From: Chelativorans sp. J32
Lineage (GTDB): Bacteria; Pseudomonadota; Alphaproteobacteria; Rhizobiales; Rhizobiaceae
Reading direction: 5' to 3'
Assembly: GCF_000518985.1 (NCBI RefSeq)
Contig: NZ_JAEQ01000004.1
Span: forward strand, 62,001-126,000
Length of the DNA: 64,000 nucleotides
Below, one piece after another: positions 1-64,000 of the stretch (positions are counted from its first letter, which is position 1; every line of letters begins with the position of its first letter). The notes under the pieces are model-generated. The model was not told where the DNA came from and ran no database searches. It worked only from the letters and a program-made list of their open reading frames with translations. The translations under genes and the position numbers were made by a program.

Positions 1-357
1 TCTGCAGGATTGCCGCCGGCTTCGGGACTTTGGCCGAAGATCCTGCTGGTGCAAGCCTCCCTTGATGCAGGGCAGGGCTGGTTGGCCTTTGCCGTCCTAT
101 TATCGGGCTTCCTCACGACCGTGGCGCTCGGTCGGGTCTTCATCCTCACCATCTGGCGGCAGCATGAGGGTGAGGCGCTTGTCGAGAAAACCTCGCCGAT
201 GTTCGGCTATGTCACATTGGGTGTCCTCGCCGTCGCTGTGATATTCATGGGGCTTTATCCGCAGCCGGTCATCGATATCGCCGAGAATGCGGCCCGTGGT
301 CTCCTCGATGGTTCTCTTTATATCGACGCCGTGTTTCCGGGGGGACAGCGGCCATGA
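1..357 (+). CDS. mrpD: Mrp/Pha-type Na+(K+)/H+ antiporter subunit D, C-terminal part
   Basis: The frame is open from the first base of the window, so only the last ~118 residues of a longer protein are present. The visible part has the LPP-SG-W-K pattern followed by hydrophobic helices seen near the C-terminus of MrpD/PhaD (proton-translocating NuoL/M/N-like) subunits. It ends in a 4-base ATGA overlap with the next gene, and subunits E, F and G follow in the standard order. Together these genes encode a multisubunit inner-membrane monovalent cation/proton antiporter used for pH and salt homeostasis. Family assignment rests on both sequence and operon order; the 5' end lies outside the window. 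Confidence 0.9.
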   Translation, partial: SAGLPPASGLWPKILLVQASLDAGQGWLAFAVLLSGFLTTVALGRVFILTIWRQHEGEALVEKTSPMFGYVTLGVLAVAVIFMGLYPQPVIDIAENAARGLLDGSLYIDAVFPGGQRP

Positions 358-827
358 AGCTCTTTCTCATCAATGTCATCCTGGCATTCGCGTGGATGGC
401 GGTCAGCGGATCTTTCTCGCTCGCCAATATGATATTCGGTTTTCTGCTGGGTGGGTTTGCGCTCTATCTCATCCGGGAGCAGGTGGGCTCTCTCGGCTAT
501 TTCCGACGCACCGCCAAGCTTATCTCACTGGGATGGCTGTTTCTTTATGAACTCGTTCTTTCAGCCTGGAAGGTAGCAAAGCTGGTGCTATCACCGAAAA
601 TGGACCTGAAGCCCGGCATCTTTTCCTACCCGCTCACCGTAGAGCGCGATTTCGAGATCACGCTGTTGGCGAATCTCATTACGTTGACGCCGGGCACGCT
701 TTCCGTCGATGTTTCGGAAGATCGCAAAACGCTCTACGTTCACGCGTTGGATTGCTCCGACGTGGAGCAGTTGCGCCGGGACATCTCGCAGGGTTTCGAA
801 CACCGGATCAAGGAGGCATTCCGATGA
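354..827 (+). CDS. mrpE: Mrp/Pha antiporter subunit E
   Basis: A 157-residue membrane protein of the usual MrpE/PhaE size. It has two N-terminal hydrophobic segments (about residues 1-45), another around 60-75, and then a soluble C-terminal domain with the [12 protein letters not shown] stretch typical of the family. It overlaps mrpD by ATGA at its start and mrpF by ATGA at its end, so the four subunits are probably translationally coupled. MrpE is a small structural subunit of the inner-membrane antiporter complex. Confidence 0.93.
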
Positions 828-1159
828 TAACGGGTGAGGCCTATCTGGCTTTCGCGGAACTTGCCGCTCTTGCCATCCTAAGCTTGTCCTTCCTCTTGAC
901 GGTCGTTCGCGTTCTACGCGGGCCTGCTCTACCGGATCGTGTTGTGGCGCTGGATATGCTGGTCGCGATCGCGATCGGCTTCATCGCGGTGATCGGGATC
1001 AAGACCGGTTATACGCTCTATCTGGATATCGCCATTGCGCTGGGCCTTGTGGGCTTTCTCGCAACGGTCGCCTTCGCGCGTTTCGTCATGAGCCGCCGGT
1101 ATGAAGAAGAGTTTGTCTCGCGCGATCCGCTCGGCATTTATAGGGACAAGGCAGAATGA
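824..1159 (+). CDS. mrpF: Mrp/Pha antiporter subunit F
   Basis: A 111-residue protein with three predicted membrane helices. The conserved [12 protein letters not shown] motif lies between the first two, as in MrpF/PhaF. The chosen start at 824 makes an ATGA overlap with mrpE; the frame is open further upstream, but that would bury the start in mrpE and exceed the family length. It ends in another ATGA overlap with mrpG. It is a small membrane subunit of the cation/proton antiporter. Confidence 0.93.
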
Positions 1160-1509
1160 TCGGTCTTATCCAAAATCTACTGGTCGGAACGCTCATACTG
1201 ATCGGCGCTTTCTTTGCGCTTGCTGCCTCGATCGGAATTTTGCGCCTCCCTGACCTTTATACGCGAATGCATGCGGCTTCCAAGGCGGGAACCCTGGGAT
1301 CGGGCGTTATGCTTATCGCGCTTGCGCTTTATGCCGATGATCACGCAACTGTGACCCGCGCCCTTGCAGGCGTGGTCTTCTTTCTTTTGACTGCTCCTAT
1401 TTCGGCACATCTACTGGCCAAGGCCGCTTATGCGGCCGGATATCGCCTCTGGTCTGGCTCGGTCCATGATGATATGAGCGCAACCAAGGTTTCCAAAGGA
1501 TCCAAATAG
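1156..1509 (+). CDS. mrpG: Mrp/Pha antiporter subunit G
   Basis: A 117-residue MrpG/PhaG protein with three hydrophobic helices and the family hallmark LPD-Y-RMHAA-KA-TLG near residues 30-50. It is the last gene of the operon. About 350 bases of AT-rich non-coding DNA follow, and I see no clear U-tailed hairpin directly after the stop. It is the membrane subunit that completes the Mrp complex. Confidence 0.94.
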
Positions 1510-1627
1510 ACTGGAAATTCTCCTCATCAGTTTTTTGTCAAATGAATCCATTTTCCACACTTATGGCGTAATCCACAGCTACTGGAATCTCTGCCCGAAC
1601 CAGCATTTTACAGTCCAGATTGAAGTT

Positions 1628-1641
1628 GGGGAATTTTCCCC
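1628..1641. promoter_or_regulatory. GGGGAA-TT-TTCCCC inverted repeat, candidate operator
   Basis: Six-base arms are separated by two T residues within the AT-rich leader of the mucR-like gene, about 215 bases before its start. The symmetry suits a dimeric DNA-binding protein. The ligand is unknown, and chance occurrence cannot be excluded. Confidence 0.3.
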
Positions 1642-1764
1642 ATTGAAATCATTATTATTGCGCCTTATTTGCCACTGAAGCGATTTGTGTGGCAGCGTAT
1701 CGGCTTGATTGAGAGATAAGTATTAAGGCTATAAAACTAACCTTTGTCTGAAAAAGTTTGTGAG

Positions 1765-1794
1765 TTGACGTTCTTTTATAAGTGGTCGATATGC
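1765..1794 (+). promoter_or_regulatory. Candidate sigma-70-type promoter for the mucR-like gene
   Basis: TTGACG at 1765-1770 matches five of six bases of the -35 consensus. It is followed after 17-18 bases by a weak -10 candidate (GATATG or ATATGC). It lies 62 bases before the probable start codon in an AT-rich context. The -35 is good; the -10 is poor. Confidence 0.35.
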
Positions 1795-1855
1795 CGATCC
1801 GCAAAACTACCAATGAGAATTAGATTTGAGAGACTAATCGTTCGAGGGAGGGTGA

Positions 1856-2326
1856 ATGTATAGGAATGGGGGTGGGGCACCGTTTATGCTGGGGAAAGAT
1901 ATGGAAATGGATGAGCAAAACACAAAGAATGATGACGTGCTTATGGAGCTCACGGCGGATGTCGTCGCGGCCTATGTAAGCAACAATCCAGTGCCGGTTT
2001 CGGAGCTGTCCAACCTCATCGCGGACGTGCATGCGGCCCTGGGAAGGGTCACGCGGACCACGGAGCAGGTGATAACAGAAAAGCAAAAGCCTGCGGTGAA
2101 CCCCAAGCGCTCGGTTCACGACGACTATATTATCTGCCTCGAAGACGGCAAGAAGTTCAAGTCGCTCAAGCGGCACCTCATGACGCATTACGGCCTGACG
2201 CCGGAGCAATATCGTGAGAAATGGGGTCTTGACCCGAGCTATCCGATGGTTGCCCCGAACTACGCCGTCGCCAGGTCCCAACTCGCGAAGAAGATGGGCT
2301 TGGGGCGCAAGCGCAAGACCAAGTAA
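1856..2326 (+). CDS. mucR: Ros/MucR-family zinc-finger transcriptional regulator
   Basis: A 156-residue protein of the Ros/MucR family: an N-terminal oligomerisation region ([21 protein letters not shown]) and a C-terminal DNA-binding domain with one prokaryotic zinc finger. In other rhizobia these proteins silence or activate genes for exopolysaccharide, motility and cell-cycle functions by binding AT-rich DNA. The finger reads C-L-E-D-G...H-x-M-T-H, so the second Cys of the classical Cys2His2 site is Asp, a variant known in mesorhizobial homologues. The ATG at 1856 has a strong GGGAGGG upstream. An internal ATG at 1901 would give the more usual ~141-residue length, so the true start is uncertain. 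The gene stands alone. Confidence 0.9.
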
Positions 2327-2346
2327 AGCATCCTCTTAGGGACGAT

Positions 2347-2446
2347 ACAGCGCCGTGCGTCCATTCGGACGCGCAAAGGACGCTGTAAGTTATTGAATTG
2401 ACGCATCGTGCTTTCCGAAAACCGATTCCGGTTTTCGGGCCGATGC
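2347..2446. repeat. Rhizobial interspersed intergenic element with two hairpins
   Basis: Two perfect dyads lie in tandem. The first pairs ACAGCG (2347-2352) with CGCTGT (2381-2386) around an inner GCGTCC/GGACGC hairpin (2357-2372). The second pairs CCGAAAACCG (2415-2424) with CGGTTTTCGG (2429-2438), enclosed by GCATCG/CGATGC (2403-2408, 2441-2446). I recognise this layout from memory as a short repeat found many times between genes in Rhizobium and Mesorhizobium genomes. Its function is not established. Only one copy is seen in this window. Confidence 0.7.
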
Positions 2447-2450
2447 TGTA

Positions 2451-2476
2451 GAAATGGCGCCGTCAGGCGCCGTTTC
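2451..2476. terminator. Hairpin between convergent mucR and the 2463-2831 gene
   Basis: The stem GAAATGGCGCC (2451-2461) pairs with GGCGCCGTTTC (2466-2476) around a GTCA loop. It covers the stop codon of the minus-strand gene and follows mucR and the repeat element. There is only a short T-rich tail on the plus strand, so it is a probable bidirectional terminator of moderate strength. Confidence 0.5.
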
Positions 2477-2831
2477 TATTTGCAGGCTGTTCCATATGCC
2501 CAGCCAACCGTGATCGCCTCCGAGGCGACCGTGATGGCGCCGGATCCCCATCTTCTTTCCCGAGCGGTTTCAGCGAGTCGTAGGCCTGCTTCAGCGCGAT
2601 ATGTCGGTTGAGATCGTAGCTCCAATGGTGTCTTATCCCCTTTAGGCGTTCCCGTTCGATCAGCCTGCCAAGGCGGATCAGCAGAGCCGTTCGTTCTTCT
2701 CCCCTCGTGCTTAGGGCGGCGGAGAGATCGATCCCCGAGATGAGAAAGAAGGCCGCGTTTTGCCGTGCCGCTGAAATTCGCTCTGCCTTGGCATGTTTGA
2801 AGGCCTTTGCCTCGCGTTCCAAGATGCCCAT
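2463..2831 (-). CDS. Conserved hypothetical rhizobial protein, basic and helical
   Basis: 122 residues, mostly predicted helical and rich in Arg/Lys/Ala, with a conserved-looking core (RLIERERLKG...HWSYDLNRHIALK). I recognise similar sequences in other rhizobial genomes but know no function. There is no signal peptide or membrane segment. An AGGAG Shine-Dalgarno sequence lies just upstream of the ATG at 2831. The C-terminal ~30 residues are low complexity (Arg/Ser/Pro) and may be poorly conserved. Its stop falls inside a hairpin shared with mucR. A longer ORF in another frame of the same strand (2476-2937) is judged to be a shadow. Confidence 0.7.
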   Translation of the reverse strand: MGILEREAKAFKHAKAERISAARQNAAFFLISGIDLSAALSTRGEERTALLIRLGRLIERERLKGIRHHWSYDLNRHIALKQAYDSLKPLGKEDGDPAPSRSPRRRSRLAGHMEQPANRNGA

Positions 2832-3039
2832 ACCGGTCTCCTAATTGCGGAGCCAGAGTTTGGAGCGGGGAGCAGGGGGTGGGGATAGAATCCTGCTGAA
2901 GATCGTAACCGAAAGTGGGAATCTTGTTGCGGATCAAAGATATAACCTTAACGGCAGGTTTTAATTGTTCTCTTTTTGTTCACATCTCACACAGGGCGGG
3001 CTATAAGGAAAATATTCCTCGAGGAGAAGGGTATTTTCT

Positions 3040-3462
3040 GTGCAATCCATCGCCACAAGCCAGTTGCAGGATGAGGACAGGGGCGCGGAAGGCGTGGCTC
3101 AGCCGGACGCACTGGGGCGAAAGCTCAGCCCCGTTTGTGATGAGAGGGTGAACGATATCTGTGAATGTGTGATGGATATAGTCGCAGCGCTTTTCAACGT
3201 CAGCGGAAAGGATTTGCGCAGCCCGGGGCGGAGCTCGACCGAGGTGGCGCGCGTGCGGCAGATCGGCATGTATGTGGCCCATGTTGTTCTTGGCTTGAAC
3301 ATGAAAGAAATCGGCCGGGGATTCGGTCGCGACCGCACGACGGTACAACACGCCTGCCATCTGATTGAGGATCTGCGCGACGATGCGGAATTCGACCGCA
3401 TCGTACATATCACCGAGCGGGTGACTGCTGCTGCGTTCAGGCATACGGAGGTGATTGGGTGA
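3040..3462 (+). CDS. gafY: DnaA domain IV-like helix-turn-helix protein (probable GafY-type GTA activator)
   Basis: 140 residues. The C-terminal half (about 75-120) matches the DNA-binding domain IV of DnaA: RQIGMYVAHVVLGLNMKEIG followed by FGRDRTTVQHAC, with the signature DRTTV-HA. There is no AAA+ ATPase domain, so it is not an initiator. Such stand-alone domains occur in the GTA activator GafA of Rhodobacter, which is reported as two adjacent ORFs (GafY and GafZ) in other alphaproteobacteria. The neighbouring DUF6456 gene, coupled by a GTGA overlap, fits the second half. The start is GTG with GAGGAGAAGGG upstream. The domain is secure. The GTA role is inferred from domain content, pairing and a GTA cluster about 9 kb downstream. 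Confidence 0.72.
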   Translation: MQSIATSQLQDEDRGAEGVAQPDALGRKLSPVCDERVNDICECVMDIVAALFNVSGKDLRSPGRSSTEVARVRQIGMYVAHVVLGLNMKEIGRGFGRDRTTVQHACHLIEDLRDDAEFDRIVHITERVTAAAFRHTEVIG

Positions 3463-4277
3463 AGCGGCCAATGACCGGAATGACGCAAGCCGAACGGGAG
3501 AAGCTGCGGATATTGCGCTTCCTTGCTGGCGGGGAAGCGAACCTGCGGCCCGCCGCCAAGGAAGGCAGAGCACTGCTCGACGGGGGCGAGCGTGGAGTGA
3601 TAGCGGCCAACCTGGACGTTCTGTCTGCCTTCGTCAGCGAGGGACTTGCAATCAGAAGGAATGGACGCCTTGCTCTTTCCGCTGAGGGGCGGGCGGCCCT
3701 GAGGCGCGAGGCCCATCCCTCGGCCGCTTTTTCCGCGCAGCATATGGAGCTTTCCTCCAGCATCATCCTCACCGGAGAGGGCGAGGAGCTGGTCTCCAGG
3801 AATCTGGCCGAATCGCCCATCGGCCAACTCGCGCGACGCCGGACACGGACCGGCGAGGCATATCTGAGTTGGAGTGAATTCCGGGCCGGCGAAAGGCTGC
3901 GGGCCGATTACACCCGGGGGCAGATCATGCCGAAGATCAGTGCCAATTGGAGTGAGGCGGTGGCGAGCGGCCGGCGCGGCAGTAAGGAGAACGGAATCGC
4001 GGAACTGACGGATGCGGCGATGGCTGCCCGGCAACGGGTGGAAAATGCCCTTTCAGCCGTCGGCCCTGAACTTGCCGGCGTCCTTGTGGATGTCTGCTGC
4101 TTTCTAAAAGGTCTCGAGCAGGTGGAAATGGAGCGCGGTTGGCCGGTGCGCTCGGCCAAAGTGGTGCTCAAGACCGCGCTCGCCGCGTTAAGCCGACATT
4201 ATGAGCCGCAATCTCCTCGGCGCCGCGCTAAAATTCTCCATTGGGGAGCCGAGGGATATCGGCCGACCATGCGATAA
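3459..4277 (+). CDS. gafZ: DUF6456-domain protein (probable GafZ-type partner)
   Basis: 272 residues, soluble and helical. The C-terminal half (about 125-260) carries the DUF6456 pattern: AGERLRADYTRGQIMP, then ISANWSEAV, a helix pair, and KVVLKTALAALSRHY near the end. The GTG start overlaps the stop of the DnaA-like gene (GTGA), so the two proteins are probably made in a fixed ratio; an ATG at 3471 is an alternative. In Rhodobacter the corresponding regions belong to GafA, which activates GTA transcription and contacts RNA polymerase. In Caulobacter the split partner has been linked to antitermination across the GTA cluster. That role here is inference. The alternative is a general regulator of unknown targets. 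Confidence 0.68.
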   Translation: MKRPMTGMTQAEREKLRILRFLAGGEANLRPAAKEGRALLDGGERGVIAANLDVLSAFVSEGLAIRRNGRLALSAEGRAALRREAHPSAAFSAQHMELSSSIILTGEGEELVSRNLAESPIGQLARRRTRTGEAYLSWSEFRAGERLRADYTRGQIMPKISANWSEAVASGRRGSKENGIAELTDAAMAARQRVENALSAVGPELAGVLVDVCCFLKGLEQVEMERGWPVRSAKVVLKTALAALSRHYEPQSPRRRAKILHWGAEGYRPTMR

Positions 4278-4292
4278 TCGGAGGGTAGCCGA

Positions 4293-4718
4293 TCAGGCTG
4301 CGCTCATGGCTCCCGCCGCCTCATCCTTCATGCGGCGAACCATCGCGCGCAGACCGTTGGCGCGTTGCGGCGTGAGGTGCTCGTCAAGGCCCAGCTCGCG
4401 CATCGTGTCTTCGGCTTCAATCGCTACGATCTCGCTTGCGCGGCGGCCGCTGAAGAGCGCAAGCATGATCGCGACCAGCCCGCGCACGATATGCGCATCC
4501 GAATCGCCTTTGAAGGTGATGGCCGGATCAGAACCGTCGCCGATCTGCGTGAGCAGCCACACCTGGCTTACGCAGCCGCGTACCCTGTGCCGCTCGTCCC
4601 GTGCCCATTCCGGATACTCAGGAAGATCGTTGCCGAGCTCGATGATATAGCGATACCGCTCCTCCCAGTCGTCCAGGAAGGCGAAGTCATCACGAATGGT
4701 CTCGATGCTGGTCACCAT
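4293..4718 (-). CDS. sufE: SufE, cysteine desulfuration protein
   Basis: 141 residues with the complete SufE fold pattern: DDWEERYRYIIELG near residue 15, then RGCVSQVW around residues 47-54 containing the sulfur-accepting Cys, and a C-terminal MRRMKDEA helix. SufE takes persulfide sulfur from the desulfurase SufS and passes it to the SufBCD scaffold for Fe-S cluster assembly in the cytoplasm. The frame is open far upstream, but family length places the start at 4718 (or nine bases earlier at 4727). It is convergent with the DUF6456 gene and lies downstream of the DUF5330 gene. Confidence 0.92.
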   Translation of the reverse strand: MVTSIETIRDDFAFLDDWEERYRYIIELGNDLPEYPEWARDERHRVRGCVSQVWLLTQIGDGSDPAITFKGDSDAHIVRGLVAIMLALFSGRRASEIVAIEAEDTMRELGLDEHLTPQRANGLRAMVRRMKDEAAGAMSAA

Positions 4719-4771
4719 GCCCCGCATATAGTGGCTCGGCGGCCCTGCGTCACCAGGAAAGTCCCGAAAAC

Positions 4772-5095
4772 CTATTCGGCGGGTTTGCGATCTTTTTCGG
4801 CAAGCGGCGCCCGAGGAGTGGGGTGGGGAATTTCCTGTTGGAGGGTCGGGTTCCCGCCCGAGGATTGTAGAAGTGCCGCGTTCTCTATGATCGCGGCGAT
4901 TGCCGCTTGTGCATTCGCGCAAAGCTCCGGCTGCGTTTGGCAGAGTGATTGGAGGTCGCCCAACGCGTCGCGCGCGGTGAACAGGCTTTGAAGCGGACCT
5001 GCCTGTTCTTCGATGCCGGTTTCCTTGCTCAGGTCGAGTGGCAACATCAGGAAAAGAAGTGAAAGCCCCGCGACGGAACGAACAAGCAGTCCCAT
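4772..5095 (-). CDS. DUF5330-type exported protein
   Basis: 107 residues with an N-terminal hydrophobic signal or anchor segment (GLLVRSVAGLSLLFLMLP). A mature part follows with SLCQTQPELCANAQAAIAAI, a pattern I associate with the DUF5330 family of rhizobia, where two Cys may form a disulfide in the periplasm. GAGGACATGAGAA precedes the start. It lies upstream of sufE on the same strand with a 53-base gap and diverges from the histidine kinase gene. Function is unknown. Confidence 0.75.
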   Translation of the reverse strand: MGLLVRSVAGLSLLFLMLPLDLSKETGIEEQAGPLQSLFTARDALGDLQSLCQTQPELCANAQAAIAAIIENAALLQSSGGNPTLQQEIPHPTPRAPLAEKDRKPAE

Positions 5096-5441
5096 TTCTC
5101 ATGTCCTCGCGATCGGGATCATCCGATCCCAAGAAGGAGCCTACAGAATTTGGCTAAAGCTGGGGGCAAATACGTAAAGAAAGCTGAAATGAAGGCATTT
5201 GGAGCGGATTTTATGCAGAGTGTTCGCATCGCATAGATCCGACGCTAACCAGCTAATACATTGATAATGAAACGCAATGAGGATTTCTTTAGGCCTCGGG
5301 GCGCCGAGCTTGGTCAAAGACAAGGCTCTTCACCCAGCGACCCTTTGTTAACCATGGCCAAATTCGAAAGCGCCTAAACCCCACCTTCCACGTCTAAGTC
5401 GGCTCTTGGGAGGCGCCGTTTATCCTTTCCTTAAATCGTGG
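5096..5441. other. Divergent intergenic region before the histidine kinase
   Basis: About 346 bases between the DUF5330 gene (minus) and the kinase (plus). It holds a GTTAACCAT sequence at 5347-5355 and otherwise no recognisable RNA or gene. A 60-codon ORF on the minus strand (5141-5323) has no family features and an implausible composition. Promoters for both flanking genes are expected here. Confidence 0.5.
5347..5355 (+). promoter_or_regulatory. GTTAACCAT, CtrA-like half-site
   Basis: This 9-mer equals the TTAACCAT half of the alphaproteobacterial CtrA box but lacks a second TTAA at the right spacing. It lies 95 bases before the ATG of the histidine kinase. The identical 9-mer occurs at 9560-9568. 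Confidence 0.25.
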
Positions 5442-7295
5442 ATGAGAGGGTCAACCTGTAAGACCGAGCCCCGAAAAGCGACAAGAATAGAGCGCGTCGA
5501 GTTGAACACGAGAGTGTCCCTCCCTGCAGATTGGCCTGTTGCGCTGAAGGCAGCCTGCGAGCGACTGTTGCATCCCTCCGCTGCGACCGGAGCGGAGCGA
5601 GCAAGGCAGTTGCGCTTACTCGGAGTGCTGCTTGTTGCGCCGTTCTTCGCGGCCGTGGCGACCATGCAGATCGTCGCCGCGCGGATGGATGTGATCGCCG
5701 CCATTTCCGCCGCCGCTCTGGTGTTTGGATTGGGCCTTCTGCCGTCGCTGGCTCTTATTGCTACGGCGAAGCCTCGAATGGTCGACGCTGCAGCGCTCGC
5801 CTTCGGAGCAGCAGTGCTGGGAACGCTGCTCGCAAGCAGCGGCGGGATCACGTCTCCCCTCGTGATGATGAGCGTCGCCCTTGTTTTCGAGGCAGGCTGG
5901 GTCGGGAGAACACGGAAAGCAGCGGCCTGGGGCCTGGTTGCTTCCGTCTTCGCGGTCGTAGCCGGCGGCATTCTGCCTGCCTGGATCGGGGCGGGGGAGA
6001 ACATTTCATCGGCATGGCAGTGGGTCCTGCCTCTGTTCTATGCGACGACTCTCGTGGCTCGTTGGCCGCTGGTGCCTGCAGTCGAGGCGGTGAGTTCGGA
6101 TGAGGCTTCCACCTTCCCGCTCGAGGAGATGATCGGAGCAGCGAGCCTGCGGCTGCAAAAATCCGGTGAAGTGGTCCATGCTTCGCCAAAAGCGGAAGAG
6201 CTTTTGGGTGTTGTCCCGGAAATGCTGCTGGGAAGCGGACTCTTCGACCGCATCCACGTGACCGATCGTATCGCCTGGCTCTCGGCCCTCAGCGCGCTCC
6301 GCGCGGATGCAGCCCCCCAGACGGTTCGGCTGCGGTTGCGCGTGCGGGCTGAGGAGGGGCTCCCTGTCCACGCGGCATATCGCAACTTCATATGCGATAT
6401 GGTCATGGACCGGCGAGCAGGGGGCATCGCGGCCCTATTGCGAGAAGATCCGGGCACGGCTGCCCTGGAAGAGGCGCTTGCCGAAACGCGGCGCATAACC
6501 GAGGTGACCTCCCGCTCCAAGGACGAGATGCTGGCGGCCGTAAGCCACGAACTCCGCACGCCTCTGAACGCCGTCGTGGGCTTCGCCGACATGCTTTCGA
6601 ACGAAATGTTCGGCAGGTTCGCGAATGAGAAGCAGCGCGAGTATGTCGAGCTCATCCGCGAGGCCGGCAATCACCTGCTTTCGGTCGTGAACACGATCCT
6701 CGACGTTTCCAAGGTGCAATCCGGCACCTATGGAGTCGAAGCCGAATCGTTTCGCTTCGAAGATGCCGTCCGCCTTTCCGTAGCCATGACGGCTCATCAG
6801 GCGCAGGCGAAGTCGGTCAATCTCAGGACGGAAATCGCCGACGATATCGGCACCGTGCATTGCGACCGTAGAGCCATCCAGCAGGTTCTCATCAATCTCC
6901 TGTCCAATGCGGTGAAGTTCACGCCGGCAGGCGAGGTTGCGCTCACCGCGTCTCGACGTGGCGATCGTCTGGAATTCACGGTCAGCGATACCGGCATCGG
7001 AATTTCGGCGGAGGACCTGGAGCTTCTCGGCACTCCATTCATGCAGGTGCGCAACGACTATACACGCACCTGCCAAGGCACCGGGCTGGGGCTCGCTTTG
7101 GTGAAGGGATTGGTCCGGCTACAAGGTGGCGGCCTAAGCATCGAAAGCGCGCCCGGCATGGGCACGCGGGTCCATGTCTCTCTGCCGGCGGGACCGGCTG
7201 TAACCGATCAGAAAACGGAGGATTCCGGCTTCGACGAGAGCGGAGCGAATTGGAATGGCGAGTGGTACCATGACACGTTACGCAAAACGGCCTAG
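5442..7295 (+). CDS. Membrane-bound hybrid-free sensor histidine kinase with PAS-like domain
   Basis: About 617 residues from the ATG at 5442. The first half has roughly six hydrophobic helices (about 60-210). A PAS-like segment (225-340) follows, then a HisKA domain with HELRTPLN (phospho-acceptor His near residue 369) and an HATPase_c domain with N, G1 (DTGIG) and G2 (GTGLGLALVKG) boxes. The HisKA subtype with FADM and NTILDVSKV resembles PdhS/PleC/DivJ-type kinases, so a cell-cycle role is possible but unproven. The start is uncertain: neither this ATG nor the upstream TTG at 5406 has a good ribosome-binding site, and GTG at 5514 is also possible. It overlaps the next gene by 41 bases. Confidence 0.85.
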   Translation: MRGSTCKTEPRKATRIERVELNTRVSLPADWPVALKAACERLLHPSAATGAERARQLRLLGVLLVAPFFAAVATMQIVAARMDVIAAISAAALVFGLGLLPSLALIATAKPRMVDAAALAFGAAVLGTLLASSGGITSPLVMMSVALVFEAGWVGRTRKAAAWGLVASVFAVVAGGILPAWIGAGENISSAWQWVLPLFYATTLVARWPLVPAVEAVSSDEASTFPLEEMIGAASLRLQKSGEVVHASPKAEELLGVVPEMLLGSGLFDRIHVTDRIAWLSALSALRADAAPQTVRLRLRVRAEEGLPVHAAYRNFICDMVMDRRAGGIAALLREDPGTAALEEALAETRRITEVTSRSKDEMLAAVSHELRTPLNAVVGFADMLSNEMFGRFANEKQREYVELIREAGNHLLSVVNTILDVSKVQSGTYGVEAESFRFEDAVRLSVAMTAHQAQAKSVNLRTEIADDIGTVHCDRRAIQQVLINLLSNAVKFTPAGEVALTASRRGDRLEFTVSDTGIGISAEDLELLGTPFMQVRNDYTRTCQGTGLGLALVKGLVRLQGGGLSIESAPGMGTRVHVSLPAGPAVTDQKTEDSGFDESGANWNGEWYHDTLRKTA

Positions 7296-8070
7296 TTCCA
7301 GATCCGGAACCCGCGGAGGAAAAGCAAGCTGGCTACGGTCGGGCGTCTCAGGTGCAGCGTCTGCAGCGGCACGTAACCCTGTCGCGGTAGGCGGAACGAC
7401 CGCGTTTCTCGTTTCGCTGGCTTTTGTTTCGGCCAACGCGCTTTTTTATCAACCGCAAGTGCACCCGAGCGCATTTCTGTCTACGCGTATGCTTGGACCT
7501 CGGGCATTGCCGGATATCATGCCGCAGCACCCGCATCCTGAATCCGCGCCGAGACCTGTCCGCCAGATCGAACCGACAACTCCGGAAAACCAGACATCGC
7601 CTGATTCGACGGGTTCCGTACCTCCAGCGACCGGGGGAGATCCGACCGTTCGAGCCGTGCAGACGGTCCTGAACGATCTCAGCCTCTATCGCGGTCCCAT
7701 CGATGGCATGACTGGTCCCCAGACCAATTCCGCCATAGAGACCTATCGCAGGATCGTCGGGCTTGAGCCGGGAAGTCAGATCGACGGCGCTCTTCTCCAC
7801 CAACTCGGCTTGAGCAATGGTGGAGAGGCAGCGAAGAAGACAAATCCCGTGGAGCAGACCGCGTCGGCTGAGACCGGAGATGCGACCATCAGGAAAATCC
7901 AGGCGGGGTTGAAGGCTTTTGGCAATGACGGCATCGAGATCGATGGTGTAATAGGTGGCCGGACCCGCGATGCCATTCGTGAGTTTCAATCATTGTTCGA
8001 CTTGCCGGTGACCGGGGAACCCGACGCATCCCTGGTAACCAAGATGCAGGAGATCGGTCTGATCAACTGA
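7255..8070 (+). CDS. Membrane-anchored protein with two peptidoglycan-binding domains
   Basis: 271 residues: a basic cytoplasmic N-terminus, one membrane helix (about 45-63), a Pro/Ser/Thr-rich linker, then two PG_binding_1 repeats. The first (about 128-185) is centred on LSLYRGPIDGMTGPQT and the second (about 208-268) on DGIEIDGVIGGRTRDAIREFQ. It probably sits in the inner membrane with the repeats touching the cell wall. The start lies inside the kinase gene (overlap 41 bases), so co-expression with the kinase is likely; an alternative ATG is at 7270. There is no catalytic domain. Confidence 0.85.
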   Translation: MASGTMTRYAKRPSSRSGTRGGKASWLRSGVSGAASAAARNPVAVGGTTAFLVSLAFVSANALFYQPQVHPSAFLSTRMLGPRALPDIMPQHPHPESAPRPVRQIEPTTPENQTSPDSTGSVPPATGGDPTVRAVQTVLNDLSLYRGPIDGMTGPQTNSAIETYRRIVGLEPGSQIDGALLHQLGLSNGGEAAKKTNPVEQTASAETGDATIRKIQAGLKAFGNDGIEIDGVIGGRTRDAIREFQSLFDLPVTGEPDASLVTKMQEIGLIN

Positions 8071-8113
8071 AGTGCTCACCTTTCCATGGCAGGAAAGAGG
8101 GCAGGAGCAGGCG

Positions 8114-8458
8114 ATGCGCGTCACCAGCGATTTTTGGGTCTCGGCCCTGATAAAGCGGATCTTTTCCGATGGCGGATTTGCCGCCGTGAGGCGCAGAGGC
8201 GCAAGCGAAGCAGGGGCAATCTATATCCTGCAGCGTACGCGATTGGGCGAATTGGAGCTCTATGGCCCTGCGCCGCAAACGAGTTATGACGAAGCCAAGC
8301 CAAGCGAGCGGCAGTTCACCCTTATGATGACCGCAGACGATGAGAACGAGATAGACGCCCGTCTCGCTCGCGAAATCCGCTTCGATTCCGATTTGTGGAT
8401 TGTGGAAATCGAGACCGCCCGGGAACGCTCGGAATACCTAGTGTTGGCCGGCGGTTGA
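8114..8458 (+). CDS. DUF1491 family protein
   Basis: 114 residues from ATG 8114, which has AGGAGCAGG directly upstream; the frame is open 42 bases further but lacks such a signal. The sequence opens with the DUF1491 pattern MRVTSDFWVSALIKRIFSDGG and has GAIYI near residue 35 and a final acidic helix with DLWIVEIE. These are small soluble proteins of alphaproteobacteria with no known activity. It lies 43 bases after the peptidoglycan-binding gene and probably shares its transcript. Confidence 0.85.
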   Translation: MRVTSDFWVSALIKRIFSDGGFAAVRRRGASEAGAIYILQRTRLGELELYGPAPQTSYDEAKPSERQFTLMMTADDENEIDARLAREIRFDSDLWIVEIETARERSEYLVLAGG

Positions 8459-8485
8459 ATTGTCGCTCGATGCTTATTTGCGAAC

Positions 8486-9433
8486 CTATTCTGTTCCCGA
8501 TCCTGCGACGAAGCGCGATTGCCGCTCCTGACGCTCCTCATTTCGCCAGTCCAGGATCTTTTCACGGGCAGTTTCAAACGTCAGCGCTTCGTATCGCACG
8601 CAGAACAGCCGGATGGCTGCGGGACTGGTGACCTGTGCCGGATAGGCGGCGAGCGTGAGCAGGAGAGCCTGCTCAGTGGAAAGCTCGAGGAATTTCAGGG
8701 CCGTCAGGAGATCCGCGTAAGTGACGCCGTTGATAAGCGTCCGCGCACGCGTGATGCGGACCTTGAGGGCGGTCGAAAGCGCTTCCGCAAAATGGCGCAT
8801 CTCGCCCGAAAGGGCAGCCTCCCGAAGGGCCGGGTAGATCTCGGCCAGGGATTGGTCCGGCAAAGCTGGCACTGGATCGGCCCCGTGGGAGTCGTCATCG
8901 CTCATCAGGTCGCGCAGCTGCTTGCGCACTGCCTCGAGGGGATTGGGTGCCTGGTCAACCGCAGCATCGGGGGCAGGGGGCTCTGGTTCCACGCGGCTGA
9001 GCAAAGCCCGGATAAGTGCGGCGACCGCAGGATTGAGATTGTCCCGGCGGGCTATAGCACGGGCATGCGGGATTCCGTTGCGAGCGATGAGAGCGATAAG
9101 ATCAACATCGCTCAGCGCTTTCGAGCGGATCAGGACAGGAGCGCTGATCTCGGTGGGTTCTTCGGCGAGGCGGCGAATGAGAAGGCGCGGTGCAGGATCG
9201 CAATCGGACAATGCTGCGGCCGCGAAACGGCGTATCTCGACCGAAGCCGTCTCGTAAAGGCCCAGAGCAAGATCGTCCAACCGGGTGGCATCGTCCCGGG
9301 TCGGGTGTGGCAGCGAGGAATAGGCGGAAACTGCAGCGCGCAGCACGCGTTCGCCATGACGCGGCCCTTGTTCCAATGCGATATCCCTAAAATCCGCGAC
9401 TGACACGCAGTTTACGCCCGGCACCTGAAACAC
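8486..9433 (-). CDS. DUF2336 domain protein
   Basis: 315 residues, all helical, with HEAT-like organisation: short helices such as RRFAAAALSDCDPAPRLLIRRLAEEP and APVLIRSKALSDVDLIALIA, typical of DUF2336 proteins in alphaproteobacteria. A Pro/Asp-rich linker (about 165-190) separates a C-terminal helical domain. No signal peptide or membrane helix is seen. The proposed start is GTG at 9433; an in-frame GTG at residue 10 is possible, and neither has a strong ribosome-binding site. It is convergent with the DUF1491 gene (27-base gap). Function unknown. Confidence 0.8.
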   Translation of the reverse strand: MFQVPGVNCVSVADFRDIALEQGPRHGERVLRAAVSAYSSLPHPTRDDATRLDDLALGLYETASVEIRRFAAAALSDCDPAPRLLIRRLAEEPTEISAPVLIRSKALSDVDLIALIARNGIPHARAIARRDNLNPAVAALIRALLSRVEPEPPAPDAAVDQAPNPLEAVRKQLRDLMSDDDSHGADPVPALPDQSLAEIYPALREAALSGEMRHFAEALSTALKVRITRARTLINGVTYADLLTALKFLELSTEQALLLTLAAYPAQVTSPAAIRLFCVRYEALTFETAREKILDWRNEERQERQSRFVAGSGTE

Positions 9434-9559
9434 ACGGCTGCCCCCGCACCAGGTGCGGCAGGCATCCCCCAGACCGCAAGCTACAGCGAATGCGTTAGCG
9501 ACCCATTAACTGCAATATTAAGGATAATCTTCACCAAGCTCAGCGAACGCTAAGGAACT

Positions 9560-9568
9560 GTTAACCAT
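9560..9568 (+). promoter_or_regulatory. GTTAACCAT, second CtrA-like half-site
   Basis: The same 9-mer as at 5347, located 65 bases before the ATG of the 57-residue ORF. A TTAA-N8-TTAA pair lies a little upstream (near 9509-9524), one base longer than the CtrA consensus spacing of seven. Confidence 0.3.
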
Positions 9569-9633
9569 AAGATGCATTTCATGACTGCCGGGGTGCATTC
9601 GCAGATCGGGTCCGGCCAAGTGGGGATGCGAAG

Positions 9634-9807
9634 ATGGCGATCATACTGCCCTTCAGGCACGAGCATGCAAGAAGACCTCGCAAGGCGCCGGTCAATGGCG
9701 GCGCAGCGATTCTAATCTTTACCGGGGTTCGATACGAACGGCTCGAGGACCAGCACGGCAGAGCTGGATCTTCTCCTTCCCGGAAGCGCCGCGGCAGCAA
9801 GCGCTGA
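9634..9807 (+). CDS. Small conserved rhizobial protein, 57 residues
   Basis: An uninterrupted 58-codon frame starting MAILPFR-like (M-A-I-I-L-P-F-R) with a hydrophobic core ILIFTGVRYERLED and a basic tail ending in KRRGSKR. I recall short rhizobial proteins of about 60 residues with the same FTGVRYER core, which is the main support. Codon use resembles neighbouring genes. It ends 8 bases before the convergent DUF1254 gene. The ribosome-binding site is weak (GGGGATGCGAAG). Function unknown; the basic tail could contact nucleic acid. Confidence 0.6.
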   Translation: MAIILPFRHEHARRPRKAPVNGGAAILIFTGVRYERLEDQHGRAGSSPSRKRRGSKR

Positions 9808-9815
9808 CCCCAGGG

Positions 9816-10367
9816 CTAGCTGAGGTCTAGGGGGCGACAGGAGAGGTTGCGCAAGAAGGCATCCACGGCTCCCTGCCATGTGTCGTCTGAGAGGAAGACG
9901 CGAACCAGGACGACACCCTCCTCAAGGCCGCTTTCCACAAAAACCGAGCGATCAAACTCTTCGGGCACTCGGCCCCTGATCTCCTGCATCTGGGCAGGGC
10001 TGAGCGCAATGAAATCAAGCGCGCGATCGTTTGAGATACGATCGGTGATGCTGAAGTTGTTAAGCCCGTTGTTATCGTAGATCGAGAGCGACCAGAACGG
10101 CACGGAGCCCTCCGATTGCACGCGCACCGGTGCCTCGGCCAGATCGAAACGGCAGGCTGCGGCAAGCAGCAGCGGATTGGCGGCGGCTACAGCGCTGCCG
10201 TCCATGATATCGGGGCCGAGCTTCACCACCGTGTACGGCGCGGCGACGGCGGACAGCTTCGACCAAACATCGCGCTCCGAATAGGATGGCAGCATGAACA
10301 GGATCGATATGTGAACGATACCGGCACCGACCAAGCCGAGAATGAGGACGTAAAGGAGCCTAAGCAT
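9816..10367 (-). CDS. DUF1254 domain protein, membrane-anchored
   Basis: 183 residues: an N-terminal membrane segment (LLYVLILGLVGAGIVHISILFM), then a periplasmic domain with DVWSKLSAV, ANPLLLAAACRFDL and PFWSLSIYDNNGLNNFSITDR, the pattern of the short rhizobial DUF1254 proteins. It overlaps the preceding DUF1214 gene by 8 bases, the usual pair for these families. Biochemical function is unknown. Confidence 0.85.
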   Translation of the reverse strand: MLRLLYVLILGLVGAGIVHISILFMLPSYSERDVWSKLSAVAAPYTVVKLGPDIMDGSAVAAANPLLLAAACRFDLAEAPVRVQSEGSVPFWSLSIYDNNGLNNFSITDRISNDRALDFIALSPAQMQEIRGRVPEEFDRSVFVESGLEEGVVLVRVFLSDDTWQGAVDAFLRNLSCRPLDLS

Positions 10368-10944
10368 CGCAGCTCACCTGCTTGATGGCGGGAAGCGTGA
10401 GGCCCGTGATCCCAAACCCTGCCGAAACCGGCGTATCAAGCAATGTCAGGACGACCTGCATCGCACCCTGTCCCGTGCTGGGAATCCAGTTATCCGGCTT
10501 GGGGTGCGGCGAGATGCTGATCGTCAACCCACTGTCGCGACGGCGAAGGACCGTCTCTGAGCTCAGCGCTGCAGGCTTGCGCCCGAAAGAGGGGAGCGAA
10601 GCCCCCGCCAGATCAGTGAGATGGAGGATCCAGTGTTGAGCAGGGGGCATCGCTCCCTCGACCTGGTAGGTGCATTGGCGGTTAAGGATCCGCCCGGCTG
10701 AATCCTTGCTCGCCGTGAAAACGATACCCTCGGAACGACCGAGCGGTATTCCGCCTTCCCGCGCGAAACGGGCGCGCGAATACGGATCTGCGTGCGGCGT
10801 GCCCAGATCAGGAAAGGCGATCCAGGAGCCAGACTCGACGGCACCGATCGGCGGCGCGGATTTGATAAAGAGATAGAGGCTGCCTGCGCCCCCGCCTATT
10901 GCGATTAGAAGCGTTGTTAGCGCCAGAAAAACGGTTTTCAGCAT
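10360..10944 (-). CDS. DUF1214 domain protein, membrane-anchored
   Basis: 194 residues from ATG 10944, opening with a signal-anchor (MLKTVFLALTTLLIAIGGGAGSLYLF). The periplasmic part has DPYSRARFAREGGIPLGRSEGI, NRQCTYQVEG and HPKPDNWIPS, all DUF1214 features. It overlaps the DUF1254 gene by 8 bases. The ATG has no clear Shine-Dalgarno sequence. The frame also opens with TTG at 11031, overlapping the stop of the penicillin-binding protein gene, but that adds 29 residues in front of the signal sequence and is less likely. Probably co-transcribed with the upstream PBP gene. Confidence 0.82.
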   Translation of the reverse strand: MLKTVFLALTTLLIAIGGGAGSLYLFIKSAPPIGAVESGSWIAFPDLGTPHADPYSRARFAREGGIPLGRSEGIVFTASKDSAGRILNRQCTYQVEGAMPPAQHWILHLTDLAGASLPSFGRKPAALSSETVLRRRDSGLTISISPHPKPDNWIPSTGQGAMQVVLTLLDTPVSAGFGITGLTLPAIKQVSCDA

Positions 10945-11027
10945 CGAAGGCCATATCGAAAATGGATTCGTCGAATACGCAGAGGACGAAAGGGGTGCAA
11001 CTCTCAATGAGTCAGACACGATCGCAA

Positions 11028-13166
11028 TCAAAGCGCAGATAGACTTTCGGATACACGTGCGGGCCTGACAGGCGGGGCCTCGCGGAAGCGCCTCAGTAGA
11101 TCCTGAAGCACGCCCCGTGTCGCAAGCGGTAGGCTGTGGGCCGGCCGGCGCATGGCTTCATCAGCATTTTCAGCCGCGGCGAAGGTCGTGCTGTCCTTCA
11201 CGGGGAGCGGATTCTCGATACCCGGAATGGGCTTCAGCTCGATATTTTGATGAGCGTAGATCATAAAGCGCTGCCAGACCATCGCTGGCAAGGAGCCGCC
11301 CGTCATCTCGCGCGTTGGCCTGTAATCATCGTTGCCGAGCCAGACGGCGGCCACGTAATTCCCCGTGAAGCCCACATACCAGGCATCGCGATATGACTGG
11401 GTCGTCCCTGTTTTGCCCGCCGAGCGGATATTGGGGAGCGCCGCACGCCGACCGGTGCCGCGCTCGGGCACCTGCACCAGCATGCTGTTCATGTATGATG
11501 CGGCCTGTTCGGAGAGCACGCGGTGAGGCCGCGGCGCATCGCGGCGCCAATCATAGATGTTTTCTCCGGTATGGGTGTGGAGTTCCAGGATCCCGTGGCG
11601 CGTGCCGGCAAAGCCGCCATTCGCGAAGACGCCATAGCCGGTGGCCTGGTCCATTACGGTCATCCCGGAAGTGCCGAGCACCATCGTCTTATGACCGTTG
11701 AGCGGGGTTTCCACGCCCATGTCGCCGACCAGCTTCTGGATGACGTCGATGCCCAGATAATCACGCGCGAGGCGGACGGGCACGGTGTTGTAGGATCGTG
11801 CGAGAGCGGTGGCCAGATCGACGCGTCCGGCATAGCTGCGGCCGTAATTCTGTGGCGACCAGTTGCCCCAGGAGATCGGACCATCGGAAATAACGGTGCT
11901 TGGGGTAAGTCCGGCCTCCATGGCGGCTGCATAGACGTAAGGTTTGAAGGACGAACCCGGCTGGCGTGCGGCACGGGTGGCGCGATTAAACTGGCTTTGG
12001 CCATAGTCACGCCCACCGACCAGCGCGCGTACGGCGCCGTCCGTATCCATCAGGACAACGGCGCCTTCCTCGACATCATAATCCTTGCCGTACTGACGGA
12101 GGTGGAATTCGAGCGACTCCTCGACTGCGCGCTGCAGATCAAGATCGATCGTCGTGCGGGCGACTAGCGAGTGGGTGGCGCCCTTGGGGACGATCTTCTT
12201 CACCTCCTCGAATGCCCAGTCGAGGAAATAATCCGGTGCCTCGCGCTCGCCCCGGTCGACCGCGCTTGCGGGGTTGAGGCGGGCCGAAAGGACCTGCCCC
12301 TCGGTCATGAAGCCCGATTGAACGAGGTTGCTGAGCACCTCGTTGGCGCGTGCGCGAGCCGCAGGAAGGTTGATGTGCGGGGCATAGCGCGCGGGGGCCT
12401 TGAAGAGGCCTGCAATCATTGCTGCCTCGGCGAGCGTGAGATCCTTGACCTCCTTATTGAAGTAGAAATCGGCAGCGGCGGAGATGCCGAAGGTGCCGCC
12501 GCCGAGATAGGCGCGGTCGAGATAGAGCTGAAGGATTTCCTTCTTGCTGAGATTGGCCTCAAGCCATGCGGCGAGGAAGGCTTCCTTGATCTTGCGCTCG
12601 ACTGTGCGCTCATTTGTGAGGAACAGGTTTTTGGCCAGCTGCTGCGTGATCGTCGAGCCGCCCTGGACGACCGAGTTCGCACGCATGTTTTCCGCCAATG
12701 CGCGGGCGAGCCCGACGAAATCGATTCCGAAATGCTCGAAGAAGCGCCTGTCCTCGGTTGCGAGAACGGCCTTGATGACATGATCCGGCATCTCGTCGAC
12801 CGGCACGGAATCGCGCTGGCGAATGCCGCGCTGGCCGATCTCGTTGCCATAACGGTCTAGAAAGGTGACGGCGTAATCGTCCTGCGCACGCCAGTCGCCC
12901 GCCGTCTCCTGGAAGGCGGGCATGGCGAGCGCGAGCATCGCCACGGAACCTGCGGCCAGCAGGGTGAATGCCTCGCCCAGGAGTTCGAAAACCCCGCGCT
13001 TGACACCATAGACCCGGAAGCGGCGGAAGAAGATCGTGAGATCTTCCCATATTTCGGCAGCCTTGAAGCGTGCTTCGTAGAGGCTGGAATCGATCCAGGC
13101 GTCGATATCGAGGAAAATCGTGGCCCTCGGTGCCTTCCCCTTCTTTGACGTCCGCTTCTCAACCAT
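11028..13166 (-). CDS. Class A penicillin-binding protein (PBP1A-type transglycosylase/transpeptidase)
   Basis: 712 residues. A basic cytoplasmic tail of about 60 residues precedes a membrane helix (61-82). The glycosyltransferase 51 domain has EDRRFFEHFGID (138-149) and QGGSTITQQLAKN (168-180). The transpeptidase domain has the three active-site boxes S405-x-x-K408, S458-Y-N460 and K585-T-G. It polymerises glycan strands from lipid II and cross-links their peptides in the periplasm. All catalytic residues are present. The C-terminal ~60 residues are Pro/Arg-rich. It lies divergent from the GTA cluster with a 160-base gap to the GTA promoter. Confidence 0.95.
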   Translation of the reverse strand: MVEKRTSKKGKAPRATIFLDIDAWIDSSLYEARFKAAEIWEDLTIFFRRFRVYGVKRGVFELLGEAFTLLAAGSVAMLALAMPAFQETAGDWRAQDDYAVTFLDRYGNEIGQRGIRQRDSVPVDEMPDHVIKAVLATEDRRFFEHFGIDFVGLARALAENMRANSVVQGGSTITQQLAKNLFLTNERTVERKIKEAFLAAWLEANLSKKEILQLYLDRAYLGGGTFGISAAADFYFNKEVKDLTLAEAAMIAGLFKAPARYAPHINLPAARARANEVLSNLVQSGFMTEGQVLSARLNPASAVDRGEREAPDYFLDWAFEEVKKIVPKGATHSLVARTTIDLDLQRAVEESLEFHLRQYGKDYDVEEGAVVLMDTDGAVRALVGGRDYGQSQFNRATRAARQPGSSFKPYVYAAAMEAGLTPSTVISDGPISWGNWSPQNYGRSYAGRVDLATALARSYNTVPVRLARDYLGIDVIQKLVGDMGVETPLNGHKTMVLGTSGMTVMDQATGYGVFANGGFAGTRHGILELHTHTGENIYDWRRDAPRPHRVLSEQAASYMNSMLVQVPERGTGRRAALPNIRSAGKTGTTQSYRDAWYVGFTGNYVAAVWLGNDDYRPTREMTGGSLPAMVWQRFMIYAHQNIELKPIPGIENPLPVKDSTTFAAAENADEAMRRPAHSLPLATRGVLQDLLRRFREAPPVRPARVSESLSAL

Positions 13167-13327
13167 GACGAAACCGCCCGGCGTCCTCTCTACATTTGCA
13201 GTACCGCGAATGCCGCGTGCTAGGTACGCACGAGCCTACCCCGGCGTAACTTAACACATTCCGTAGGGAGAAGGTTGATCCAGGTTAAAGCGTTTGATGA
13301 TGAATTTTATCGATAGGAATTTAGTCC

Positions 13328-13356
13328 TTGACACCGTCACGGTGGTTTGATAGGGT
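13328..13356 (+). promoter_or_regulatory. Probable GTA cluster promoter
   Basis: A perfect -35 TTGACA (13328-13333), a 17-base spacer and TAGGGT (13351-13356) as -10, which matches poorly. The combination of a perfect -35 and a poor -10 suits an activator-dependent promoter. Transcription would begin near 13363 and read 130 bases of leader before the first gene. Confidence 0.55.
13332..13344. promoter_or_regulatory. CACCGT-C-ACGGTG palindrome inside the GTA promoter
   Basis: A perfect inverted repeat with 6-base arms and one central base. It overlaps the last two bases of the -35 box and fills most of the spacer. It is a natural binding site for a dimeric activator or repressor controlling the GTA genes. 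The ligand is unknown; the GafY-like protein at 3040 is one candidate. Confidence 0.5.
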
Positions 13357-13375
13357 TCAGGCATCATCGGAAAAG

Positions 13376-13424
13376 TGGGTCCGGCGGGGAGGGCATCGGG
13401 AATGCCCGAGCGTTTTTGGACCCA
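13376..13424 (+). ncRNA. Structured GTA leader with hairpin and short U-tract
   Basis: TGGGTCC (13376-13382) pairs perfectly with GGACCCA (13418-13424), enclosing a second element in which GGGCAT (13391-13396) can pair with ATGCCC (13402-13407), or TCGGG (13396-13400) with CCCGA (13405-13409) followed by GCGTTTTT. The last option resembles an intrinsic terminator, while the outer stem would sequester the T run. Two mutually exclusive folds are therefore possible. Confidence 0.45.
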
Positions 13425-13442
13425 GGCGAATAGAATTGCATA

Positions 13443-13473
13443 AGCGTCGAGCCGTTTGGCCGGCGCTTTTTTT
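13443..13473 (+). terminator. Intrinsic terminator-like hairpin before the first GTA gene
   Basis: AGCG-TCGA-GCC (13443-13453), loop GTTT, GGC-CG-GCGCT and a run of seven T. It lies downstream of the GTA promoter and 23 bases before the first GTA start codon. It would end transcripts before the genes unless RNA polymerase is modified or the leader refolds. Confidence 0.55.
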
Positions 13474-13495
13474 GTAATCGGACCCTGGAGGAAAT

Positions 13496-13993
13496 ATGAG
13501 ACGCGGTTCGGCAGCCACCGTGCTGCAGGCTGCGCGCGCGCTTTTCGAAGGCGCGCCGCCTTCGCTCGAATTGTTGGCGCGAGCCACCGGGCGGCAGGAA
13601 GCCTATCTTGCCAGGATCGCCGGCAAAGAAGGCTGGCGCGAGGCACCGGCTGCGTCGCAGGAAGACCCCGAGACCCTGGAACGGCGGCTGGTCGCGCTTT
13701 CGGATCAGCTTGTGGGCGATCTCGAAGCGGCGGGCGCCGAGGGGCGGGCTTCCGGTACCTATGACAAGGCCCGCATCGATGCGCTTTCGACCATGCTGAG
13801 AATGGTTGAAAAGCTTGGCGAGATGACGCGTCTACCCGAGCGCGCAGCAGAAAAACAGAAGAGAAGCGATGCAGAACTGGCCGCCGCACTCGCCCTCGTC
13901 GATGCCCGCATCCTGGAGCTCGCATGTGAACTCGCTGGAACCATGGGCGGTGGACAGGCTGAGCGGGGAGATAGCGCTTCGGACCCTGTCTGA
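13496..13993 (+). CDS. GTA gp1-like small terminase subunit
   Basis: 165 residues, helical, starting MRRGSAATVLQAARALFEGA with a helix-turn-helix-like N-terminus (SLELLARATGRQEAYLARIA) and a long Ala/Glu-rich helix behind it. Position directly before the large terminase and size match GTA g1/TerS, which recognises DNA and stimulates packaging. CTGGAGGAAAT gives an excellent ribosome-binding site. It overlaps the large terminase gene by 68 bases. Sequence conservation in this family is low, so the assignment leans on position. Confidence 0.72.
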   Translation: MRRGSAATVLQAARALFEGAPPSLELLARATGRQEAYLARIAGKEGWREAPAASQEDPETLERRLVALSDQLVGDLEAAGAEGRASGTYDKARIDALSTMLRMVEKLGEMTRLPERAAEKQKRSDAELAAALALVDARILELACELAGTMGGGQAERGDSASDPV

Positions 13994-15218
13994 ATGGTTT
14001 GGGTCTGCGCGGCTGGCGCAATATCCCGTCGGTGCATCGTTGAAGGATACATGGCTGGTCATGGGCGGCCGAGGTTCCGGCAAGACGCGGCTGGGGGCTG
14101 AGTGGGTGAACGCGCTCGTACGGGGCTTGCCGCCCTTCGCGCGGCATCGTTACGGACGCATAGCGCTCGTCGGCGAGACGCTGGGCGATGTGCGTGAGGT
14201 GATGATCGAAGGGCCCTCCGGCATTCTTGCTGCCTCGCGCGGCAACCGTCCGCGTTACGAGCCGAGCAGACGGCGGCTCGTATGGGACAGCGGCGCCGTG
14301 GCACTGGCTTTTTCGTCCGAGGACCCGGACAGCCTACGCGGGCCGCAGTTCGAGGCGGCCTGGTGCGACGAAGTGGCGAAGTGGAGGAACGCGGAGGATT
14401 GCTTCGACATGCTGCAATTCGGGCTTCGGCTGGGCCGCAGGCCGATGCAGATCCTGACAACCACGCCCAAGCCGGTGCCGATTGTCCGGCGGCTGATTGC
14501 AAATCCGGACGTTACCGTGACGCAGATGCGGACTGCCGAGAACGCGGCCCATCTTTCGCCGAGCTTCATCCGCGCCGTGGAGCGCAGTTACGCTGGAACC
14601 AAGCTGGGCCGGCAGGAACTCGACGGTGAGCTGATCGAAGATCGTGAGGACGCGCTCTGGAGCCGGGCCGATCTCGAGGCGATGCGAGGCTCCACGGAAG
14701 GCCGCACGATGAAGCGGATCGTGGTGGCGATCGATCCGCCCGCAACCAGTCGGCGGACGTCGGACGCCTGCGGCATGGTAGTGGCAGCGCTCGACGAGAA
14801 TGGAAACGGATGGGTGCTTCACGATGGCACGGTCCGGGCGGCAAAACCGCAGGAATGGGCTCGCCGGGCAATAGCGCTCTATCGCCGCTTCGAGGCGGAT
14901 ACGATCGTGGCCGAGGTGAACCAAGGCGGCGATATGGTGCGAAGCGTTCTGGGCGCGATCGACGACACGGTACCTGTGAAGCCGGTGCGGGCAAGCCGTG
15001 GCAAATGGTTGCGCGCAGAGCCGGTCGCTGCCCTCTATGCGCAGGGCAGGGTGCGCCATACGCAGCGTTTCCCCGAACTGGAAGACGAAATGTGTGATTT
15101 CGGTCCGGACGGACTTTCCGGCGGCCGCTCGCCGGACCGGGTGGATGCGCTGGTCTGGGCGATCACCGAATTGATGCTCGGCCGCGCCGGCGAGCCGCGG
15201 ATCCGCGACTTCCTCTAA
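13926..15218 (+). CDS. GTA large terminase / DNA-packaging ATPase (gp2)
   Basis: 430 residues from GTG 13926 (GGAG nine bases upstream); the frame continues upstream to 13869, but those residues are unlike the family. An N-terminal ATPase with Walker A GGRGSGKT (about 47-54) and Walker B-like EAAWCDEVAKW, and a C-terminal RNase H-like nuclease with VVAIDPP, EVNQGGDMV and SPDRVDALVWA, are those of the GTA/HK97-type terminase. It pumps host DNA into the particle head. In GTAs packaging is nearly non-specific. It is tightly coupled with gp1. Confidence 0.93.
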   Translation: MNSLEPWAVDRLSGEIALRTLSEWFGSARLAQYPVGASLKDTWLVMGGRGSGKTRLGAEWVNALVRGLPPFARHRYGRIALVGETLGDVREVMIEGPSGILAASRGNRPRYEPSRRRLVWDSGAVALAFSSEDPDSLRGPQFEAAWCDEVAKWRNAEDCFDMLQFGLRLGRRPMQILTTTPKPVPIVRRLIANPDVTVTQMRTAENAAHLSPSFIRAVERSYAGTKLGRQELDGELIEDREDALWSRADLEAMRGSTEGRTMKRIVVAIDPPATSRRTSDACGMVVAALDENGNGWVLHDGTVRAAKPQEWARRAIALYRRFEADTIVAEVNQGGDMVRSVLGAIDDTVPVKPVRASRGKWLRAEPVAALYAQGRVRHTQRFPELEDEMCDFGPDGLSGGRSPDRVDALVWAITELMLGRAGEPRIRDFL

Positions 15219-15233
15219 CAGCAGGGATAGCAA

Positions 15234-16409
15234 ATGGCATGGAATTGGCCCTGGGCATCGCGTCCGGGACGAGAAAGCGCGCTCTTCGAACGGAAAAGAA
15301 CGAGCGGATATGGTTTCCTGGCGCTGCATGCGCAGGGAGAGCCGCTCTGGACGCGGCGGGACTATGTCTCTCTCGCTCGCGAGGGGTTCATGCGCAATCC
15401 GATCGCGCATCGCGCGGTGCGGATGATCGCGGAAGCAGCAGCCACGATCCCATGGCTTCTTTATGAAGAGGAAGCGGAACTCTCCGACCACCCGATGCTC
15501 GAACTGCTCGCACGGCCCAACCACCGCCAGGCGGGGCCAAGTTTCCTTGAGATGCTCTACGGGCACCTCCTTCTATCCGGAAATGCTTACATCGAGCTTG
15601 TGGAGACCGGCACCGGCGCCCGCGAGATGCATCTGCTCCGGCCGGACCGCGTGACCGTGATTGCCGACGGAAATGGCTGGCCGATGGCTTTGGAGCACCG
15701 CGTCGGCGGCGTGAAGCGCCGGGTCCCGCTGGAGGAAAGCGGAAACGGGCTGCATCTGACACTTTTTCATCCACTCGACGACCATTACGGTTTTGCGCCT
15801 TTGTCGGCTGCACTGATGGCACTCGACATCCACAACGCGGCGGCGCGCTGGAACAAGGCGCTATTGGACAACTCGGCTCGCCCTTCGGGAGCGCTCGTCT
15901 ATGCTCCAAAGGAGGGTGGCAACCTGACGGACGAGCAGTTCGACCGGCTCAAGACGGAACTGGAGCAAGGCTATTCTGGCGCGACGAGGGCCGGACGGCC
16001 GCTTCTTCTGGAAGGCGGGCTCGATTGGAAGGCGATGAGCCTCAGCCCTCGAGACATGGATTTCCAGGAGGCCAAGAATGGTGCCGCGCGCGATATCGCC
16101 CTGGCGCTGGGTGTACCGCCGATGCTGCTCGGGATACCCGGCGACAACACCTATTCCAATTACCAAGAAGCAAACCGGGCCCTCTACCGGCTGACGGTCC
16201 TCCCGCTTGTAGGGCGCACCGCCAAGGAATTGGGCGGCTTCCTGGCTCCGCTCTTCGGCGGCGGTCTGCGGCTGTGGTTCGACCCGGACCAGATTGAGGG
16301 CCTTTCGGCGGAACGGGATGCGCTGTGGAAACGGGTGAGCGAGGCAAGCTTCCTCACCGATGATGAGAAGCGCGAGGCGGTGGGGTACGGCTCATATGAT
16401 CGAAGATAA
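15234..16409 (+). CDS. GTA portal protein (gp3, HK97 family)
   Basis: 391 residues. Signature elements of HK97-type portals are visible: NPIAHRAVRMIAEAAATIPW near residue 55, HPMLELLARPN near 85, LLSGNAYIELV near 115, RWNKALLDNSARPSGALVY near 205 and LGVPPMLLGIPGDNTYSNYQEANR near 290. It forms the dodecameric DNA gate at one vertex of the head. AGCAGGGATAGCAA precedes the ATG. Length is normal for GTA g3. Confidence 0.95.
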   Translation: MAWNWPWASRPGRESALFERKRTSGYGFLALHAQGEPLWTRRDYVSLAREGFMRNPIAHRAVRMIAEAAATIPWLLYEEEAELSDHPMLELLARPNHRQAGPSFLEMLYGHLLLSGNAYIELVETGTGAREMHLLRPDRVTVIADGNGWPMALEHRVGGVKRRVPLEESGNGLHLTLFHPLDDHYGFAPLSAALMALDIHNAAARWNKALLDNSARPSGALVYAPKEGGNLTDEQFDRLKTELEQGYSGATRAGRPLLLEGGLDWKAMSLSPRDMDFQEAKNGAARDIALALGVPPMLLGIPGDNTYSNYQEANRALYRLTVLPLVGRTAKELGGFLAPLFGGGLRLWFDPDQIEGLSAERDALWKRVSEASFLTDDEKREAVGYGSYDRR

Positions 16410-16511
16410 CGGACTTCATTCCCGGACATGAAAATCAAGAGCGCGAATAAGACGCCAGGAGAAACGAGCGATGGCGGGGCCTCCAATGTGACGAACTGGA
16501 AGGATCAACAA

Positions 16512-16841
16512 ATGACCGGACTGAGCGAAGCGGCCCTTTTGTGGGCCGCGAAAGCGGCGGGCGCGATCGTCGGTTCGGCGATCTCGATCGCCTATCTGCT
16601 GCCCTCCGGGCGGCGCGAGGCGGCAATCCGTTTCGCCGTGGGCGTCGCCTGCGGCTTTGTGTTTGGCGGGACGGCCGGATTGAAGATCGCAACCGAGCTT
16701 GGCATCGCCGGCCGCCTGGCCCCGAGCGAACTCGTGATGATGGGCTCGGCGGCGGCGAGCCTCTGTGCGTGGAGCGCGATCGGCCTGGTTACGCGCCTCC
16801 TCACGACGGCCGCGCGAAGCGGGCAGGCAACGGAAGGTTGA
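16512..16841 (+). CDS. DUF6107-type small membrane protein in the GTA cluster
   Basis: 109 residues from ATG 16512 (GGAAGGATCAACAA upstream); an earlier ATG at 16428 adds 28 polar residues. Three hydrophobic stretches are visible (about 5-33, 43-58 and 75-98), including AAGAIVGSAISIAYLLPSGRREAAIRFAVGVACGFVFGG. I associate this with DUF6107, a rhizobial GTA family lying between portal and protease, where Rhodobacter has a small g3.5. A membrane protein among capsid genes is odd. It might assist assembly or lysis; function unknown. Confidence 0.72.
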   Translation: MTGLSEAALLWAAKAAGAIVGSAISIAYLLPSGRREAAIRFAVGVACGFVFGGTAGLKIATELGIAGRLAPSELVMMGSAAASLCAWSAIGLVTRLLTTAARSGQATEG

Positions 16842-16844
16842 AGG

Positions 16845-17525
16845 ATGCAGTACAAGATCGCCGCCGGACCGAACGAGCGGAAATATTCGAGCCTCGATGT
16901 GGAGGCAATAGAGGATGACGGCACCTTCTCGGGCTATGCAAGTCTCTTCGGCCGGGTCGATCTCGGTCGTGACATGGTCGAACGTGGCGCCTTTGCGGAT
17001 TCGATCCAGAACCGAGGAGCAGGCGGGATTCGCATGCTCTTCCAACACGATCCGAACCAGCCGATCGGCGCCTGGAAGGAAGTCCGGGAAGACGAGCGAG
17101 GGTTGTTCGTGCGCGGCAAACTCGCCACGGGCGTGGGCCGGGCACGGGAGGTGCTGGAATTAATGCGGAACGGAGCACTGGACGGGCTGTCCATCGGGTT
17201 CCGCACAGTCCGGGCGACGAGCGATCCGCGCACCGGCGTCCGCCATATCAAGAAAGCCGATCTCTGGGAGATCTCCGTAGTCACATTTCCCATGCTGCCG
17301 GATGCGCGCGTGGAGAAGGTGAAATCGCGTGGCGATCTCCCGAGCCCAAGGGAATTCGAGCGTTGGCTGATGCGGGATGCGAAGCTGACGCGCAGCGAAG
17401 CAAAGACGGTGATCTCACGCGGCTTCGCTTACCTCCTGCGCAGTAGGGATGCAGCGCCGGAAACGCCAGAGGGCCTGGTGAACACCATTCGCCGGGCGAC
17501 GAAACTGCTTCAACAACAGGATTGA
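16845..17525 (+). CDS. GTA prohead protease (gp4, HK97 family)
   Basis: 226 residues. The prohead protease fold is indicated by TFSGYASLFGRVDLGRDMVERGAF (25-48), FQHDPNQPIGAW (67-78, with the catalytic His), LDGLSIGFRT (about 113-122, with the catalytic Ser) and KKADLWEISVVTFPM (about 135-149). The C-terminal part (about 165-226) resembles the extension carried by rhizobial members and may act as scaffold. It cleaves the capsid N-terminal delta domain during head maturation. GTTGAAGG precedes the start, 3 bases after the DUF6107 gene. Confidence 0.93.
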   Translation: MQYKIAAGPNERKYSSLDVEAIEDDGTFSGYASLFGRVDLGRDMVERGAFADSIQNRGAGGIRMLFQHDPNQPIGAWKEVREDERGLFVRGKLATGVGRAREVLELMRNGALDGLSIGFRTVRATSDPRTGVRHIKKADLWEISVVTFPMLPDARVEKVKSRGDLPSPREFERWLMRDAKLTRSEAKTVISRGFAYLLRSRDAAPETPEGLVNTIRRATKLLQQQD

Positions 17526-17528
17526 ACG

Positions 17529-18788
17529 ATGACAGCAACGACCAATGCAAGCCCGCTGGAAGTCAAGTCAGCCGCGGCGGGCGCGGACCTTGCCGGCGCA
17601 TTCGAGGAGTTCATGAACTCTTTCGAACACTTCAAGGAATCCAATGACCAGCGGCTGAAGGAGATCGAAAAGCGCTCGGCTCCGGACCCACTTACCACGG
17701 ATAAGGTGGAGCGCATCTCCGCTGCCGTCGACGAGCAGAAGCGGGTAATCGACCGCCTTGTGCTGAAGAAGGCAAGGCCACTGCTTGGACGTGAGGGTTC
17801 AATCTCAGTCTCGCAGCTCGAGCACAAGCAGGCTTTCGAGAGCTATGTCCGCAGCGGTGACGACCGCCTGCTGAGGGCGCTCGAAGAAAAGGCGATGTCC
17901 TACGGCTCGGGACAAGACGGGGGCTATCTTGTTCCCGAGGAGACCGAGGCTGAAATCGCCAAAAGGCTGGCGAATATTTCCCCGATCCGCTCGATCGCTT
18001 CAATACGGCAGGTTTCCACGGCAGTGTTGAAGAAGCCCTTTGCGGTGAACGGACCGGCGACGGGCTGGGTTGGCGAAAGCACACCGAGGCCTGAGACGGC
18101 ATCGAGCCAGCTGGACGAGCTTTCCTTCCCGACTGCCGAGCTCTACGCCATGCCCGCCGCAACGGCGGCGCTCCTGGAGGACAGTGTGGTCGATCTCGAT
18201 GCCTGGATCGCGGGCGAGATCGAGACGGCCTTTGCCGAGCAGGAGGGGCTTGCCTTCATAACGGGCGACGGCGTGAACAAGCCGCACGGGTTCCTGGCCT
18301 ATCCGCAGGTGGCGGATTCGGCTTGGAGCTGGGGGAGCATCGGCTATGTGGCTACGGGTGCCGACGGCGCACTGCCGGCCGAGAATCCGGCGGATGTGCT
18401 GGTCGACACGGTCTACACACTCAAGGCTGGCTATCGCCAGAACGCCAATTGGGTGATGAACCGCAAGACCCAGGCTGCCCTGCGCAAGATCAAGGACGCT
18501 GACGGCAACTATCTATGGCAGCCGCCGGCCGCGCCCGGCAGCCGGGCCATGCTGATGGGCTTCCCCGTGGTGGAAGCGGAGGACATGCCCGATATTGTGG
18601 CCGGTTCGACGCCCATTGCTTTCGGCGACTTCGGCCGTGGGTATCTTGTGGTGGACCGCACAGGCGTGCGCGTACTGCGTGATCCTTATTCCGCAAAGCC
18701 CTATGTGCTGTTCTACACCACCAAGCGCGTCGGTGGCGGGGTCCAGAACTTCGAAGCAATCAAGCTTCTGAAGTTTGCGGCAAACTAG
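17529..18788 (+). CDS. GTA major capsid protein (gp5, HK97 fold)
   Basis: 419 residues. Residues 1-~115 form a coiled-coil delta domain (EEFMNSFEHFKESNDQRLKEIEKR) removed by the protease. The mature HK97 fold follows with GYLVPEETEAEI, SPIRSIASIRQV, ELYAMPAATAALLEDS, FITGDGVNKPHGF and a C-terminal VLFYTTKRVGGGV. It is the shell protein of the GTA particle. An intrinsic terminator lies directly behind it (18823-18848), which would favour high capsid output over downstream tail genes. Confidence 0.96.
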   Translation: MTATTNASPLEVKSAAAGADLAGAFEEFMNSFEHFKESNDQRLKEIEKRSAPDPLTTDKVERISAAVDEQKRVIDRLVLKKARPLLGREGSISVSQLEHKQAFESYVRSGDDRLLRALEEKAMSYGSGQDGGYLVPEETEAEIAKRLANISPIRSIASIRQVSTAVLKKPFAVNGPATGWVGESTPRPETASSQLDELSFPTAELYAMPAATAALLEDSVVDLDAWIAGEIETAFAEQEGLAFITGDGVNKPHGFLAYPQVADSAWSWGSIGYVATGADGALPAENPADVLVDTVYTLKAGYRQNANWVMNRKTQAALRKIKDADGNYLWQPPAAPGSRAMLMGFPVVEAEDMPDIVAGSTPIAFGDFGRGYLVVDRTGVRVLRDPYSAKPYVLFYTTKRVGGGVQNFEAIKLLKFAAN

Positions 18789-18822
18789 CTGCGGCTCAAG
18801 CTCTAATTGGACGAGCAAACGA

Positions 18823-18848
18823 AAGCCCCGGCAAACCGGGGCTTTTTT
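18823..18848 (+). terminator. Intrinsic terminator inside the GTA cluster, after the capsid gene
   Basis: AAGCCCCGG (18823-18831), loop CAAA, CCGGGGCTT (18836-18844) and a run of six T (18843-18848). Perfect 9-base stem, GC-rich base and T-tract: a textbook intrinsic terminator, 35 bases after the capsid stop and 29 before the next start. No promoter consensus was found between it and gp6. Confidence 0.85.
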
Positions 18849-18877
18849 CTTGAATCAAAACTTGAAGAGAGGCGTTT

Positions 18878-19450
18878 ATGGCGCTGTTTCGAACGGTCGA
18901 CTCTTCGGTCGAACCGGTCTCGCTGGTCGAGGCCAAAAACCATATGCGCGTCGCTCATGACAGCGAGGATGAGCTCATATCCGCACTCATTCGAGCCGCG
19001 CGACGGGAGGTCGAGCAGGCGACCAGCACCGCATTCATCGTGCAGTCGTGGCGGTTGGCTCTCGACGATTGGCCCAAGAGTGAGATGGTGCTCCTGCAGC
19101 GGACGCCAGTACGGGAGATTTTATCAATCACGATCTTCGATGCTGACGGCGCCGGCTCGGTTCTGCCGCCCGAGCATTATCAGCTCGATAGTTTTTCGCG
19201 GCCGGCAAGGCTCTTCCTTAGGAGGAAGCCGGTACCGGGTCTTGAGCTGAACGGGATCGAAATCGATTTCCTCACCGGTTTCGGGGAAGCGGGAACCGAC
19301 GTTCCTGACCTGCTCAAGCGCGCGATCCTGATGCTGGTGGCCCACTGGTACGAATTTCGCGGTGTCTATGGTGCCGAGAGCCAGCCCGTCTCATTCCCCG
19401 ATGAATATCGGCGGCTGATTTCCGTATGGCGAACTCCGAGGCTGCAATGA
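18878..19450 (+). CDS. GTA head-tail connector / adaptor (gp6)
   Basis: 190 residues of the gp6-like head-tail adaptor (DNA-packaging/HK97 gp6) family: PVSLVEAKNHMRVAHDSEDELISALIRAARREVEQATSTAFI at the N-terminus is the classic pattern, followed by beta-rich middle parts and an LMLVAHWYEFRG helix. It forms a ring between portal and tail. It ends in an ATGA overlap with gp7. Confidence 0.9.
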   Translation: MALFRTVDSSVEPVSLVEAKNHMRVAHDSEDELISALIRAARREVEQATSTAFIVQSWRLALDDWPKSEMVLLQRTPVREILSITIFDADGAGSVLPPEHYQLDSFSRPARLFLRRKPVPGLELNGIEIDFLTGFGEAGTDVPDLLKRAILMLVAHWYEFRGVYGAESQPVSFPDEYRRLISVWRTPRLQ

Positions 19451-19782
19451 GGGCCATCATCATGGATCCGGGCCGGCTCCGCACCGAACTCATCCTGCAA
19501 GAAGCGGTCATCAGTGAAGACGGAGCAGGCGGCCATAGCGAAGATTGGCGCGAGGTGGCGCGCCTGTTCGCGGAAGTCACTCCGTTGCGGGCTGAAAGCC
19601 GCTTCGGTGCCGCACAGTTCCTCGAGCATGTGACGCACCGGGTGGTGCTGCGGGAGCGCGCGGATCTGAGGAGCGGGATGCGGTTTCTCCAGGCCGGCCG
19701 AACAATGGAGATCGTGACGATAGAGGATGCTGACGGAACGGGCCGTTATCTCGCCTGCCTGGTGCGCGAGGAGGGCCGATGA
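19447..19782 (+). CDS. GTA head-closure/stopper protein (gp7)
   Basis: 111 residues from the ATG overlapping the gp6 stop (ATGA); the frame opens 21 bases earlier inside gp6. Features of the SPP1 gp16/HK97 head-closure family are visible: DPGRLRTELILQE, WREVARLFAEVTPL, HRVVLRERADLRSGMRF and GRTMEIVTIED. It seals the portal after packaging and provides the tail docking surface. Confidence 0.88.
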   Translation: MRAIIMDPGRLRTELILQEAVISEDGAGGHSEDWREVARLFAEVTPLRAESRFGAAQFLEHVTHRVVLRERADLRSGMRFLQAGRTMEIVTIEDADGTGRYLACLVREEGR

Positions 19783-19955
19783 AGATTGCGATGCAACTTA
19801 CGCTCGACGGATTGGTGCGGGCGATGCGTATCAAGGCGCACGAGGTCGCGGATGCGATGGAGACGAGGAGGCCGTCGGCCAAGCAGGTCGAGGCGGCCAA
19901 GGAGGATCATGTCGTGAGGCGGCGGGGAGGGAAAGATGACAGCGGCGGCTCTTGA
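19779..19955 (+). CDS. Short GTA ORF between gp7 and gp8, 58 residues
   Basis: An ATGA overlap with gp7 starts a 59-codon frame: MKIAMQLTLDGLVRAMRIKA followed by a charged helix ending in KDDSGGS. It overlaps the start of gp8 by 20 bases. The coupling at both ends and GTA-like codon use support translation. The N-terminal part resembles the first helix of tail-completion proteins of the HK97 gp10 family, so it may be a reduced neck protein or a small specific factor. Function unknown. Confidence 0.6.
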   Translation: MKIAMQLTLDGLVRAMRIKAHEVADAMETRRPSAKQVEAAKEDHVVRRRGGKDDSGGS

Positions 19956-20340
19956 CCTGCAGGAGGCGGTGTTCGCTGCGCTTAACGCGAGTTCAGCGCT
20001 CGTCCAGGCACTGGGCGGGGCGAAGTTTCACGACATCACACCGGCCAATCTGAGCTTTCCCTATATCACCTTCGGACGCACCAGCAGCTATGATTGGAGC
20101 ACGGGGACAGAGGCGGGTAGCGAGCACTTTTTCACCCTCCATGTATGGTCCAAGCAAAAGGGCCGTAAGGAGGCGCTGTCGCTTATGGAACTCGTGCGCG
20201 GGGCATTGCATGAGAAGGACCTTAGGCTCGGCAGCCACCATCTGGCCAATCTGCGGCTCGACTTCTCCGAGATGCACTACGACGAGGACCTCGCCGTCTA
20301 TGACGGCAGCATGCGCTTCAGGGCGGTGGTTGAGGAATAG
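19936..20340 (+). CDS. GTA DUF3168 tail-completion protein (gp8)
   Basis: 134 residues of the DUF3168 (tail completion / HK97 gp10-like) family: LQEAVFAALNASSALVQALGG, YITFGRTSSYDWSTGTEAGSEHFFTLHVWSKQKGR and a final beta hairpin with VYDGSMRFRAVVEE. It forms the head-proximal end of the tail tube. GGGAGGGAAAG precedes the ATG within the preceding small ORF. Confidence 0.9.
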   Translation: MTAAALDLQEAVFAALNASSALVQALGGAKFHDITPANLSFPYITFGRTSSYDWSTGTEAGSEHFFTLHVWSKQKGRKEALSLMELVRGALHEKDLRLGSHHLANLRLDFSEMHYDEDLAVYDGSMRFRAVVEE

Positions 20341-20419
20341 ACGCACTGGCTCGACATCTCGGCTCCTCCCTGGCGGGGAGCGCGGGCCATTTCACAACGA
20401 CAATTGAAGGAGACCATGC

Positions 20420-20836
20420 ATGGTCGCGAAGAAGGGCAAGGACCTGCTCCTCAAGCTCGACGAGGACGGACTTGGCAATTTCGTAACGGTGGCGGGGCTG
20501 CGGACGAAGCGCCTCGCCTTCAACAGCGAAACGGTAGACGTGACCGACGCGGATTCGGCCGGCCGCTGGCGTGAATTGCTTGCCGGAAGCGGCGTACAGC
20601 GAGCGTCGGTCGCTGGTTCGGGCATCTTCAAGGACGCGCAATCGGATGCGGCCATAAGGTCACGCTTCTTTGCGGGAGATATCGCGACCTGGCAGTTTGC
20701 TATCCCAGAGTTCGGTATCGTATTCGGGCCGTTCCAAATCACGGCGCTCGAATATTCCGGCAATCATGACGGCGAGGTGACCTTCGAGATTGCATTGGAA
20801 TCCGCCGGGCCGGTCAACTTCGCGGTGGCGCAATGA
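20420..20836 (+). CDS. GTA major tail protein (gp9, TP901-1 family)
   Basis: 138 residues: KKGKDLLLKLDEDGLGNFVTVAGLRTKRLAFNSETVDVTDADSAGRWRELLAGSGVQRASVAGSGIF is the standard start of TP901-1/GTA major tail tube proteins, and HDGEVTFEIALESAGPVNF is the C-terminal strand pair. It polymerises into the tail tube. AAGGAGACC lies upstream of the start. It ends in an ATGA overlap with gp10. Confidence 0.92.
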   Translation: MVAKKGKDLLLKLDEDGLGNFVTVAGLRTKRLAFNSETVDVTDADSAGRWRELLAGSGVQRASVAGSGIFKDAQSDAAIRSRFFAGDIATWQFAIPEFGIVFGPFQITALEYSGNHDGEVTFEIALESAGPVNFAVAQ

Positions 20837-21174
20837 GCGTGAATCGCAAACGCGGCGAAGTCGCCGCCAAACTTGACGGGCGCGACTATCGGCTGTGCCT
20901 GACACTGGGCGCCTTGGCTGAACTGGAAGCCGCCTTCGCTGCCGAAAACCTCAATCAGCTCGTTGAGCGTTTCGGGACCGGCAAGCTTTCCGCACGCGAT
21001 GTGATCGCCATCATCACTGCTGGATTGAGGGGCGGTGGCCATGAGGTGAGTGAAGACGAGGTGCGCCGGATGCAGTGCGATGACGGCGCGGCCGGTTTCG
21101 CACAGCTGGTAGGAGACCTCCTGGCCATAACCTTCGGCGGGGACAGGTCGGGAGGTGTTGAAGAGCGCCCTTAG
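20833..21174 (+). CDS. GTA gp10, tail assembly chaperone-like
   Basis: 113 residues: RKRGEVAAKLDGRDYRLCLTLGALAELEAAF at the N-terminus and LSARDVIAIITAGLRGGGHEVSEDEVRRM in the middle are the GTA gp10 (gene transfer agent family) signature. Position before the tape measure and before another small ORF equals that of phage tail-assembly chaperones, which are often made as frameshift pairs. The TAG stop at 21172-21174 lies in a region where two other frames are also open (see the next entry). Confidence 0.88.
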   Translation: MSVNRKRGEVAAKLDGRDYRLCLTLGALAELEAAFAAENLNQLVERFGTGKLSARDVIAIITAGLRGGGHEVSEDEVRRMQCDDGAAGFAQLVGDLLAITFGGDRSGGVEERP

Positions 21175-21215
21175 GTGCCGCAGCAGGTTCGACGGCACCC
21201 TTTCCCTGGGATGAG

Positions 21216-21407
21216 GTGATGAGGGTGGCTTTCGGCCTGCTGCGGCTTAGCCCGACAACTTTCTGGAAGATGACGCCCATCGAATTCAACGCGGCGCTCG
21301 AGGCATTGGGACTGACGAGGGCGGAAGCGCCCGGCCGCGGTGAGTTGAAACGGCTGATGCACCTTTTCCCCGACAAATCCGGAGCGGATAAATGGCAGAT
21401 GAAGTGA
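21216..21407 (+). CDS. GTA gp10.5-like tail assembly chaperone; start not certain
   Basis: 63 residues from GTG 21216. The sequence VMRVAFGLLRLSPTTFWKMTPIEFNAALEALGL is typical of the rcc01693-like phage tail assembly chaperones. Family members begin several residues earlier with a PW-D-xVM motif, and that motif (FPWDEVM) is encoded here in frame directly upstream, back to a TGA at 21159. That upstream stretch has no ATG, GTG or TTG. Either the protein starts at GTG 21216 and is truncated, or its beginning is supplied by a frameshift from gp10 or from GTG 21155. It overlaps the tape measure gene by 16 bases. Confidence 0.7.
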   Translation: MMRVAFGLLRLSPTTFWKMTPIEFNAALEALGLTRAEAPGRGELKRLMHLFPDKSGADKWQMK

Positions 21408-21955
21408 GGGTTCCAATCGTTGCCGATACGACGCCATTTGAAACGGCTCTCACGGATTTAGCGGCGCTCTCTGAAAATTTCGGCACGCAGTTGACCGGTG
21501 CGCTTAAGAGTGCAGCCGTGAGCGGCAAATCGCTGGACGACGTGCTGCGCAGGATCGGGCTCAACCTCGCGGGCATGGCGCTGGAGCGAGGACTCCAGCC
21601 GCTTCAAGGTTTGATGGGAACGATGTTTTCGGGGCTTCTAGGCGGGCTGGGCAATATCATGCCCTTCGCCAGAGGCGGTGTGGTGCCCTTCGCCAGCGGC
21701 GGCATTGTCTCGGCCCCCACTTATTTTCCGGCCGGGAGAAATATCGGTCTCATGGGAGAGGCCGGTGCGGAAGCTATCCTGCCGCTGCGAAGAACTTCGG
21801 ATGGCAAATTGGGAGTGGCGGCGAGCGGAGGCGGGAGCGGGACCCAGATCGTCTTCAATGTAAGCACGCCTGATGCGGCTTCGTTCCGCAAATCCGAGGC
21901 GCAAATATCCGGCCTTTTGGCGCGTGCCGTTTCGCGCGGTACGCGGACACTTTAG
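21392..21955 (+). CDS. GTA tape measure protein (gp11), short
   Basis: 187 residues, much shorter than siphophage tape measures, as expected for short-tailed GTA particles (Rhodobacter gp11 is about 220). The centre is hydrophobic and Gly-rich (LGGLGNIMPFARGGVVPFASGGIVSAPTYFP), followed by the family signature GLMGEAGAEAILPLRR. Tail length scales with tape measure length in siphophages, so a short tail is expected. It overlaps the chaperone gene. Confidence 0.88.
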   Translation: MADEVRVPIVADTTPFETALTDLAALSENFGTQLTGALKSAAVSGKSLDDVLRRIGLNLAGMALERGLQPLQGLMGTMFSGLLGGLGNIMPFARGGVVPFASGGIVSAPTYFPAGRNIGLMGEAGAEAILPLRRTSDGKLGVAASGGGSGTQIVFNVSTPDAASFRKSEAQISGLLARAVSRGTRTL

Positions 21956-21970
21956 GGCGACCGGATTCTA

Positions 21971-21988
21971 CCGCACCGACGCCGGTGC
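21971..21988 (+). other. Hairpin in the gp11-gp12 gap
   Basis: CGCACCG and CGGTGCG pair perfectly around a 4-base loop within the 153-base gap between the tape measure and gp12. This is the longest gap in the tail module. There is no T-run, so it is not an intrinsic terminator; it may be an RNA-processing or stability element or incidental. Confidence 0.3.
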
Positions 21989-22108
21989 GATGGAAATGTT
22001 TGGCCCGCATCCTCGGTCAAGCCAACGATGGTGGGTTGCGCAAATCGCCGATCAAGCGGTTCCAAACCACTCGGCCATCGAGATTCTCGATCAAACTCAG
22101 GATCGTTC

Positions 22109-22747
22109 ATGAACAGTTTTCACGACGTCCGCTTTCCGCTCGGCGTCTCCTTTGGGGCGACTGGCGGACCGGAGCGGCGAAACGAGATCGTGCAGCTCAC
22201 CTCCGGAAGGGAAAAGCGCAACGCTCGCATGGCAAACGGGCGGAGACACTATGATGCAGGGACGGGCGTGCGTTCCCTGGAAGATCTGTACGAAGTGATG
22301 GCCTTCTTCGAGGCGCGCCGCGGTTCGCTGCATGCGTTCCGATTTCGCGACCCGTTCGACATGAAGTCCTGCCCGCCGAACCAAGCTCCGACGGCTTTTG
22401 ATCAGGAGATCGGGATCGGGGATGGCAAGACAAGCAGTTTCGTCCTGACAAAGACCTATGGCGAGGGACCGGATGCCTACCGCCGTGAAATCCGGTTGCC
22501 AGTGCCGGAAACAGTGCTCGTCGCGGTAGCCGGTGTACAAAAGCGTCTCCAGGCCGATTACGCGATTTCGCCAGAAACAGGCGAGTTGGTCTTCAATCCG
22601 AGCGTCATACCGGCGGCGGGACAGACGATCACCGCGGGCTTTGAGTTCGACGTGCGTGTACGCTTCGATACGGACCGGCTTTCTGCAAGCATCACCGCCT
22701 TCAGGGCAGGGCAGATCCCCTCGGTCCCCCTGCTGGAGGTATTGTGA
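22109..22747 (+). CDS. GTA distal tail protein, DUF2460 (gp12)
   Basis: 212 residues from ATG 22109 (CAGGATCGTTC upstream). DUF2460 features: FHDVRFPLGVSFGATGGPERRNEIVQLTSGREKRNARMANGRRHYDAGTGVRSLEDLYEVMAFFEARRG-like N-terminal half and a C-terminal beta domain ending in IPSVPLLEVL. In Rhodobacter GTA this is the distal tail (Dit) protein forming the base of the tail tip. The stop overlaps the start of gp13 (TGATG). Confidence 0.92.
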   Translation: MNSFHDVRFPLGVSFGATGGPERRNEIVQLTSGREKRNARMANGRRHYDAGTGVRSLEDLYEVMAFFEARRGSLHAFRFRDPFDMKSCPPNQAPTAFDQEIGIGDGKTSSFVLTKTYGEGPDAYRREIRLPVPETVLVAVAGVQKRLQADYAISPETGELVFNPSVIPAAGQTITAGFEFDVRVRFDTDRLSASITAFRAGQIPSVPLLEVL

Positions 22748-23634
22748 TGGCGAAGATATCCGTGGAGCTGGCAAAGCACCTTGAGCAGGAGATAACCACC
22801 CTATGCCATTGTTGGCGCGTAACGCGCGGCGATGGCGCGGTGATGGGTTTTACCGATCACGACCGGCGGGTCACCTGCGACGGCACCGTCTTCATGCCGG
22901 AAACGGGTCTTTCCGGCAGCGAAGCCCGGCACTCCTTCGGTCTTGCAGTCGATACCATGGATGTCGAGGGGGCGCTTTCCTCGCTCGACATCAGCGAAAG
23001 TGACATAGTGGCGGGCCTCTATGATGGTGCGACCGTCGAAACACTGCTCGTCAACTGGCAGGAGCCCCAGCAGTTCATGCGGCTGCGACGCGCGGTGATC
23101 GGTCAGATAACGCGTCGGGACGGGCGCTTTGTGGCCGAGCTTGAAAGCCCCGAGCGGGCGCTGGACCAAACCAACGGCCGCACGGTCCGGCGGCAGTGCG
23201 ATGCCGAATTGGGTGACGCGCGCTGCCGCGTGGATCTAGAAAATGCCCGGTGGCGAGGGGAGGGCGTGCTGACATCGGCCGAAGGCAACAGCATCCGCGT
23301 TTCGGGCCTGGACGGATTTACCAGCGGCTGGTTCGCAGACGGAATTCTAACCTGGAAATCGGGTGCAAGCGCCGGGAAGCGCGAGCGCGTTTCAGGGCAC
23401 AGGAAAGATGCTGATGGTGTCATGCTCGACCTCTGGCGCGACGCGGCGGCGATTGTGCAGCCCGGCGACCGTTTCGGCGTCAGCACTGGATGCGACAAGC
23501 AATTTTCCACCTGTAGGGCGAAGTTTTCGAACAGCGCCAATTTTCGTGGTTTCCCGCACCTGCCAGGGAATGACGCCGGCTACTCGTATGTCGTAGAGGG
23601 GCAGCTTTTCGATGGCGGCCCGATCGTCGAATGA
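22747..23634 (+). CDS. GTA tail tip hub protein, DUF2163/BR0599 (gp13)
   Basis: 295 residues. The N-terminal DUF2163 domain (HLEQEITTLCHCWRVTRGDGAVMGFTDHDR) and a C-terminal BR0599 domain containing RVSGHRKD, GDRFGVSTGCDKQFSTCRAKFSNSANFRGFPHLPG are complete, with a Cys cluster (C-x-x-x-x-x-x-C) probably binding an Fe-S cluster as reported for Rhodobacter gp13. It forms the hub of the tail tip. ATGA overlap with the peptidase gene. Confidence 0.93.
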   Translation: MAKISVELAKHLEQEITTLCHCWRVTRGDGAVMGFTDHDRRVTCDGTVFMPETGLSGSEARHSFGLAVDTMDVEGALSSLDISESDIVAGLYDGATVETLLVNWQEPQQFMRLRRAVIGQITRRDGRFVAELESPERALDQTNGRTVRRQCDAELGDARCRVDLENARWRGEGVLTSAEGNSIRVSGLDGFTSGWFADGILTWKSGASAGKRERVSGHRKDADGVMLDLWRDAAAIVQPGDRFGVSTGCDKQFSTCRAKFSNSANFRGFPHLPGNDAGYSYVVEGQLFDGGPIVE

Positions 23635-24080
23635 GGCGTGAGGAGACAGCACCGCCCGCGCTGGTGCTGGCAGAAGCGCTTTCCTGGATCGGCACGCCCT
23701 ACCGCCATCAGGCTAGCCGTAAAGGCGTGGGCTGCGACTGCCTGGGTCTGGTGCGAGGCGTATGGAAGGGCCTCTACGGAGAAGAGCCAGAGCGACCCGG
23801 CCCATACACAATGGATTGGGCGGAGGCGAGCGGCGAGGACCGATTGCTGGAAGCCGCAGAACGGCACTTCATCGCCCTTGGCAGGGATGATCTGGGGCCG
23901 GGGACGGTTGTGCTCTTCCGTTGGCGCGTGCACTCGCCCGCCAAGCATGTGGGCATACTCGCGGATAAGAACTCCTTCATCCACGCCTATGAAGGGCGGG
24001 GCGTCCTGGTCTCCGCCCTCGTTCCCCATTGGCGCCGGCGCATAGCCGGCATTTTCGCGTTTCCCGCACTGACGGAGTGA
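23631..24080 (+). CDS. GTA cell-wall peptidase, NlpC/P60 (gp14)
   Basis: 149 residues with the NlpC/P60 papain-like fold: GVGCDCLGLVRGVW with catalytic Cys37, HVGIL with catalytic His106 and a polar FIHAYEGRG segment behind it. It cuts peptidoglycan peptides so that GTA DNA can cross the recipient cell wall. It is encoded between hub and host-specificity genes in the usual GTA order, coupled by ATGA to gp13. Confidence 0.94.
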   Translation: MRREETAPPALVLAEALSWIGTPYRHQASRKGVGCDCLGLVRGVWKGLYGEEPERPGPYTMDWAEASGEDRLLEAAERHFIALGRDDLGPGTVVLFRWRVHSPAKHVGILADKNSFIHAYEGRGVLVSALVPHWRRRIAGIFAFPALTE

Positions 24081-24083
24081 TTC

Positions 24084-27000
24084 ATGGCAACCATCCTGCT
24101 GCAGGCGGCCGGCGCCTTTTTGGGCGGCGTGTTCGGCCCGATCGGAACCGCGATCGGCTCGGCCGCCGGCGCCATGGCGGGCTACGCGGTCGACCGGGCG
24201 TTGATTACAAGCACGCAACATTACAATGGGCCGCGCCTCACCTCGGCACAGCCGTTTACTGCAGAAGACGGCGCGCCTCTTCCGCGCCTTTATGGCACTG
24301 TGCGGACGAGCGGGACGCTTATATGGGCGACTCGTTTCGAGGAGCGGAGCACCACCAGCCGGCAAGGGGCAAAGGGTTGCCCGAAAGTTACGTCATTTTC
24401 CTATTTCGCCAATGTGGCCTTTGCTCTGTGCGAGGGGGAGATTGCCGGCGTGCGCCGTATCTGGGCCGACGGCAAGGAGGTGGACCGAAACGAGATCGAG
24501 TTGCGCGCCTATCCCGGCAGCGAGGATCAGCAGGTCGATCCTCTCATCGAAGCAAAGCAGGGGACGGACAATGCGCCCGCCTACCGCGGCACTGCCTATG
24601 TCGTGATTGAGCGCCTTCCCATCGATGCATATGGCCGGCGAATCCCGCAGTTCCAGTTCGAGGTCATCCGACCGGTCGGTGAACTCAATCGCCGGATCAG
24701 GTCTGTCGCGCTCATTCCCGGATCGACGGAATACGGGCTTTCTCCGAAACTCGTCCGCTCGGAGATCGCGCCCGGCGAGAGCCGGGCGCTGAACCGTCAT
24801 GTACTCACCGCGGCCACGGATCTTGAGGCTTCGTTGGACGAGCTTCAGATGCTTTGTCCCAATCTCGAGTCGGTGAGTCTCGTTGTGGCCTGGTTTGGTA
24901 CGGACTTGCGAGCGGGCGATTGCAAGATCAAGCCCATGGTGTCCCACAACGATTCCAAGGCCATGTCGATGGAGTGGCAGGTTTCGGGCCTGAACCGGGA
25001 AGATGCGCAGGTCGTCTCGCGCCATAATGGCGCTGTCGCCTATGGCGGAACGCCGACGGACCGCTCCGTGATGGAAGCCATCAAAGCAATCCATGCACGC
25101 GGCCTAAAAGTAGCCCTCTACCCCTTCATCATGATGGATGTGCCGGCCGACAATACGTTACCCGACCCTTATGGCAGCGGCAGCCAGGCAGCCTATCCAT
25201 GGCGCGGACGCATCACCTGCCATCCTGCGCCTGGTCGAGCGGGAACACCCGACAAGAGCTCCACCGTGCGAGCCGAGATCAAGGCCTTCGGCGGAACCGC
25301 CCGCCCCGGGCAATTTCATCTTGATGGCAAAACGGTCCGATTTACTGGTCGCCGCGAAGAATGGAGCTATCGGCGTTTTCTCCTCCATTATGCCCATGTC
25401 GCTGCGGCAGCGGGCGGGGTGGAAGCATTCCTCATCGGATCGGAGTTGCGCGGGCTTACGACGTTGAGGGACCATCAGAACCACTTTCCCTTTGTCGAAC
25501 TGTTGGAGGAATTGGCAACAGAGACCAGGGGAATTCTCGGGGACGAGACAGCAATCACCTATGCGGCTGACTGGACTGAATATTTCGGTCACCGGGCGTC
25601 AGACGGATCGGGCGACGTATTCTTCCATCTCGACAGCCTCTGGGCTCATCCCGCGATCACCGCGGTGGGCATCGACAATTACATGCCCCTGTCAGACTGG
25701 CGAGACCAGGACGTGGGTGGCGGCAACCCAGATGGTTTCAGCGGGCCTTATGATCCTGAAGGTTTGCGCAAGGGCATTACTTCAGGCGAAGGCTTCGACT
25801 GGTACTATGCGAGCGCAGGAGACCGCGCCGCCCGTCGTCGCACGCCTATTACCGACGGTGCGCTCGGCAAGCCGTGGGTGTTCCGTTACAAGGATCTGGT
25901 TGGTTGGTGGTCCAACCCGCACCACAATCGCGTGGGCGGCGTGGAGGAAGCGTCACCGACTGACTGGGTGCCGATGTCGAAGCCCATCCACTTCACCGAA
26001 CTTGGATGCGCGGCTGTGGACAAGGGACCGAACCAACCTAATGTTTTCGGCGATTCCAAATCGGCAGAAAGCACAGTCCCTTATTTTTCGTCAGGCGGCC
26101 GTTCGGACCTCGCGCAATACCGATTCCTGATGGCACACTACCGGCATTGGGAGGAAGGCGGATTAGCCGCCAATCCGATCTCGCCGGTCTACGGCAGACC
26201 GATGGTGGATGTGGGCCAGATCAGCATTTGGGCCTGGGACGCACGCCCCTTCCCGGCATTTCCGCTGCAAGCAGACGCCTGGGGGGATGGTGCAAACTGG
26301 TGGAGCGGGCATTGGCTAAACGGAAGGCTGAGCGGCGTTCCCATTGAGGCACTGATCGGCGAAATTCTGGCCAGTCACGGCCTGCCTCCTGCCGATACTT
26401 CTCGAGCGGACGGCGTGGTGACAGGCTATGCCGTTCTGAACCCCACGACAGCGCGGGCGGCGATCGAGCCGCTTGCAACGGTTTTCGGCATCGGTGCGGT
26501 GGATGACGGGGAGCGGCTCATCTTCGCGACGGAAGGCGAGGCGGCGGGGAAGCCCATCCTGCTAGATGAACTGGTGCTTGAGGGTGACCGCGAGGCGATC
26601 GAACGGCTGCGTCAGCCTGATCATGATTTGCCGGCGTTGATCCATGTCGATTTCACCGACCCTTTGAACAATCATCAGTCTGCGACCGTTGCTGCGGATT
26701 ATGTCGGCGCCAGAGGGAACGGCACCAGCTTCATTTCTTTTCCGGGAACGGTCAGCACGGGTGAGGCGGAAAGCCTCGCGCGCAGCCTGATGCGGCGAAC
26801 CTGGGATGGACGAGAGCGTATCACCTTCACCGTCCCGGCTGCGGAGCGCCGGATCCAGCCGGGAAGCATTGTTCGCCTGCCGAGTGAGGCAGAGGGCCCA
26901 GAATATCTGGTGGAGGAAATTGAGGATGGACTAGGGCGAGTCGTTAAGGCGAGACGCATCGTGCGCATCGCGGCTCCGCCTGCAAAAAATATACAGAATC

Positions 27001-27974
27001 CTGGAAATTCAGGGGAGGTATATCTGCCGAGCAGGCCTCATGCGCTTTTCCTGGACCTGCCCATGCGTTCTTCTCAGGATATGCCGCAGGATCAGTTCCG
27101 CCTAGCGACTCGGGCGGTGCCGTGGCGCTCACAGGCGGTGCTTGCTTCACCTGAGGATGGCGGCTTCGCCTTGCGCACAACGGTGGATCGTAGAGCGGTT
27201 ATCGGCATGCTGCGGCAGCCGCTGCCGGGTGGGCTAGCAGAGGGCCGGCTGGATTGCTCGTCAACGCTCGACGTCCATCTTCTCGATGGAGAACTGCAAA
27301 GCATCTCAACCATCCGAATGCTGAGCGGCGCGAATGCAGCCGCCGTTCGGTCGAGGCTGGGGGTGTGGGAGGTCCTGCAGTTCCAGGACGCAGAGGAAAT
27401 AGAGCCGTCAGTGTGGAGACTGCAAAAGCTCTTGAGGGGCCAGCTCGGCACCGGTGATGCGATGCAAGCAGGGGCGGAGAGCGGCGCCCCCTTGGTATTC
27501 CTCGATGAAGCGGTGGCACCGGCGGGACTTAAGGCCGAAGAAATCGGTCTTAAGCTCAATTGGCGTGTCGGACCGTTTGGGTACGACATTTCGAACGAAT
27601 ACTTCCTGAAGACCGCAGCAGAAGGTGGGATGAGAGCCCTTCTGCCGCTTTCTCCGGTGCATGTGAAGAGCCACATCCAGGATGGAGATCTGCATCTATC
27701 CTGGATCAGGCGCGGACGCGTCGATGCGGACAGCTGGATGGGAGAAGATATCCCACTCGGGGAAGAACAAGAGCTCTACCGGCTCGAGATCGCCCGTCCG
27801 TCGGGTGAGCTGGTGAGAACCGTCACCGCGAGCAGGCCAGCTTGGACCTATACCGCAACCATGCTGGCGGCCGACTTGCCGCTTCGGCCGGCGACCATAG
27901 AAGTATCCATAGCGCAGGTAAGCGCGGCCCTTGGGCCGGGCCTGTCCGCCAGACGGACTATCCAGCTGGGCTGA
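24084..27974 (+). CDS. GTA host-specificity / tail tip megatron protein (gp15)
   Basis: 1296 residues. The N-terminus has a Gly/Ala-rich hydrophobic stretch (LGGVFGPIGTAIGSAAGAMAGYAVD) that may insert into the host membrane. A large GTA TIM-barrel-like (glycoside hydrolase-like) domain follows (about 420-720, with GIDNYMPLSDWRDQD and WWSNPHHNRVGGVEE), then a phage tail-3-type hub domain (about 770-930) and C-terminal beta modules that contact the receptor. Length is close to Rhodobacter gp15. It completes the tail tip and determines attachment. Confidence 0.94.
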   Translation: MATILLQAAGAFLGGVFGPIGTAIGSAAGAMAGYAVDRALITSTQHYNGPRLTSAQPFTAEDGAPLPRLYGTVRTSGTLIWATRFEERSTTSRQGAKGCPKVTSFSYFANVAFALCEGEIAGVRRIWADGKEVDRNEIELRAYPGSEDQQVDPLIEAKQGTDNAPAYRGTAYVVIERLPIDAYGRRIPQFQFEVIRPVGELNRRIRSVALIPGSTEYGLSPKLVRSEIAPGESRALNRHVLTAATDLEASLDELQMLCPNLESVSLVVAWFGTDLRAGDCKIKPMVSHNDSKAMSMEWQVSGLNREDAQVVSRHNGAVAYGGTPTDRSVMEAIKAIHARGLKVALYPFIMMDVPADNTLPDPYGSGSQAAYPWRGRITCHPAPGRAGTPDKSSTVRAEIKAFGGTARPGQFHLDGKTVRFTGRREEWSYRRFLLHYAHVAAAAGGVEAFLIGSELRGLTTLRDHQNHFPFVELLEELATETRGILGDETAITYAADWTEYFGHRASDGSGDVFFHLDSLWAHPAITAVGIDNYMPLSDWRDQDVGGGNPDGFSGPYDPEGLRKGITSGEGFDWYYASAGDRAARRRTPITDGALGKPWVFRYKDLVGWWSNPHHNRVGGVEEASPTDWVPMSKPIHFTELGCAAVDKGPNQPNVFGDSKSAESTVPYFSSGGRSDLAQYRFLMAHYRHWEEGGLAANPISPVYGRPMVDVGQISIWAWDARPFPAFPLQADAWGDGANWWSGHWLNGRLSGVPIEALIGEILASHGLPPADTSRADGVVTGYAVLNPTTARAAIEPLATVFGIGAVDDGERLIFATEGEAAGKPILLDELVLEGDREAIERLRQPDHDLPALIHVDFTDPLNNHQSATVAADYVGARGNGTSFISFPGTVSTGEAESLARSLMRRTWDGRERITFTVPAAERRIQPGSIVRLPSEAEGPEYLVEEIEDGLGRVVKARRIVRIAAPPAKNIQNPGNSGEVYLPSRPHALFLDLPMRSSQDMPQDQFRLATRAVPWRSQAVLASPEDGGFALRTTVDRRAVIGMLRQPLPGGLAEGRLDCSSTLDVHLLDGELQSISTIRMLSGANAAAVRSRLGVWEVLQFQDAEEIEPSVWRLQKLLRGQLGTGDAMQAGAESGAPLVFLDEAVAPAGLKAEEIGLKLNWRVGPFGYDISNEYFLKTAAEGGMRALLPLSPVHVKSHIQDGDLHLSWIRRGRVDADSWMGEDIPLGEEQELYRLEIARPSGELVRTVTASRPAWTYTATMLAADLPLRPATIEVSIAQVSAALGPGLSARRTIQLG

Positions 27975-28006
27975 ACATTATCCAACAAGCAAGAGGAGTA
28001 TCTGGA

Positions 28007-28213
28007 ATGGTGGAAACGAAACCATGGTACCTGTCGCGCACCATTTGGGCGTCGGTGGTTACGGTGGCTGCGGCTGTAGGCAGCCTGTTTGGGCTGCCGG
28101 TCGAACAGTTCGATGATCCGGCCGTAGTGGAAACGCTATTGCAGGCCATCACCGCCATATCGGGACTGTTTGCAATCTTTGGACGGCTGGCTGCGGATTC
28201 ACGCATTCACTAA
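28007..28213 (+). CDS. Small holin-like membrane protein at the end of the GTA cluster
   Basis: 68 residues from ATG 28007, with AAGAGGAG upstream. A polar start (MVETKPWYLSRTIW) leads into two hydrophobic helices (about 15-32 and 46-60) and a short basic tail. The PWY-SRTIW opening and layout resemble small phage proteins annotated as holins. It would give the cluster its own membrane-permeabilising factor for particle release. Homology to a proven holin is not established from sequence alone. It is the last gene before a strong terminator. Confidence 0.65.
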   Translation: MVETKPWYLSRTIWASVVTVAAAVGSLFGLPVEQFDDPAVVETLLQAITAISGLFAIFGRLAADSRIH

Positions 28214-28219
28214 AAGGCG

Positions 28220-28256
28220 GTCCCACGTGCGTAACCCGCGCGTGGGACTTTGTTTT
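28220..28256 (+). terminator. Intrinsic terminator closing the GTA cluster
   Basis: GTCCCACGTGCG pairs with CGCGCGTGGGAC (28237-28248), nearly perfect over 12 bases, followed by TTTGTTTT. It starts 7 bases after the holin-like stop codon and marks the end of the cluster. Confidence 0.85.
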
Positions 28257-28314
28257 CTGGCCTGGGCCGTGATTGTTCATTCCCCATTCAGCCCTGTTGG
28301 GTTAGATAGGAGAC

Positions 28315-28608
28315 ATGAAAAAGAGCCGCAGAAAACTTTCAGGGTTGGTGAATGTCGCGGGGGCGTTAGGGCTACTGGTCACGAGCGCCTACGGCCAGGT
28401 TTCCGAGACTTTGTCGCCCATACTTCTTGCACAAGGCGCGGATTGCTATGCGATCGGACAGCAGATCGCAGCACAGCAGGGCGGCACGCTTGCCGGCGCT
28501 TCTGCGGAAACTCGAGGCGGGACCGTTGTCTGCCGGATCGTCATTCTGGTCCCGGCACGAGATGGCGAGCGACCCCGGCGGGTAGAAGTAACTGTACCGT
28601 TGCGATAA
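28315..28608 (+). CDS. Small exported protein preceding feuP
   Basis: 97 residues with a clear signal peptide (KKSRRKLSGLVNVAGALGLLVTSAYG, cleavage near residue 27). The mature domain of about 70 residues has two Cys (ADCYAIG and VVCRIVI) that could form a disulfide and a beta-rich end (RRVEVTVPL). Located 36 bases before the response regulator, it is probably the first gene of the feu operon. Its layout suggests a periplasmic modulator of the sensor kinase. In S. meliloti FeuQ is restrained by a small periplasmic protein (FeuN), but I cannot say that this is its homologue. Confidence 0.75.
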   Translation: MKKSRRKLSGLVNVAGALGLLVTSAYGQVSETLSPILLAQGADCYAIGQQIAAQQGGTLAGASAETRGGTVVCRIVILVPARDGERPRRVEVTVPLR

Positions 28609-28644
28609 TCAACGATCTGATTCAACAGTTGGGCTGCCCCCCTT

Positions 28645-29310
28645 ATGCGCATTCTGGTTATTGAGGATGACAAGGACCTGAACCGGCAGATATGTGCCGC
28701 TCTCACGGATGCCGGCTATGTCGTCGACCGGGCATTCGACGGGGAGGAAGGGCACTTCCTCGGCGACACTGAGCCCTATGACGCCATCGTACTCGATATC
28801 GGCCTGCCGCAGATGGACGGGATAAGCGTGCTGGAACGGTGGCGGCGTGACGGACGCAAGATGCCAGTCCTGATCCTCACAGCGCGAGACCGTTGGAGCG
28901 ACAAGGTCGCGGGTATCGATGCGGGCGCGGACGATTACGTCACGAAACCGTTCCATATGGAGGAAGTGCTGGCACGTGTTCGTGCACTGATCCGCCGGGC
29001 CGCCGGCCATGCTTCATCCGAACTTTTCTGCGGACCGCTGCGCCTCGACACCAAGGCATCAAAGGCCGATATCGACGGAGTGCCGTTGAAGCTTACGTCG
29101 CATGAATACCGGATGCTTGCCTATCTGATGCATCACAAGGGTTCAGTCGTTTCGCGGACGGAGCTGGTCGAGCATCTTTACGATCAGGATTTCGACCGAG
29201 ACTCCAACACGATCGAAGTCTTTGTCGGACGCTTGCGCAGGAAGCTCGGGGTAGATTTGATCGAGACCGTGCGGGGTATGGGATACCGCATGCGCGAGCC
29301 GAATGATTGA
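28645..29310 (+). CDS. feuP: FeuP-type OmpR-family response regulator
   Basis: 221 residues: a receiver domain with acidic pocket EDD (7-9), phospho-acceptor Asp51 and Lys101, and a winged-helix DNA-binding domain from about residue 125 (LKLTSHEYRMLAYLMHH, then DSNTIEVFVGRLRRKL and RGMGYRM). The sequence looks very close to rhizobial FeuP, including ARDRWSDKVAGIDAGADDYVTKPFHMEEVLAR. In S. meliloti FeuPQ controls export of cyclic beta-glucan (ndvA) in response to low osmolarity. It overlaps the kinase by 8 bases. Confidence 0.88.
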   Translation: MRILVIEDDKDLNRQICAALTDAGYVVDRAFDGEEGHFLGDTEPYDAIVLDIGLPQMDGISVLERWRRDGRKMPVLILTARDRWSDKVAGIDAGADDYVTKPFHMEEVLARVRALIRRAAGHASSELFCGPLRLDTKASKADIDGVPLKLTSHEYRMLAYLMHHKGSVVSRTELVEHLYDQDFDRDSNTIEVFVGRLRRKLGVDLIETVRGMGYRMREPND

Positions 29311-30733
29311 TGAGGCGGATCACGCGTTAAACGCCCCAGGGGCAAGCATGATGGCGCGGTTCTCGCATTTGCCACGCACGCTCACCTTCCGCGTTGTGGC
29401 CTTTTCATCCATCTGGGCGATGATTGCCCTCGTCGTCATCGCGACCGTGATTTCCACTCTGTTCCGGCAGGTGAGCGAGCGCGGTTTTGACAATGTTCTA
29501 TCCGCCCATCTCTTCAATCTGATCGCCTCGGTAAGTGCGACCGAAGAGGGCATGCTGGTGGGAAGCCCCAATCTAGGCGATCTCCGGTTCTCGGAGCCTT
29601 TATCGGGTTGGTACTGGTCGGTGGAGCCGGTATCTCCGGCACTACGCAACCAGTTGCACTCGCCCTCGCTGGTCACTCCGGTGAGGTCCCCGTCGACGGC
29701 CGATATGGCCTTTGACCGCAATTTCCAGCGCAAATACCTGGAAGAGGGCCCCGGCGGCGAGCAGATCGAGGTGCTGGAAGCCGAAATCGTGCTCGACCAG
29801 CTCGATCGGATCGCTCGCTTTCGCGTCATGGGCAATCGGAGCGAGCTCGAACAGGAGATTTCTGATTTCTCTGGGCGGCTCTATGCCTATCTCGGCATTT
29901 TCGGCGTTGGGATGATCGCTATCAATGTGTTCGCGATCCTCATCGCATTGAAGCCTCTGGGAAGTATCAGGCGAGCACTTGCGAACATACGCGCCGGTAC
30001 GGCTGAGCGGCTATCAGGACCTTTCCCCGCGGAAATTGCTCCGTTGGCCGAGGAAACAAACGCCCTAATCGAGAGCAACCGACGAATCATCGAACGCGCA
30101 CGCACGCAGGTCGGGAATCTGGCTCATTCACTCAAGACGCCGCTTGCGGTCCTTATGAATGAGGGCAGGTCTCTCGGGGGAGAGCAGGGGGCGCTAATAA
30201 CGGCTCATGCGGAAGCCATGCAGAAGCAGATCGATCACTATCTGCAACGTGCCCGCGCCGTCGCACAGAGAAGCACGCTGGCCACGCGCAGCTCGGTGAA
30301 CCAGACCTTGGCGAGGATGGGCCGGGTTACCGAAAAGCTCAATCCCGACAAGATGCTTGAGCTGCAAATGCCCGAGGCCGAGGTAACTTTCGTAGGTGAG
30401 CGCGAAGATCTGGAGGAGATCACAGGAAACCTCCTGGAAAACGCGATGAAATGGGCAGATCGGAAAGTGGTGCTTACGTTGCAACCAGTCGAAGTGAATG
30501 GGGCGGACCCGCGCAGATTTCGTATTGCGATCGAGGATGACGGCCCGGGAATCCCCGAAGATCAGGCGCGGCAGGCATTGAAACGCGGACGCAGACTCGA
30601 CGAAAGCAAGCCAGGCACTGGTCTGGGCTTGGCCATCGTGGCCGACCTCGTGAAAGAATATGGAGGGACGCTGGCACTCGAGCGGTCGCGATTGGGAGGC
30701 CTTCGCGCTGAGGTAGTGCTACCGGCGGCGTAA
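29303..30733 (+). CDS. feuQ: FeuQ-type sensor histidine kinase
   Basis: 476 residues with two membrane helices (about 33-53 and 195-217) around a periplasmic domain of ~140 residues. A HAMP segment follows, then HisKA with NLAHSLKTPLAV (His275) and HATPase_c with ENAMKW, DDGPGIP and GTGLGLAIVADL. PhoQ-like organisation. It starts 8 bases before the end of feuP, so the pair is coupled. The genomic order feuP-feuQ-cycH matches S. meliloti. Substrate signal unknown from sequence; osmolarity in the model organism. Confidence 0.87.
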   Translation: MIDEADHALNAPGASMMARFSHLPRTLTFRVVAFSSIWAMIALVVIATVISTLFRQVSERGFDNVLSAHLFNLIASVSATEEGMLVGSPNLGDLRFSEPLSGWYWSVEPVSPALRNQLHSPSLVTPVRSPSTADMAFDRNFQRKYLEEGPGGEQIEVLEAEIVLDQLDRIARFRVMGNRSELEQEISDFSGRLYAYLGIFGVGMIAINVFAILIALKPLGSIRRALANIRAGTAERLSGPFPAEIAPLAEETNALIESNRRIIERARTQVGNLAHSLKTPLAVLMNEGRSLGGEQGALITAHAEAMQKQIDHYLQRARAVAQRSTLATRSSVNQTLARMGRVTEKLNPDKMLELQMPEAEVTFVGEREDLEEITGNLLENAMKWADRKVVLTLQPVEVNGADPRRFRIAIEDDGPGIPEDQARQALKRGRRLDESKPGTGLGLAIVADLVKEYGGTLALERSRLGGLRAEVVLPAA

Positions 30734-30817
30734 CATCGCGACGAGAAACGTGGACAAAATTCCGTCAAACATGAACTATAGTCGCGGCGCGGTTTCGCGG
30801 CGGAGGGCGAGAGCAGC

Positions 30818-31240
30818 ATGAGACTATCGGCTGTAGCCATACTGGTTGGTTTCCTGCTTTCCGGCTGTGCCGCCGGAGGCTTTTCCCGCACGGTCGACGT
30901 AAGGGCGAGCTCGGGGCAGACCTCTGTGCGCGCGATCGGCGGGATAGTCGGCGGCGGCCTCATCATGGGAAACTTGGGCGCGGACCTCAATCGCCGGGAG
31001 CGCATGGCCGGAATTGACGCCGAGTATAAGGCCCTCGAATCAGCGCCTGCAGGCCAGCCGGTGAACTGGCGTGACGAGCGGACGGGACATGGCGGTACGG
31101 TTACCGCCTCTCAGCCCTACCGGGTCGGCTCTCAGGACTGCCGTCCCTATTCGCACAGAATAACGGCAGCTGGCGGAACCCGCACCTCGCGCGGCACGGC
31201 CTGCCGTAACCCGGACGGAAGCTGGACTTTGCTCGAATAG
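30818..31240 (+). CDS. Surface-antigen-like lipoprotein (RT0821/Lpp0805 type)
   Basis: 140 residues with a lipoprotein signal (MRLSAVAILVGFLLSGC, lipobox LLSGC, Cys17). A Gly-rich stretch (AIGGIVGGGLIMGNLGADLNRRERM) is followed by a C-terminal beta domain (PVNWRDERTGHGGTVTASQPY...CRPYSHRI...GTACRNPDGSWTLL), the usual layout of the 17 kDa-type surface antigen family in alphaproteobacteria. Probably an outer-membrane lipoprotein. GGCGGAGGGCGAGAGCAGC precedes the ATG. It stands between feuQ and ccmI on the same strand. Confidence 0.83.
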   Translation: MRLSAVAILVGFLLSGCAAGGFSRTVDVRASSGQTSVRAIGGIVGGGLIMGNLGADLNRRERMAGIDAEYKALESAPAGQPVNWRDERTGHGGTVTASQPYRVGSQDCRPYSHRITAAGGTRTSRGTACRNPDGSWTLLE

Positions 31241-31338
31241 CTGTTCCATTGGCCGGTAGACCGTGCCGGAGCACCGTCGCGGAAATGCCGCATCCAACAG
31301 CGGTTGGCAGCGCGCAACAAGACGGATATTGAACCACC

Positions 31339-32487
31339 ATGTTGTTTTGGGTTCTCGCCGCACTGTTGACCCTTGCCGCTGCGCTGGCCGTTATGCGGCC
31401 GTTTCTGCGCCGGAAGAAATCAGATCGACCGGGTGCTGCCCACGATCTGGCGGTTTACCGTGATCAACTCGCCGAGCTCGACCAGGAAGTCAAACGGGGT
31501 CTCGTGTCGGAGACGGACGCGGCCGAAGCGCGCGCGGAAATCGGGCGGCGCATTCTGCGTCTGTCCCAATCGGCCAGTGATGGCGTGGCGAGCGAATCGG
31601 GCGGGAGGTTGGAGCGTATCATTGCCATTGCGGCGATCCTGGCCGTTCCAGCTTTGAGTTGGGGTCTATATTCCGCGCTGGGGTCACCGGGACTTCCATC
31701 CATGCCGTTGCAGGCTAGGCTTAACGGCGACCCGGCTCACGCCCCGCTGGAAGATCTGATCGCGCGTGCCGAAGCTTATCTGGCAGACCACCCCGATGAT
31801 GCCCGCGGATGGGAGACGCTGGCTCCGGTTTATGCCAGGATGGGGCGCTTCGCCGATGCGGTTGCCGCCTATCGTCGGACGATCGCAATCGCCGGCGCTA
31901 ACTCCGAACGCGAAGCTGGTCTGGGCGAGGCGATGGTGGGCCAGAGCGGCGGGATCATCACTGCGGAGGCGGAAGCGGCATTCAACCGTGCATTGGCCGC
32001 TGATGAAAGCAATCCCCGTGCGCGCTTCTTCATCGGCCTGGCCAGGGCGCAGGAAGGCAAGCGGGACGCGTCACGCGCTATATGGCAGGACATGATGTCG
32101 GGTCTGCCGGACGATTCGCCTTGGAAAGCGGCTGCGGCTCAGGCCATCGCGGGACTCGATGGCATGGCTGCCCAGAATCCGCCCGTGGCAGCGAAGAATC
32201 CTTCCGAGGAGCAGCTGGCAGCGGCGCAGCAAATGGCACCCGAAGAGCGCCAGCAGATGATCAAGGGCATGGTGGCCAGCCTCGATGCCAAACTACGCCA
32301 GAACCCTAACGACCCGGAGGGTTGGAGCAGGCTCCTGCGCTCCTATGTCGTGTTAGGCCGCGAGGATGACGCCGTGAGAGCGCTCGAACGCGGCCTCGCC
32401 GCCCTCGGCCCGGAGACTGCGGAGGGCAAATCCCTGTCGGAATTGGCCGAGACACTCGGCATCAGCGGTGCGCAGGTGAACAAATGA
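31339..32487 (+). CDS. ccmI: CcmI/CycH, cytochrome c-type biogenesis protein
   Basis: 382 residues. The N-terminal domain has a first helix ([22 protein letters not shown]), a cytoplasmic loop with [30 protein letters not shown] and a second helix around 95-110; both are hallmarks of CcmI. The C-terminal periplasmic part (about 130-380) carries TPR-like repeats that chaperone apocytochrome c to the haem lyase CcmF/H. It overlaps ccmE by 4 bases and begins the cycHJKL operon. Confidence 0.93.
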
Positions 32488-32918
32488 CGCGCAAGCAAAA
32501 GCGGCTGACCATTATAGGATCAGGAATGGCCTTCCTGGCTTTGGCTGCAGGATTGACGTTTTATGCACTTGGGCAACAGACCTCCTACTTCTACATGCCG
32601 GCAGACCTGCTGGCACGAGCGGCAGTGGCGGGAGAGCGCATTCGGCTCGGCGGCCTTGTTCAGAAGGGTTCTATTGAACGCAGCGAGGGAACGCATGTTC
32701 GCTTCGTCGTGGAAGACAGCGAGAACGAGGTGCCGGTCGTCTATGACGGTATTCTGCCAGACCTTTTCCGGGAGGAGCAGGGCGTCGTCATAGAGGGTGT
32801 GGTAGGTGCGGACGGCATCTTCGTCGCCGACACCGTTTTGGCCAAGCACGACGAGACCTATATGCCGCGCGAAGTCGCGGACAGGCTGAAGCAGGAAGGC
32901 CTCTGGCAAGAGGAATGA
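32484..32918 (+). CDS. ccmE: CcmE/CycJ, haem chaperone
   Basis: 144 residues: one N-terminal membrane helix, then an OB-fold periplasmic domain with [29 protein letters not shown] and the haem-binding motif [11 protein letters not shown], in which His122 forms the covalent bond to haem and Tyr126 is the axial ligand. It carries haem from CcmC to CcmF. ATGA overlap with ccmI and 10 bases to ccmF. Confidence 0.95.
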
Positions 32919-32928
32919 GGAAGCGCGA

Positions 32929-34914
32929 ATGAGCGTCGAACTTGGCCACTTCGCCCTTGTCTTGGCACTGGCTCTCGCGCTGGTGCAGGCGATCGTTCCG
33001 CTGGTCGGGGCCCGCATCGGCAGCTCCTCGCTCATGCGGGTGGGCGAGCCCGTGACCATCACTGGATTTGCGCTGGTCTCGGTGGCCTTTGCGGCGCTGG
33101 TCCTGGCCTATCTGCAGTCGGATTTTTCCGTAGTGAACGTGTGGGAGAATTCCCACTCCGCCAAGCCTCTCCTCTTCAAGATCACAGGAACTTGGGGGAA
33201 CCACGAAGGTTCAATGCTCCTGTGGGTTCTGATCCTCGCATTCTTCGGAGCATTGGTCGCAGCCTTCGGTCAGAATCTACCGCCGACCCTGAAGGCAAAC
33301 GTATTGGCAGTTCAAGGGCTGATTGCCAGCGCTTTTCTCCTCTTCATCCTATTCACGTCCAATCCCTTCATGCGCCTGGAACCTGCGCCAATCGAAGGCC
33401 AGGACCTGAATCCCATCCTGCAGGATATCGGGCTCGCCGTTCATCCCCCGCTCCTCTATCTGGGCTATGTCGGTTTCTCTGTCTCCTTTTCCTTCGCGGT
33501 GGCAGCGCTGATCGATGGGCGTATGGATGCTGCATGGGCGCGGTGGGTGCGTCCTTGGACGCTAGCCGCCTGGGCCTTCCTGACCGGCGGCATCGCCATG
33601 GGCTCCTACTGGGCCTATTATGAACTGGGCTGGGGTGGCTTCTGGTTCTGGGATCCGGTTGAGAACGCGTCCCTGATGCCGTGGCTCGCCGGAACGGCTC
33701 TGCTGCACTCTGCCATTGTGATGGAAAAGCGTTCGGCGCTGAAAATTTGGACGGTGCTGCTTGCGATCCTCACCTTCTCGCTCTCGCTGCTCGGCACCTT
33801 CCTCGTAAGATCGGGCGTTTTGACGTCTGTTCATTCCTTCGCGACCGACCCTGCCCGTGGCGTTTTCATTCTCGCGATTCTGGTTTTCTTCATCGGCGGT
33901 GCATTGACCTTGTTTGCGGTCAGAGCCGCTTCTCTGGCGCCCGGCGGGCTGTTCCATCCCATTTCGAGGGAAGGTGCCCTGGTTCTCAACAATCTGTTCC
34001 TGACCACGGCTACGGCGACGGTGTTGATCGGTACGCTTTACCCGCTGCTGATCGAAGCCATCAGCGACAATAAGATTTCGGTTGGCGCACCCTTCTTCAA
34101 TCTAACCTTTATCCCGCTCTTCTTGCCTCTCCTGGTGGCGGTGCCGTTCGGGCCGCTTCTTGCTTGGAAGCGCGGGGATCTTGCCGGTGCGTTTCAACGC
34201 TTGCAATTCGCCTTCTGGGCGGCTGGGGCGACAGCGATCGCAGGCTATTTCCTGATCGATCGCGCGTCTGCGGTCGCCGCGCTCGGTCTGGGGCTCGGGA
34301 TATGGCTCATCGTCGGCGCCCTGACCGATCTTGCTTTGAAATCCGGTCTCGGCAAGGTCGGAGTAGCTGTTGCCCTGCGTCGGCTTACGGGTCTGCCACT
34401 TTCGATTTTCGGTACGTGCTTGGGCCATGCCGGCTTGGGCCTGAGCGTGCTCGGCATCGTTTCGGTAACCGCTCTCCAGGCGGAACACATACTGACAATG
34501 CAGCCTGGCCAGAGCACCGAAATCAGCGGCTACACCGTGCAGTTCCAGAATCTGCGTCCCTTTACCGGCCAGAATTACACGGAGGAGCAGGCGCAGTTCG
34601 CGGCCGGGACAGTGCGCGGAGGTTCTCTGGGAGAAATCGTCTCCTCCAAACGGCTCTATACGGCACGCGGTATGCCAACAACGGAAGCGGGCATTAAGAC
34701 GATCGGCCTGAGCCAGCTTTACATTTCTATCGGAGATCAGACTCCGTCCGGGCTCGTCGTGCGCATTTGGTGGAAGCCGTTCGTGACGCTGATCTGGATT
34801 GGCGCGCTCGTGATGATGGCAGGTGGGTTCATTTCTCTCATGGACCGGCGACTCCGTGTAGGAGCACCCGCAAGGCGGAAAGCGGCCGCACTAGCCGGCG
34901 AGGCGAAGTCATGA
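32929..34914 (+). CDS. ccmF: CcmF/CycK, haem lyase subunit
   Basis: 661 residues with about 15 membrane helices. The tryptophan-rich haem-handling WWD motif ([19 protein letters not shown]) lies near residues 236-254 and conserved His residues sit in the loops ([29 protein letters not shown]). It ligates haem to apocytochrome CxxCH motifs together with CcmH and CcmI in the inner membrane. Length is normal. It overlaps ccmH by ATGA. Confidence 0.96.
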
Positions 34915-35375
34915 GGTTCCGCACCCTGCTGTTGGCTTGCGGGCTTTTGATTGGCTTTGTCGGAGGCGCAGCTGCGGTACAGCCGGACGAGGTGTTGAAG
35001 GATCCCGCGCTTGAGGCGCGGGCACGCCATCTTTCGACCGAGCTGCGCTGCATGGTCTGTCAGAACCAGTCGATCGACGATTCGGATGCAGAGCTCGCAC
35101 GCGACTTGCGCATCCTGCTGCGTGAAAGGCTTGTGGCCGGCGATACAGACGAAGAGGTGCTGGACTACATCGTCTCTCGCTATGGCGAGTTCGTGCTGTT
35201 GAAGCCGCGGTTCAACGCCCGCAACGCGCTTCTCTGGGCGGCGCCGGTCCTGATCCTTGTGGGAGGAGGACTGCTTGCATTCACAGCTTTTCGTCGGCGT
35301 GGGGACAGTGCTCCTGCACCTCTCTCTCCGGAGGAGGAAGCTTCTCTGAGGAACGTTCTGAAGGACGAGAATTAA
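34911..35375 (+). CDS. ccmH: CcmH/CycL, thioredox subunit of haem lyase
   Basis: 154 residues: a signal sequence, then a three-helix periplasmic domain with the LRCMVCQNQ motif (redox Cys47 and Cys50), and a C-terminal membrane anchor ([18 protein letters not shown]). It reduces the apocytochrome CxxCH cysteines before haem attachment. It ends the ccm operon; a hairpin-rich spacer of 200 bases precedes degP. The ATG overlaps ccmF (ATGA). Confidence 0.95.
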
Positions 35376-35575
35376 GGCGTCGCCGGTGCGGCGACTTTGC
35401 GCGCCGCCGGTGCCCCGAGACACGCGTCTCAGCTTTTCTGCTCAGTCGATCAAAAACATTACGAAAGTTTCATGCCTTGGAAATGGCATCGTAAGGTAGT
35501 CCGTCCTATTTCAGTGGGCAAACGGGACGAAGAAGCGTCCCCCTAGCACGCTAAAGGCATTAGGAGTGGTTCGTC
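35376..35575 (+). promoter_or_regulatory. Upstream region of degP
   Basis: 200 bases without an ORF. A short dyad ATGCC-N8-GGCAT (about 35472-35489) lies about 90 bases before degP, and TTAGGAGTGG acts as the ribosome-binding site. No clear sigma-32 or sigma-E (GGAAC/CGTT) promoter was found. The regulatory function of the dyad is unknown. Confidence 0.3.
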
Positions 35576-37084
35576 ATGAGCGAAGAACAGAACGTAACCT
35601 CTAAGACGCGCAACCGTCTCGTAGCAGCCGTGGCTTCCCTCGCGGTTGCCGGCGCGGTTGGCTTCAGCGCCATCAGTTCGGGCACTATTCCGGTCTTCGC
35701 GGACCCGGTGAAGCTCGACAAGCCCATTCAGGCTCCAAGCTTTGCTGACGTCGTCGACCTGGTGAAACCTGCAGTGGTGAGTGTGCGGGTATCCGGGGAG
35801 TCGCCCCAGGCAGGTAACGTGGCGACGCCGTTCTTCAACATGCCCGGTTTCGATAATCTCCCGCCCAATCATCCGCTCCGCCGCTTCTTTGATGAATTCC
35901 AGCGACGTGACCAGCCGCGTAGCGGCCAGCAGCGCCCGCGCGTGCGCCCGATCGCTCAGGGGTCCGGCTTCTTCATTTCCGATGACGGCTATATCGTAAC
36001 CAACAATCACGTGGTTGAAGATGGAAACCAGTACACCGTCGTTCTGGAGGATGGGACGGAGCTGCAAGCCGATCTCGTCGGGAAGGACCCGCGTACCGAT
36101 CTGGCGGTGCTCAAGGTAAAGTCCGATCGCAAATTCACCTATGTGAGCTGGGCGCCTGACGATTCCGTCCGTGTCGGCGATTGGGTTGTGGCCGTCGGCA
36201 ATCCGTTCGGTCTCGGCGGAACGGTGACGGCGGGCATCGTATCCGCCCAGAGCCGCGAGATTGGCGCGGGGAATTATGACGACTTCCTGCAGATCGACGC
36301 GGCCGTGAACCAGGGTAACTCCGGCGGCCCGACCTTCAACCTTGCGGGGCAAGTTGTTGGCGTGAACACGGCAATCTTCTCGCCGTCGGGCGGCAATGTG
36401 GGTATCGCCTTTGCCATCCCGGCCTCACTGGCCAAGACGGTCGTCGATCAACTTATCAAGGATGGTTCGGTCGAGCGCGGCTATATGGGCGTCAGCATCC
36501 AGGACGTGACACCTCAGATCGCCGACTCGCTGGGGCTGCAAGAGGCCAAGGGTGCGCTGATCAACAGCGTGAATGGCGGTGATCCGGCAGAAAAGGCGGG
36601 TATCGAGGCTGGCGACGTCGTGATCGCGGTGAACGGTTCGCCTATCGCTTCGCCGCGCGAACTGGCTCGTACGGTGGCAGCAATCGCGCCGGGCACGAAC
36701 ATCGACGTTACCGTGTGGCGGAACGGCAAGTCTCAGGACTTCAAGGTGACCTTGACCGAGATGCCCGAGAGCGATCAGGTGGCCGCTGCTGCCCCTAGCG
36801 CCCCCTCGGACGAGAACGGACAGCCGGCAAGCTTCGGGTTGACCGTCACCCCTGCGGATGACGGCAACGGCCTGGTCGTAACCGATGTGGAGCCGGGCAG
36901 CGTGGCCGAGGAAAACGGCATCCAGCCGGGTGACGTGATCCGCGCGGTCAATTCACAACCGGTTAAGGCCGCCAGCGATCTCAAGAAGGCCGTCGATGCA
37001 GCATCAAGCGCAGGACGGGGTGCCGTGCTCCTTCAGGTCGTACGCAACGATGCCAATCGGTTCGTGGCATTGCCAATCGGCTGA
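35576..37084 (+). CDS. degP: DegP/HtrA-family periplasmic serine protease
   Basis: 502 residues: N-terminal signal/anchor (RNRLVAAVASLAVAGAVGFSAIS), trypsin-like protease domain with the catalytic triad His145 (TNNHVVEDG), Asp175 (DPRTDLAVL) and Ser249 (QGNSGGP), and two PDZ domains (about 300-390 and 410-500). A Gln/Arg/Pro-rich LA-loop region (about 105-125) is typical. It degrades or refolds misfolded periplasmic proteins. In rhizobia it is degP1, in the same position after cycL. An intrinsic terminator follows. Confidence 0.95.
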   Translation: MSEEQNVTSKTRNRLVAAVASLAVAGAVGFSAISSGTIPVFADPVKLDKPIQAPSFADVVDLVKPAVVSVRVSGESPQAGNVATPFFNMPGFDNLPPNHPLRRFFDEFQRRDQPRSGQQRPRVRPIAQGSGFFISDDGYIVTNNHVVEDGNQYTVVLEDGTELQADLVGKDPRTDLAVLKVKSDRKFTYVSWAPDDSVRVGDWVVAVGNPFGLGGTVTAGIVSAQSREIGAGNYDDFLQIDAAVNQGNSGGPTFNLAGQVVGVNTAIFSPSGGNVGIAFAIPASLAKTVVDQLIKDGSVERGYMGVSIQDVTPQIADSLGLQEAKGALINSVNGGDPAEKAGIEAGDVVIAVNGSPIASPRELARTVAAIAPGTNIDVTVWRNGKSQDFKVTLTEMPESDQVAAAAPSAPSDENGQPASFGLTVTPADDGNGLVVTDVEPGSVAEENGIQPGDVIRAVNSQPVKAASDLKKAVDAASSAGRGAVLLQVVRNDANRFVALPIG

Positions 37085-37113
37085 TCCATCGAGAAGTGCG
37101 GTTTGACTCTTTG

Positions 37114-37144
37114 GCGGTGGCGAGGAAAGCTCGCCACCGCTTTT
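37114..37144 (+). terminator. Intrinsic terminator after degP
   Basis: GCGGTGGCGAG (37114-37124) and CTCGCCACCGC (37130-37140) pair perfectly over 11 bases around GAAAG, followed by TTTT. It separates degP from the following two-component operon. Confidence 0.85.
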
Positions 37145-37165
37145 CATCAGCTATGACACGGCGCC

Positions 37166-37840
37166 ATGAAGATTCTGATCATCGAGGATGACCGCGAAGC
37201 GGCGAGTTATCTCAAAAAGGCCTTTGCCGAAGCGGGACACACAGCCGATGTGGCCGCTGATGGCGAGGCGGGTTTCGCCTTGGCAGAGGGCGGAAATTAC
37301 GATGTCTTCGTGATCGACCGAATGTTGCCCCGTCGCGACGGCCTATCGGTCATTGCGGGTTTGCGGGCGAACGGCAATACGACGCCGGCGCTCATCCTTT
37401 CGGCATTGGGAGAGGTGGACGACCGGGTGACCGGCCTGAGGGCCGGAGGAGACGACTACCTTACGAAGCCCTACGCGTTCTCGGAATTGCTTGCTCGCGT
37501 GGAAGTACTCAAGCGACGAGCCGGCGCGCGTGACGTGGAAACCGTCTACCGGGCAGGGGATCTGGAATTGGACCGGCTGTCCCATACGGTTCGGCGTGGC
37601 GGCCAGGAAATCACGCTTCAGCCGCGGGAATTCCGTCTGCTGGAATATCTGATGCGACATGCCGGTCAGGTTGTCACCCGGACGATGCTTTTGGAGAATG
37701 TGTGGGACTATCACTTCGACCCGCAGACCAATGTGATCGATGTGCATGTCTCGCGCCTGCGCGGCAAGATCGAGAGAGGCTTCGACAGGCCCATTCTCCA
37801 TACGGTGCGTGGCGCGGGTTACATGATCCGAGCGGACTGA
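37166..37840 (+). CDS. OmpR-family response regulator of the degP-glnE region
   Basis: 224 residues: receiver domain with EDD, phospho-acceptor Asp51, Ser79 in place of the usual Thr, and Lys101; winged-helix domain from about 125 with LQPREFRLLEYLMRH and TNVIDVHVSRLRGKI. It is related to copper/heavy-metal regulators such as CusR and to the S. meliloti regulator at the same position, whose target is not known to me. The stop overlaps the start of the kinase (TGATG). Confidence 0.9.
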   Translation: MKILIIEDDREAASYLKKAFAEAGHTADVAADGEAGFALAEGGNYDVFVIDRMLPRRDGLSVIAGLRANGNTTPALILSALGEVDDRVTGLRAGGDDYLTKPYAFSELLARVEVLKRRAGARDVETVYRAGDLELDRLSHTVRRGGQEITLQPREFRLLEYLMRHAGQVVTRTMLLENVWDYHFDPQTNVIDVHVSRLRGKIERGFDRPILHTVRGAGYMIRAD

Positions 37841-39246
37841 TGGCCACCCTTTCGGCCATCATGAAGACCACTGCGGCACGGCTCTCCGCGCTTTATCTCG
37901 TGTTGTTTACCGCTTGCGCGGTGGTGCTCGTCATCTATGTGAGCTCTCTTTCCACGCGCATGCTGGTCGGCCAGACGCAGGAGGCAATCGCAGAAGAGGT
38001 CGCCGGCCTCGCGCGTGCCTACCAGCGCGCCGGGCTGACCGGCCTGGTTCGGCTGGTCGAAATTCGTGCCAGGCAGCCAGGCGCAAATCTCTACCTCATT
38101 GCGGATCCCAGCGGCTTTATCCTCTCCGGCAATGTCGAAAGCATTCAGCCCGGTGTGCTCGATGCTGCCGGTTGGACGGAGAGTCCCTTCCTTTATCGGC
38201 GTTTTGGTGAACAGGGGGCAACGAGCCGCGAGAGTGGTCACGCGGCTGTTGCTCAGGTCATACGTCTGCCGAACCAGATGATTCTTCTCGTCGGAAGAGA
38301 TTTGAGCGAGCCGGAGCAGTTCGGTCGCGTGATGCGCCGTGCCCTTGCGGTGGCTTTGGGCATGATGGGTCTCGGCGCGTTCCTGATCTGGTATTTCGTC
38401 GGAAGGCGCGCGCTCCGCCGGATCGACAGCGTGACGGAAGCGAGCCGCCAGATCATGGGTGGCGACCTGTCCAGAAGACTGCCGGTAACGGGAGCTGGCG
38501 ATGAGTTCGACCGGCTTTCGGAAAACCTGAATGCCATGCTCGATCGCATTGCCGGTCTGAATGAGGGGTTGAAGCAGGTATCGGCGAACATAGCCCACGA
38601 CCTAAAAACGCCCCTGACCCGCCTGCGCAACCGCGCGGAGGCTGCGCTGAACAACACGGCTGGCCCGACCGCCGCGAAAGAGGCGCTTGAGCAGACGATT
38701 GCGGAATCGGACCAGCTTATCCGTACCTTCAACGCCATTTTGATGATCTCGCGGCTGGAAGCGGGCTATTCCGCTGAAAGCACGGCGAAGATCGATCTTG
38801 CCTTGATTGTCTCGGATGTCGTCGAGCTCTACGAGCCGCTGGCTGAAGAACAGGGCGTGACACTGAAGGCGGAGGCGGCGGAAAATGTTCAGATCGACGG
38901 AAATCGTGAGTTGATCGGCCAGGCGCTTTCCAACGTCATCGACAATGCTATCAAATATTCTGCTGGTTTTGGGCAGAAGCCGGTTGTCTCCGTATCGCTT
39001 CGAAAGGAAGGAGACGCCGCAAGGCTGACGGTCAGAGATAACGGCCCGGGTATACCTGAAGAGGATCGGGAGCGTGCGACGGAGCGCTTTGTCCGGCTTG
39101 AGGCAAGCCGCAGCCAGCCGGGATCCGGCCTGGGCCTCAGCCTCGCAAAGGCGGTCATGACCTTTCATGGAGGAAAGCTCGAGCTTTCGGGGGAGGGCGG
39201 CGGTCTCGCGGTTGCGATGATCTTCCCGACAGGCAAGAATGAGTAA
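37840..39246 (+). CDS. Sensor histidine kinase partner of the 37166 regulator
   Basis: 468 residues from ATG 37840 overlapping the regulator stop; a longer frame reaches upstream but crosses the regulator gene. Two membrane helices (about 15-35 and 170-190) flank a periplasmic domain of ~130 residues. HAMP (about 190-240), HisKA with IAHDLKTPLTRLRNRAE (His253), and HATPase_c with NVIDNAIKYS, DNGPGIPE and GSGLGLSLAKAV follow. Signal unknown. The stop overlaps glnE by one base (TAATG). Confidence 0.9.
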   Translation: MATLSAIMKTTAARLSALYLVLFTACAVVLVIYVSSLSTRMLVGQTQEAIAEEVAGLARAYQRAGLTGLVRLVEIRARQPGANLYLIADPSGFILSGNVESIQPGVLDAAGWTESPFLYRRFGEQGATSRESGHAAVAQVIRLPNQMILLVGRDLSEPEQFGRVMRRALAVALGMMGLGAFLIWYFVGRRALRRIDSVTEASRQIMGGDLSRRLPVTGAGDEFDRLSENLNAMLDRIAGLNEGLKQVSANIAHDLKTPLTRLRNRAEAALNNTAGPTAAKEALEQTIAESDQLIRTFNAILMISRLEAGYSAESTAKIDLALIVSDVVELYEPLAEEQGVTLKAEAAENVQIDGNRELIGQALSNVIDNAIKYSAGFGQKPVVSVSLRKEGDAARLTVRDNGPGIPEEDRERATERFVRLEASRSQPGSGLGLSLAKAVMTFHGGKLELSGEGGGLAVAMIFPTGKNE

Positions 39247-42212
39247 TGACCGACGCTGTCCTGAAAGACGAAGATGGTACCACTTGGTTTGGCTCCCCGG
39301 TACGGGAGTTGCACCCCCTTGACGCCGAGCATGCTCAAGAGGAGATCGAGTCTCTCCTGGAAGCCGCACATGAACGCGACTGCCCTCGGCTCGCCAGCCT
39401 TCTCTCAGCCGACAACAGGCTGAGGGCGTTTCTGGCGGCGGTCTTCGACCTATCTCCCTATCTTCGCGATTGTGCCAGGCGCCAACCAGCTGCCTTGGAA
39501 GCACTTTTCGATGCAAGGCTGGATGCTCGGCTAAATGCGCTTTCGGAAGAGATAGCGGCGGTCGGCCTGGGAGCGGAGGAGAGCGAGGCTGGAGTCATGA
39601 AGATGCTCCGGCGCTTGAAACTTCAAGCCCACCTGCTGATCGCCTTGGGACAGCTCTCGGGCGAGGCGGATGCGGCCAAAACGGCCCTGCGATTGAGCCT
39701 CCTTGCGGAAGCGTGTGTGAACGCGGCGGTCAATTTCCTCCTTCGGGATGCGGATCGCCAGGGAAAGCTGCGGCTCCCCAACCCCGCGGAGCCTTCCCGT
39801 GACAGTGGCTGGATTCTGCTTGCCATGGGTAAGTTAGGCGCACGGGAGCTCAATTATTCGTCCGATATCGACCTCATCGTGCTGATCAATCCGGACGCGC
39901 CCGCCGTAAAGGAGCCGATAGAGGCCACGGAACTCTTTGTGAGGCTCACGCGGCGGCTTGTGCGCATCCTGCAGGACCGCACGGAGGACGGCTACGTCTT
40001 CCGTACGGATTTGAGGTTGCGGCCCGATCCCGGTTCGACACCGCTCGCGCTGCCGGTGGAAGCAGCGTTGCATTACTACGAAAGCCGCGGCCAGAACTGG
40101 GAGCGCGCCGCGATGATAAAGGCGCGCGCGATTGCTGGAGATGGGAAGGCCGGAGAGCGGTTCCTTACGGAACTGCAGCCCTATGTCTGGCGCAAATATC
40201 TCGACTATGCAGCGATTGCGGACATCCATTCGATCAAACGCCAAATACATGCCCATAAGGGGCACGGGGAAATCGCCGTGCTCGGCCATAATGTGAAGCT
40301 TGGACGAGGCGGCATCCGGGAAATCGAGTTTTTCGTCCAGACCCAGCAACTTATAGCCGGAGGCCGTTTTCCGGAGCTGCGCGAACGTGAGACGGTCAAG
40401 ATGCTTAGGGAACTCCAGGATCGCGGCTGGATAACCGCCGAGGCGGGAGAGGCCCTTATCGCTCAATACTGGTTTCTGCGCGATGTCGAAAACGTCATAC
40501 AGATGGTGGCGGACGAACAGACGCATCTCCTGCCGGATGACGAGGAAGGATTGGAGCGCATTGCCCGTCTTCTTGGCTATACGAGCGGGATGATCTTCGC
40601 TGAGGCATTTCGGCAGGCACTGCATATGGTCGAAAGCCACTATGCGGCTCTGTTTGAGACGGCACCTCAGCTTTCCCGAGGCGTGGGCAATCTCGTCTTC
40701 ACCGGTGATGTCGATGACCCGGATACGCTCCACACCCTCTCCGAACTGGGGTTCGAGCGCCCGAGCGATATCTGCCGCGTGATTCGCGGGTGGCACTTTG
40801 GACGCTACCGCGTGACCCAGTCTGCCGAAGCGCGCGAGCGTCTCACCGAATTAACCCCGGCATTGCTCGAAGCGTTCGGACGGACCCACCGTGCCGATGA
40901 AGCGCTTTTGCGCTTCGACGAGTTTCTCTCCGGGCTTCCGCGCGGCATCCAACTCTTTTCGCTCTTGCAGTCGAACCCGCGGCTCCTCGATCTGATCGCG
41001 ACCATCATGGGGGCAGCACCTAGGCTTGCAGCGATCATCACCCGCAGGCCCCACGTCTTCGACGGTCTGCTAGACCCCGGACTCTTGTCCGAGTTGCCCA
41101 ACAGAGCTTATCTGGCTGAGCGGCTCGAGATCTTTCTGTCGGGTGCCAACTCCTTTGAGGAGCGGCTTGATCGGCTGCGCATTTTTGCGGCGGAGCAGAA
41201 ATTCCTCATCGGCATCCGCCTCTTGACGGGCAGCATAGACGAGACCCGCGCCGGAAAAGCCTTTTCGGACCTGGCCGATCTTACGATTGGTGCGGCATTC
41301 GACGCGGTTCAAGAGGAGTTTGCCCTAACTCATGGACGTGTCCGAGGCGGCCGCACGGCTATCCTTGGTATGGGAAAACTCGGAAGCCATGAGCTCACCG
41401 CGGGTTCGGACGTAGATCTCATCCTGCTTTACGACCATGCGCCGGAAGCGGAAGAGTCCGATGGCCGCAAACCGCTTGCGCCATCACATTACTACGCACG
41501 ATTGACCCAGCGCCTGATCGCCGCCGTCTCGGCTCCGACTGCGGAGGGCGTGCTCTACGAACTGGACCTTAGATTGCGGCCCTCCGGCAACAAGGGGCCG
41601 GTCGCAACCCATATCGATGCGTTTCGGAAGTATCAGCGCAACGAGGCTTGGACCTGGGAGCACATGGCCCTCACACGTGCCAGAGCCATAGCAGGCGCTG
41701 AAACCCTCTGTGCTGAAGCCGAGCAGGAGGTACAGGCGATCGTCTCGCTTCCGCGCGACGCCGTCAAACTGAAGCGCGATGCAAGGGAGATGCGCGCACT
41801 CCTGGAAGAGGAAAAACCGGCAAGGAATATCTGGGATTTGAAGCTTCTTGCGGGGGGCATCATCGACCTGGAATTTATAGCGCAGGTGGCGGCACTCTCC
41901 GGCAAATGCCTTGCCGATTCGCGGCCGACCAACACCGGAAAGATTCTCGCTGAACTGTCTTCCGATTTTGCCGATGATCAGGTCCGGGCAGAGCTCCTCG
42001 AGGCATATCGCCTCTATATGACGCTTACCCAGGTCATCCGGCTGTGCCTTACGGGTCCCCTGGAGCCGGGGGATGTTCCTCCGGGCCTCGCGAATATTCT
42101 TCTACGAAGCGTCGATCTGCCCGAGTTCGGCATTCTCGAGGCGCATATCAAGGAGACCAGCGCCCGGGTAAGACGGCATTTCGATAGGCTGCTGGGGGAA
42201 GGGCGAGCCTAA
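39246..42212 (+). CDS. glnE: GlnE, bifunctional glutamine synthetase adenylyltransferase/deadenylase
   Basis: 988 residues with two nucleotidyltransferase domains: the N-terminal adenylyl-removing half with MGKLGARELNYSSDIDLIV (about 195-213) and the C-terminal adenylylating half with MGKLGSHELTAGSDVDLILLYD (about 708-729), each followed by its GlnD_UR/helical domain. It modifies glutamine synthetase in response to PII state. Normal length for rhizobia. The start overlaps the kinase stop by one base, so it may be co-transcribed. It converges with the pleC gene after 5 bases. Confidence 0.96.
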   Translation: MTDAVLKDEDGTTWFGSPVRELHPLDAEHAQEEIESLLEAAHERDCPRLASLLSADNRLRAFLAAVFDLSPYLRDCARRQPAALEALFDARLDARLNALSEEIAAVGLGAEESEAGVMKMLRRLKLQAHLLIALGQLSGEADAAKTALRLSLLAEACVNAAVNFLLRDADRQGKLRLPNPAEPSRDSGWILLAMGKLGARELNYSSDIDLIVLINPDAPAVKEPIEATELFVRLTRRLVRILQDRTEDGYVFRTDLRLRPDPGSTPLALPVEAALHYYESRGQNWERAAMIKARAIAGDGKAGERFLTELQPYVWRKYLDYAAIADIHSIKRQIHAHKGHGEIAVLGHNVKLGRGGIREIEFFVQTQQLIAGGRFPELRERETVKMLRELQDRGWITAEAGEALIAQYWFLRDVENVIQMVADEQTHLLPDDEEGLERIARLLGYTSGMIFAEAFRQALHMVESHYAALFETAPQLSRGVGNLVFTGDVDDPDTLHTLSELGFERPSDICRVIRGWHFGRYRVTQSAEARERLTELTPALLEAFGRTHRADEALLRFDEFLSGLPRGIQLFSLLQSNPRLLDLIATIMGAAPRLAAIITRRPHVFDGLLDPGLLSELPNRAYLAERLEIFLSGANSFEERLDRLRIFAAEQKFLIGIRLLTGSIDETRAGKAFSDLADLTIGAAFDAVQEEFALTHGRVRGGRTAILGMGKLGSHELTAGSDVDLILLYDHAPEAEESDGRKPLAPSHYYARLTQRLIAAVSAPTAEGVLYELDLRLRPSGNKGPVATHIDAFRKYQRNEAWTWEHMALTRARAIAGAETLCAEAEQEVQAIVSLPRDAVKLKRDAREMRALLEEEKPARNIWDLKLLAGGIIDLEFIAQVAALSGKCLADSRPTNTGKILAELSSDFADDQVRAELLEAYRLYMTLTQVIRLCLTGPLEPGDVPPGLANILLRSVDLPEFGILEAHIKETSARVRRHFDRLLGEGRA

Positions 42213-42217
42213 GGCCG

Positions 42218-44539
42218 CTAGGCAGCTCGTTTCCGCTGGGCCTGCAGCGGCAACCGCACGCAAACGACCGTACCTACTCCCTCTCTGGACTGGATGCGCA
42301 GCGCGCCGCCGTGAAGCTCCGCCAGCGAACGTGAGATCGCAAGACCCAGGCCCGAGCCGTTATGCGTACGCGAATATTGATTTTCGACCTGCTCGAAGGG
42401 GCGCCCGAGTTTCTTCAGCGCGTCTCGCGGTATGCCGCAACCGGTGTCCTTGATCGTCAGCATCAGCGAGCGGGAGAAGGCGCGCGCCCTGAGCGTCACC
42501 TGTCCCCCTTGACCGGTGAATTTCACGGCATTGAACATCAGATTGATGAGGATCTGCTTTAGCGCGCGCCGATCGGCATAAAGCGAGAGCGACTCGGGAA
42601 TATCGGTCGTCAGTTCGATATTCTTCTTCCCCGCCTGCAAAGTGACCACGCGCATGGTCTCGCGGATGACCGCCGCCAGATCGATGTTCTCCCGGTGAAT
42701 GGAGAACTGACCGGCCTCGATCTTCGACATATCGAGGATGTCGTTGATCACGCCAAGAAGATAGGTGCCGCTGGCATAGATGTCGTTCACGTACTCCTTG
42801 TAACGCTCGGAGCCGAGGGGGCCGAAAAGTCCCTGCTGCATCAGTTCCGAGAAGCCGATGATGGCGTTGAGTGGTGTCCGCAGTTCATGGGACATATTCG
42901 CCAGGAATTCTGATTTCGCGCGATTGGCGGATTCCGCTCGCTCGGTCTCGCGCATATATTTGCGGTTGAGTTCCACGAGTTCCTGGCTGCGTTCCTGCTC
43001 GGCGCGGCGAGCGACCGACAGATCATGGATGGTGGCCATCAGGCGCCGCTCGCTTTCCACCAGCTTTTCCTGATGCTGCTTGAGCTGCGTGATATCCGTG
43101 CCGAGGGACACCGTGCCGCCGTCGCGGGTCTTCAGCTCCGTCACCTGAAGCCATCGGCCGTCCGCCAACTGGCGCTCATAGGTAACGCCTTCGACGCTGC
43201 TGGATCCTGTTAGCCGCCTTTCGTAGCGAACCGCGTTCATCCGGGACTCGATCTCACGGCGATGCATGCCCGGAATGATCCCGCTGGGATCTATGCCTGT
43301 ATCCTGCAGGTAACGCGAATTGCACATCACCAGTCGTTCCGAGGCATCCCAAAGGACGAAGGATTCGGTGATGTTCTCGATCGCGGTACGCAGTCGCAGA
43401 TCCGCAACCTCCGACTGCTGCACCAGCGTTCGCTGCTCCGTCACGTCGACCGCAATGCCGATCAGGTGGATCTCCGGCGCATCGGGATCCACCACCTGCG
43501 CCCTGGCGCGTATCCAGATCCATTGGCCATTAGCATGGCGCATGCGGAAAATCTGGTCGACCTGCTCGACCTCGCGCGCGACGATCCGGTTTGCAACCGC
43601 AAACAGGTCTCCGTCGTCGGGATGGATGAGGCTCGCCACGTCGCCGAAGGAAAGCATCACATCGGCGGCTTCATAGCCCAGCATCTCGTACATGGACGCG
43701 GACCAGTACATCTTTCCGCGCGCCATATCCCAGTCCCACAGGCCGCATTTCCCGCGCACGAGCGCCAGATCGATGCGTTGATGCGCTTCACGGTAAATGC
43801 GGTCCGCCGCCTGCGCTCGGGCTGCCTGGCTGAAATAGGCATAGAGGATCGCCATCAGAACGCCGGCGGTCAGAGCGAAGACCGTCACATTGAGGGAGAC
43901 CGTGCTGCGCCACTCGGCAAACACCTGGTTCTGGGGAGCGAGCGCGATTGCTGCTCCGCTCTCTCCGGGAAGTAGGCTGACGGAGGCATACCAGTCCACG
44001 TTGCCGATCTGCACCTCGAGCACGCCGGCTCTCTCGCCGAACATGAAGAGGGGCTGGCCGCCTGAGATCAGGCTGTCCAGGGATTGACCCTTCAGCCGTT
44101 GCCCGCGTGGAGACGTTGCGGTGACAACGAATTGCGAGTCAGTAAGGGCGAGTACCCATCCCGCGCCGATGCTTGCGCGAAGCACAGCCTCGTCGATCAG
44201 AGTATCTGCCGCGCCCGCCTGGGCCAGCGCTTCCGTTCCGGCAATCTGTACCGCTTGGGCAAGGTTGTTGGCAGCAAGACCAAGATGCCGCTTGGTATCC
44301 CCTTCGATATCGTCATGCCAGCTGACCAGTGTCAGCAGCCGGGCCGCGGCCAGGATAAGCAGGAAAATGACCACCAGGATCGGAATGGCCCGGCGCAGAT
44401 AGGGTTCGACCGCAAGCAAGCGCTCATAGGATGGCGCGGCAATGATCTTCGCATTGCCGGCAACCTCCGTTTCCCGCTTGGGCTTCCTGCGCCTCGAAAA
44501 AAGGGCGGCAGGCAATGCCCATGCATACGCGCTCGCCAT
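42218..44539 (-). CDS. pleC: PleC-type PAS sensor histidine kinase
   Basis: 773 residues: membrane helices near 50-70 and 215-237 bracket a periplasmic sensor domain; two PAS/PAC modules (about 255-370 and 380-490) follow, then a coiled coil, HisKA with FLANMSHELRTPLNAIIGFSE (His551) and HATPase_c (DTGCGIP, GSGLGLAISRSLAELHGG). The HisKA subtype and the genomic position next to glnE match S. meliloti PleC, which dephosphorylates or phosphorylates DivK in cell-cycle control. The name rests on synteny and subtype. Alternative: another PdhS-family kinase. It converges with glnE. Confidence 0.82.
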   Translation of the reverse strand: MASAYAWALPAALFSRRRKPKRETEVAGNAKIIAAPSYERLLAVEPYLRRAIPILVVIFLLILAAARLLTLVSWHDDIEGDTKRHLGLAANNLAQAVQIAGTEALAQAGAADTLIDEAVLRASIGAGWVLALTDSQFVVTATSPRGQRLKGQSLDSLISGGQPLFMFGERAGVLEVQIGNVDWYASVSLLPGESGAAIALAPQNQVFAEWRSTVSLNVTVFALTAGVLMAILYAYFSQAARAQAADRIYREAHQRIDLALVRGKCGLWDWDMARGKMYWSASMYEMLGYEAADVMLSFGDVASLIHPDDGDLFAVANRIVAREVEQVDQIFRMRHANGQWIWIRARAQVVDPDAPEIHLIGIAVDVTEQRTLVQQSEVADLRLRTAIENITESFVLWDASERLVMCNSRYLQDTGIDPSGIIPGMHRREIESRMNAVRYERRLTGSSSVEGVTYERQLADGRWLQVTELKTRDGGTVSLGTDITQLKQHQEKLVESERRLMATIHDLSVARRAEQERSQELVELNRKYMRETERAESANRAKSEFLANMSHELRTPLNAIIGFSELMQQGLFGPLGSERYKEYVNDIYASGTYLLGVINDILDMSKIEAGQFSIHRENIDLAAVIRETMRVVTLQAGKKNIELTTDIPESLSLYADRRALKQILINLMFNAVKFTGQGGQVTLRARAFSRSLMLTIKDTGCGIPRDALKKLGRPFEQVENQYSRTHNGSGLGLAISRSLAELHGGALRIQSREGVGTVVCVRLPLQAQRKRAA

Positions 44540-44675
44540 CCCGACGGGCCCTTTCTTTCCTGCTTGTTCCGCTTGACCGATCCGCGAACGCGTACATGCG
44601 AATCATCCATAAGGAATCAAAGCCGATTCGCCTTGTCTAGAGGGGCGGTCGCAAAATTGATTCGGGGGCTGCCGG

Positions 44676-47321
44676 TCAGGCGATCGTTCGCTCCAGAATG
44701 TCCCTGAGGTCGCGAGAGAGATTAGGCCGCCGGGCCATATCGGAGAGGGCGGCGCGGGCTTGCTCCTGCCTGCTCTTCTCGAGCGAGCGCCAGGATCGAA
44801 ATGCTATGGCCAGGCGGGCGGCTACCTGCGGGTTGTTTTCCTCCACCTTCAGGATGGTCTCTGCGAGAAAACGATAGCCTTCCCCATCCGCGCGATGGAA
44901 GCCGGTTTGGTTGCTGCTTGCGAAGCCGCCAATCAGCGAACGGACACGGTTGGGATTGGTGATGGAGAAGGCCGGGTGCAGCATCAGCTTACGGACGAGA
45001 TCGACGGTTTCCCGGCCGGGTATCGTCGCCTGCACCACAAACCACTTATCGAGGACCAGGGGATTGTCGTTATAGCGCTTCTCGAATGAGGCAAGCGCCT
45101 CATGAGCGTCTTCGCTTCCGACGAATTGATGCGCGAGCACGTTGAGTGCTGCGGCCCGTTCAGTCATGCTGCGGGCGGTTCGAAATTGTTGTGTTGCGAG
45201 CGCAGGCTCCGCCGAACCCGCGCTTAGATATTCTAAAAGCACGTTGCGGAGCGCACGCCTCCCGGCACTCTCGGCATCCGGGCTGAACGCGCCGTCGTTT
45301 CGCATTTGATCATAGACATTTGCGAAAGTTGGCTCAGCCTCTTTCCCAATCGCTGCGCGCAGCATGTCACGGGCGGCACCGATCGCATCCGGGTCAATAT
45401 TGCTCCCGATCTCGCGTGCGATATCGGCCTCGGCGGGAAGCGCCAGCGCAAGTGCGCGATAGGCCGCCTCCAGATTTCCGTCGGCAGCGATCTCCGCTGG
45501 ATAGTTGAGCAAGGCCTTATCGAAATCGGGCTTTCCCCCACGGCGGATCTGCGTGGAAGCGTCGACCAGGGCCTGTGTGAAAAGCGTGTTGAGTGCCTGC
45601 CAGCGGGAGAACAGATCGCTGTCATGCCGCGCCAGGAAGAACTGATCCTCGGCGCGCGCTTCCAGCGAGAGTGTGACCGGGGCCGAGAAGCCCCGGTTAA
45701 GAGAAATCACCGGCCGGGCGCTCACACCCTTGAATTGCACGATATGCCGCCGCTTGCGCAGGTGGATCACACCGTTCTCAATTGCCGCTCCCTCCGCGCT
45801 TTCATATTCCATGTCCTGTCCGTTGGGGCCGACAAGCCCGAAGGCGAGGGGAATGTGCATAAGGCGCTTGCGTGATTCGGAGGGCGTGGGCGGTACCGAT
45901 TGCTCGATCTCCAGTGTGAACTCCTTCGCTTTTGCATCATAGCGTGCAGAAACCCCCACATGCGGCGTACCGGCCTGGTGGTACCAGAGCGCGAATTGCG
46001 AAAGATCCTTGCCCGACGCTTCTTCGAAGCACTTGAGGAAATCCTCGATGGTAACGGCCTGGCCGTCATGGCGCGCGAAATAGAGGTCCATGCCGGCACG
46101 GAAATGGTCCGGGCCGAGGATCGTATGGATCATCCGTACGACCTCGGAACCTTTCTCGTAGACCGTGGCCGTGTAGAAGTTGTTGATTTCCCGATACCGG
46201 CGGGGCCTTACGGGATGCGCGAGAGGTCCCTGGTCTTCGGGAAACTGATGCGCCTTGAGGGTACGCACTTCGGCGATGCGCTTTACCGCCCGTGAGCGCT
46301 GGTCTGCTGAGAATTCGTGGTCGCGATAGACGGTCAGGCCCTCCTTCAGGCAGAGCTGGAACCAATCACGGCAAGTGATTCTGTTGCCTGTCCAATTATG
46401 GAAATATTCGTGGGCGATGATGGCCTCGATATTGGCGTAGTCCGTATCCGTCGCCGTCTCCGGATCGGCCAGCACATATTTGTCGTTGAAGACGTTGAGC
46501 CCCTTGTTCTCCATCGCGCCCATGTTGAAATCCGACACGGCAACGATGTTGAAGACGTCGAGGTCATATTCGCGGCCGAAGCGCTCTTCGTCCCAGCGCA
46601 TCGACCGCTTCAATGCATCCATCGCATAGGCGGCAAGCGGCTCCTTCCCGTGCTCGACATAGATGCCGAGCTTTACCCTCCGGCCCGACGCCGTGACGAA
46701 TTCGTCGTGGATGCCACCGAGATCTCCGGCCACGAGCGCAAAGAGATAAGATGGCTTTGGATGAGGATCGTGCCAAACGGCATAATGCCAGCCATCCTTC
46801 AGGTCGCCAGCTTCGACGGGGTTGCCGTTGGACAGGAGCAACGGCGCCTCCTCCTTCCTTGCCTCGATACGGACGCGATAGGTGGAAAGCACGTCAGGCC
46901 GGTCCAGATAATAGGTGATGCGCCGAAAGCCCTCCGCCTCACATTGAGTGCAATAGACGCCGTTCGAAACGTAGAGACCCATCAGGGCTTTGTTTGCCGC
47001 CGGCTCGACATCTGTGACGATCGTCAGTTCGAATCGGCCTGTACGCGGCAGGCGTCTGATGATGAGCCGGTCCGGCGTCGCGTCATATGCTTCCGCCGGA
47101 AGGGGCTCGCCGTCGATCAGGAGATCGTCGAGCGCAAGTCCATCGCCGTCGAGGACGAGCGGCACTTCCCGGCCGGTTTCAGCGCGCCGTTCGACCGTCA
47201 ACCTTGCGGTTACCTGCGTCCGATCACCATCGAGACGAAAGGTGAGATCCGTTTCCGGGATAAGATATGCGGTGGGGCGGTAATCTTCGAGGCGGAACAC
47301 CTGGCCGGTGTCGGTGCGCAT
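44676..47321 (-). CDS. pepN: PepN, aminopeptidase N
   Basis: 881 residues of the M1 family. The exopeptidase motif GAMEN is at 268-272 and the zinc site HEYFH-x18-E starts at 304 (HEYFHNW and KEGLTVYRD). The C-terminal helical domain is complete (to 881). It removes N-terminal residues from peptides in the cytoplasm. AGGAGTAAAACC precedes the start. It is transcribed towards pleC with a 136-base gap and divergent from the molybdoenzyme gene. Confidence 0.96.
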   Translation of the reverse strand: MRTDTGQVFRLEDYRPTAYLIPETDLTFRLDGDRTQVTARLTVERRAETGREVPLVLDGDGLALDDLLIDGEPLPAEAYDATPDRLIIRRLPRTGRFELTIVTDVEPAANKALMGLYVSNGVYCTQCEAEGFRRITYYLDRPDVLSTYRVRIEARKEEAPLLLSNGNPVEAGDLKDGWHYAVWHDPHPKPSYLFALVAGDLGGIHDEFVTASGRRVKLGIYVEHGKEPLAAYAMDALKRSMRWDEERFGREYDLDVFNIVAVSDFNMGAMENKGLNVFNDKYVLADPETATDTDYANIEAIIAHEYFHNWTGNRITCRDWFQLCLKEGLTVYRDHEFSADQRSRAVKRIAEVRTLKAHQFPEDQGPLAHPVRPRRYREINNFYTATVYEKGSEVVRMIHTILGPDHFRAGMDLYFARHDGQAVTIEDFLKCFEEASGKDLSQFALWYHQAGTPHVGVSARYDAKAKEFTLEIEQSVPPTPSESRKRLMHIPLAFGLVGPNGQDMEYESAEGAAIENGVIHLRKRRHIVQFKGVSARPVISLNRGFSAPVTLSLEARAEDQFFLARHDSDLFSRWQALNTLFTQALVDASTQIRRGGKPDFDKALLNYPAEIAADGNLEAAYRALALALPAEADIAREIGSNIDPDAIGAARDMLRAAIGKEAEPTFANVYDQMRNDGAFSPDAESAGRRALRNVLLEYLSAGSAEPALATQQFRTARSMTERAAALNVLAHQFVGSEDAHEALASFEKRYNDNPLVLDKWFVVQATIPGRETVDLVRKLMLHPAFSITNPNRVRSLIGGFASSNQTGFHRADGEGYRFLAETILKVEENNPQVAARLAIAFRSWRSLEKSRQEQARAALSDMARRPNLSRDLRDILERTIA

Positions 47322-47453
47322 GGTTTTACTCCTGATGGGTCGGTGTCGCCGCCGAAGTTTTTCGAAGCGGGCTCTTTACACAATGCAACCTGTCGACAAA
47401 ACTATCCAGGCTGCTAGGTTCGAAGTCTCCAATCACTTGCAAGGAATCTCGTT

Positions 47454-49766
47454 ATGACGGTTCTCACACCGAAATTCGGCATGGGCGCCTCCGTGCTGCG
47501 CAAGGAAGATGAGAGCTTCATCACCGGTAAGGGCCGCTACACCGACGACATCACTCCGTCCGGCACCTTGCATGGATATGTCCTTCGTTCCCCTATTGCC
47601 AAGGCTCGTTTCACCATCGCATCCGTGGAGGCGGCCCGCGCTCTACCCGGCGTACACCTGGTGCTTACCGGAGCCGATACGGCGCATCTTGGCGATCTCA
47701 AGTCCTCTGTGATGCCCGAGCAGCCCGACGGCAGCAAGGCCCCGACCCGTGACATTCCCATACTCTGCCGCGACCGTGTTCAATATGTGGGTGATGCGGT
47801 CGCCTTCGTCGTCGCCGACACCCGCCAGCAGGCCCAGGATGCGGCGGAACTGATCGAAATCGACTATGAGGGCGAAGATCCGGTCATCGGCACCGCGCAA
47901 GCGCTTGAGGATGGCGCGCCGCTCGTTTGGCCGGAACTCGGCTCAAATCAGGCCTTCCTCTATCATGTCGGCGATAAGCAAAAGACCGACGCAGCCTTTG
48001 CCGAGGCCGACCGGGTGGTGGAGATCGCCTTCGTCAACAATCGACTGGTCGCAAACTATATGGAGCCGCGTTCGGCCTTGGCCGAATGGAAGCCCGAGGA
48101 AGATCGCTTCGTGCTGACCTCGGGCTCACAGGGCGTTCACTCCATGCAGGCAATCCTGGCCCGCGTCTTCGGTATTCCGGCATCGCAACTGCGGGTGGTC
48201 ACCCCCGATGTCGGGGGTGGCTTCGGGACGAAAGGCTTCGTCTACCGCGAATATGTCCTTGTCATGGAAGCGGCGAAGAGGCTCGGCCGGCCGGTAAAAT
48301 GGACTGGTGACCGCAATGAGCATTTCCTGACCGACAGTCAGGGCCGGGACAATGCGGTCAAGGCCGAAATGGCCCTTGATAAGACAGGCCGCTTTCTTGG
48401 GATGCGTGTGGAACTGCTTGCCAATATGGGCGCCTATATCCACCAGTTCGGCCCTTATATCCCGGTGGGCGGTGCGTCGATGACGACGGGTGTCTACGAT
48501 ATCCAGGCGATCGACGTGAATGTGAGGGGCGTCTACACCAACACCACCCCTGTGGATGCCTATCGGGGGGCAGGGCGGCCTGAAGCGGCCTTCCTGATCG
48601 AAAAGCTGGTGGAGGAATGCGCTCGCCAGATGAACCTTCCACGCGAGGAAATCCGCCGCCGCAACTTCATTAAACCGGAACAGTTCCCGTATCGCACGCC
48701 GACGGGCCGTCGCTACGATCTATGCGAGCTCGACGGCCACATGACGCTTGCGATGGAGCGGGCCGGCTGGGCCACGTTCGAACAGAGGCTCGAGGAATCG
48801 AGAAATCGGGGACGGATCCGCGGTATCGGCATGTCCACCTATATCGAGGCGTGTGCCTTCCCAGGGTCCGAACCCGCCTATCTCACGCTCAATGGCGACG
48901 GGACGGTGACCCTTGCGATCGGCACGCAATCCAACGGGCAGGGTCACGCGACGGCCTATGCGCAATTCGTGGCCGAGAAGCTCAACCTCGACATATCCAA
49001 AATCAACGTCCATCAGGGCGACACGGATGTTCTCGGGAAAGGTGGAGGCACCGGAGGCTCGCGTTCGATTCCTCTCGGCGGTGTCTCTGCGGCGCGCGCG
49101 GGCGAAGATCTCGCGCAAAAGATCAAGAAGGTGGCTGCCGATGAGATGGAGGCTTCGCCAGCCGATATCGAACTGGTCGACGGTGTTGCGCGTATTGTCG
49201 GCACCGATCGGGTGATGGATTTCGCTTCAATCGCCAGGGCCGCAAAGAACCCGGAGGATCTGAAAGGCTTCGGAACTTTCGAACAGCCCGAGCCGACTTA
49301 CCCGAACGGCACTCATATCTGCGAGGTCGAGATCGATCCGGCCACAGGCAAGACAGAGGTCGTAGCGTACACCGTTGTCGATGATTTTGGCGCAACGGTA
49401 AATCCAATCCTCCTCGCCGGACAGATTCACGGCGGCATTGCTCAAGGCGTGGGGCAGGCGCTCACGGAGGAAGTGGTCTATTCGGATGACGGGCAACTGG
49501 TGACCGCCACGTTCATGGACTATTCCATGCCGCGCGCCGATCTGTTGCCATTCATCCAGTTCGAAACCCGCAACGTGCCGTCGTCTACCAACGCGCTGGG
49601 CATGAAGGGTGCAGGCGAGGCGGGCACCGTCGGCTCTACGCCGGCCACGCTCAATGCCGTCGTCGACGCGCTCTATCGCGCCTATGGTATCTCGCATATC
49701 GAGATGCCGGCCACCCCTGCGCGCATTTGGCAGGCGATTGCCGAGGCCCGCTCGAAATTCGCGTAA
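47454..49766 (+). CDS. Form II CoxL-like molybdopterin-binding large subunit (xanthine dehydrogenase family)
   Basis: 770 residues of the xanthine oxidase/CO dehydrogenase family. It has the N-terminal a/b-hammerhead domain (RKEDESFITGKGRYTDDI) and a molybdopterin domain with GGGFGTKGF, the form II active-site loop AYRGAGR (369-375, instead of AYxCSFR of true CO dehydrogenase) and the catalytic Glu in KGAGEAGTVGS. Small (2Fe-2S) and medium (FAD) subunits, normally encoded next to it, are missing here; flanking genes are unrelated. Either partners lie elsewhere or the gene is a remnant. Substrate unknown, probably an aldehyde or N-heterocycle. Confidence 0.9.
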   Translation: MTVLTPKFGMGASVLRKEDESFITGKGRYTDDITPSGTLHGYVLRSPIAKARFTIASVEAARALPGVHLVLTGADTAHLGDLKSSVMPEQPDGSKAPTRDIPILCRDRVQYVGDAVAFVVADTRQQAQDAAELIEIDYEGEDPVIGTAQALEDGAPLVWPELGSNQAFLYHVGDKQKTDAAFAEADRVVEIAFVNNRLVANYMEPRSALAEWKPEEDRFVLTSGSQGVHSMQAILARVFGIPASQLRVVTPDVGGGFGTKGFVYREYVLVMEAAKRLGRPVKWTGDRNEHFLTDSQGRDNAVKAEMALDKTGRFLGMRVELLANMGAYIHQFGPYIPVGGASMTTGVYDIQAIDVNVRGVYTNTTPVDAYRGAGRPEAAFLIEKLVEECARQMNLPREEIRRRNFIKPEQFPYRTPTGRRYDLCELDGHMTLAMERAGWATFEQRLEESRNRGRIRGIGMSTYIEACAFPGSEPAYLTLNGDGTVTLAIGTQSNGQGHATAYAQFVAEKLNLDISKINVHQGDTDVLGKGGGTGGSRSIPLGGVSAARAGEDLAQKIKKVAADEMEASPADIELVDGVARIVGTDRVMDFASIARAAKNPEDLKGFGTFEQPEPTYPNGTHICEVEIDPATGKTEVVAYTVVDDFGATVNPILLAGQIHGGIAQGVGQALTEEVVYSDDGQLVTATFMDYSMPRADLLPFIQFETRNVPSSTNALGMKGAGEAGTVGSTPATLNAVVDALYRAYGISHIEMPATPARIWQAIAEARSKFA

Positions 49767-49776
49767 CGATCTCGGC

Positions 49777-49799
49777 CCCGGCCGGGTAACCCGGCCGGG
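49777..49799 (+). terminator. GC-rich hairpin between the molybdoenzyme and DMT exporter genes
   Basis: CCCGGCCGGG (49777-49786) repeats exactly at 49790-49799 with TAA between; the sequence is self-complementary and forms a 10-base stem. The downstream sequence is CATTATCC, with no T-run, so termination is likely partial. It may also serve as an mRNA 3' stabiliser. Confidence 0.5.
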
Positions 49800-49830
49800 C
49801 ATTATCCTCTCATTCAAGCCCGGTATAATC

Positions 49831-50790
49831 ATGACGGTCGCCGCGAGCGATTTCGACACGGAGCCCAGACCTCTGGTCGGGATCGCCCTGAAGGTCATCT
49901 CAGTCTCAATCTTCGTGGCGATGTCCTCGCTCATCAAGGGGGCCGGAGATGTTCCGGCCGGCCAGATCGTTTTCTTTCGCTCCTTCTTCGCGATTTTCCC
50001 GATCGTGCTGATGCTCGCCTGGCAGCGCGAGCTTGCGACTGCGTTCCATACAAAGCACCCGGTGGGGCATGTCATGCGGGGAGTGGTCGGAGTCGCCGCT
50101 ATGGGGCTCGGCTTTTTCGGACTGACCCGCCTGCCGCTTCCGGAAGCCATCACCCTCAACTATGCTCAGCCCCTCCTTGTGGTGGTCTTTTCCGCCATCT
50201 TCCTTGGAGAAGCGGTGCGCATCTATCGGTGGAGTGCGGTGACGGTAGGTTTTCTTGGCGTGGTCATCATCGCTTGGCCCAATCTCACGCTTTTGACCGG
50301 CAGCACATCGGCTATGGAGGCGGACGAGGCCGTGGGTGTCATCGCCACTTTGACGGGGGCTGCTGCGTCTGCAGTCGCGATGCTGCTTGTGCGTCGGCTG
50401 GTGCTCACCGAGAAAACCGCGACGATCGTCTTATGGTTTTCCGTCACCGCGAGTGTCCTCGCTCTTGCAACCATTCCTTTCGGCTGGATTTGGCTGAGCC
50501 ACTGGCAGTTCCTTGCCCTGGCCGGGGCTGGCGTTTGCGGCGGGGTCGCGCAGATTTTGATGACCCAGTGCTATCGGCATGCCGAACTTTCGACCATCGC
50601 CCCCTTTGAATACACTTCGATGATCCTCGCGATCCTGGTCGGCTATTTCGCCTTCGGCGACATCCCCACCATTTATACCCTGGTCGGTGGCGTCGTGGTC
50701 GTGGGCGCCGGCCTATTCATCATATGGCGCGAACGCCAGCTCGGCTTGAAGCGCGTGGCGGCACGCAGATTTGTGCCGCCGAGCCCGTAA
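49831..50790 (+). CDS. DMT-superfamily (EamA) transporter
   Basis: 319 residues from ATG 49831; earlier in-frame starts lie inside the preceding gene. Ten hydrophobic helices and two EamA repeats are visible: GQIVFFRSFFAIFPIVLML and LPEAITLNYAQPLLVVVFSAIFLGEAV in the first, LSTIAPFEYTSMILAILVGYFAFGD in the second. It probably exports a small metabolite across the inner membrane; substrate cannot be predicted. It converges with the glycosylase gene; a bidirectional hairpin lies between. Confidence 0.88.
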   Translation: MTVAASDFDTEPRPLVGIALKVISVSIFVAMSSLIKGAGDVPAGQIVFFRSFFAIFPIVLMLAWQRELATAFHTKHPVGHVMRGVVGVAAMGLGFFGLTRLPLPEAITLNYAQPLLVVVFSAIFLGEAVRIYRWSAVTVGFLGVVIIAWPNLTLLTGSTSAMEADEAVGVIATLTGAAASAVAMLLVRRLVLTEKTATIVLWFSVTASVLALATIPFGWIWLSHWQFLALAGAGVCGGVAQILMTQCYRHAELSTIAPFEYTSMILAILVGYFAFGDIPTIYTLVGGVVVVGAGLFIIWRERQLGLKRVAARRFVPPSP

Positions 50791-50820
50791 AGGGAGGGAA
50801 TAGGACGTAGGGGGCAGCAT

Positions 50821-50846
50821 GCGATTGTTCTAGTCGAGACAATCGC
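50821..50846. terminator. Bidirectional hairpin between the DMT exporter and the glycosylase genes
   Basis: GCGATTGT (50821-50828) and ACAATCGC (50839-50846) form an 8-base stem with a 10-base loop between two convergent genes. There is no long T-run on either strand. Probable weak terminator. Confidence 0.4.
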
Positions 50847-50866
50847 GACGATCCTGTTTCTCCCGC

Positions 50867-51715
50867 TTACTGCCCGCTCAACTTCATCTTCACCGCCAGA
50901 AGGTCTCGCCAGGCGAGCTTCTTATGGGCCGGATTCCGCAAGAGATAAGCGGGATGCAATGTCGGCATCGTCGGGATTTCCACGCCGCCCGGCGTGCGGT
51001 GCACGGACCAGGTGCCGCGCAGCCGCATGATGCCGGTCTGGGTGCCCAGCAGGAGTTTGGTCGAGGGATTGCCGAGTGTGACCAGAACCTTGGGCGCGAC
51101 GAGTTCGATATGTCGTTCGATGAAGGGCCGGCAAATCTCGGTTTCGAGCGGAGAGGGGTCCCTGTTGCCCGGCGGCCGCCAGGGAATGACGTTGGTGATA
51201 TAGGCTGTCGTCCGGTCGCGTCCGATCGCTGCCAGCATCCGGTCGAGGAGCTGGCCGGAGCGCCCGACGAAAGGCAGCCCCTGCAGGTCCTCGTCACGAC
51301 CCGGTGCCTCACCCACGAGCATGAAGTCGGCTTCCTGGTTTCCGTCGGCAAAGACGAGATTCTTAGCCGTGAATCGAAGATTGCAGCCGTCGAACTCCGC
51401 CAGGATCGCTTTCAACTCACCAAGGGTTTTGGCTTGCCGCGCGACTTCCCGGGCGCGCGCTGCCTGGGCCTCATCCGGAACCGCTGCGGGCTGCGCCACC
51501 ACCACCGCGGGGCGGGCCGGCGCCGTTCCGGGGGCCGTTTGACCGCTGCCGTTTTCAGCTCGGGTAACGGGAACCGGCTCGGATATGGCTGCCGCCCTCG
51601 TGCTTGTTTCCGCGAAGCGGTTCAAGGGTTCCTCGGTGAGCGGCTCGTCCACTCCGGCCTCCGAATAGAAGGCGAGCAGTTCTCGTAGGCCGGCGATGTC
51701 GGGGGTCGGGGTCAT
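50867..51715 (-). CDS. Family 4-type uracil-DNA glycosylase
   Basis: 282 residues: an N-terminal Pro/Ala-rich region (1-~90) with no clear domain, then the UDG superfamily fold with motif A GEAPGRDEDLQGLPFVGRSGQLLD (about 143-166), NVIPWRPPGNRDP (188-200) and the C-terminal HPAYLLRNP (about 262-270). Only one of the expected Fe-S cysteines is obvious near FDGCNLRF, so cluster binding is uncertain, a situation common in rhizobial members. It removes uracil from DNA. Convergent with the DMT exporter gene. Confidence 0.88.
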   Translation of the reverse strand: MTPTPDIAGLRELLAFYSEAGVDEPLTEEPLNRFAETSTRAAAISEPVPVTRAENGSGQTAPGTAPARPAVVVAQPAAVPDEAQAARAREVARQAKTLGELKAILAEFDGCNLRFTAKNLVFADGNQEADFMLVGEAPGRDEDLQGLPFVGRSGQLLDRMLAAIGRDRTTAYITNVIPWRPPGNRDPSPLETEICRPFIERHIELVAPKVLVTLGNPSTKLLLGTQTGIMRLRGTWSVHRTPGGVEIPTMPTLHPAYLLRNPAHKKLAWRDLLAVKMKLSGQ

Positions 51716-51757
51716 AGCCCTATCTCACCCGCGAGCGCAGATAATGCAAGCGCGGCG

Positions 51758-52345
51758 TCAGGAGAGAGGTATCCGTGGGTCCTCGACCAAATAGAACTGA
51801 TAGGTGGGCGTGAGATCGGTGATCAGCATTTTGAACGTGGCCGTTTCCTTGGGATCGACCTTTCCGTCGTGGAAGAGCAGGCGATCGTATGGCTCGAAAT
51901 CACGGCTGAATGCGGCGAAGGTGTCAGCCCCGATCGTTCCTCCTTCCGCCTGGGCCTGATCAAAGGAGAGCCCGTCGCCATAGACGCTGGGCTGCCCAAG
52001 ATGGACCTGTAACTCGTAGGAAAACTCCACCCACGGGAGCCCGCTTCCATTCACGATTTCTACCTCAAGATAAAGTGCCATGCCGGGCCGATGGGTTTCC
52101 TTGGAAGGGGCGCGTGCCCCATCCTGCCGGATGACCAGGATGACCGCACTCGCGGAAGATAGTTCTTGCGTGACGACAACCGGATCGGCTTTTGTGCCGC
52201 TGCCGCGGATATCGAGAATGTTGAACCCGCCAAGCTCGTCGGAGAAGGAAAAGCCCCCGGCCAGCCATCGGCCGTCATCAGCCGGTCCCGCGCCGAGCAG
52301 GAAGGCTGCGGCGACCACGGCTGCCAAATTTGCGGTACGTGCCAT
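51758..52345 (-). CDS. Conserved exported protein of unknown function
   Basis: 195 residues with a signal peptide (MARTANLAAVVAAAFLLGAGPA), cleaved near residue 22. The mature protein is beta-rich with FNILDIRGSGTKADPVVVTQEL, ALYLEVEIVNGSGLPWVEFSYELQVHLGQPS and DRLLFHDGKVDPKETATFKMLITDLTPTYQFYLVEDP. I recognise similar hypothetical proteins in rhizobia but no function. The start at 52345 has GGGAGCAGG before it; the frame runs open to 52627 without support. It sits 42 bases upstream of the glycosylase gene on the same strand and may be co-transcribed with it. Confidence 0.75.
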   Translation of the reverse strand: MARTANLAAVVAAAFLLGAGPADDGRWLAGGFSFSDELGGFNILDIRGSGTKADPVVVTQELSSASAVILVIRQDGARAPSKETHRPGMALYLEVEIVNGSGLPWVEFSYELQVHLGQPSVYGDGLSFDQAQAEGGTIGADTFAAFSRDFEPYDRLLFHDGKVDPKETATFKMLITDLTPTYQFYLVEDPRIPLS

Positions 52346-52649
52346 AGGCCTGCTCCCGCGCCAGCGGCACACGACACGCGCGCCGGCGGCGCGAGCGCAT
52401 TCTACGCGAGAATGCACGTATGGCCGATAGTGAAAATGGGATAGCCATTCCGACGCACGCGAACCAAACGGTCCGCGAGCTGCCGTGTGATCCAAGCCGA
52501 TGCCAGAACGCCCTCTTTCACATGTATAACTGAATGTATCCATTGAGCGGAAAGGGACCGGTTCTTTTGCCTCTTCTGGTGGTTTCGCTCCCGGTGGTGA
52601 TGCGCTATAGCCGGGCCGCAACGTCAATCGTGGCGCTTAGGAGGGCTGG
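52346..52649. other. Divergent intergenic region between the exported protein and ETF-QO
   Basis: 304 bases with no ORF of note. A possible -10 element TATAAC is at 52525-52530 for the plus strand, without a good -35. A strong AGGAGGG Shine-Dalgarno sequence lies just upstream of the ETF-QO start. No repeat or RNA structure is evident. Confidence 0.35.
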
Positions 52650-54356
52650 ATGATCGAGCGGGAAAGCATGGAATTCGATGTGGTCATCGTCGGCGCGGGC
52701 CCGGCGGGGCTTGCCGCATCGATCAGGCTGAAACAGCTTAATCCAGAGCTTTCCGTCGTCGTTCTCGAAAAGGGCGGCGAAGTGGGCGCGCATATTCTCT
52801 CCGGCGCCGTTGTCGACCCGATCGGAATCGACAAGCTGTTGCCCGGCTGGCGGGAGGAGGATGGGCACCCCTTTCAAACGCCCGTAACCCAGGATGACTT
52901 CCTGGTGCTCGGGCCGGCGGGATCGGTGCGGCTCCCCAATTTCATGATGCCGCCGCTCATGAACAACCACGGCAACTACATCGTTTCCCTCGGCAATGTC
53001 TGCAAGTGGCTCGCCGAGAAGGCCGAAGCGCTGGGCGTTGAGATCTATCCGGGCTTTGCCGCCGTAGACGTCATCTATAACGACGAGAATGCCGTCGTGG
53101 GTGTCGTGACCGGCGACATGGGCGTGGAGCGCGACGGTACCCATGGCCCCGCCTACCAGCCCGGTATGGCGCTCCTCGGAAAATATGTGCTGATCGGGGA
53201 AGGCGCGCGGGGCTCTCTCGCCAAGCAGCTGATCGCTCGCTATGCGCTTTCGGAGGAACGTGAGCCGCAGAAATTCGGCATCGGCCTCAAAGAGCTTTGG
53301 GAAGTAGCGCCGGAAAAGCACAGGCCCGGTCTTGTACAACACTCATTCGGCTGGCCGCTCGACCGGCAGACCGGCGGTGGCTCCTTCCTCTATCACTTCG
53401 GTGACAATCTGGTGGCTGTCGGCTTCGTCGTCCACCTCAACTACAAGAACCCCTACCTCTCACCCTTCGAGGAATTCCAGCGCTTCAAGACGCATCCTGC
53501 AATCCGCGGCACGTTCGAGGGCGGGAAACGCCTCTCCTATGGCGCGCGCGCCATCACCGAGGGCGGCTGGCAGTCGGTGCCGAAGATGAGCTTCCCCGGT
53601 GGTCTCCTTGTCGGATGCTCCGCCGGACTCGTAAACGTGCCGCGCATCAAGGGCTCGCACAATGCCGTGCTCTCAGGCATGCTCGCCGCCGAGCATGTGG
53701 CAGAGGCGATTGCAGCAGGGCGCGCCAATGACGAGCTTTCCGCCTACGAGCAAGCGTGGCGCGGCTCCGAAATCGGCAAGGACCTGAAGCGGGTGCGCAA
53801 TGTGAAGCCGCTCTGGTCGCGCTTCGGTACGATCCTCGGCATCGGCCTGGGTGGCCTGGATATGTGGTTCAACACGCTGCTCGGCTTCTCTCCTTTCGGC
53901 ACGCTGCGCCACGGCAAGCCGGACTATGCCTCGCTCGATCCCGCCGAGAAGCATGCGCCGATCGAATATCCAAAACCGGATGGCGTACTTACTTTCGACC
54001 GCCTCTCCTCCGTGTTTCTCTCGAATACGAACCACGAGGAAGATCAGCCGGTGCATCTGCAGGTCAGGGACATGGAACTGCAGAAGGCATCCGAATATGG
54101 CGTCTATGCCGGACCGTCCACGCGCTATTGCCCGGCTGGGGTCTATGAATGGGTGGATGCGGAAGGGAATTCTCTGGCAGGCGGGCCCGGTGCCGCTGAG
54201 AAGGGTGGAGCGGTGCCCAAGAGTGCCGATGCGCGCTTCGTCATCAATGCGCAGAACTGCGTGCACTGCAAGACCTGTGACATCAAGGACCCGAACCAGA
54301 ACATCAACTGGGTCCCGCCCCAGGGCGGTGAAGGGCCTGTCTACCAGAACATGTGA
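52650..54356 (+). CDS. etfD: Electron transfer flavoprotein-ubiquinone oxidoreductase
   Basis: 568 residues. FAD-binding GAGPAG (15-20), the membrane-associated UQ domain with HSFGWPLDRQTGGGSFLYHF, and the C-terminal 4Fe-4S domain with NCVHCKTCDIKDP(N)Q near residue 535 and the family end GEGPVYQNM. It carries electrons from ETF (fatty acid and amino acid oxidation) to ubiquinone at the inner membrane. All Cys ligands are present. Standalone gene. Confidence 0.96.
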   Translation: MIERESMEFDVVIVGAGPAGLAASIRLKQLNPELSVVVLEKGGEVGAHILSGAVVDPIGIDKLLPGWREEDGHPFQTPVTQDDFLVLGPAGSVRLPNFMMPPLMNNHGNYIVSLGNVCKWLAEKAEALGVEIYPGFAAVDVIYNDENAVVGVVTGDMGVERDGTHGPAYQPGMALLGKYVLIGEGARGSLAKQLIARYALSEEREPQKFGIGLKELWEVAPEKHRPGLVQHSFGWPLDRQTGGGSFLYHFGDNLVAVGFVVHLNYKNPYLSPFEEFQRFKTHPAIRGTFEGGKRLSYGARAITEGGWQSVPKMSFPGGLLVGCSAGLVNVPRIKGSHNAVLSGMLAAEHVAEAIAAGRANDELSAYEQAWRGSEIGKDLKRVRNVKPLWSRFGTILGIGLGGLDMWFNTLLGFSPFGTLRHGKPDYASLDPAEKHAPIEYPKPDGVLTFDRLSSVFLSNTNHEEDQPVHLQVRDMELQKASEYGVYAGPSTRYCPAGVYEWVDAEGNSLAGGPGAAEKGGAVPKSADARFVINAQNCVHCKTCDIKDPNQNINWVPPQGGEGPVYQNM

Positions 54357-54390
54357 AAGCCGACGGCGGCAGTGCCGCCGCAGCGCAGGT

Positions 54391-55410
54391 TCAGTTGAGC
54401 GGGCGAAGGGAAGCTTGCAGCGTTTGCGATTCTCCCGGGCGAGGTAGGATGCTGAACTCCACCAGCACCGGGAGATGATCGGAACCGACGCTCTCCAGCC
54501 GCTTTGTTTGGACCGCCGTGATCCGGCCCTTTACGAAAACATTGTCGATCGGCAGACCGACCGTTCGCCGAAGCCAGTCAGGCAATGGCTGCGCGAGCCA
54601 GCTCGGCCCTATATGGCGAAGCCTCGTGAAACCACCTGCAGCTGCAAGCCGTTCTGCCGTCGCGCTCCAGGGCACAGCATTGAAATCCCCTGCCAGGATG
54701 GCGCTGGAGCCGAGTTTCGTTTGAAGTGTCTTCGTGATCGGCTCGATCTGTCTTGGCTGGTCGAATGGCCACGGCCAGCCAAGGTGAAGGGCGGCGATGT
54801 CGACCGCCGCTCCGCCAAAATTGATCGTGGCGATCGCGAGCGTGTTCCGGTTCAAGCATTTCGTGGTGGACGGGTGCAGGAATGGGCGCCGCGACAGGAT
54901 CGCCACGCCACCGATGCCGGGCCGCTGGCAGAATTGATGATAGGGGAATGTCTTCTCGATGAAGGAAAGCTCGCGCCGCCACATATGGGAAACCTCCTCC
55001 AGCGTCACCACATCTGCACCGCTGCGGCCGATGAGCGACAGGACTTCCTTGGGCGTGCGGTTGTCATAGCGCAGGTTGAGCTGCAGCAGCCGGTATCGGG
55101 CCGTAGATTGAGCGGATGCTTCCGCCGTCCCGCCGGACAATCCGCGCAGCAGCGAGAGATCGAGCACGCTGGTAAAGGCCATGATAGCCAGCGCAAGCGC
55201 GACAATTCCAAGCATCCGCCAACCCGTGATGAAGACGAGCGGAAGAGCGGTGATCGCAAGAAGAACGGTCAGATGCGCCCGGAAATGGGTAAATGCGTCG
55301 AATGCCGGATGGACGTTCTTCAGAAAACCCAGCACCAGCGGCACCGATATCAGCAGTGTGGCTGCTATCGAGACGAAAGCAACAGGCGTTATTCTGGGCA
55401 GGTTCGACAT
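54391..55410 (-). CDS. Endonuclease/exonuclease/phosphatase family membrane protein
   Basis: 339 residues: about three N-terminal membrane helices (12-32, 45-65, 68-88), then an EEP domain (about 105-325) with LQLNLRYDN, VVTLEEVS (metal-binding Glu), LHLGWPWP, AGDFNAVPW and GSDHLPVLVEF (catalytic Asp/His). The domain probably faces the periplasm and hydrolyses a phosphodiester of lipid or nucleotide nature. Substrate unknown. It is divergent from pmtA. Confidence 0.88.
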   Translation of the reverse strand: MSNLPRITPVAFVSIAATLLISVPLVLGFLKNVHPAFDAFTHFRAHLTVLLAITALPLVFITGWRMLGIVALALAIMAFTSVLDLSLLRGLSGGTAEASAQSTARYRLLQLNLRYDNRTPKEVLSLIGRSGADVVTLEEVSHMWRRELSFIEKTFPYHQFCQRPGIGGVAILSRRPFLHPSTTKCLNRNTLAIATINFGGAAVDIAALHLGWPWPFDQPRQIEPITKTLQTKLGSSAILAGDFNAVPWSATAERLAAAGGFTRLRHIGPSWLAQPLPDWLRRTVGLPIDNVFVKGRITAVQTKRLESVGSDHLPVLVEFSILPRPGESQTLQASLRPLN

Positions 55411-55571
55411 GTCGTCTTGTAGCGGCGCAATTATGGCATCGACAAGGGGAAGTGGTGCTGCAAAACCGCATCGGGATAAGATTTGCCGAGCGCACGCGTG
55501 TTCGGGCTGCCGACAAGTTGCCGGAATCAGGGAATAGCTGTAGCTTCCGCTACCTCTTCAAGGGACGATCA

Positions 55572-56195
55572 ATGGCGCGCTGCAATCACGAGAGACACGG
55601 TACACCGTCGGATGTGGTCCCCTTCTTGCGCGCATGGCTGGCGCATCCCCTGCGGGTCTCCGCCATTGCCCCGTCGAGTTCGGCGCTCGCCGATCTCATC
55701 ACCAGTGAGATAAGGCCGAGCGCGGCACCGGTGCTGGAGCTCGGTGCCGGCACCGGCGTTTTCACTCGCGCTTTGCTGAAGCGGGGCCTCGCGCAAGAGG
55801 ATCTAACGATCATCGAGCTCGGTGCCGATTTCGTCGCTCTGCTGCAGAAGCGCTTTCCGGAGGCACGGGTGCTTCCCGTCGATGCCGCCCGTCTTCCACA
55901 ATTCGGCCTTTACGAAGGTAGCCCGGTGGGCGCTGTGGTCAGTGGACTACCACTTTTGTCCATGAGCCCGCGCAAGGTGATGGCAATCGTCGGCGGAGCC
56001 TTCTTTTATATGCGGCCGGGGGCTGCATTCTACCAGTTCACCTATGGGCCGCGGTGTCCCGTCCCCAGGCCGATACTGGACCGCCTGGGGCTGAAAGCCA
56101 CGCGCATCGGCCGGGCGATGCTGAATGTCCCGCCCGCTGCGGTCTACCGTATCACGCGCAGAAGCCCGCTCCATATACCGACGGGGCAGGCATAG
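55572..56195 (+). CDS. pmtA: Phospholipid N-methyltransferase PmtA, rhizobial type
   Basis: 207 residues from ATG 55572 with AAGGGACGATCA upstream. SAM-binding motif I VLELGAGTGVFTRALLKRGL (about 55-74), FVALLQKRFP with the acidic ribose ligand region, and SGLPLLSMSP at motif IV (about 120-129) are the features of the short rhizobial PmtA family, which methylates phosphatidylethanolamine to phosphatidylcholine precursors at the membrane. Other SAM-dependent methyltransferases with the same fold (rRNA adenine dimethylase-like) are possible but fit less well. It converges with amn after one base. Confidence 0.78.
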   Translation: MARCNHERHGTPSDVVPFLRAWLAHPLRVSAIAPSSSALADLITSEIRPSAAPVLELGAGTGVFTRALLKRGLAQEDLTIIELGADFVALLQKRFPEARVLPVDAARLPQFGLYEGSPVGAVVSGLPLLSMSPRKVMAIVGGAFFYMRPGAAFYQFTYGPRCPVPRPILDRLGLKATRIGRAMLNVPPAAVYRITRRSPLHIPTGQA

Positions 56196-56196
56196 G

Positions 56197-57696
56197 CTAC
56201 TGGAAGGCAGTCTCCGAGAAGCTGCGCAGTTTTCTGGAGTGGAGCCGCTCCGGCGGCATGGCTGCCAGCTTCTCAACCGCGCGAATGCCGATCTTGAGGT
56301 GTTGCGCGACTTGCCGCTTGTAGAAATCCGTCGCCATACCCGGAAGCTTCAATTCGCCGTGCAAGGGCTTGTCGGAAACACAGAGCAGCGTGCCATAGGG
56401 GACCCGGAACCGGAACCCGTTGGCCGCGATCGTGGCCGATTCCATATCGAGCGCGATCGCGCGGGATTGCGAGAGCCGCTGCACGGGACCACGTTGCTCG
56501 CGCAACTCCCAGTTACGGTTGTCGATCGTGGCCACGGTGCCGGTCCGCATGATCCGCTTCAGTTCGTAGCCGGACAGCCCGGTGATCTCGGCTACCGCCT
56601 CCTGTAGAGCCACCTGCACCTCGGCAAGGGCGGGCAGCGGCACCCATACCGGCAGGTCCTCGTCGAGAACGTGATCCTCGCGCACATAAGCATGCGCAAG
56701 AACGTAATCGCCCAGCGCCTGCGTGTGGCGAAGGCCGGCGCAATGGCCGAGCATCAGCCATACATGCGGGCGGAGTACGGAGATATGGTCCGTTATTGTT
56801 TTCGCGTTGGAGGGGCCGACGCCGATATTTACCATCGTGATGCCGCCATGATCCGGCTTCTTGAGATGATAGGCCGGCATCTGTGGCTGGCGTGGAAGCG
56901 CTATGTCCGGAGCCGCTTTTTGGCCTGAGATGGTCACGATATTGCCGGGCTCCACGAAGGACTCGTAACCCTCGCCGCCCTTCGCCATCAATTCGCGCGC
57001 GAGCGCGCAGAATTCGTCGATATAGAACTGATAATTCGTGAACAGCACGAAATTCTGGAAATGCTCGGGAGCCGTCGCCGTGTAGTGCGACAGACGGTGG
57101 AGGGAATAGTCGATGCGCTGTGCCGTGAAGGGAGCAAGCGGCATCGGCTCTCCCGGCCCGGGCTCATATGTACCGTTGACGATGTCGTCGTCGAGGATGT
57201 TGAGGTCCGGCACATCGAACAGGTCGCGCAATGGGCGCTTCAGCTCTGCGATGATCGCGCCTTCGACGTAAGTGTCCTTCAGAAACGCGAAATGAAGCGG
57301 GATCGGCGTTTCCGATTCCGCGACCGTTACCTCTACGCCGTGGTTGCGCATGAGCAGACCGAGCTGATCGACGAGATAACTCTCGAAAAGGTCGGGCCGG
57401 GTGATCGTGGTGCCATAATTGCCTGGCGCGGGCACGTGACCATAGGCGAGCCGGGTGTCAATCTGGGCAAAAGTTGCAGTAGAAAGACTCACCGCCGGAT
57501 AAAATGCGCGGTATCGGCAATCGCTTTCGCCTGTCTGGCCGACCCGGAAAAAGGCGTCGCGCAAGAAGGCAGTGTTCCGCTCATATATTTCCTTCAGAGC
57601 CTGGACGGCTTGCCGGGGATCGCTGAAAGATCTCCGCGCGACAGGCTCCGGGCTGGATATGGTTTCGATCGGTCTATGGTAGATTCGCTTGTCCAT
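56197..57696 (-). CDS. amn: AMP nucleosidase
   Basis: 499 residues: an N-terminal regulatory domain (about 30-180) and a C-terminal phosphorylase-like domain with MVNIGVGPSNAKTITDHISVLRPHVWLMLGHCAGLRHTQALGDYVLAHAYVREDHVLDEDLPVWVPLPALAEVQ-like core, and MESATIAANGFRFRVPYGTLLCVSDKPLHGE near 430. It hydrolyses AMP to adenine and ribose 5-phosphate. Its promoter TATAAT box lies only a few bases before the ATG, so the transcript may be leaderless (see promoter). It converges with pmtA. Confidence 0.95.
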   Translation of the reverse strand: MDKRIYHRPIETISSPEPVARRSFSDPRQAVQALKEIYERNTAFLRDAFFRVGQTGESDCRYRAFYPAVSLSTATFAQIDTRLAYGHVPAPGNYGTTITRPDLFESYLVDQLGLLMRNHGVEVTVAESETPIPLHFAFLKDTYVEGAIIAELKRPLRDLFDVPDLNILDDDIVNGTYEPGPGEPMPLAPFTAQRIDYSLHRLSHYTATAPEHFQNFVLFTNYQFYIDEFCALARELMAKGGEGYESFVEPGNIVTISGQKAAPDIALPRQPQMPAYHLKKPDHGGITMVNIGVGPSNAKTITDHISVLRPHVWLMLGHCAGLRHTQALGDYVLAHAYVREDHVLDEDLPVWVPLPALAEVQVALQEAVAEITGLSGYELKRIMRTGTVATIDNRNWELREQRGPVQRLSQSRAIALDMESATIAANGFRFRVPYGTLLCVSDKPLHGELKLPGMATDFYKRQVAQHLKIGIRAVEKLAAMPPERLHSRKLRSFSETAFQ

Positions 57697-57701
57697 ACCC
57701 C

Positions 57702-57730
57702 ATTATAGGAATTTCGTTCGGCCTTTTCGA
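57702..57730 (-). promoter_or_regulatory. amn promoter with -10 directly before the ATG
   Basis: On the minus strand a perfect TATAAT (57707-57702) lies 17 bases after TCGAAA (57730-57725, 4 of 6 matches). The ATG follows five bases behind the -10, where the transcription start would be expected, so the mRNA would have no 5' leader and no Shine-Dalgarno sequence. Confidence 0.45.
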
Positions 57731-57738
57731 GCCATCCG

Positions 57739-57924
57739 CTAGCGGTTCCGCTGCAGGTTCACCAGCAGCACGAAACCCGCACCGGGAGATTGTTTTTTGT
57801 AGAAACCGTTCGTGCCGCCATCGATCGCTGGAATCCCGCTCACCGCCATCATCGGAAGCGCGAGCAGGGAGAGAGCCACCACTGCCCTTGCCAGAAGCGT
57901 CTTAAGTTCCAGGAAATTTGCCAT
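57739..57924 (-). CDS. Small exported or membrane protein, doubtful
   Basis: 61 residues from ATG 57924: MANFLELKTLL, then a hydrophobic helix (ARAVVALSLLALPMMAVSG) and about 30 polar residues (GGTNGFYKKQSPGAGFVLLVNLQRNR). The weak Shine-Dalgarno and unknown family make it uncertain. It lies upstream of amn on the same strand, just before the amn promoter. Confidence 0.35.
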   Translation of the reverse strand: MANFLELKTLLARAVVALSLLALPMMAVSGIPAIDGGTNGFYKKQSPGAGFVLLVNLQRNR

Positions 57925-58128
57925 CACTGCCCACCGACCCGGTCTTTGGTTTGCTGGAGAGAGCCGCAGTCGGCTCGAGCGTCGGGGCATATTCTCCGAG
58001 CGGCGCTGAACCAGTTCTGATCCGGGCGTTCATCCGGCGTTCAAGATCATTGATCGCCGGCTTATTTCGATGGATATTGAACGAGAGCTCTCAATACCCA
58101 CATTTCTTCCTCCACAGGAGAAAGCCTC

Positions 58129-58830
58129 ATGACGACTCAGACGAAGCCGATCGAGCTGCATTATTGGCCGACGCCGAATGGCTACAAGATAACCATCATG
58201 CTCGAGGAGCTCGGGGTTCCCTACGAAGTGCGCTACGTCAATATCGGTCGTGGCGATCAGTTCAAGCCGGAATTCCTGAAGATCTCGCCGAACAATCGTA
58301 TGCCTGCCATCGTGGATCCAGAGGGACCCGGCGGCGAGCCGATTTCGGTCTTCGAGTCGGGCGCGATCCTTCAATATCTGGGGCGCAAGTTCGGCCGCTT
58401 TTATCCGTCCGACGAGCGGGAAAGAGTGGAAGTAGAGCAGTGGTTGTTCTGGCAGGTCGGGGGGCTTGGTCCCATGGCCGGCCAGGCGCACCATTTCCGC
58501 AATTATGCTTCGGAGAAGATTCCCTACGCCATCGAGCGCTACACAAACGAATGCAACCGGCTCTATGGCGTGATGGACAAGCGTCTCGCCGACCGGGATT
58601 TCCTGGCCGGGGACTACTCGATTGCAGATATGGCATCCATCGGTTGGGTGAAGTCGCATGAAGGTCAGGGGCAGGACCTGAACAATTTCCCGCACCTGAA
58701 GCGCTGGTTCGACAGGATGCTGGCGCGGCCTACGGTCCAAAGAGGACTGGAGATCGGCCAGGAGCACCGGCGCAACATCGCCAATGACGATGAAGCAAAG
58801 AAGGTGCTTTTCGGTCAGAAGGCACGCTGA
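58129..58830 (+). CDS. Glutathione S-transferase of the YfcG/YghU type
   Basis: 233 residues: thioredoxin-like N-terminal domain with HYWPTPNGYKITIMLEELG (the TPN motif at the glutathione site), NNRMPAIVDPEG and FESGAILQYLG, and a C-terminal helical domain with DYSIADMASIGWV. This set identifies the nu-class GSTs (disulfide-bond oxidoreductases) that reduce disulfides and peroxides with glutathione. CCACAGGAGAAAGCCTC precedes the ATG. An intrinsic terminator follows. Confidence 0.9.
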   Translation: MTTQTKPIELHYWPTPNGYKITIMLEELGVPYEVRYVNIGRGDQFKPEFLKISPNNRMPAIVDPEGPGGEPISVFESGAILQYLGRKFGRFYPSDERERVEVEQWLFWQVGGLGPMAGQAHHFRNYASEKIPYAIERYTNECNRLYGVMDKRLADRDFLAGDYSIADMASIGWVKSHEGQGQDLNNFPHLKRWFDRMLARPTVQRGLEIGQEHRRNIANDDEAKKVLFGQKAR

Positions 58831-59147
58831 CCAGCTGGAACTCACGCGATGTGCAGGCGGGGTCTCCCCGCCTGTTTTGATTCCAGCCTTCACCAATGCA
58901 TTTCGGCATGGTTAGAAAAGCATTGCCGGCAGCAGCACCGCCAAGCCTTCGGAAAAATCGAAAATGCCCGCGGTTCCGGCATTTCCATCCTTAACGGAAT
59001 CTAGCCGTTTACTTCTTGTTTTACCTTTGTTTTCCGTGCGTTAATCAAGCCGCTTAACGGCCGTTTCAACGCTCTCTGGCATCCTTCGAACCATCAAAGC
59101 ACCGCGAAAAAAACAGCGGGCTCTCAGGACGAACAGGGATTTCTGAA
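58831..59147. other. Non-coding region between the GST and Sel1 genes
   Basis: 317 bases. It begins with the terminator at 58854-58878. The part nearest the Sel1 gene (58985-59080) is AT-richer and has repeated TTAACGG and CCGTTT words and a TTAA-N9-TTAAC pair (near 59041-59057), longer than a CtrA box. No ORF or structured RNA recognised. Confidence 0.4.
58854..58878 (+). terminator. Intrinsic terminator after the GST gene
   Basis: CAGGCGGGG (58854-58862), loop TCT, CCCCGCCTG (58866-58874), TTTT. Perfect 9-base stem. Confidence 0.85.
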
Positions 59148-59414
59148 ATGGCACGTTTCAACATCGAAGAGGCGGAGACAGGCGCGATCGGCGCCGGCGC
59201 TCAGACCGATATGCTCTTCCAACTGGGCGTGATGTATGCCACCGGCCGCGATTGCGACGTGGATCTGGTCGCCGCCCACAAATGGCTCAACATCGCAGCC
59301 ATCAAGGGTTCCGAAAAAGCGGCGCGGATGCGCGCCGACCTCGCCGCTGTCATGCCGAAGACCGACATCGCCCGCGCGTTGCGCGAGGCGCGCGAATGGA
59401 TGACGATGCACTGA
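59148..59414 (+). CDS. Sel1-repeat small protein
   Basis: 88 residues. One Sel1-like repeat (about 22-60) with MLFQLGVMYATGRDCDVDLVAAHKWLNIAAIKGSEKAARMRADLA, then a C-terminal helix with ALREAREWM. No signal peptide, so probably cytoplasmic. Sel1 repeats mediate protein contacts. I recall short Sel1 proteins like this in other rhizobia; the role is unknown. The ribosome-binding site is CAGGGATTTCTGAA. Confidence 0.8.
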   Translation: MARFNIEEAETGAIGAGAQTDMLFQLGVMYATGRDCDVDLVAAHKWLNIAAIKGSEKAARMRADLAAVMPKTDIARALREAREWMTMH

Positions 59415-59499
59415 ATTCCGGAAAGTGAGGGGGCGCGGCACCGTTGCGTGCCGAAAGAGACGCCACGGACGGCAGATCAGCCGCCCACGGCGTTTCGAT

Positions 59500-61461
59500 T
59501 CATGCGCCCTGTTCCTCGAACCGCACCAAAACGGTGCCGTCATTCACTTGCATTCCCTCCGCCGCGATTTCTGCAACCACGCCGTCATGAGGCGCGGTGA
59601 TCGTGTGCTCCATCTTCATGGCTTCGAGAACGAGAAGCGCTTGGCCCTTCTTCACGGCCTGCCTCGGCGCGGCGCGCACCAGCTTCACCAGCCCCGGCAT
59701 GGGAGCACGCAGGCTTTCGCCCGCAGAGCCAGCCTCCTCTGCAAGAGCGAGGGGATCGTGGAGGCGGAAGGTATGGCTGCTTGCCCCTTCGAAGATCGTA
59801 AGATGACCCGGCCAGGCAGCGATCCGCGGGTTCGCATCCACGGATAGCTGGAAGATCTCGTCCGCCCCATCTCCTTCAGGCCGGACCGAGAAGCGCCCGT
59901 CCCGGTGCCCGGTGATGGCGAAGGTGGAGCTCTGATCTCCGTGGTGAAGCGTGCGCCGGTGGGTAAGGGGGTGGAAATGCGCATAGGCCGGAATGGCGTC
60001 GAAGGGATCGGGCGCATCCGGCAGGGATCGGGCGCCGGACGCGGCGAGTGCGGCGACCGCCGCGATGCGCGGGGCAGGCTCGGGAAGCCGGGTCAACGCC
60101 TCCTGACGCCGCGCGATAAGCCCGGTGTCCACGCGGCCTGAAGCGAATTCCGGGTCGCGCGCAAGTTGCGCGAGGAAGCCCGTGTTCACCGTCGAACCGG
60201 CGATCTCCGTCCCGTCCAGGGCGACAGCGAGCGCGGCAAGGGCATTCTTTCGATTTTCCGCATGGACGACGAGCTTGGCGATCATCGGATCGTAATAGGG
60301 CGTGACGGCGTCGCCCTCGCGCACGCCGGTTTCCACGCGGATCGAGGCGCCGGGAAGCTCTTTCGGAAAGCGCAGGTGGTGGAGCGTACCGGTTGCGGGC
60401 AGGAAGTCGCGCGCGGGGTCTTCGGCGTAGATCCGCGCTTCGAAAGCGTGTCCCGAAAGGGCGATCTCCTCCTGCGCGCGGGGGAGGGCCTCGCCAGCCG
60501 CGATGCGGATCTGCCATTCCACGAGGTCGATTCCGGTCACCATCTCCGTGACGGGATGCTCCACCTGCAACCTCGTGTTCATCTCCATGAACCAGAAGCG
60601 ATCGGGCTTCAGCCCCTTGGACGCGTCGACGATGAACTCGACGGTGCCCGCGCCCGCATAGCCAATCGCCTGGGCGGCCTTTACGGCGGCCTGCGTCATG
60701 GCCGCGCGCATGGCGACGGTCATGCCTGGGGCGGGTGCCTCCTCGATCACCTTCTGGTGACGCCGTTGCGCCGAGCAGTCGCGCTCGAACAGGTGGACGA
60801 CATTGCCGTGCCGGTCGCCGAACACCTGCACCTCGATGTGGCGCGGCTTCTCGATCCATTTTTCGACCAGCACCTGGGCATCGCCGAAAGCGGCTTTCGC
60901 CTCGCGCTTCGCGGCGGCCAGTGCGTCGGCGAACTGGTCGGGGTCGTCCACGCGGCGCATGCCCTTGCCGCCGCCGCCCGCCCGCGCCTTGATCAGTACG
61001 GGATAGCCGATCTCGCGCGCCTTCGTGGCGAGCACCACCACTTCCTGCGCCTCGCCGTGATAGCCGGGGACTACAGGCACGCCGGCCTTCTCCATCAGCC
61101 GCTTTGCCGCGTCCTTGTGGCCCATGGCGCGGATGGCCTTTGCCGAGGGGCCGATGAAGACCAGCCCCGATCTTTCCACCGCCTCCACGAAATCCGGATT
61201 TTCCGAAAGGAAGCCGTAGCCCGGATGGATAGCCTCGGCACCGGCAGCTTTCGCGGCGGCGATGATGCGGTCGCCATCCAGATAGCTGCCGGCTGCCGCT
61301 GCCCCGCCTATATGCACCGCCTCGTCGGCCGTCGCCACATGCAGCGCCCTGGCATCCGCATCCGAATAGATGGCGACGGTGGAAATCCCCATGCGGGCGC
61401 AGGTGCGCATGATGCGGACGGCGATCTCGCCGCGATTGGCGATCAGGACTTTTTTGAACAT
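59500..61461 (-). CDS. Biotin-dependent acyl-CoA carboxylase alpha subunit
   Basis: 653 residues: biotin carboxylase N-terminal and ATP-grasp domains (KVLIANRGEIAVRI; ARAGGGGKGMR; FMEMNTRLQVEHPVTE), BC C-terminal domain, BT linker domain (about 460-570) and a C-terminal biotinyl domain with EAMKMEH (biotinyl Lys616). The length and layout fit methylcrotonyl-, geranyl- or propionyl-CoA carboxylase alpha chains. Usually a beta subunit and other leucine-degradation genes are adjacent; none is present here, so the substrate cannot be named with confidence. Divergent from the methyltransferase. Confidence 0.92.
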   Translation of the reverse strand: MFKKVLIANRGEIAVRIMRTCARMGISTVAIYSDADARALHVATADEAVHIGGAAAAGSYLDGDRIIAAAKAAGAEAIHPGYGFLSENPDFVEAVERSGLVFIGPSAKAIRAMGHKDAAKRLMEKAGVPVVPGYHGEAQEVVVLATKAREIGYPVLIKARAGGGGKGMRRVDDPDQFADALAAAKREAKAAFGDAQVLVEKWIEKPRHIEVQVFGDRHGNVVHLFERDCSAQRRHQKVIEEAPAPGMTVAMRAAMTQAAVKAAQAIGYAGAGTVEFIVDASKGLKPDRFWFMEMNTRLQVEHPVTEMVTGIDLVEWQIRIAAGEALPRAQEEIALSGHAFEARIYAEDPARDFLPATGTLHHLRFPKELPGASIRVETGVREGDAVTPYYDPMIAKLVVHAENRKNALAALAVALDGTEIAGSTVNTGFLAQLARDPEFASGRVDTGLIARRQEALTRLPEPAPRIAAVAALAASGARSLPDAPDPFDAIPAYAHFHPLTHRRTLHHGDQSSTFAITGHRDGRFSVRPEGDGADEIFQLSVDANPRIAAWPGHLTIFEGASSHTFRLHDPLALAEEAGSAGESLRAPMPGLVKLVRAAPRQAVKKGQALLVLEAMKMEHTITAPHDGVVAEIAAEGMQVNDGTVLVRFEEQGA

Positions 61462-61722
61462 CCGGTCTCCTCTCGGCAGGCAGGCGTGATTTGCACCGAT
61501 CTATAGCGCGAGGAAAGGAAACCGTCATAGGCCCGTTTGGATCGTCCTGCCGCCTCTCTTGCCCTCCAGGCACTTCCTCGGGATAAGCCGGCCTGCGGAC
61601 GCGGGGGAACGCTTCCCCTGCGGCAGGACGTTTGGAGCGAAGCCGGGGCAAGTGTTAGAAATCTCGGGAATGGCGGCTTTCGGCTCTCCGTCAGTCCAGG
61701 AAACGCAAGTGGGCTATCGCAG

Positions 61723-62154
61723 ATGGCAACGGATCTCTCGCCAAGGCTTCTCGCCATTGTGAACGCGCTGCCGCTGAAGGAAGGCATGCGCGTGCTTGAG
61801 ATCGGCTGCGGGCCGGGCGGCATGGCACGGGAGATCGCTGGACGCATCGGCCATGGGCATGTGCTCGCCATCGATCGCTCGGCCAAGGCTATCGCCCAGG
61901 CAAAAGCTTTATCGCAGGCGGAGATCGCGGCGGGGCGGCTGAGCCTGCGGCAGGTGGCAGCGGAGGATCTGGAACTGGAACCGGGCGAAGCCCGATACGA
62001 CATCGCGGTCGCCGTCCGCGTCGGGGCGCTCGACGGCCGCCATCCGGGGGCAGGCCGGCTCGCCAGACGCCGCATCGCGGCGGCGCTCAAGGCCGGCGGT
62101 CGCCTTTTCATCGATGGCGGCGATCCCCTGCGTGAAATCGCGCTTGAGGATTGA
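61723..62154 (+). CDS. Class I SAM-dependent methyltransferase, small
   Basis: 143 residues from ATG 61723; the frame is open to 61537 but the extra residues are not family-like. SAM motif GMRVLEIGCGPGGMAREIAG (about 21-40) and VLAIDRSAKAIAQAK (about 49-63) are intact. The domain ends after ALKAGGRLFIDGG, which is shorter than full methyltransferases (usually >180 residues), so it is either a minimal member or a truncated copy. Its substrate is unknown. It overlaps the following DUF922 frame upstream of the chosen start of that gene. Confidence 0.78.
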   Translation: MATDLSPRLLAIVNALPLKEGMRVLEIGCGPGGMAREIAGRIGHGHVLAIDRSAKAIAQAKALSQAEIAAGRLSLRQVAAEDLELEPGEARYDIAVAVRVGALDGRHPGAGRLARRRIAAALKAGGRLFIDGGDPLREIALED

Positions 62155-62233
62155 GGCCGCGCCAGCCCTTGACCTGACGTTCATTCGACTGTCAGTTCGG
62201 GCGGCTGAGAAGGACTTGTTTGGAGAGGGGCGA

Positions 62234-62833
62234 TTGCTGAAAAAAGGTCTGCCGACGGCGCTTGTTGCGGCCTGTCTCCTGATGCCGCACGCGCCGGCAC
62301 GGGCCGAGTGGAAGCCCACGGAGAAGATCGTAACCTATCCGGTCTCCGGCAGGACCGGCATCGATCTCTATCGCTCGATCGGGGAAAACGGGCCGAAAGT
62401 GGGCATCGGCCGGGTGATCGCCTATACGGATTTCGACCTGAAATGGTCGCGCGACTACCAGAAGCGAAACGGCGGCTGCGTTCTCGCCTCGGCAAAACCG
62501 TTCCTCACCATTACCTATCGTCTGCCAAAAGTCTCCGGCGATCTCCCGCCCGAGACACGCCGGCTGTGGGAGACGTTCGTCACCGGGGTCGAGAAGCACG
62601 AGCGTGTGCATGGCGAGATCATCCTCGACATGGTGAAGAAGATCGAGGCTTTCTCCGTCGGCCTCACCGTGCAGGACGATCCGAACTGCAAGAAGATCCG
62701 CGAAGTGCTGACGAAGAAGCTCGGCGAACTGTCACAGGAGCAGCGGCAGAAGAGCCGCGCGTTCGACCGGGTGGAGATGAGCGACGGCGGCAATGTGCAC
62801 CAATTGGTGCTGGCGCTGGTGAACGGGGAATAA
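62234..62833 (+). CDS. DUF922 family exported protein (putative zinc protease-like)
   Basis: 199 residues from TTG 62234, preceded by GGAGAGGGGCGA; longer frames begin inside the methyltransferase gene. A signal peptide (LLKKGLPTALVAACLLMPHAPARA) is followed by EWKPTEKIVTYPVSG, FDLKWSRDYQKRNGGCVLA and HERVHGEIILDMVKKIE, an H-x-x-x-H motif at the DUF922 metal-like site (about residues 124-128). Many DUF922 proteins are annotated as Zn-dependent secreted proteases, without proof. Function unknown. Confidence 0.75.
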   Translation: MLKKGLPTALVAACLLMPHAPARAEWKPTEKIVTYPVSGRTGIDLYRSIGENGPKVGIGRVIAYTDFDLKWSRDYQKRNGGCVLASAKPFLTITYRLPKVSGDLPPETRRLWETFVTGVEKHERVHGEIILDMVKKIEAFSVGLTVQDDPNCKKIREVLTKKLGELSQEQRQKSRAFDRVEMSDGGNVHQLVLALVNGE

Positions 62834-62913
62834 AGGCCCTTGTTCATGGTATGTTCTCCGTATAACATGGCCGTAAACGGCTGTATGGAGGATAAAGCCG
62901 ATGCCCGGTTTCA

Positions 62914-63387
62914 TCAAAACCACGGCTGCTCGGGGCGTCGCGGCACATCGATCCCGTAAGCTCTCAGCGGCTCGATCAGTTCGTTGCGATCATAGGTTCT
63001 GATGCCGAAGTGCTTTTCAAGGTAGGAACTGGCCCCCATGCGGATAGTAACCCGTTCCATGGGGGCCGTTTCATCTGGCAGCTTGTCCACGATGAGGTGT
63101 CCAAGGATCGGAATTGCTTTGTCCGGGTCCCATTTGATGACCTGCCCCGCCGCCCACATGCGAACCTGCGGCGTCTCGTGGCTCAAGAGGTTTTCCAGAA
63201 CGTCGCGCCCCCGTGGGCCGGCATCGAGGATCGCTTTCAGGGCCTCCAGGACCTTCTTGTGCAGCCTGTTGTAAGCTCGGGTGTTGTCGGTGCGATCGGC
63301 GATTGCCTGTTCTTGCAGCCGGCGGACAAATTCCTCCGCCCATTGTTCCAGGTTTTTACTGGATCTACTGGATTGCGCCGAAGTCAT
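62914..63387 (-). CDS. DUF2019-type probable immunity protein
   Basis: 157 residues, helical, with a HEAT-like repeat: LEQWAEEFVRRLQEQAIADRTDNTRAYNRLHKKVLEALKAIL, then LLSHETPQVRMWAAGQVIKWDPDKAIPIL and HLIVDKLPDE. This layout resembles DUF2019 proteins, which are encoded next to polymorphic toxins. It starts within the last 23 bases of the toxin-like gene and ends next to the DUF922 gene. Immunity function is inferred from gene order and family. Confidence 0.68.
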   Translation of the reverse strand: MTSAQSSRSSKNLEQWAEEFVRRLQEQAIADRTDNTRAYNRLHKKVLEALKAILDAGPRGRDVLENLLSHETPQVRMWAAGQVIKWDPDKAIPILGHLIVDKLPDETAPMERVTIRMGASSYLEKHFGIRTYDRNELIEPLRAYGIDVPRRPEQPWF

Positions 63388-64000
63388 AGCCGAGTTCCTC
63401 GTAGGCTTCCTTTATCAGGCGAATGCCGAAATTATATTGGTCTTCAAAGGACATCTCTTCAACGATAGAGCGCAGCACACGCCCATCAGCATTGGGTGCA
63501 ACCTGGCTCATTTTTGCAGTAACGCGCCGATGCACCTCGACAGGCAAGTTGATGATGTTGTCGGTGCTGTGAATTTGCGCCGGCGGGAAGATTCCCTTAT
63601 CCGCAAGCCTCTTTTCCATGATATGGTGCCATTCACGGCCGGGACCGGCAGGCCCGAGGTAATTGCGCAGTTCTCGTTCACTGCGAAAGCGGATGACTGG
63701 GTGCTGCGGCCGACGAGGCGTTGGCGGCCCGATTCGCCCGGTGTCCTTGTCAAACTCTTCGTTGCCGGGAAACTCATCACCCAGATCCCAAATCCGCCGC
63801 GAGCGACGAAGGTACGGAGCGGTGCGCCTGATCGCCTCCCGGAGCAGTTTGATAGCAGGCATTCCGACAAAACGCAGGACTGGCAGCGCGGCGTTAATGG
63901 CCTCGCTGATCCACTGCCCGCCGATTCCGTGGGCACTCCCAGCCGGAGCCCGTGGCTGGAGATGCCAACACGGATTATATTTGACGGCATTCCGTAACCG
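63365..64000 (-). CDS. C-terminal part of a polymorphic-toxin-like protein with a nuclease-like WHH domain
   Basis: Open to the window end, so the start lies outside; 211 residues are visible. The far N-terminal visible part has PRAPAGSAHGIGGQWISE, a linker reminiscent of PAGS-GGQW sequences in toxin and phage proteins, then basic helices (IKLLREAIRRTAPYLRRSRRIWDLGDEFPG), and a C-terminal domain with GREWHHIMEKRLADKG, IFPPAQIHSTDNIINLPVEVHRRVTAKMS (WHH/AHH-like His-Asn arrangement of HNH-type toxin nucleases). A methionine at 63862 could be an internal start. Overlap with the immunity-like gene is 23 bases. Confidence 0.65.
   Translation of the reverse strand, partial: RLRNAVKYNPCWHLQPRAPAGSAHGIGGQWISEAINAALPVLRFVGMPAIKLLREAIRRTAPYLRRSRRIWDLGDEFPGNEEFDKDTGRIGPPTPRRPQHPVIRFRSERELRNYLGPAGPGREWHHIMEKRLADKGIFPPAQIHSTDNIINLPVEVHRRVTAKMSQVAPNADGRVLRSIVEEMSFEDQYNFGIRLIKEAYEELGYDFGAIQ

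Follow-up and report, generated by a model that had tools for sequence, protein, structure and literature searches.

Organization of the Locus

The window, i.e., the whole stretch of 64,000 nucleotides analysed here, carries a gafY-like and a gafZ-like gene and, further along the same strand, a GTA head-tail cluster (Table 1). The two genes had originally been predicted to be a split form of GafA, overlapping by GTGA (3459-3462), with a first protein that consists of the DNA-binding domain of DnaA without its ATPase and a second that belongs to the DUF6456 proteins, and all of this has been borne out. The 140-aa protein has matched PF08299 (Bac_DnaA_C) above the cut-off with residues 42-107 (E 2.1e-18) as well as the DnaA DNA-binding domains in the PDB (best E 1.1e-10), and among Pfam profiles and solved structures it has matched no ATPase family. 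For the 272-aa protein, residues 114-249 match PF20057 (DUF6456) at E 1.3e-48, and the closest named relative found is from Chelativorans multitrophicus (75% identity). Both proteins match opposite ends of phrog_31864, a fused phage family of 316 positions, of which 4-60 and 252-297 are covered by the two halves (E 1.6e-6 and 2.6e-4), as would be expected for the halves of one fused protein. No named Q family has been matched by the GafZ-like protein at E 0.01, where only phrog_31864, a family of unknown function, has been obtained. With these families, the mucR/sufE synteny and the co-occurrence with the GTA TerL described below, the assignment of the pair as a split GafA (GafY/GafZ) is practically certain.

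According to Pfam, the pair is flanked by a ROS_MUCR gene (1856-2326) on one side and a SufE gene (4293-4715, minus strand) on the other. The product of the small gene at 2466-2831 has no Pfam match at E 0.1 and no NCBIfam match at E 0.001; a relative of the gene occurs in 62 of the 81 loci compared below, 55 of which pass a divergent-and-upstream test, and it is possibly a partner at the promoter region shared with gafYZ. The GTA cluster, which had been placed about 9 kb from the pair, has been confirmed as such, since besides TerL nine of the ten further proteins scanned match Pfam families (portal, protease, capsid, connector, tail tube, DUF2460, hub, NlpC/P60, and GTA_TIM); its right end, 28213, is the figure of the original prediction.

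A split pair near a GTA cluster is an already published kind of arrangement in Hyphomicrobiales. gafA has been described as partly split into two ORFs in Rhizobiales (PMC6363796), and two-gene gafA operons with mucR upstream and sufE downstream have been reported for Hyphomicrobiales (PMC9638019). In published surveys, 759 GafZ homologues have been counted, 494 of them with an adjacent GafY (PMC9632790), and gafA has been found in 196 of 208 genomes (PMC9765227). What is new here are the DNA elements on which the pair should act, i.e., the predicted anatomy of the promoters.

Table 1. Features of the gafYZ region and of the GTA promoter region in the window.
Feature	Position	Strand	Remarks
Small conserved gene, divergent from gafYZ	2466-2831	-	between mucR and gafY
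DnaA-box-like GGGGATAG (reverse complement CTATCCCC)	2881-2888	-	upstream of gafYZ
LexA-type (SOS) box GTTC-N7-GTTC	2967-2981	+	overlaps predicted gafYZ -35
Predicted gafYZ promoter	2979-3007	+	TTCACA 2979-2984, 17 nt, TATAAG 3002-3007; read from the sequence
Inverted repeat IR1 AAGGAAAATATTCCTC	3005-3020	.	over -10/+1 of gafYZ
gafY-like gene	3040-3462	+	140 aa, GTG start; DnaA domain-IV DNA-binding protein without ATPase
gafZ-like gene	3459-4277	+	272 aa, GTG start; DUF6456 protein
Inverted repeat IR1 TAGGAATTTAGTCCTT	13314-13329	.	abuts GTA -35
Predicted GTA promoter	13328-13356	+	TTGACA 13328-13333, 17 nt, TAGGGT 13351-13356
Palindrome CACCGTCACGGTG, predicted GafZ binding element	13332-13344	.	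in promoter spacer
-10-like hexamer CATCAT, predicted sigma-dependent pause element	13362-13367	+	-1..+5 if start = 13363
Pause-like sequence GGAAAAGTGGG	13369-13379	+	G at -1 in the window; consensus C or T
Leader with two predicted terminator hairpins	13384-13473	+	each before a U tract, both before g1 (13496)
GTA head-tail cluster	13496-28213	+	g1 at 13496, TerL at 13869

Occurrence of the Pair and Choice of Loci

Within the order, DUF6456 has been found in 163 and TerL in 155 of 199 genomes, within the family of the window in 124 and 118 of 151, and in a sample of the class in 50 and 68 of 241. In the family, 114 genomes contain both, 10 only DUF6456, 4 only TerL and 23 neither (Fisher p 1.4e-15, with genomes counted as independent despite their kinship). 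For the comparison of loci, 80 stretches have been taken that carry both genes on the same contig and strand within ~18 kb (60 from the family, 20 from the order), and together with the window these form 81 loci, a set chosen for close linkage and not at random. gafZ is present in all 81 and gafY has been found beside it in 80; in L042 the two are fused. The set of 78 GTA promoters excludes L009, L012, and L056, where no promoter was found, and the set of 77 also L031, while the 78 gafY upstreams are what remained of 80 after L042 and L079 had been dropped owing to a late-starting profile match. L001 is a repeat of the window and has been left out of the counts.

Anatomy of the GTA Promoter

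With a 90-column weight matrix, one promoter box has been found in 78 of the 81 GTA loci of the order, in which an inverted repeat is followed by TTGAC, a spacer palindrome, the -10 and a conserved transcript start. Counted from the first T of TTGAC as column 0, the information is concentrated in the inverted repeat (-14 to -1), TTGAC (0-4), CGTnACGGT (7-15), the -10 (23-28) and columns 34-51, and the flanks average 0.04 bits; the equivalents in the window are 13314-13329, 13328-13333, 13332-13344, 13351-13356, and 13362-13379. The median pairwise identity amounts to 0.67 in columns 34-51 vs. 0.26 in the downstream flank. Against circularity, the search has been rebuilt from columns -16 to +17 only, and this start-blind version has located the promoter in 77 of the 81 loci, 76 times at the same place as the full matrix. 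A consensus promoter scan did not find the GTA promoter, and a fixed architecture pattern recovers 69 of the 77 known ones. Applied outside the order, this pattern has matched 3 of 17 GTA loci (shuffles: mean 0.09, maximum 2); L083 and L095 could be aligned by eye after a shift of one base, and in the remaining 12 nothing alignable by eye has been seen. Another architecture scan outside the order gave 0 matches in 20 loci.

CGnnACG is present in the spacer of 62 of the 77 GTA promoters, and the longer CGTnACGG palindrome in 48 of them and in 0 of 78 gafYZ promoters; likewise, the transcript-start motif has been counted in 58/77 and 0/78, respectively. Being confined to GTA promoters, the two fit a factor that acts there alone, like Caulobacter GafZ, for which such action at the GTA promoter alone (PMC9632790) and the requirement for a palindrome between -35 and -10 (PMC11150451) have been reported. 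The Caulobacter gafYZ promoter, according to the binding results given in PMC9632790, is bound by GafY and not by GafZ. We have assigned the palindrome at 13332-13344 to GafZ because it takes the spacer position of the Caulobacter element and is absent from the gafYZ promoters, the type bound by GafY, and it is thus probably an element of GafZ rather than of GafY. The original prediction had let the first protein bind here. That protein is a DNA-binding domain and could in principle do so, but the position is that of the Caulobacter GafZ element (PMC11150451), the palindrome is missing from all 78 gafYZ promoters, the type that GafY binds in Caulobacter (PMC9632790), and it bears no likeness to the DnaA box. 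Binding of the palindrome by the DnaA-like protein is therefore highly improbable, and the earlier assignment is probably wrong.

A Predicted Pause Element at the Transcript Start

In 76 of the 77 start-blind promoters, A at column 35 and T at column 39 occur together, as compared with a mean of 3.9 and a maximum of 15 at 95 shifted offsets. If column 35, six bases after the -10, is the start, the hexamer at -1..+5 has the consensus YAYVGT and the two bases become A(+1) and T(+5), which in the window are 13363 and 13367. This is the register of AlpA, in which a -10-like CACGAT occupies -1..+5 and antitermination suffers when A(+1) or T(+5) is changed (PMC9371919). Similarly, at the sigma70 pauses of E. 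coli, the -10-like element has been reported to follow the -10 at a distance of ~11 bp, with a spacer of 6 nt and pausing at 16-17 (PMC7876045). The GTA figures for the same distances are 11, 6, and 16, the last taken from the TGYG motif. If the start site that we assume for lambda pR' is used, 22 nt separate its last -10 base from the +16 base, equal to the GTA consensus. Q, too, requires a -10-like sequence together with a site between -35 and -10 (PMC6606751).

An elemental pause motif, G-10Y-1G+1, has been found in 45 of the 77 promoters (null mean 3.3, maximum 12) and fails in 32; the window deviates from it by a G instead of Y at -1. At the sigma70 pause sites studied in PMC7876045, as described there, the elemental motif was not found, and hence it is not required for reading the GTA start as a pause. 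One may also regard the transcript start as an extended GafZ binding site, or as a feature that an RNA-binding factor recognizes in the transcript, with no pause signal at all: C(+6) at column 40 is conserved like A(+1) and T(+5) (76/77 each), yet lies outside the -10 hexamer, and the A at columns 43 and 45 is high as well. Against this, the invariant bases are precisely the two that matter most in a -10 hexamer, in the AlpA register, the remaining hexamer positions are variable, and T at column 48 (75/77) and G at column 49 (72/77) stand at the expected pause place. We consider a start region without pause signal unlikely.

Predicted Terminators in the Leader

Terminators had been proposed for the leader and the interior of the cluster, of which only the former have stood up. 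A looser scan of the leader yields hairpins at 13384-13413 (-11.4 kcal/mol) and 13442-13468 (-16.8 kcal/mol); interior terminators have not been established, as a pattern scan of 12900-29500 gave 21 vs. 13.7 in shuffles (sd 3.9). With a strict definition (six T in eight and a hairpin at least as stable as -12 kcal/mol, within +5..+205), 34 of the 77 leaders contain a terminator, vs. 2 equal upstream stretches and 2.2 in block shuffles. At thresholds of -10, -12, and -14 kcal/mol, the leaders number 34, 34, and 29 of 77 and the upstream stretches 3, 2, and 1. The strict count supersedes a weak, loose one (40/78 leaders vs. 17 upstream and 17.8 in shuffles), and folding of the whole leader is no better than shuffles (z -1.2). 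Outside the order, among seven loci with a promoter placed by eye, a leader terminator has been found in L091, L095, L096, and L099 and is absent in L083, L085, and L092.

The 43 of 77 leaders that lack a strict terminator in +5..+205 have their terminators elsewhere, or the antitermination model does not cover them. They also lend themselves to the view that the pair activates initiation only, the leader hairpins being attenuators or leftovers, as might be supposed after Rhodobacter capsulatus GafA, which binds the omega subunit and its promoter and has been proposed to activate via omega (PMC9638019). This view has to face the strict terminators in 34/77 leaders as opposed to 2/77 equal upstream stretches. 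It also has to face the Caulobacter results, in which GafYZ gets the polymerase past a terminator and GafZ travels across the cluster together with Nus factors and polymerase (PMC11150451). In the pull-down described in the same study, omega was not recovered with GafZ. An effect on initiation alone is quite unlikely, and antitermination by GafZ at the GTA cluster of the window very likely. Given the hexamer in AlpA register in 76/77 promoters and leader terminators in 34/77, GafZ likely loads on sigma-paused polymerase, as Q and AlpA do.

Structure Model of GafZ

An AlphaFold2 model of GafZ, calculated on an alignment of 61 sequences, has reached a mean pLDDT of 86.9 and a pTM of 0.62. Residues ~181-250 align with the -35 domains of ECF sigma factors (3hug_G, Z 8.1, rmsd 3.0 over 70) and residues 1-96 with winged helices (NadR, Z 8.0; PadR, Z 7.9). 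The model thus suggests a winged-helix-like part at the N terminus and a domain resembling sigma region 4 at the C terminus, both at modest Z scores that are on the level of common arrangements. This agrees with the likeness to sigma also printed for GafA and GafZ (PMC6363796, PMC11150451). Foldseek has returned no match for the model at E <= 0.001 (best E 0.043), and the absence of Q proteins from its lists proves nothing.

Control of the gafYZ Promoter and the Shared Inverted Repeat

The predicted -35 of gafYZ is overlapped by GTTC-N7-GTTC, which we take to be the alphaproteobacterial SOS box. It occurs exactly in 21 of 78 gafY upstreams, all from the family of the window (shuffles: mean 0.8, maximum 5); 17 of these match the IR1 pattern as well, and in 16 of the 17 the two elements are 38-42 nt apart. 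The stricter TGTTCN5TTGTTC has been found at ten places in the window's own genome (reversed control 0), one of which precedes a gene read by eye as uvrA and another an SRAP-like gene (by eye), whereas the neighbours of the remaining sites were not nameable as SOS genes. Control of gafYZ by LexA is quite probable.

The DnaA-like box upstream of gafYZ is near the TTRTCCMC class, with no exact match. This class has been considered as a common GafY site and rejected: it is present in 38/78 gafY upstreams (shuffles: mean 3.5) but in only 1/78 GTA upstreams, and thus cannot be a shared element. Far-upstream binding has been described for Caulobacter GafY, which also touches RpoD (PMC11150451), and the element concerned, ACTATG, is accompanied by an IHF site. 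Here, ACTATG occurs in 7 of 78 GTA upstreams (shuffles: mean 5.6), and ACTATG and ACTAT are enriched in neither promoter set.

IR1 has been found in 57 of 78 gafY upstreams (shuffles: mean 3.0, maximum 7). Among the 77 GTA promoters, 41 contain AGGA-N6-TCC and 60 either this or a shorter-gap form (shuffles: 0.0, maximum 1), so that 17 have neither. In the 4.70 Mb genome, WARGANWWWWNTCCTH lies at four places (reversed control 1), namely at gafYZ, GTA, an SNase gene and an ImuA-like gene; the promoter of the latter also carries GTTC-N7-GTTC, and its ImuA match is below the family cut-off. Within the genus, a stricter form of IR1 is found in 14 of 16 genomes at 34 places, vs. 8 for the reversed pattern, and overall in 22 of 31 genomes. 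As read by eye, six genomes (L117, L123, L131, L139-L141) have IR1 directly before CTTGAC at an ImuA-like gene, and in five (L114, L128, L132, L145, L150) an SNase-like gene follows IR1 after 18-98 nt; no ImuA-like or SNase-like neighbour has been seen at the other IR1 places examined.

IR1, the only element found in both the gafYZ and the GTA promoter, may be the site of GafY, a pair of which would bind next to the -35 and touch sigma. One half of the repeat, TTATTCCTA, is similar to the DnaA box, TTATNCACA, yet domain IV of DnaA binds single, non-palindromic sites, and IR1 is palindromic. Caulobacter GafY has been reported to bind both promoters and sigma region 3-4 (PMC11150451, PMC9632790), which would suit such a site. 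However, the recognition helix of GafY, RDR[TS][TS]V, is nearly constant, and still five loci of one family (L062, L063, L074-L076) are without IR1 at the GTA promoter; the 17 of 77 GTA promoters with neither form likewise speak against GafY, as does L064, where IR1 is present and no gafY has been found beside gafZ. A coupling of helix and IR1 has given no usable signal, because the helix is nearly invariant. We regard IR1 as a possible, if doubtful, GafY site.

Alternatively, a RogA-like repressor of the Cro/CI-S24 type might use IR1 as its operator and keep both gafYZ and the GTA promoter silent. An AT-centred palindrome is a fitting site for repressors of this kind, IR1 covers the -10/+1 region of gafYZ, and two S24 proteins have been seen in the genome, LexA and a candidate at L160:1489-2130, which is likened to RogA by class. 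In Caulobacter, RogA, a helix-turn-helix and S24-like protein, represses gafYZ, but in the enrichment data of PMC9632790 it appears at gafYZ and one other promoter and not at the GTA promoter. An operator of this kind is quite conceivable, though short of probable.

Proposed Mechanism and Its Meaning

The DNA itself shows the genes and how they are linked, together with the conserved elements and the predicted terminators. From these we infer a start site, binding partners, pausing, antitermination and SOS induction, and with them the function of the pair in this genome. DNA damage would inactivate LexA at the box 2967-2981 and gafYZ would be expressed. The sigma-region-4-like domain of GafZ may then bind the spacer palindrome of the GTA promoter, to which GafY would help recruit RNA polymerase. 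The polymerase would start near 13363 with sigma retained, and sigma region 2 would grip the -10-like hexamer at -1..+5, so that a pause results near +16. GafZ would then be transferred from its palindrome onto the paused polymerase in the manner of phage Q and AlpA, and the enzyme so modified could pass the leader terminators and transcribe the 14.7 kb cluster. Taken as a whole, this account, in which a split GafA activates the GTA cluster 9 kb downstream via Q-like loading of GafZ, is fairly likely; because of the promoter anatomy, Q-like loading is the best explanation.

The authors of the Caulobacter study, whose text contains neither "pause" nor "pausing", name as open the manner in which RNA polymerase is modified by GafZ and whether this mechanism is that of Q and AlpA (PMC11150451). 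Similarly, "pause" and "antitermin" are absent from the text of PMC9638019, in a novelty check that covered PMC full text, outside of which most subscription papers lie. The -10-like element in AlpA register in 76/77 promoters turns the question of the GafZ mechanism into a simple mutation experiment. The pair itself is of an ordinary, published kind, and it is the promoter anatomy that raises the interest and makes Q-like loading directly testable.

On a broader scale, we lean slightly towards the view that a sigma-pause-dependent DUF6456 antiterminator turns on the GTA clusters of Hyphomicrobiales and of at least some other Alphaproteobacteria. This protein would have a sigma-4-like domain, be unrelated to the known Q proteins and load from a spacer palindrome; it would be SOS-controlled in part of the family of the window, within a small regulon that includes ImuA-like operons and a nuclease gene. 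If so, GTA release, which kills the producer, would be linked to the way in which phage late genes are controlled and, for part of this family, also to DNA damage.

Comparison With Known Systems

The closest comparison is with the Hyphomicrobiales split gafA operons (Sherlock and Fogg 2022; PMC9638019), in which the same order of mucR, a small DnaA-like gene, gafA and sufE is described. The locus in the window is one more of these, and the account of those species in that paper gives no promoter elements. Rhodobacter capsulatus GafA contains the same two regions, DnaA-like and DUF6456, but in one fused protein, and differs from the pair by the omega-dependent activation reported for it. In Caulobacter crescentus, GafY and GafZ (CCNA_01111/CCNA_01112) are likewise encoded by two genes of one operon, one DnaA-IV-like and the other of DUF6456 type, with a palindrome between the -35 and -10 of the GTA promoter and a terminator to pass. 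A GafY-GafZ complex and a requirement for GTA transcription are further traits of the GafY/GafZ type. The palindrome has another sequence here, however, the predicted terminators are located in the leader and not after the first gene, there is no far-upstream enrichment of ACTATG, and the window has a LexA-type box at gafYZ and IR1 at both promoters.

No sequence relation to GafZ has been found for AlpA of Pseudomonas aeruginosa, phage 21 Q, or lambda Q, and the direct binding to polymerase that marks Q/AlpA-type antitermination, with a ring in the RNA exit channel, is for GafZ so far a proposal; 21Q and lambda Q themselves are described as having no obvious homology to each other (PMC6606751). 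What these systems have in common with the predicted GTA promoter is a binding element in the spacer, a -10-like pause element where the transcript starts and a terminator downstream. 21Q resembles sigma region 4 (PMC6606751), a fold that also appears in the GafZ model, and AlpA is switched on by DNA damage, for which the SOS box suggests the same in the window.

Recurrence of the shared repeat and further promoter motifs

The inverted repeat shared by the gafYZ and GTA promoters has also been found at genes of other kinds, as read by eye in the fetched stretches. At ImuA-like genes (L117, L123, L131 and L139-L141) it immediately precedes CTTGAC, in L117 accompanied by a LexA-type GTTC-N7-GTTC box upstream of the gene, and at SNase-like nuclease genes (L114, L128, L132, L145 and L150) it lies 18-98 nt ahead of the start. 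The DnaA-box-like motif TTRTCCMC has been observed in 38 of the 78 gafY upstream regions, where it represents a possible tie to replication control, and has shown no enrichment at the GTA promoters. Strong predicted terminators have been located shortly past the promoter in GTA leaders from outside the order Hyphomicrobiales (L091, L095, L096 and L099 of the class sample).

Variants of the GTA and gafYZ genes

In five genomes (G202, G206, G230, G282 and G335) the match to the GTA terminase TerL reaches only about residue 170, with an open frame of 829-877 aa, and in G296 residue 209, with one of 1075 aa; the genes probably carry inteins. In G292:C24 and G200:C12, TerL has been split into two pieces on the same strand, about 18 kb and 10 kb apart, respectively, the first extending to residue 421 or 415 and the second from 403 or 404 to 447, and there seems to be an insertion near the 3' end of the gene. 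A single open frame spans gafY and gafZ in L042 (G331), whose family has the genes separate in its other fetched loci. Some genomes, among them G214, G297, G325 and G340, hold a second, weakly matching DUF6456 copy, possibly located in prophages. Two records deposited as phages are perhaps bacterial GTA loci that were mistaken for phages: in MW091529.1, 45 bases at 525-569 align with the GTA promoter (82%, E 0.005), and MW462191.1 encodes a DUF6456 protein (76052-76762, 54% identical).

A divergent small gene and a candidate repressor

Features discussed in this section
Feature	Coordinates	Strand	Remark
Small gene divergent from gafYZ	2466-2831	minus	without family match
S24 protein	L160:1489-2130		from search of the window's own genome

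The small gene, whose product has matched nothing in Pfam and NCBIfam, has a relative in 62 of the 81 GTA loci and is a candidate for a new GTA-associated gene.

The S24 proteins found in the window's genome have been LexA and the candidate RogA-like repressor on L160, with no others. By eye, the latter retains a GDSM serine and a VMAK lysine, so the protein might be cleavable. In keeping these residues it differs from Caulobacter RogA, the repressor of gafYZ, as reported in PMC9632790.
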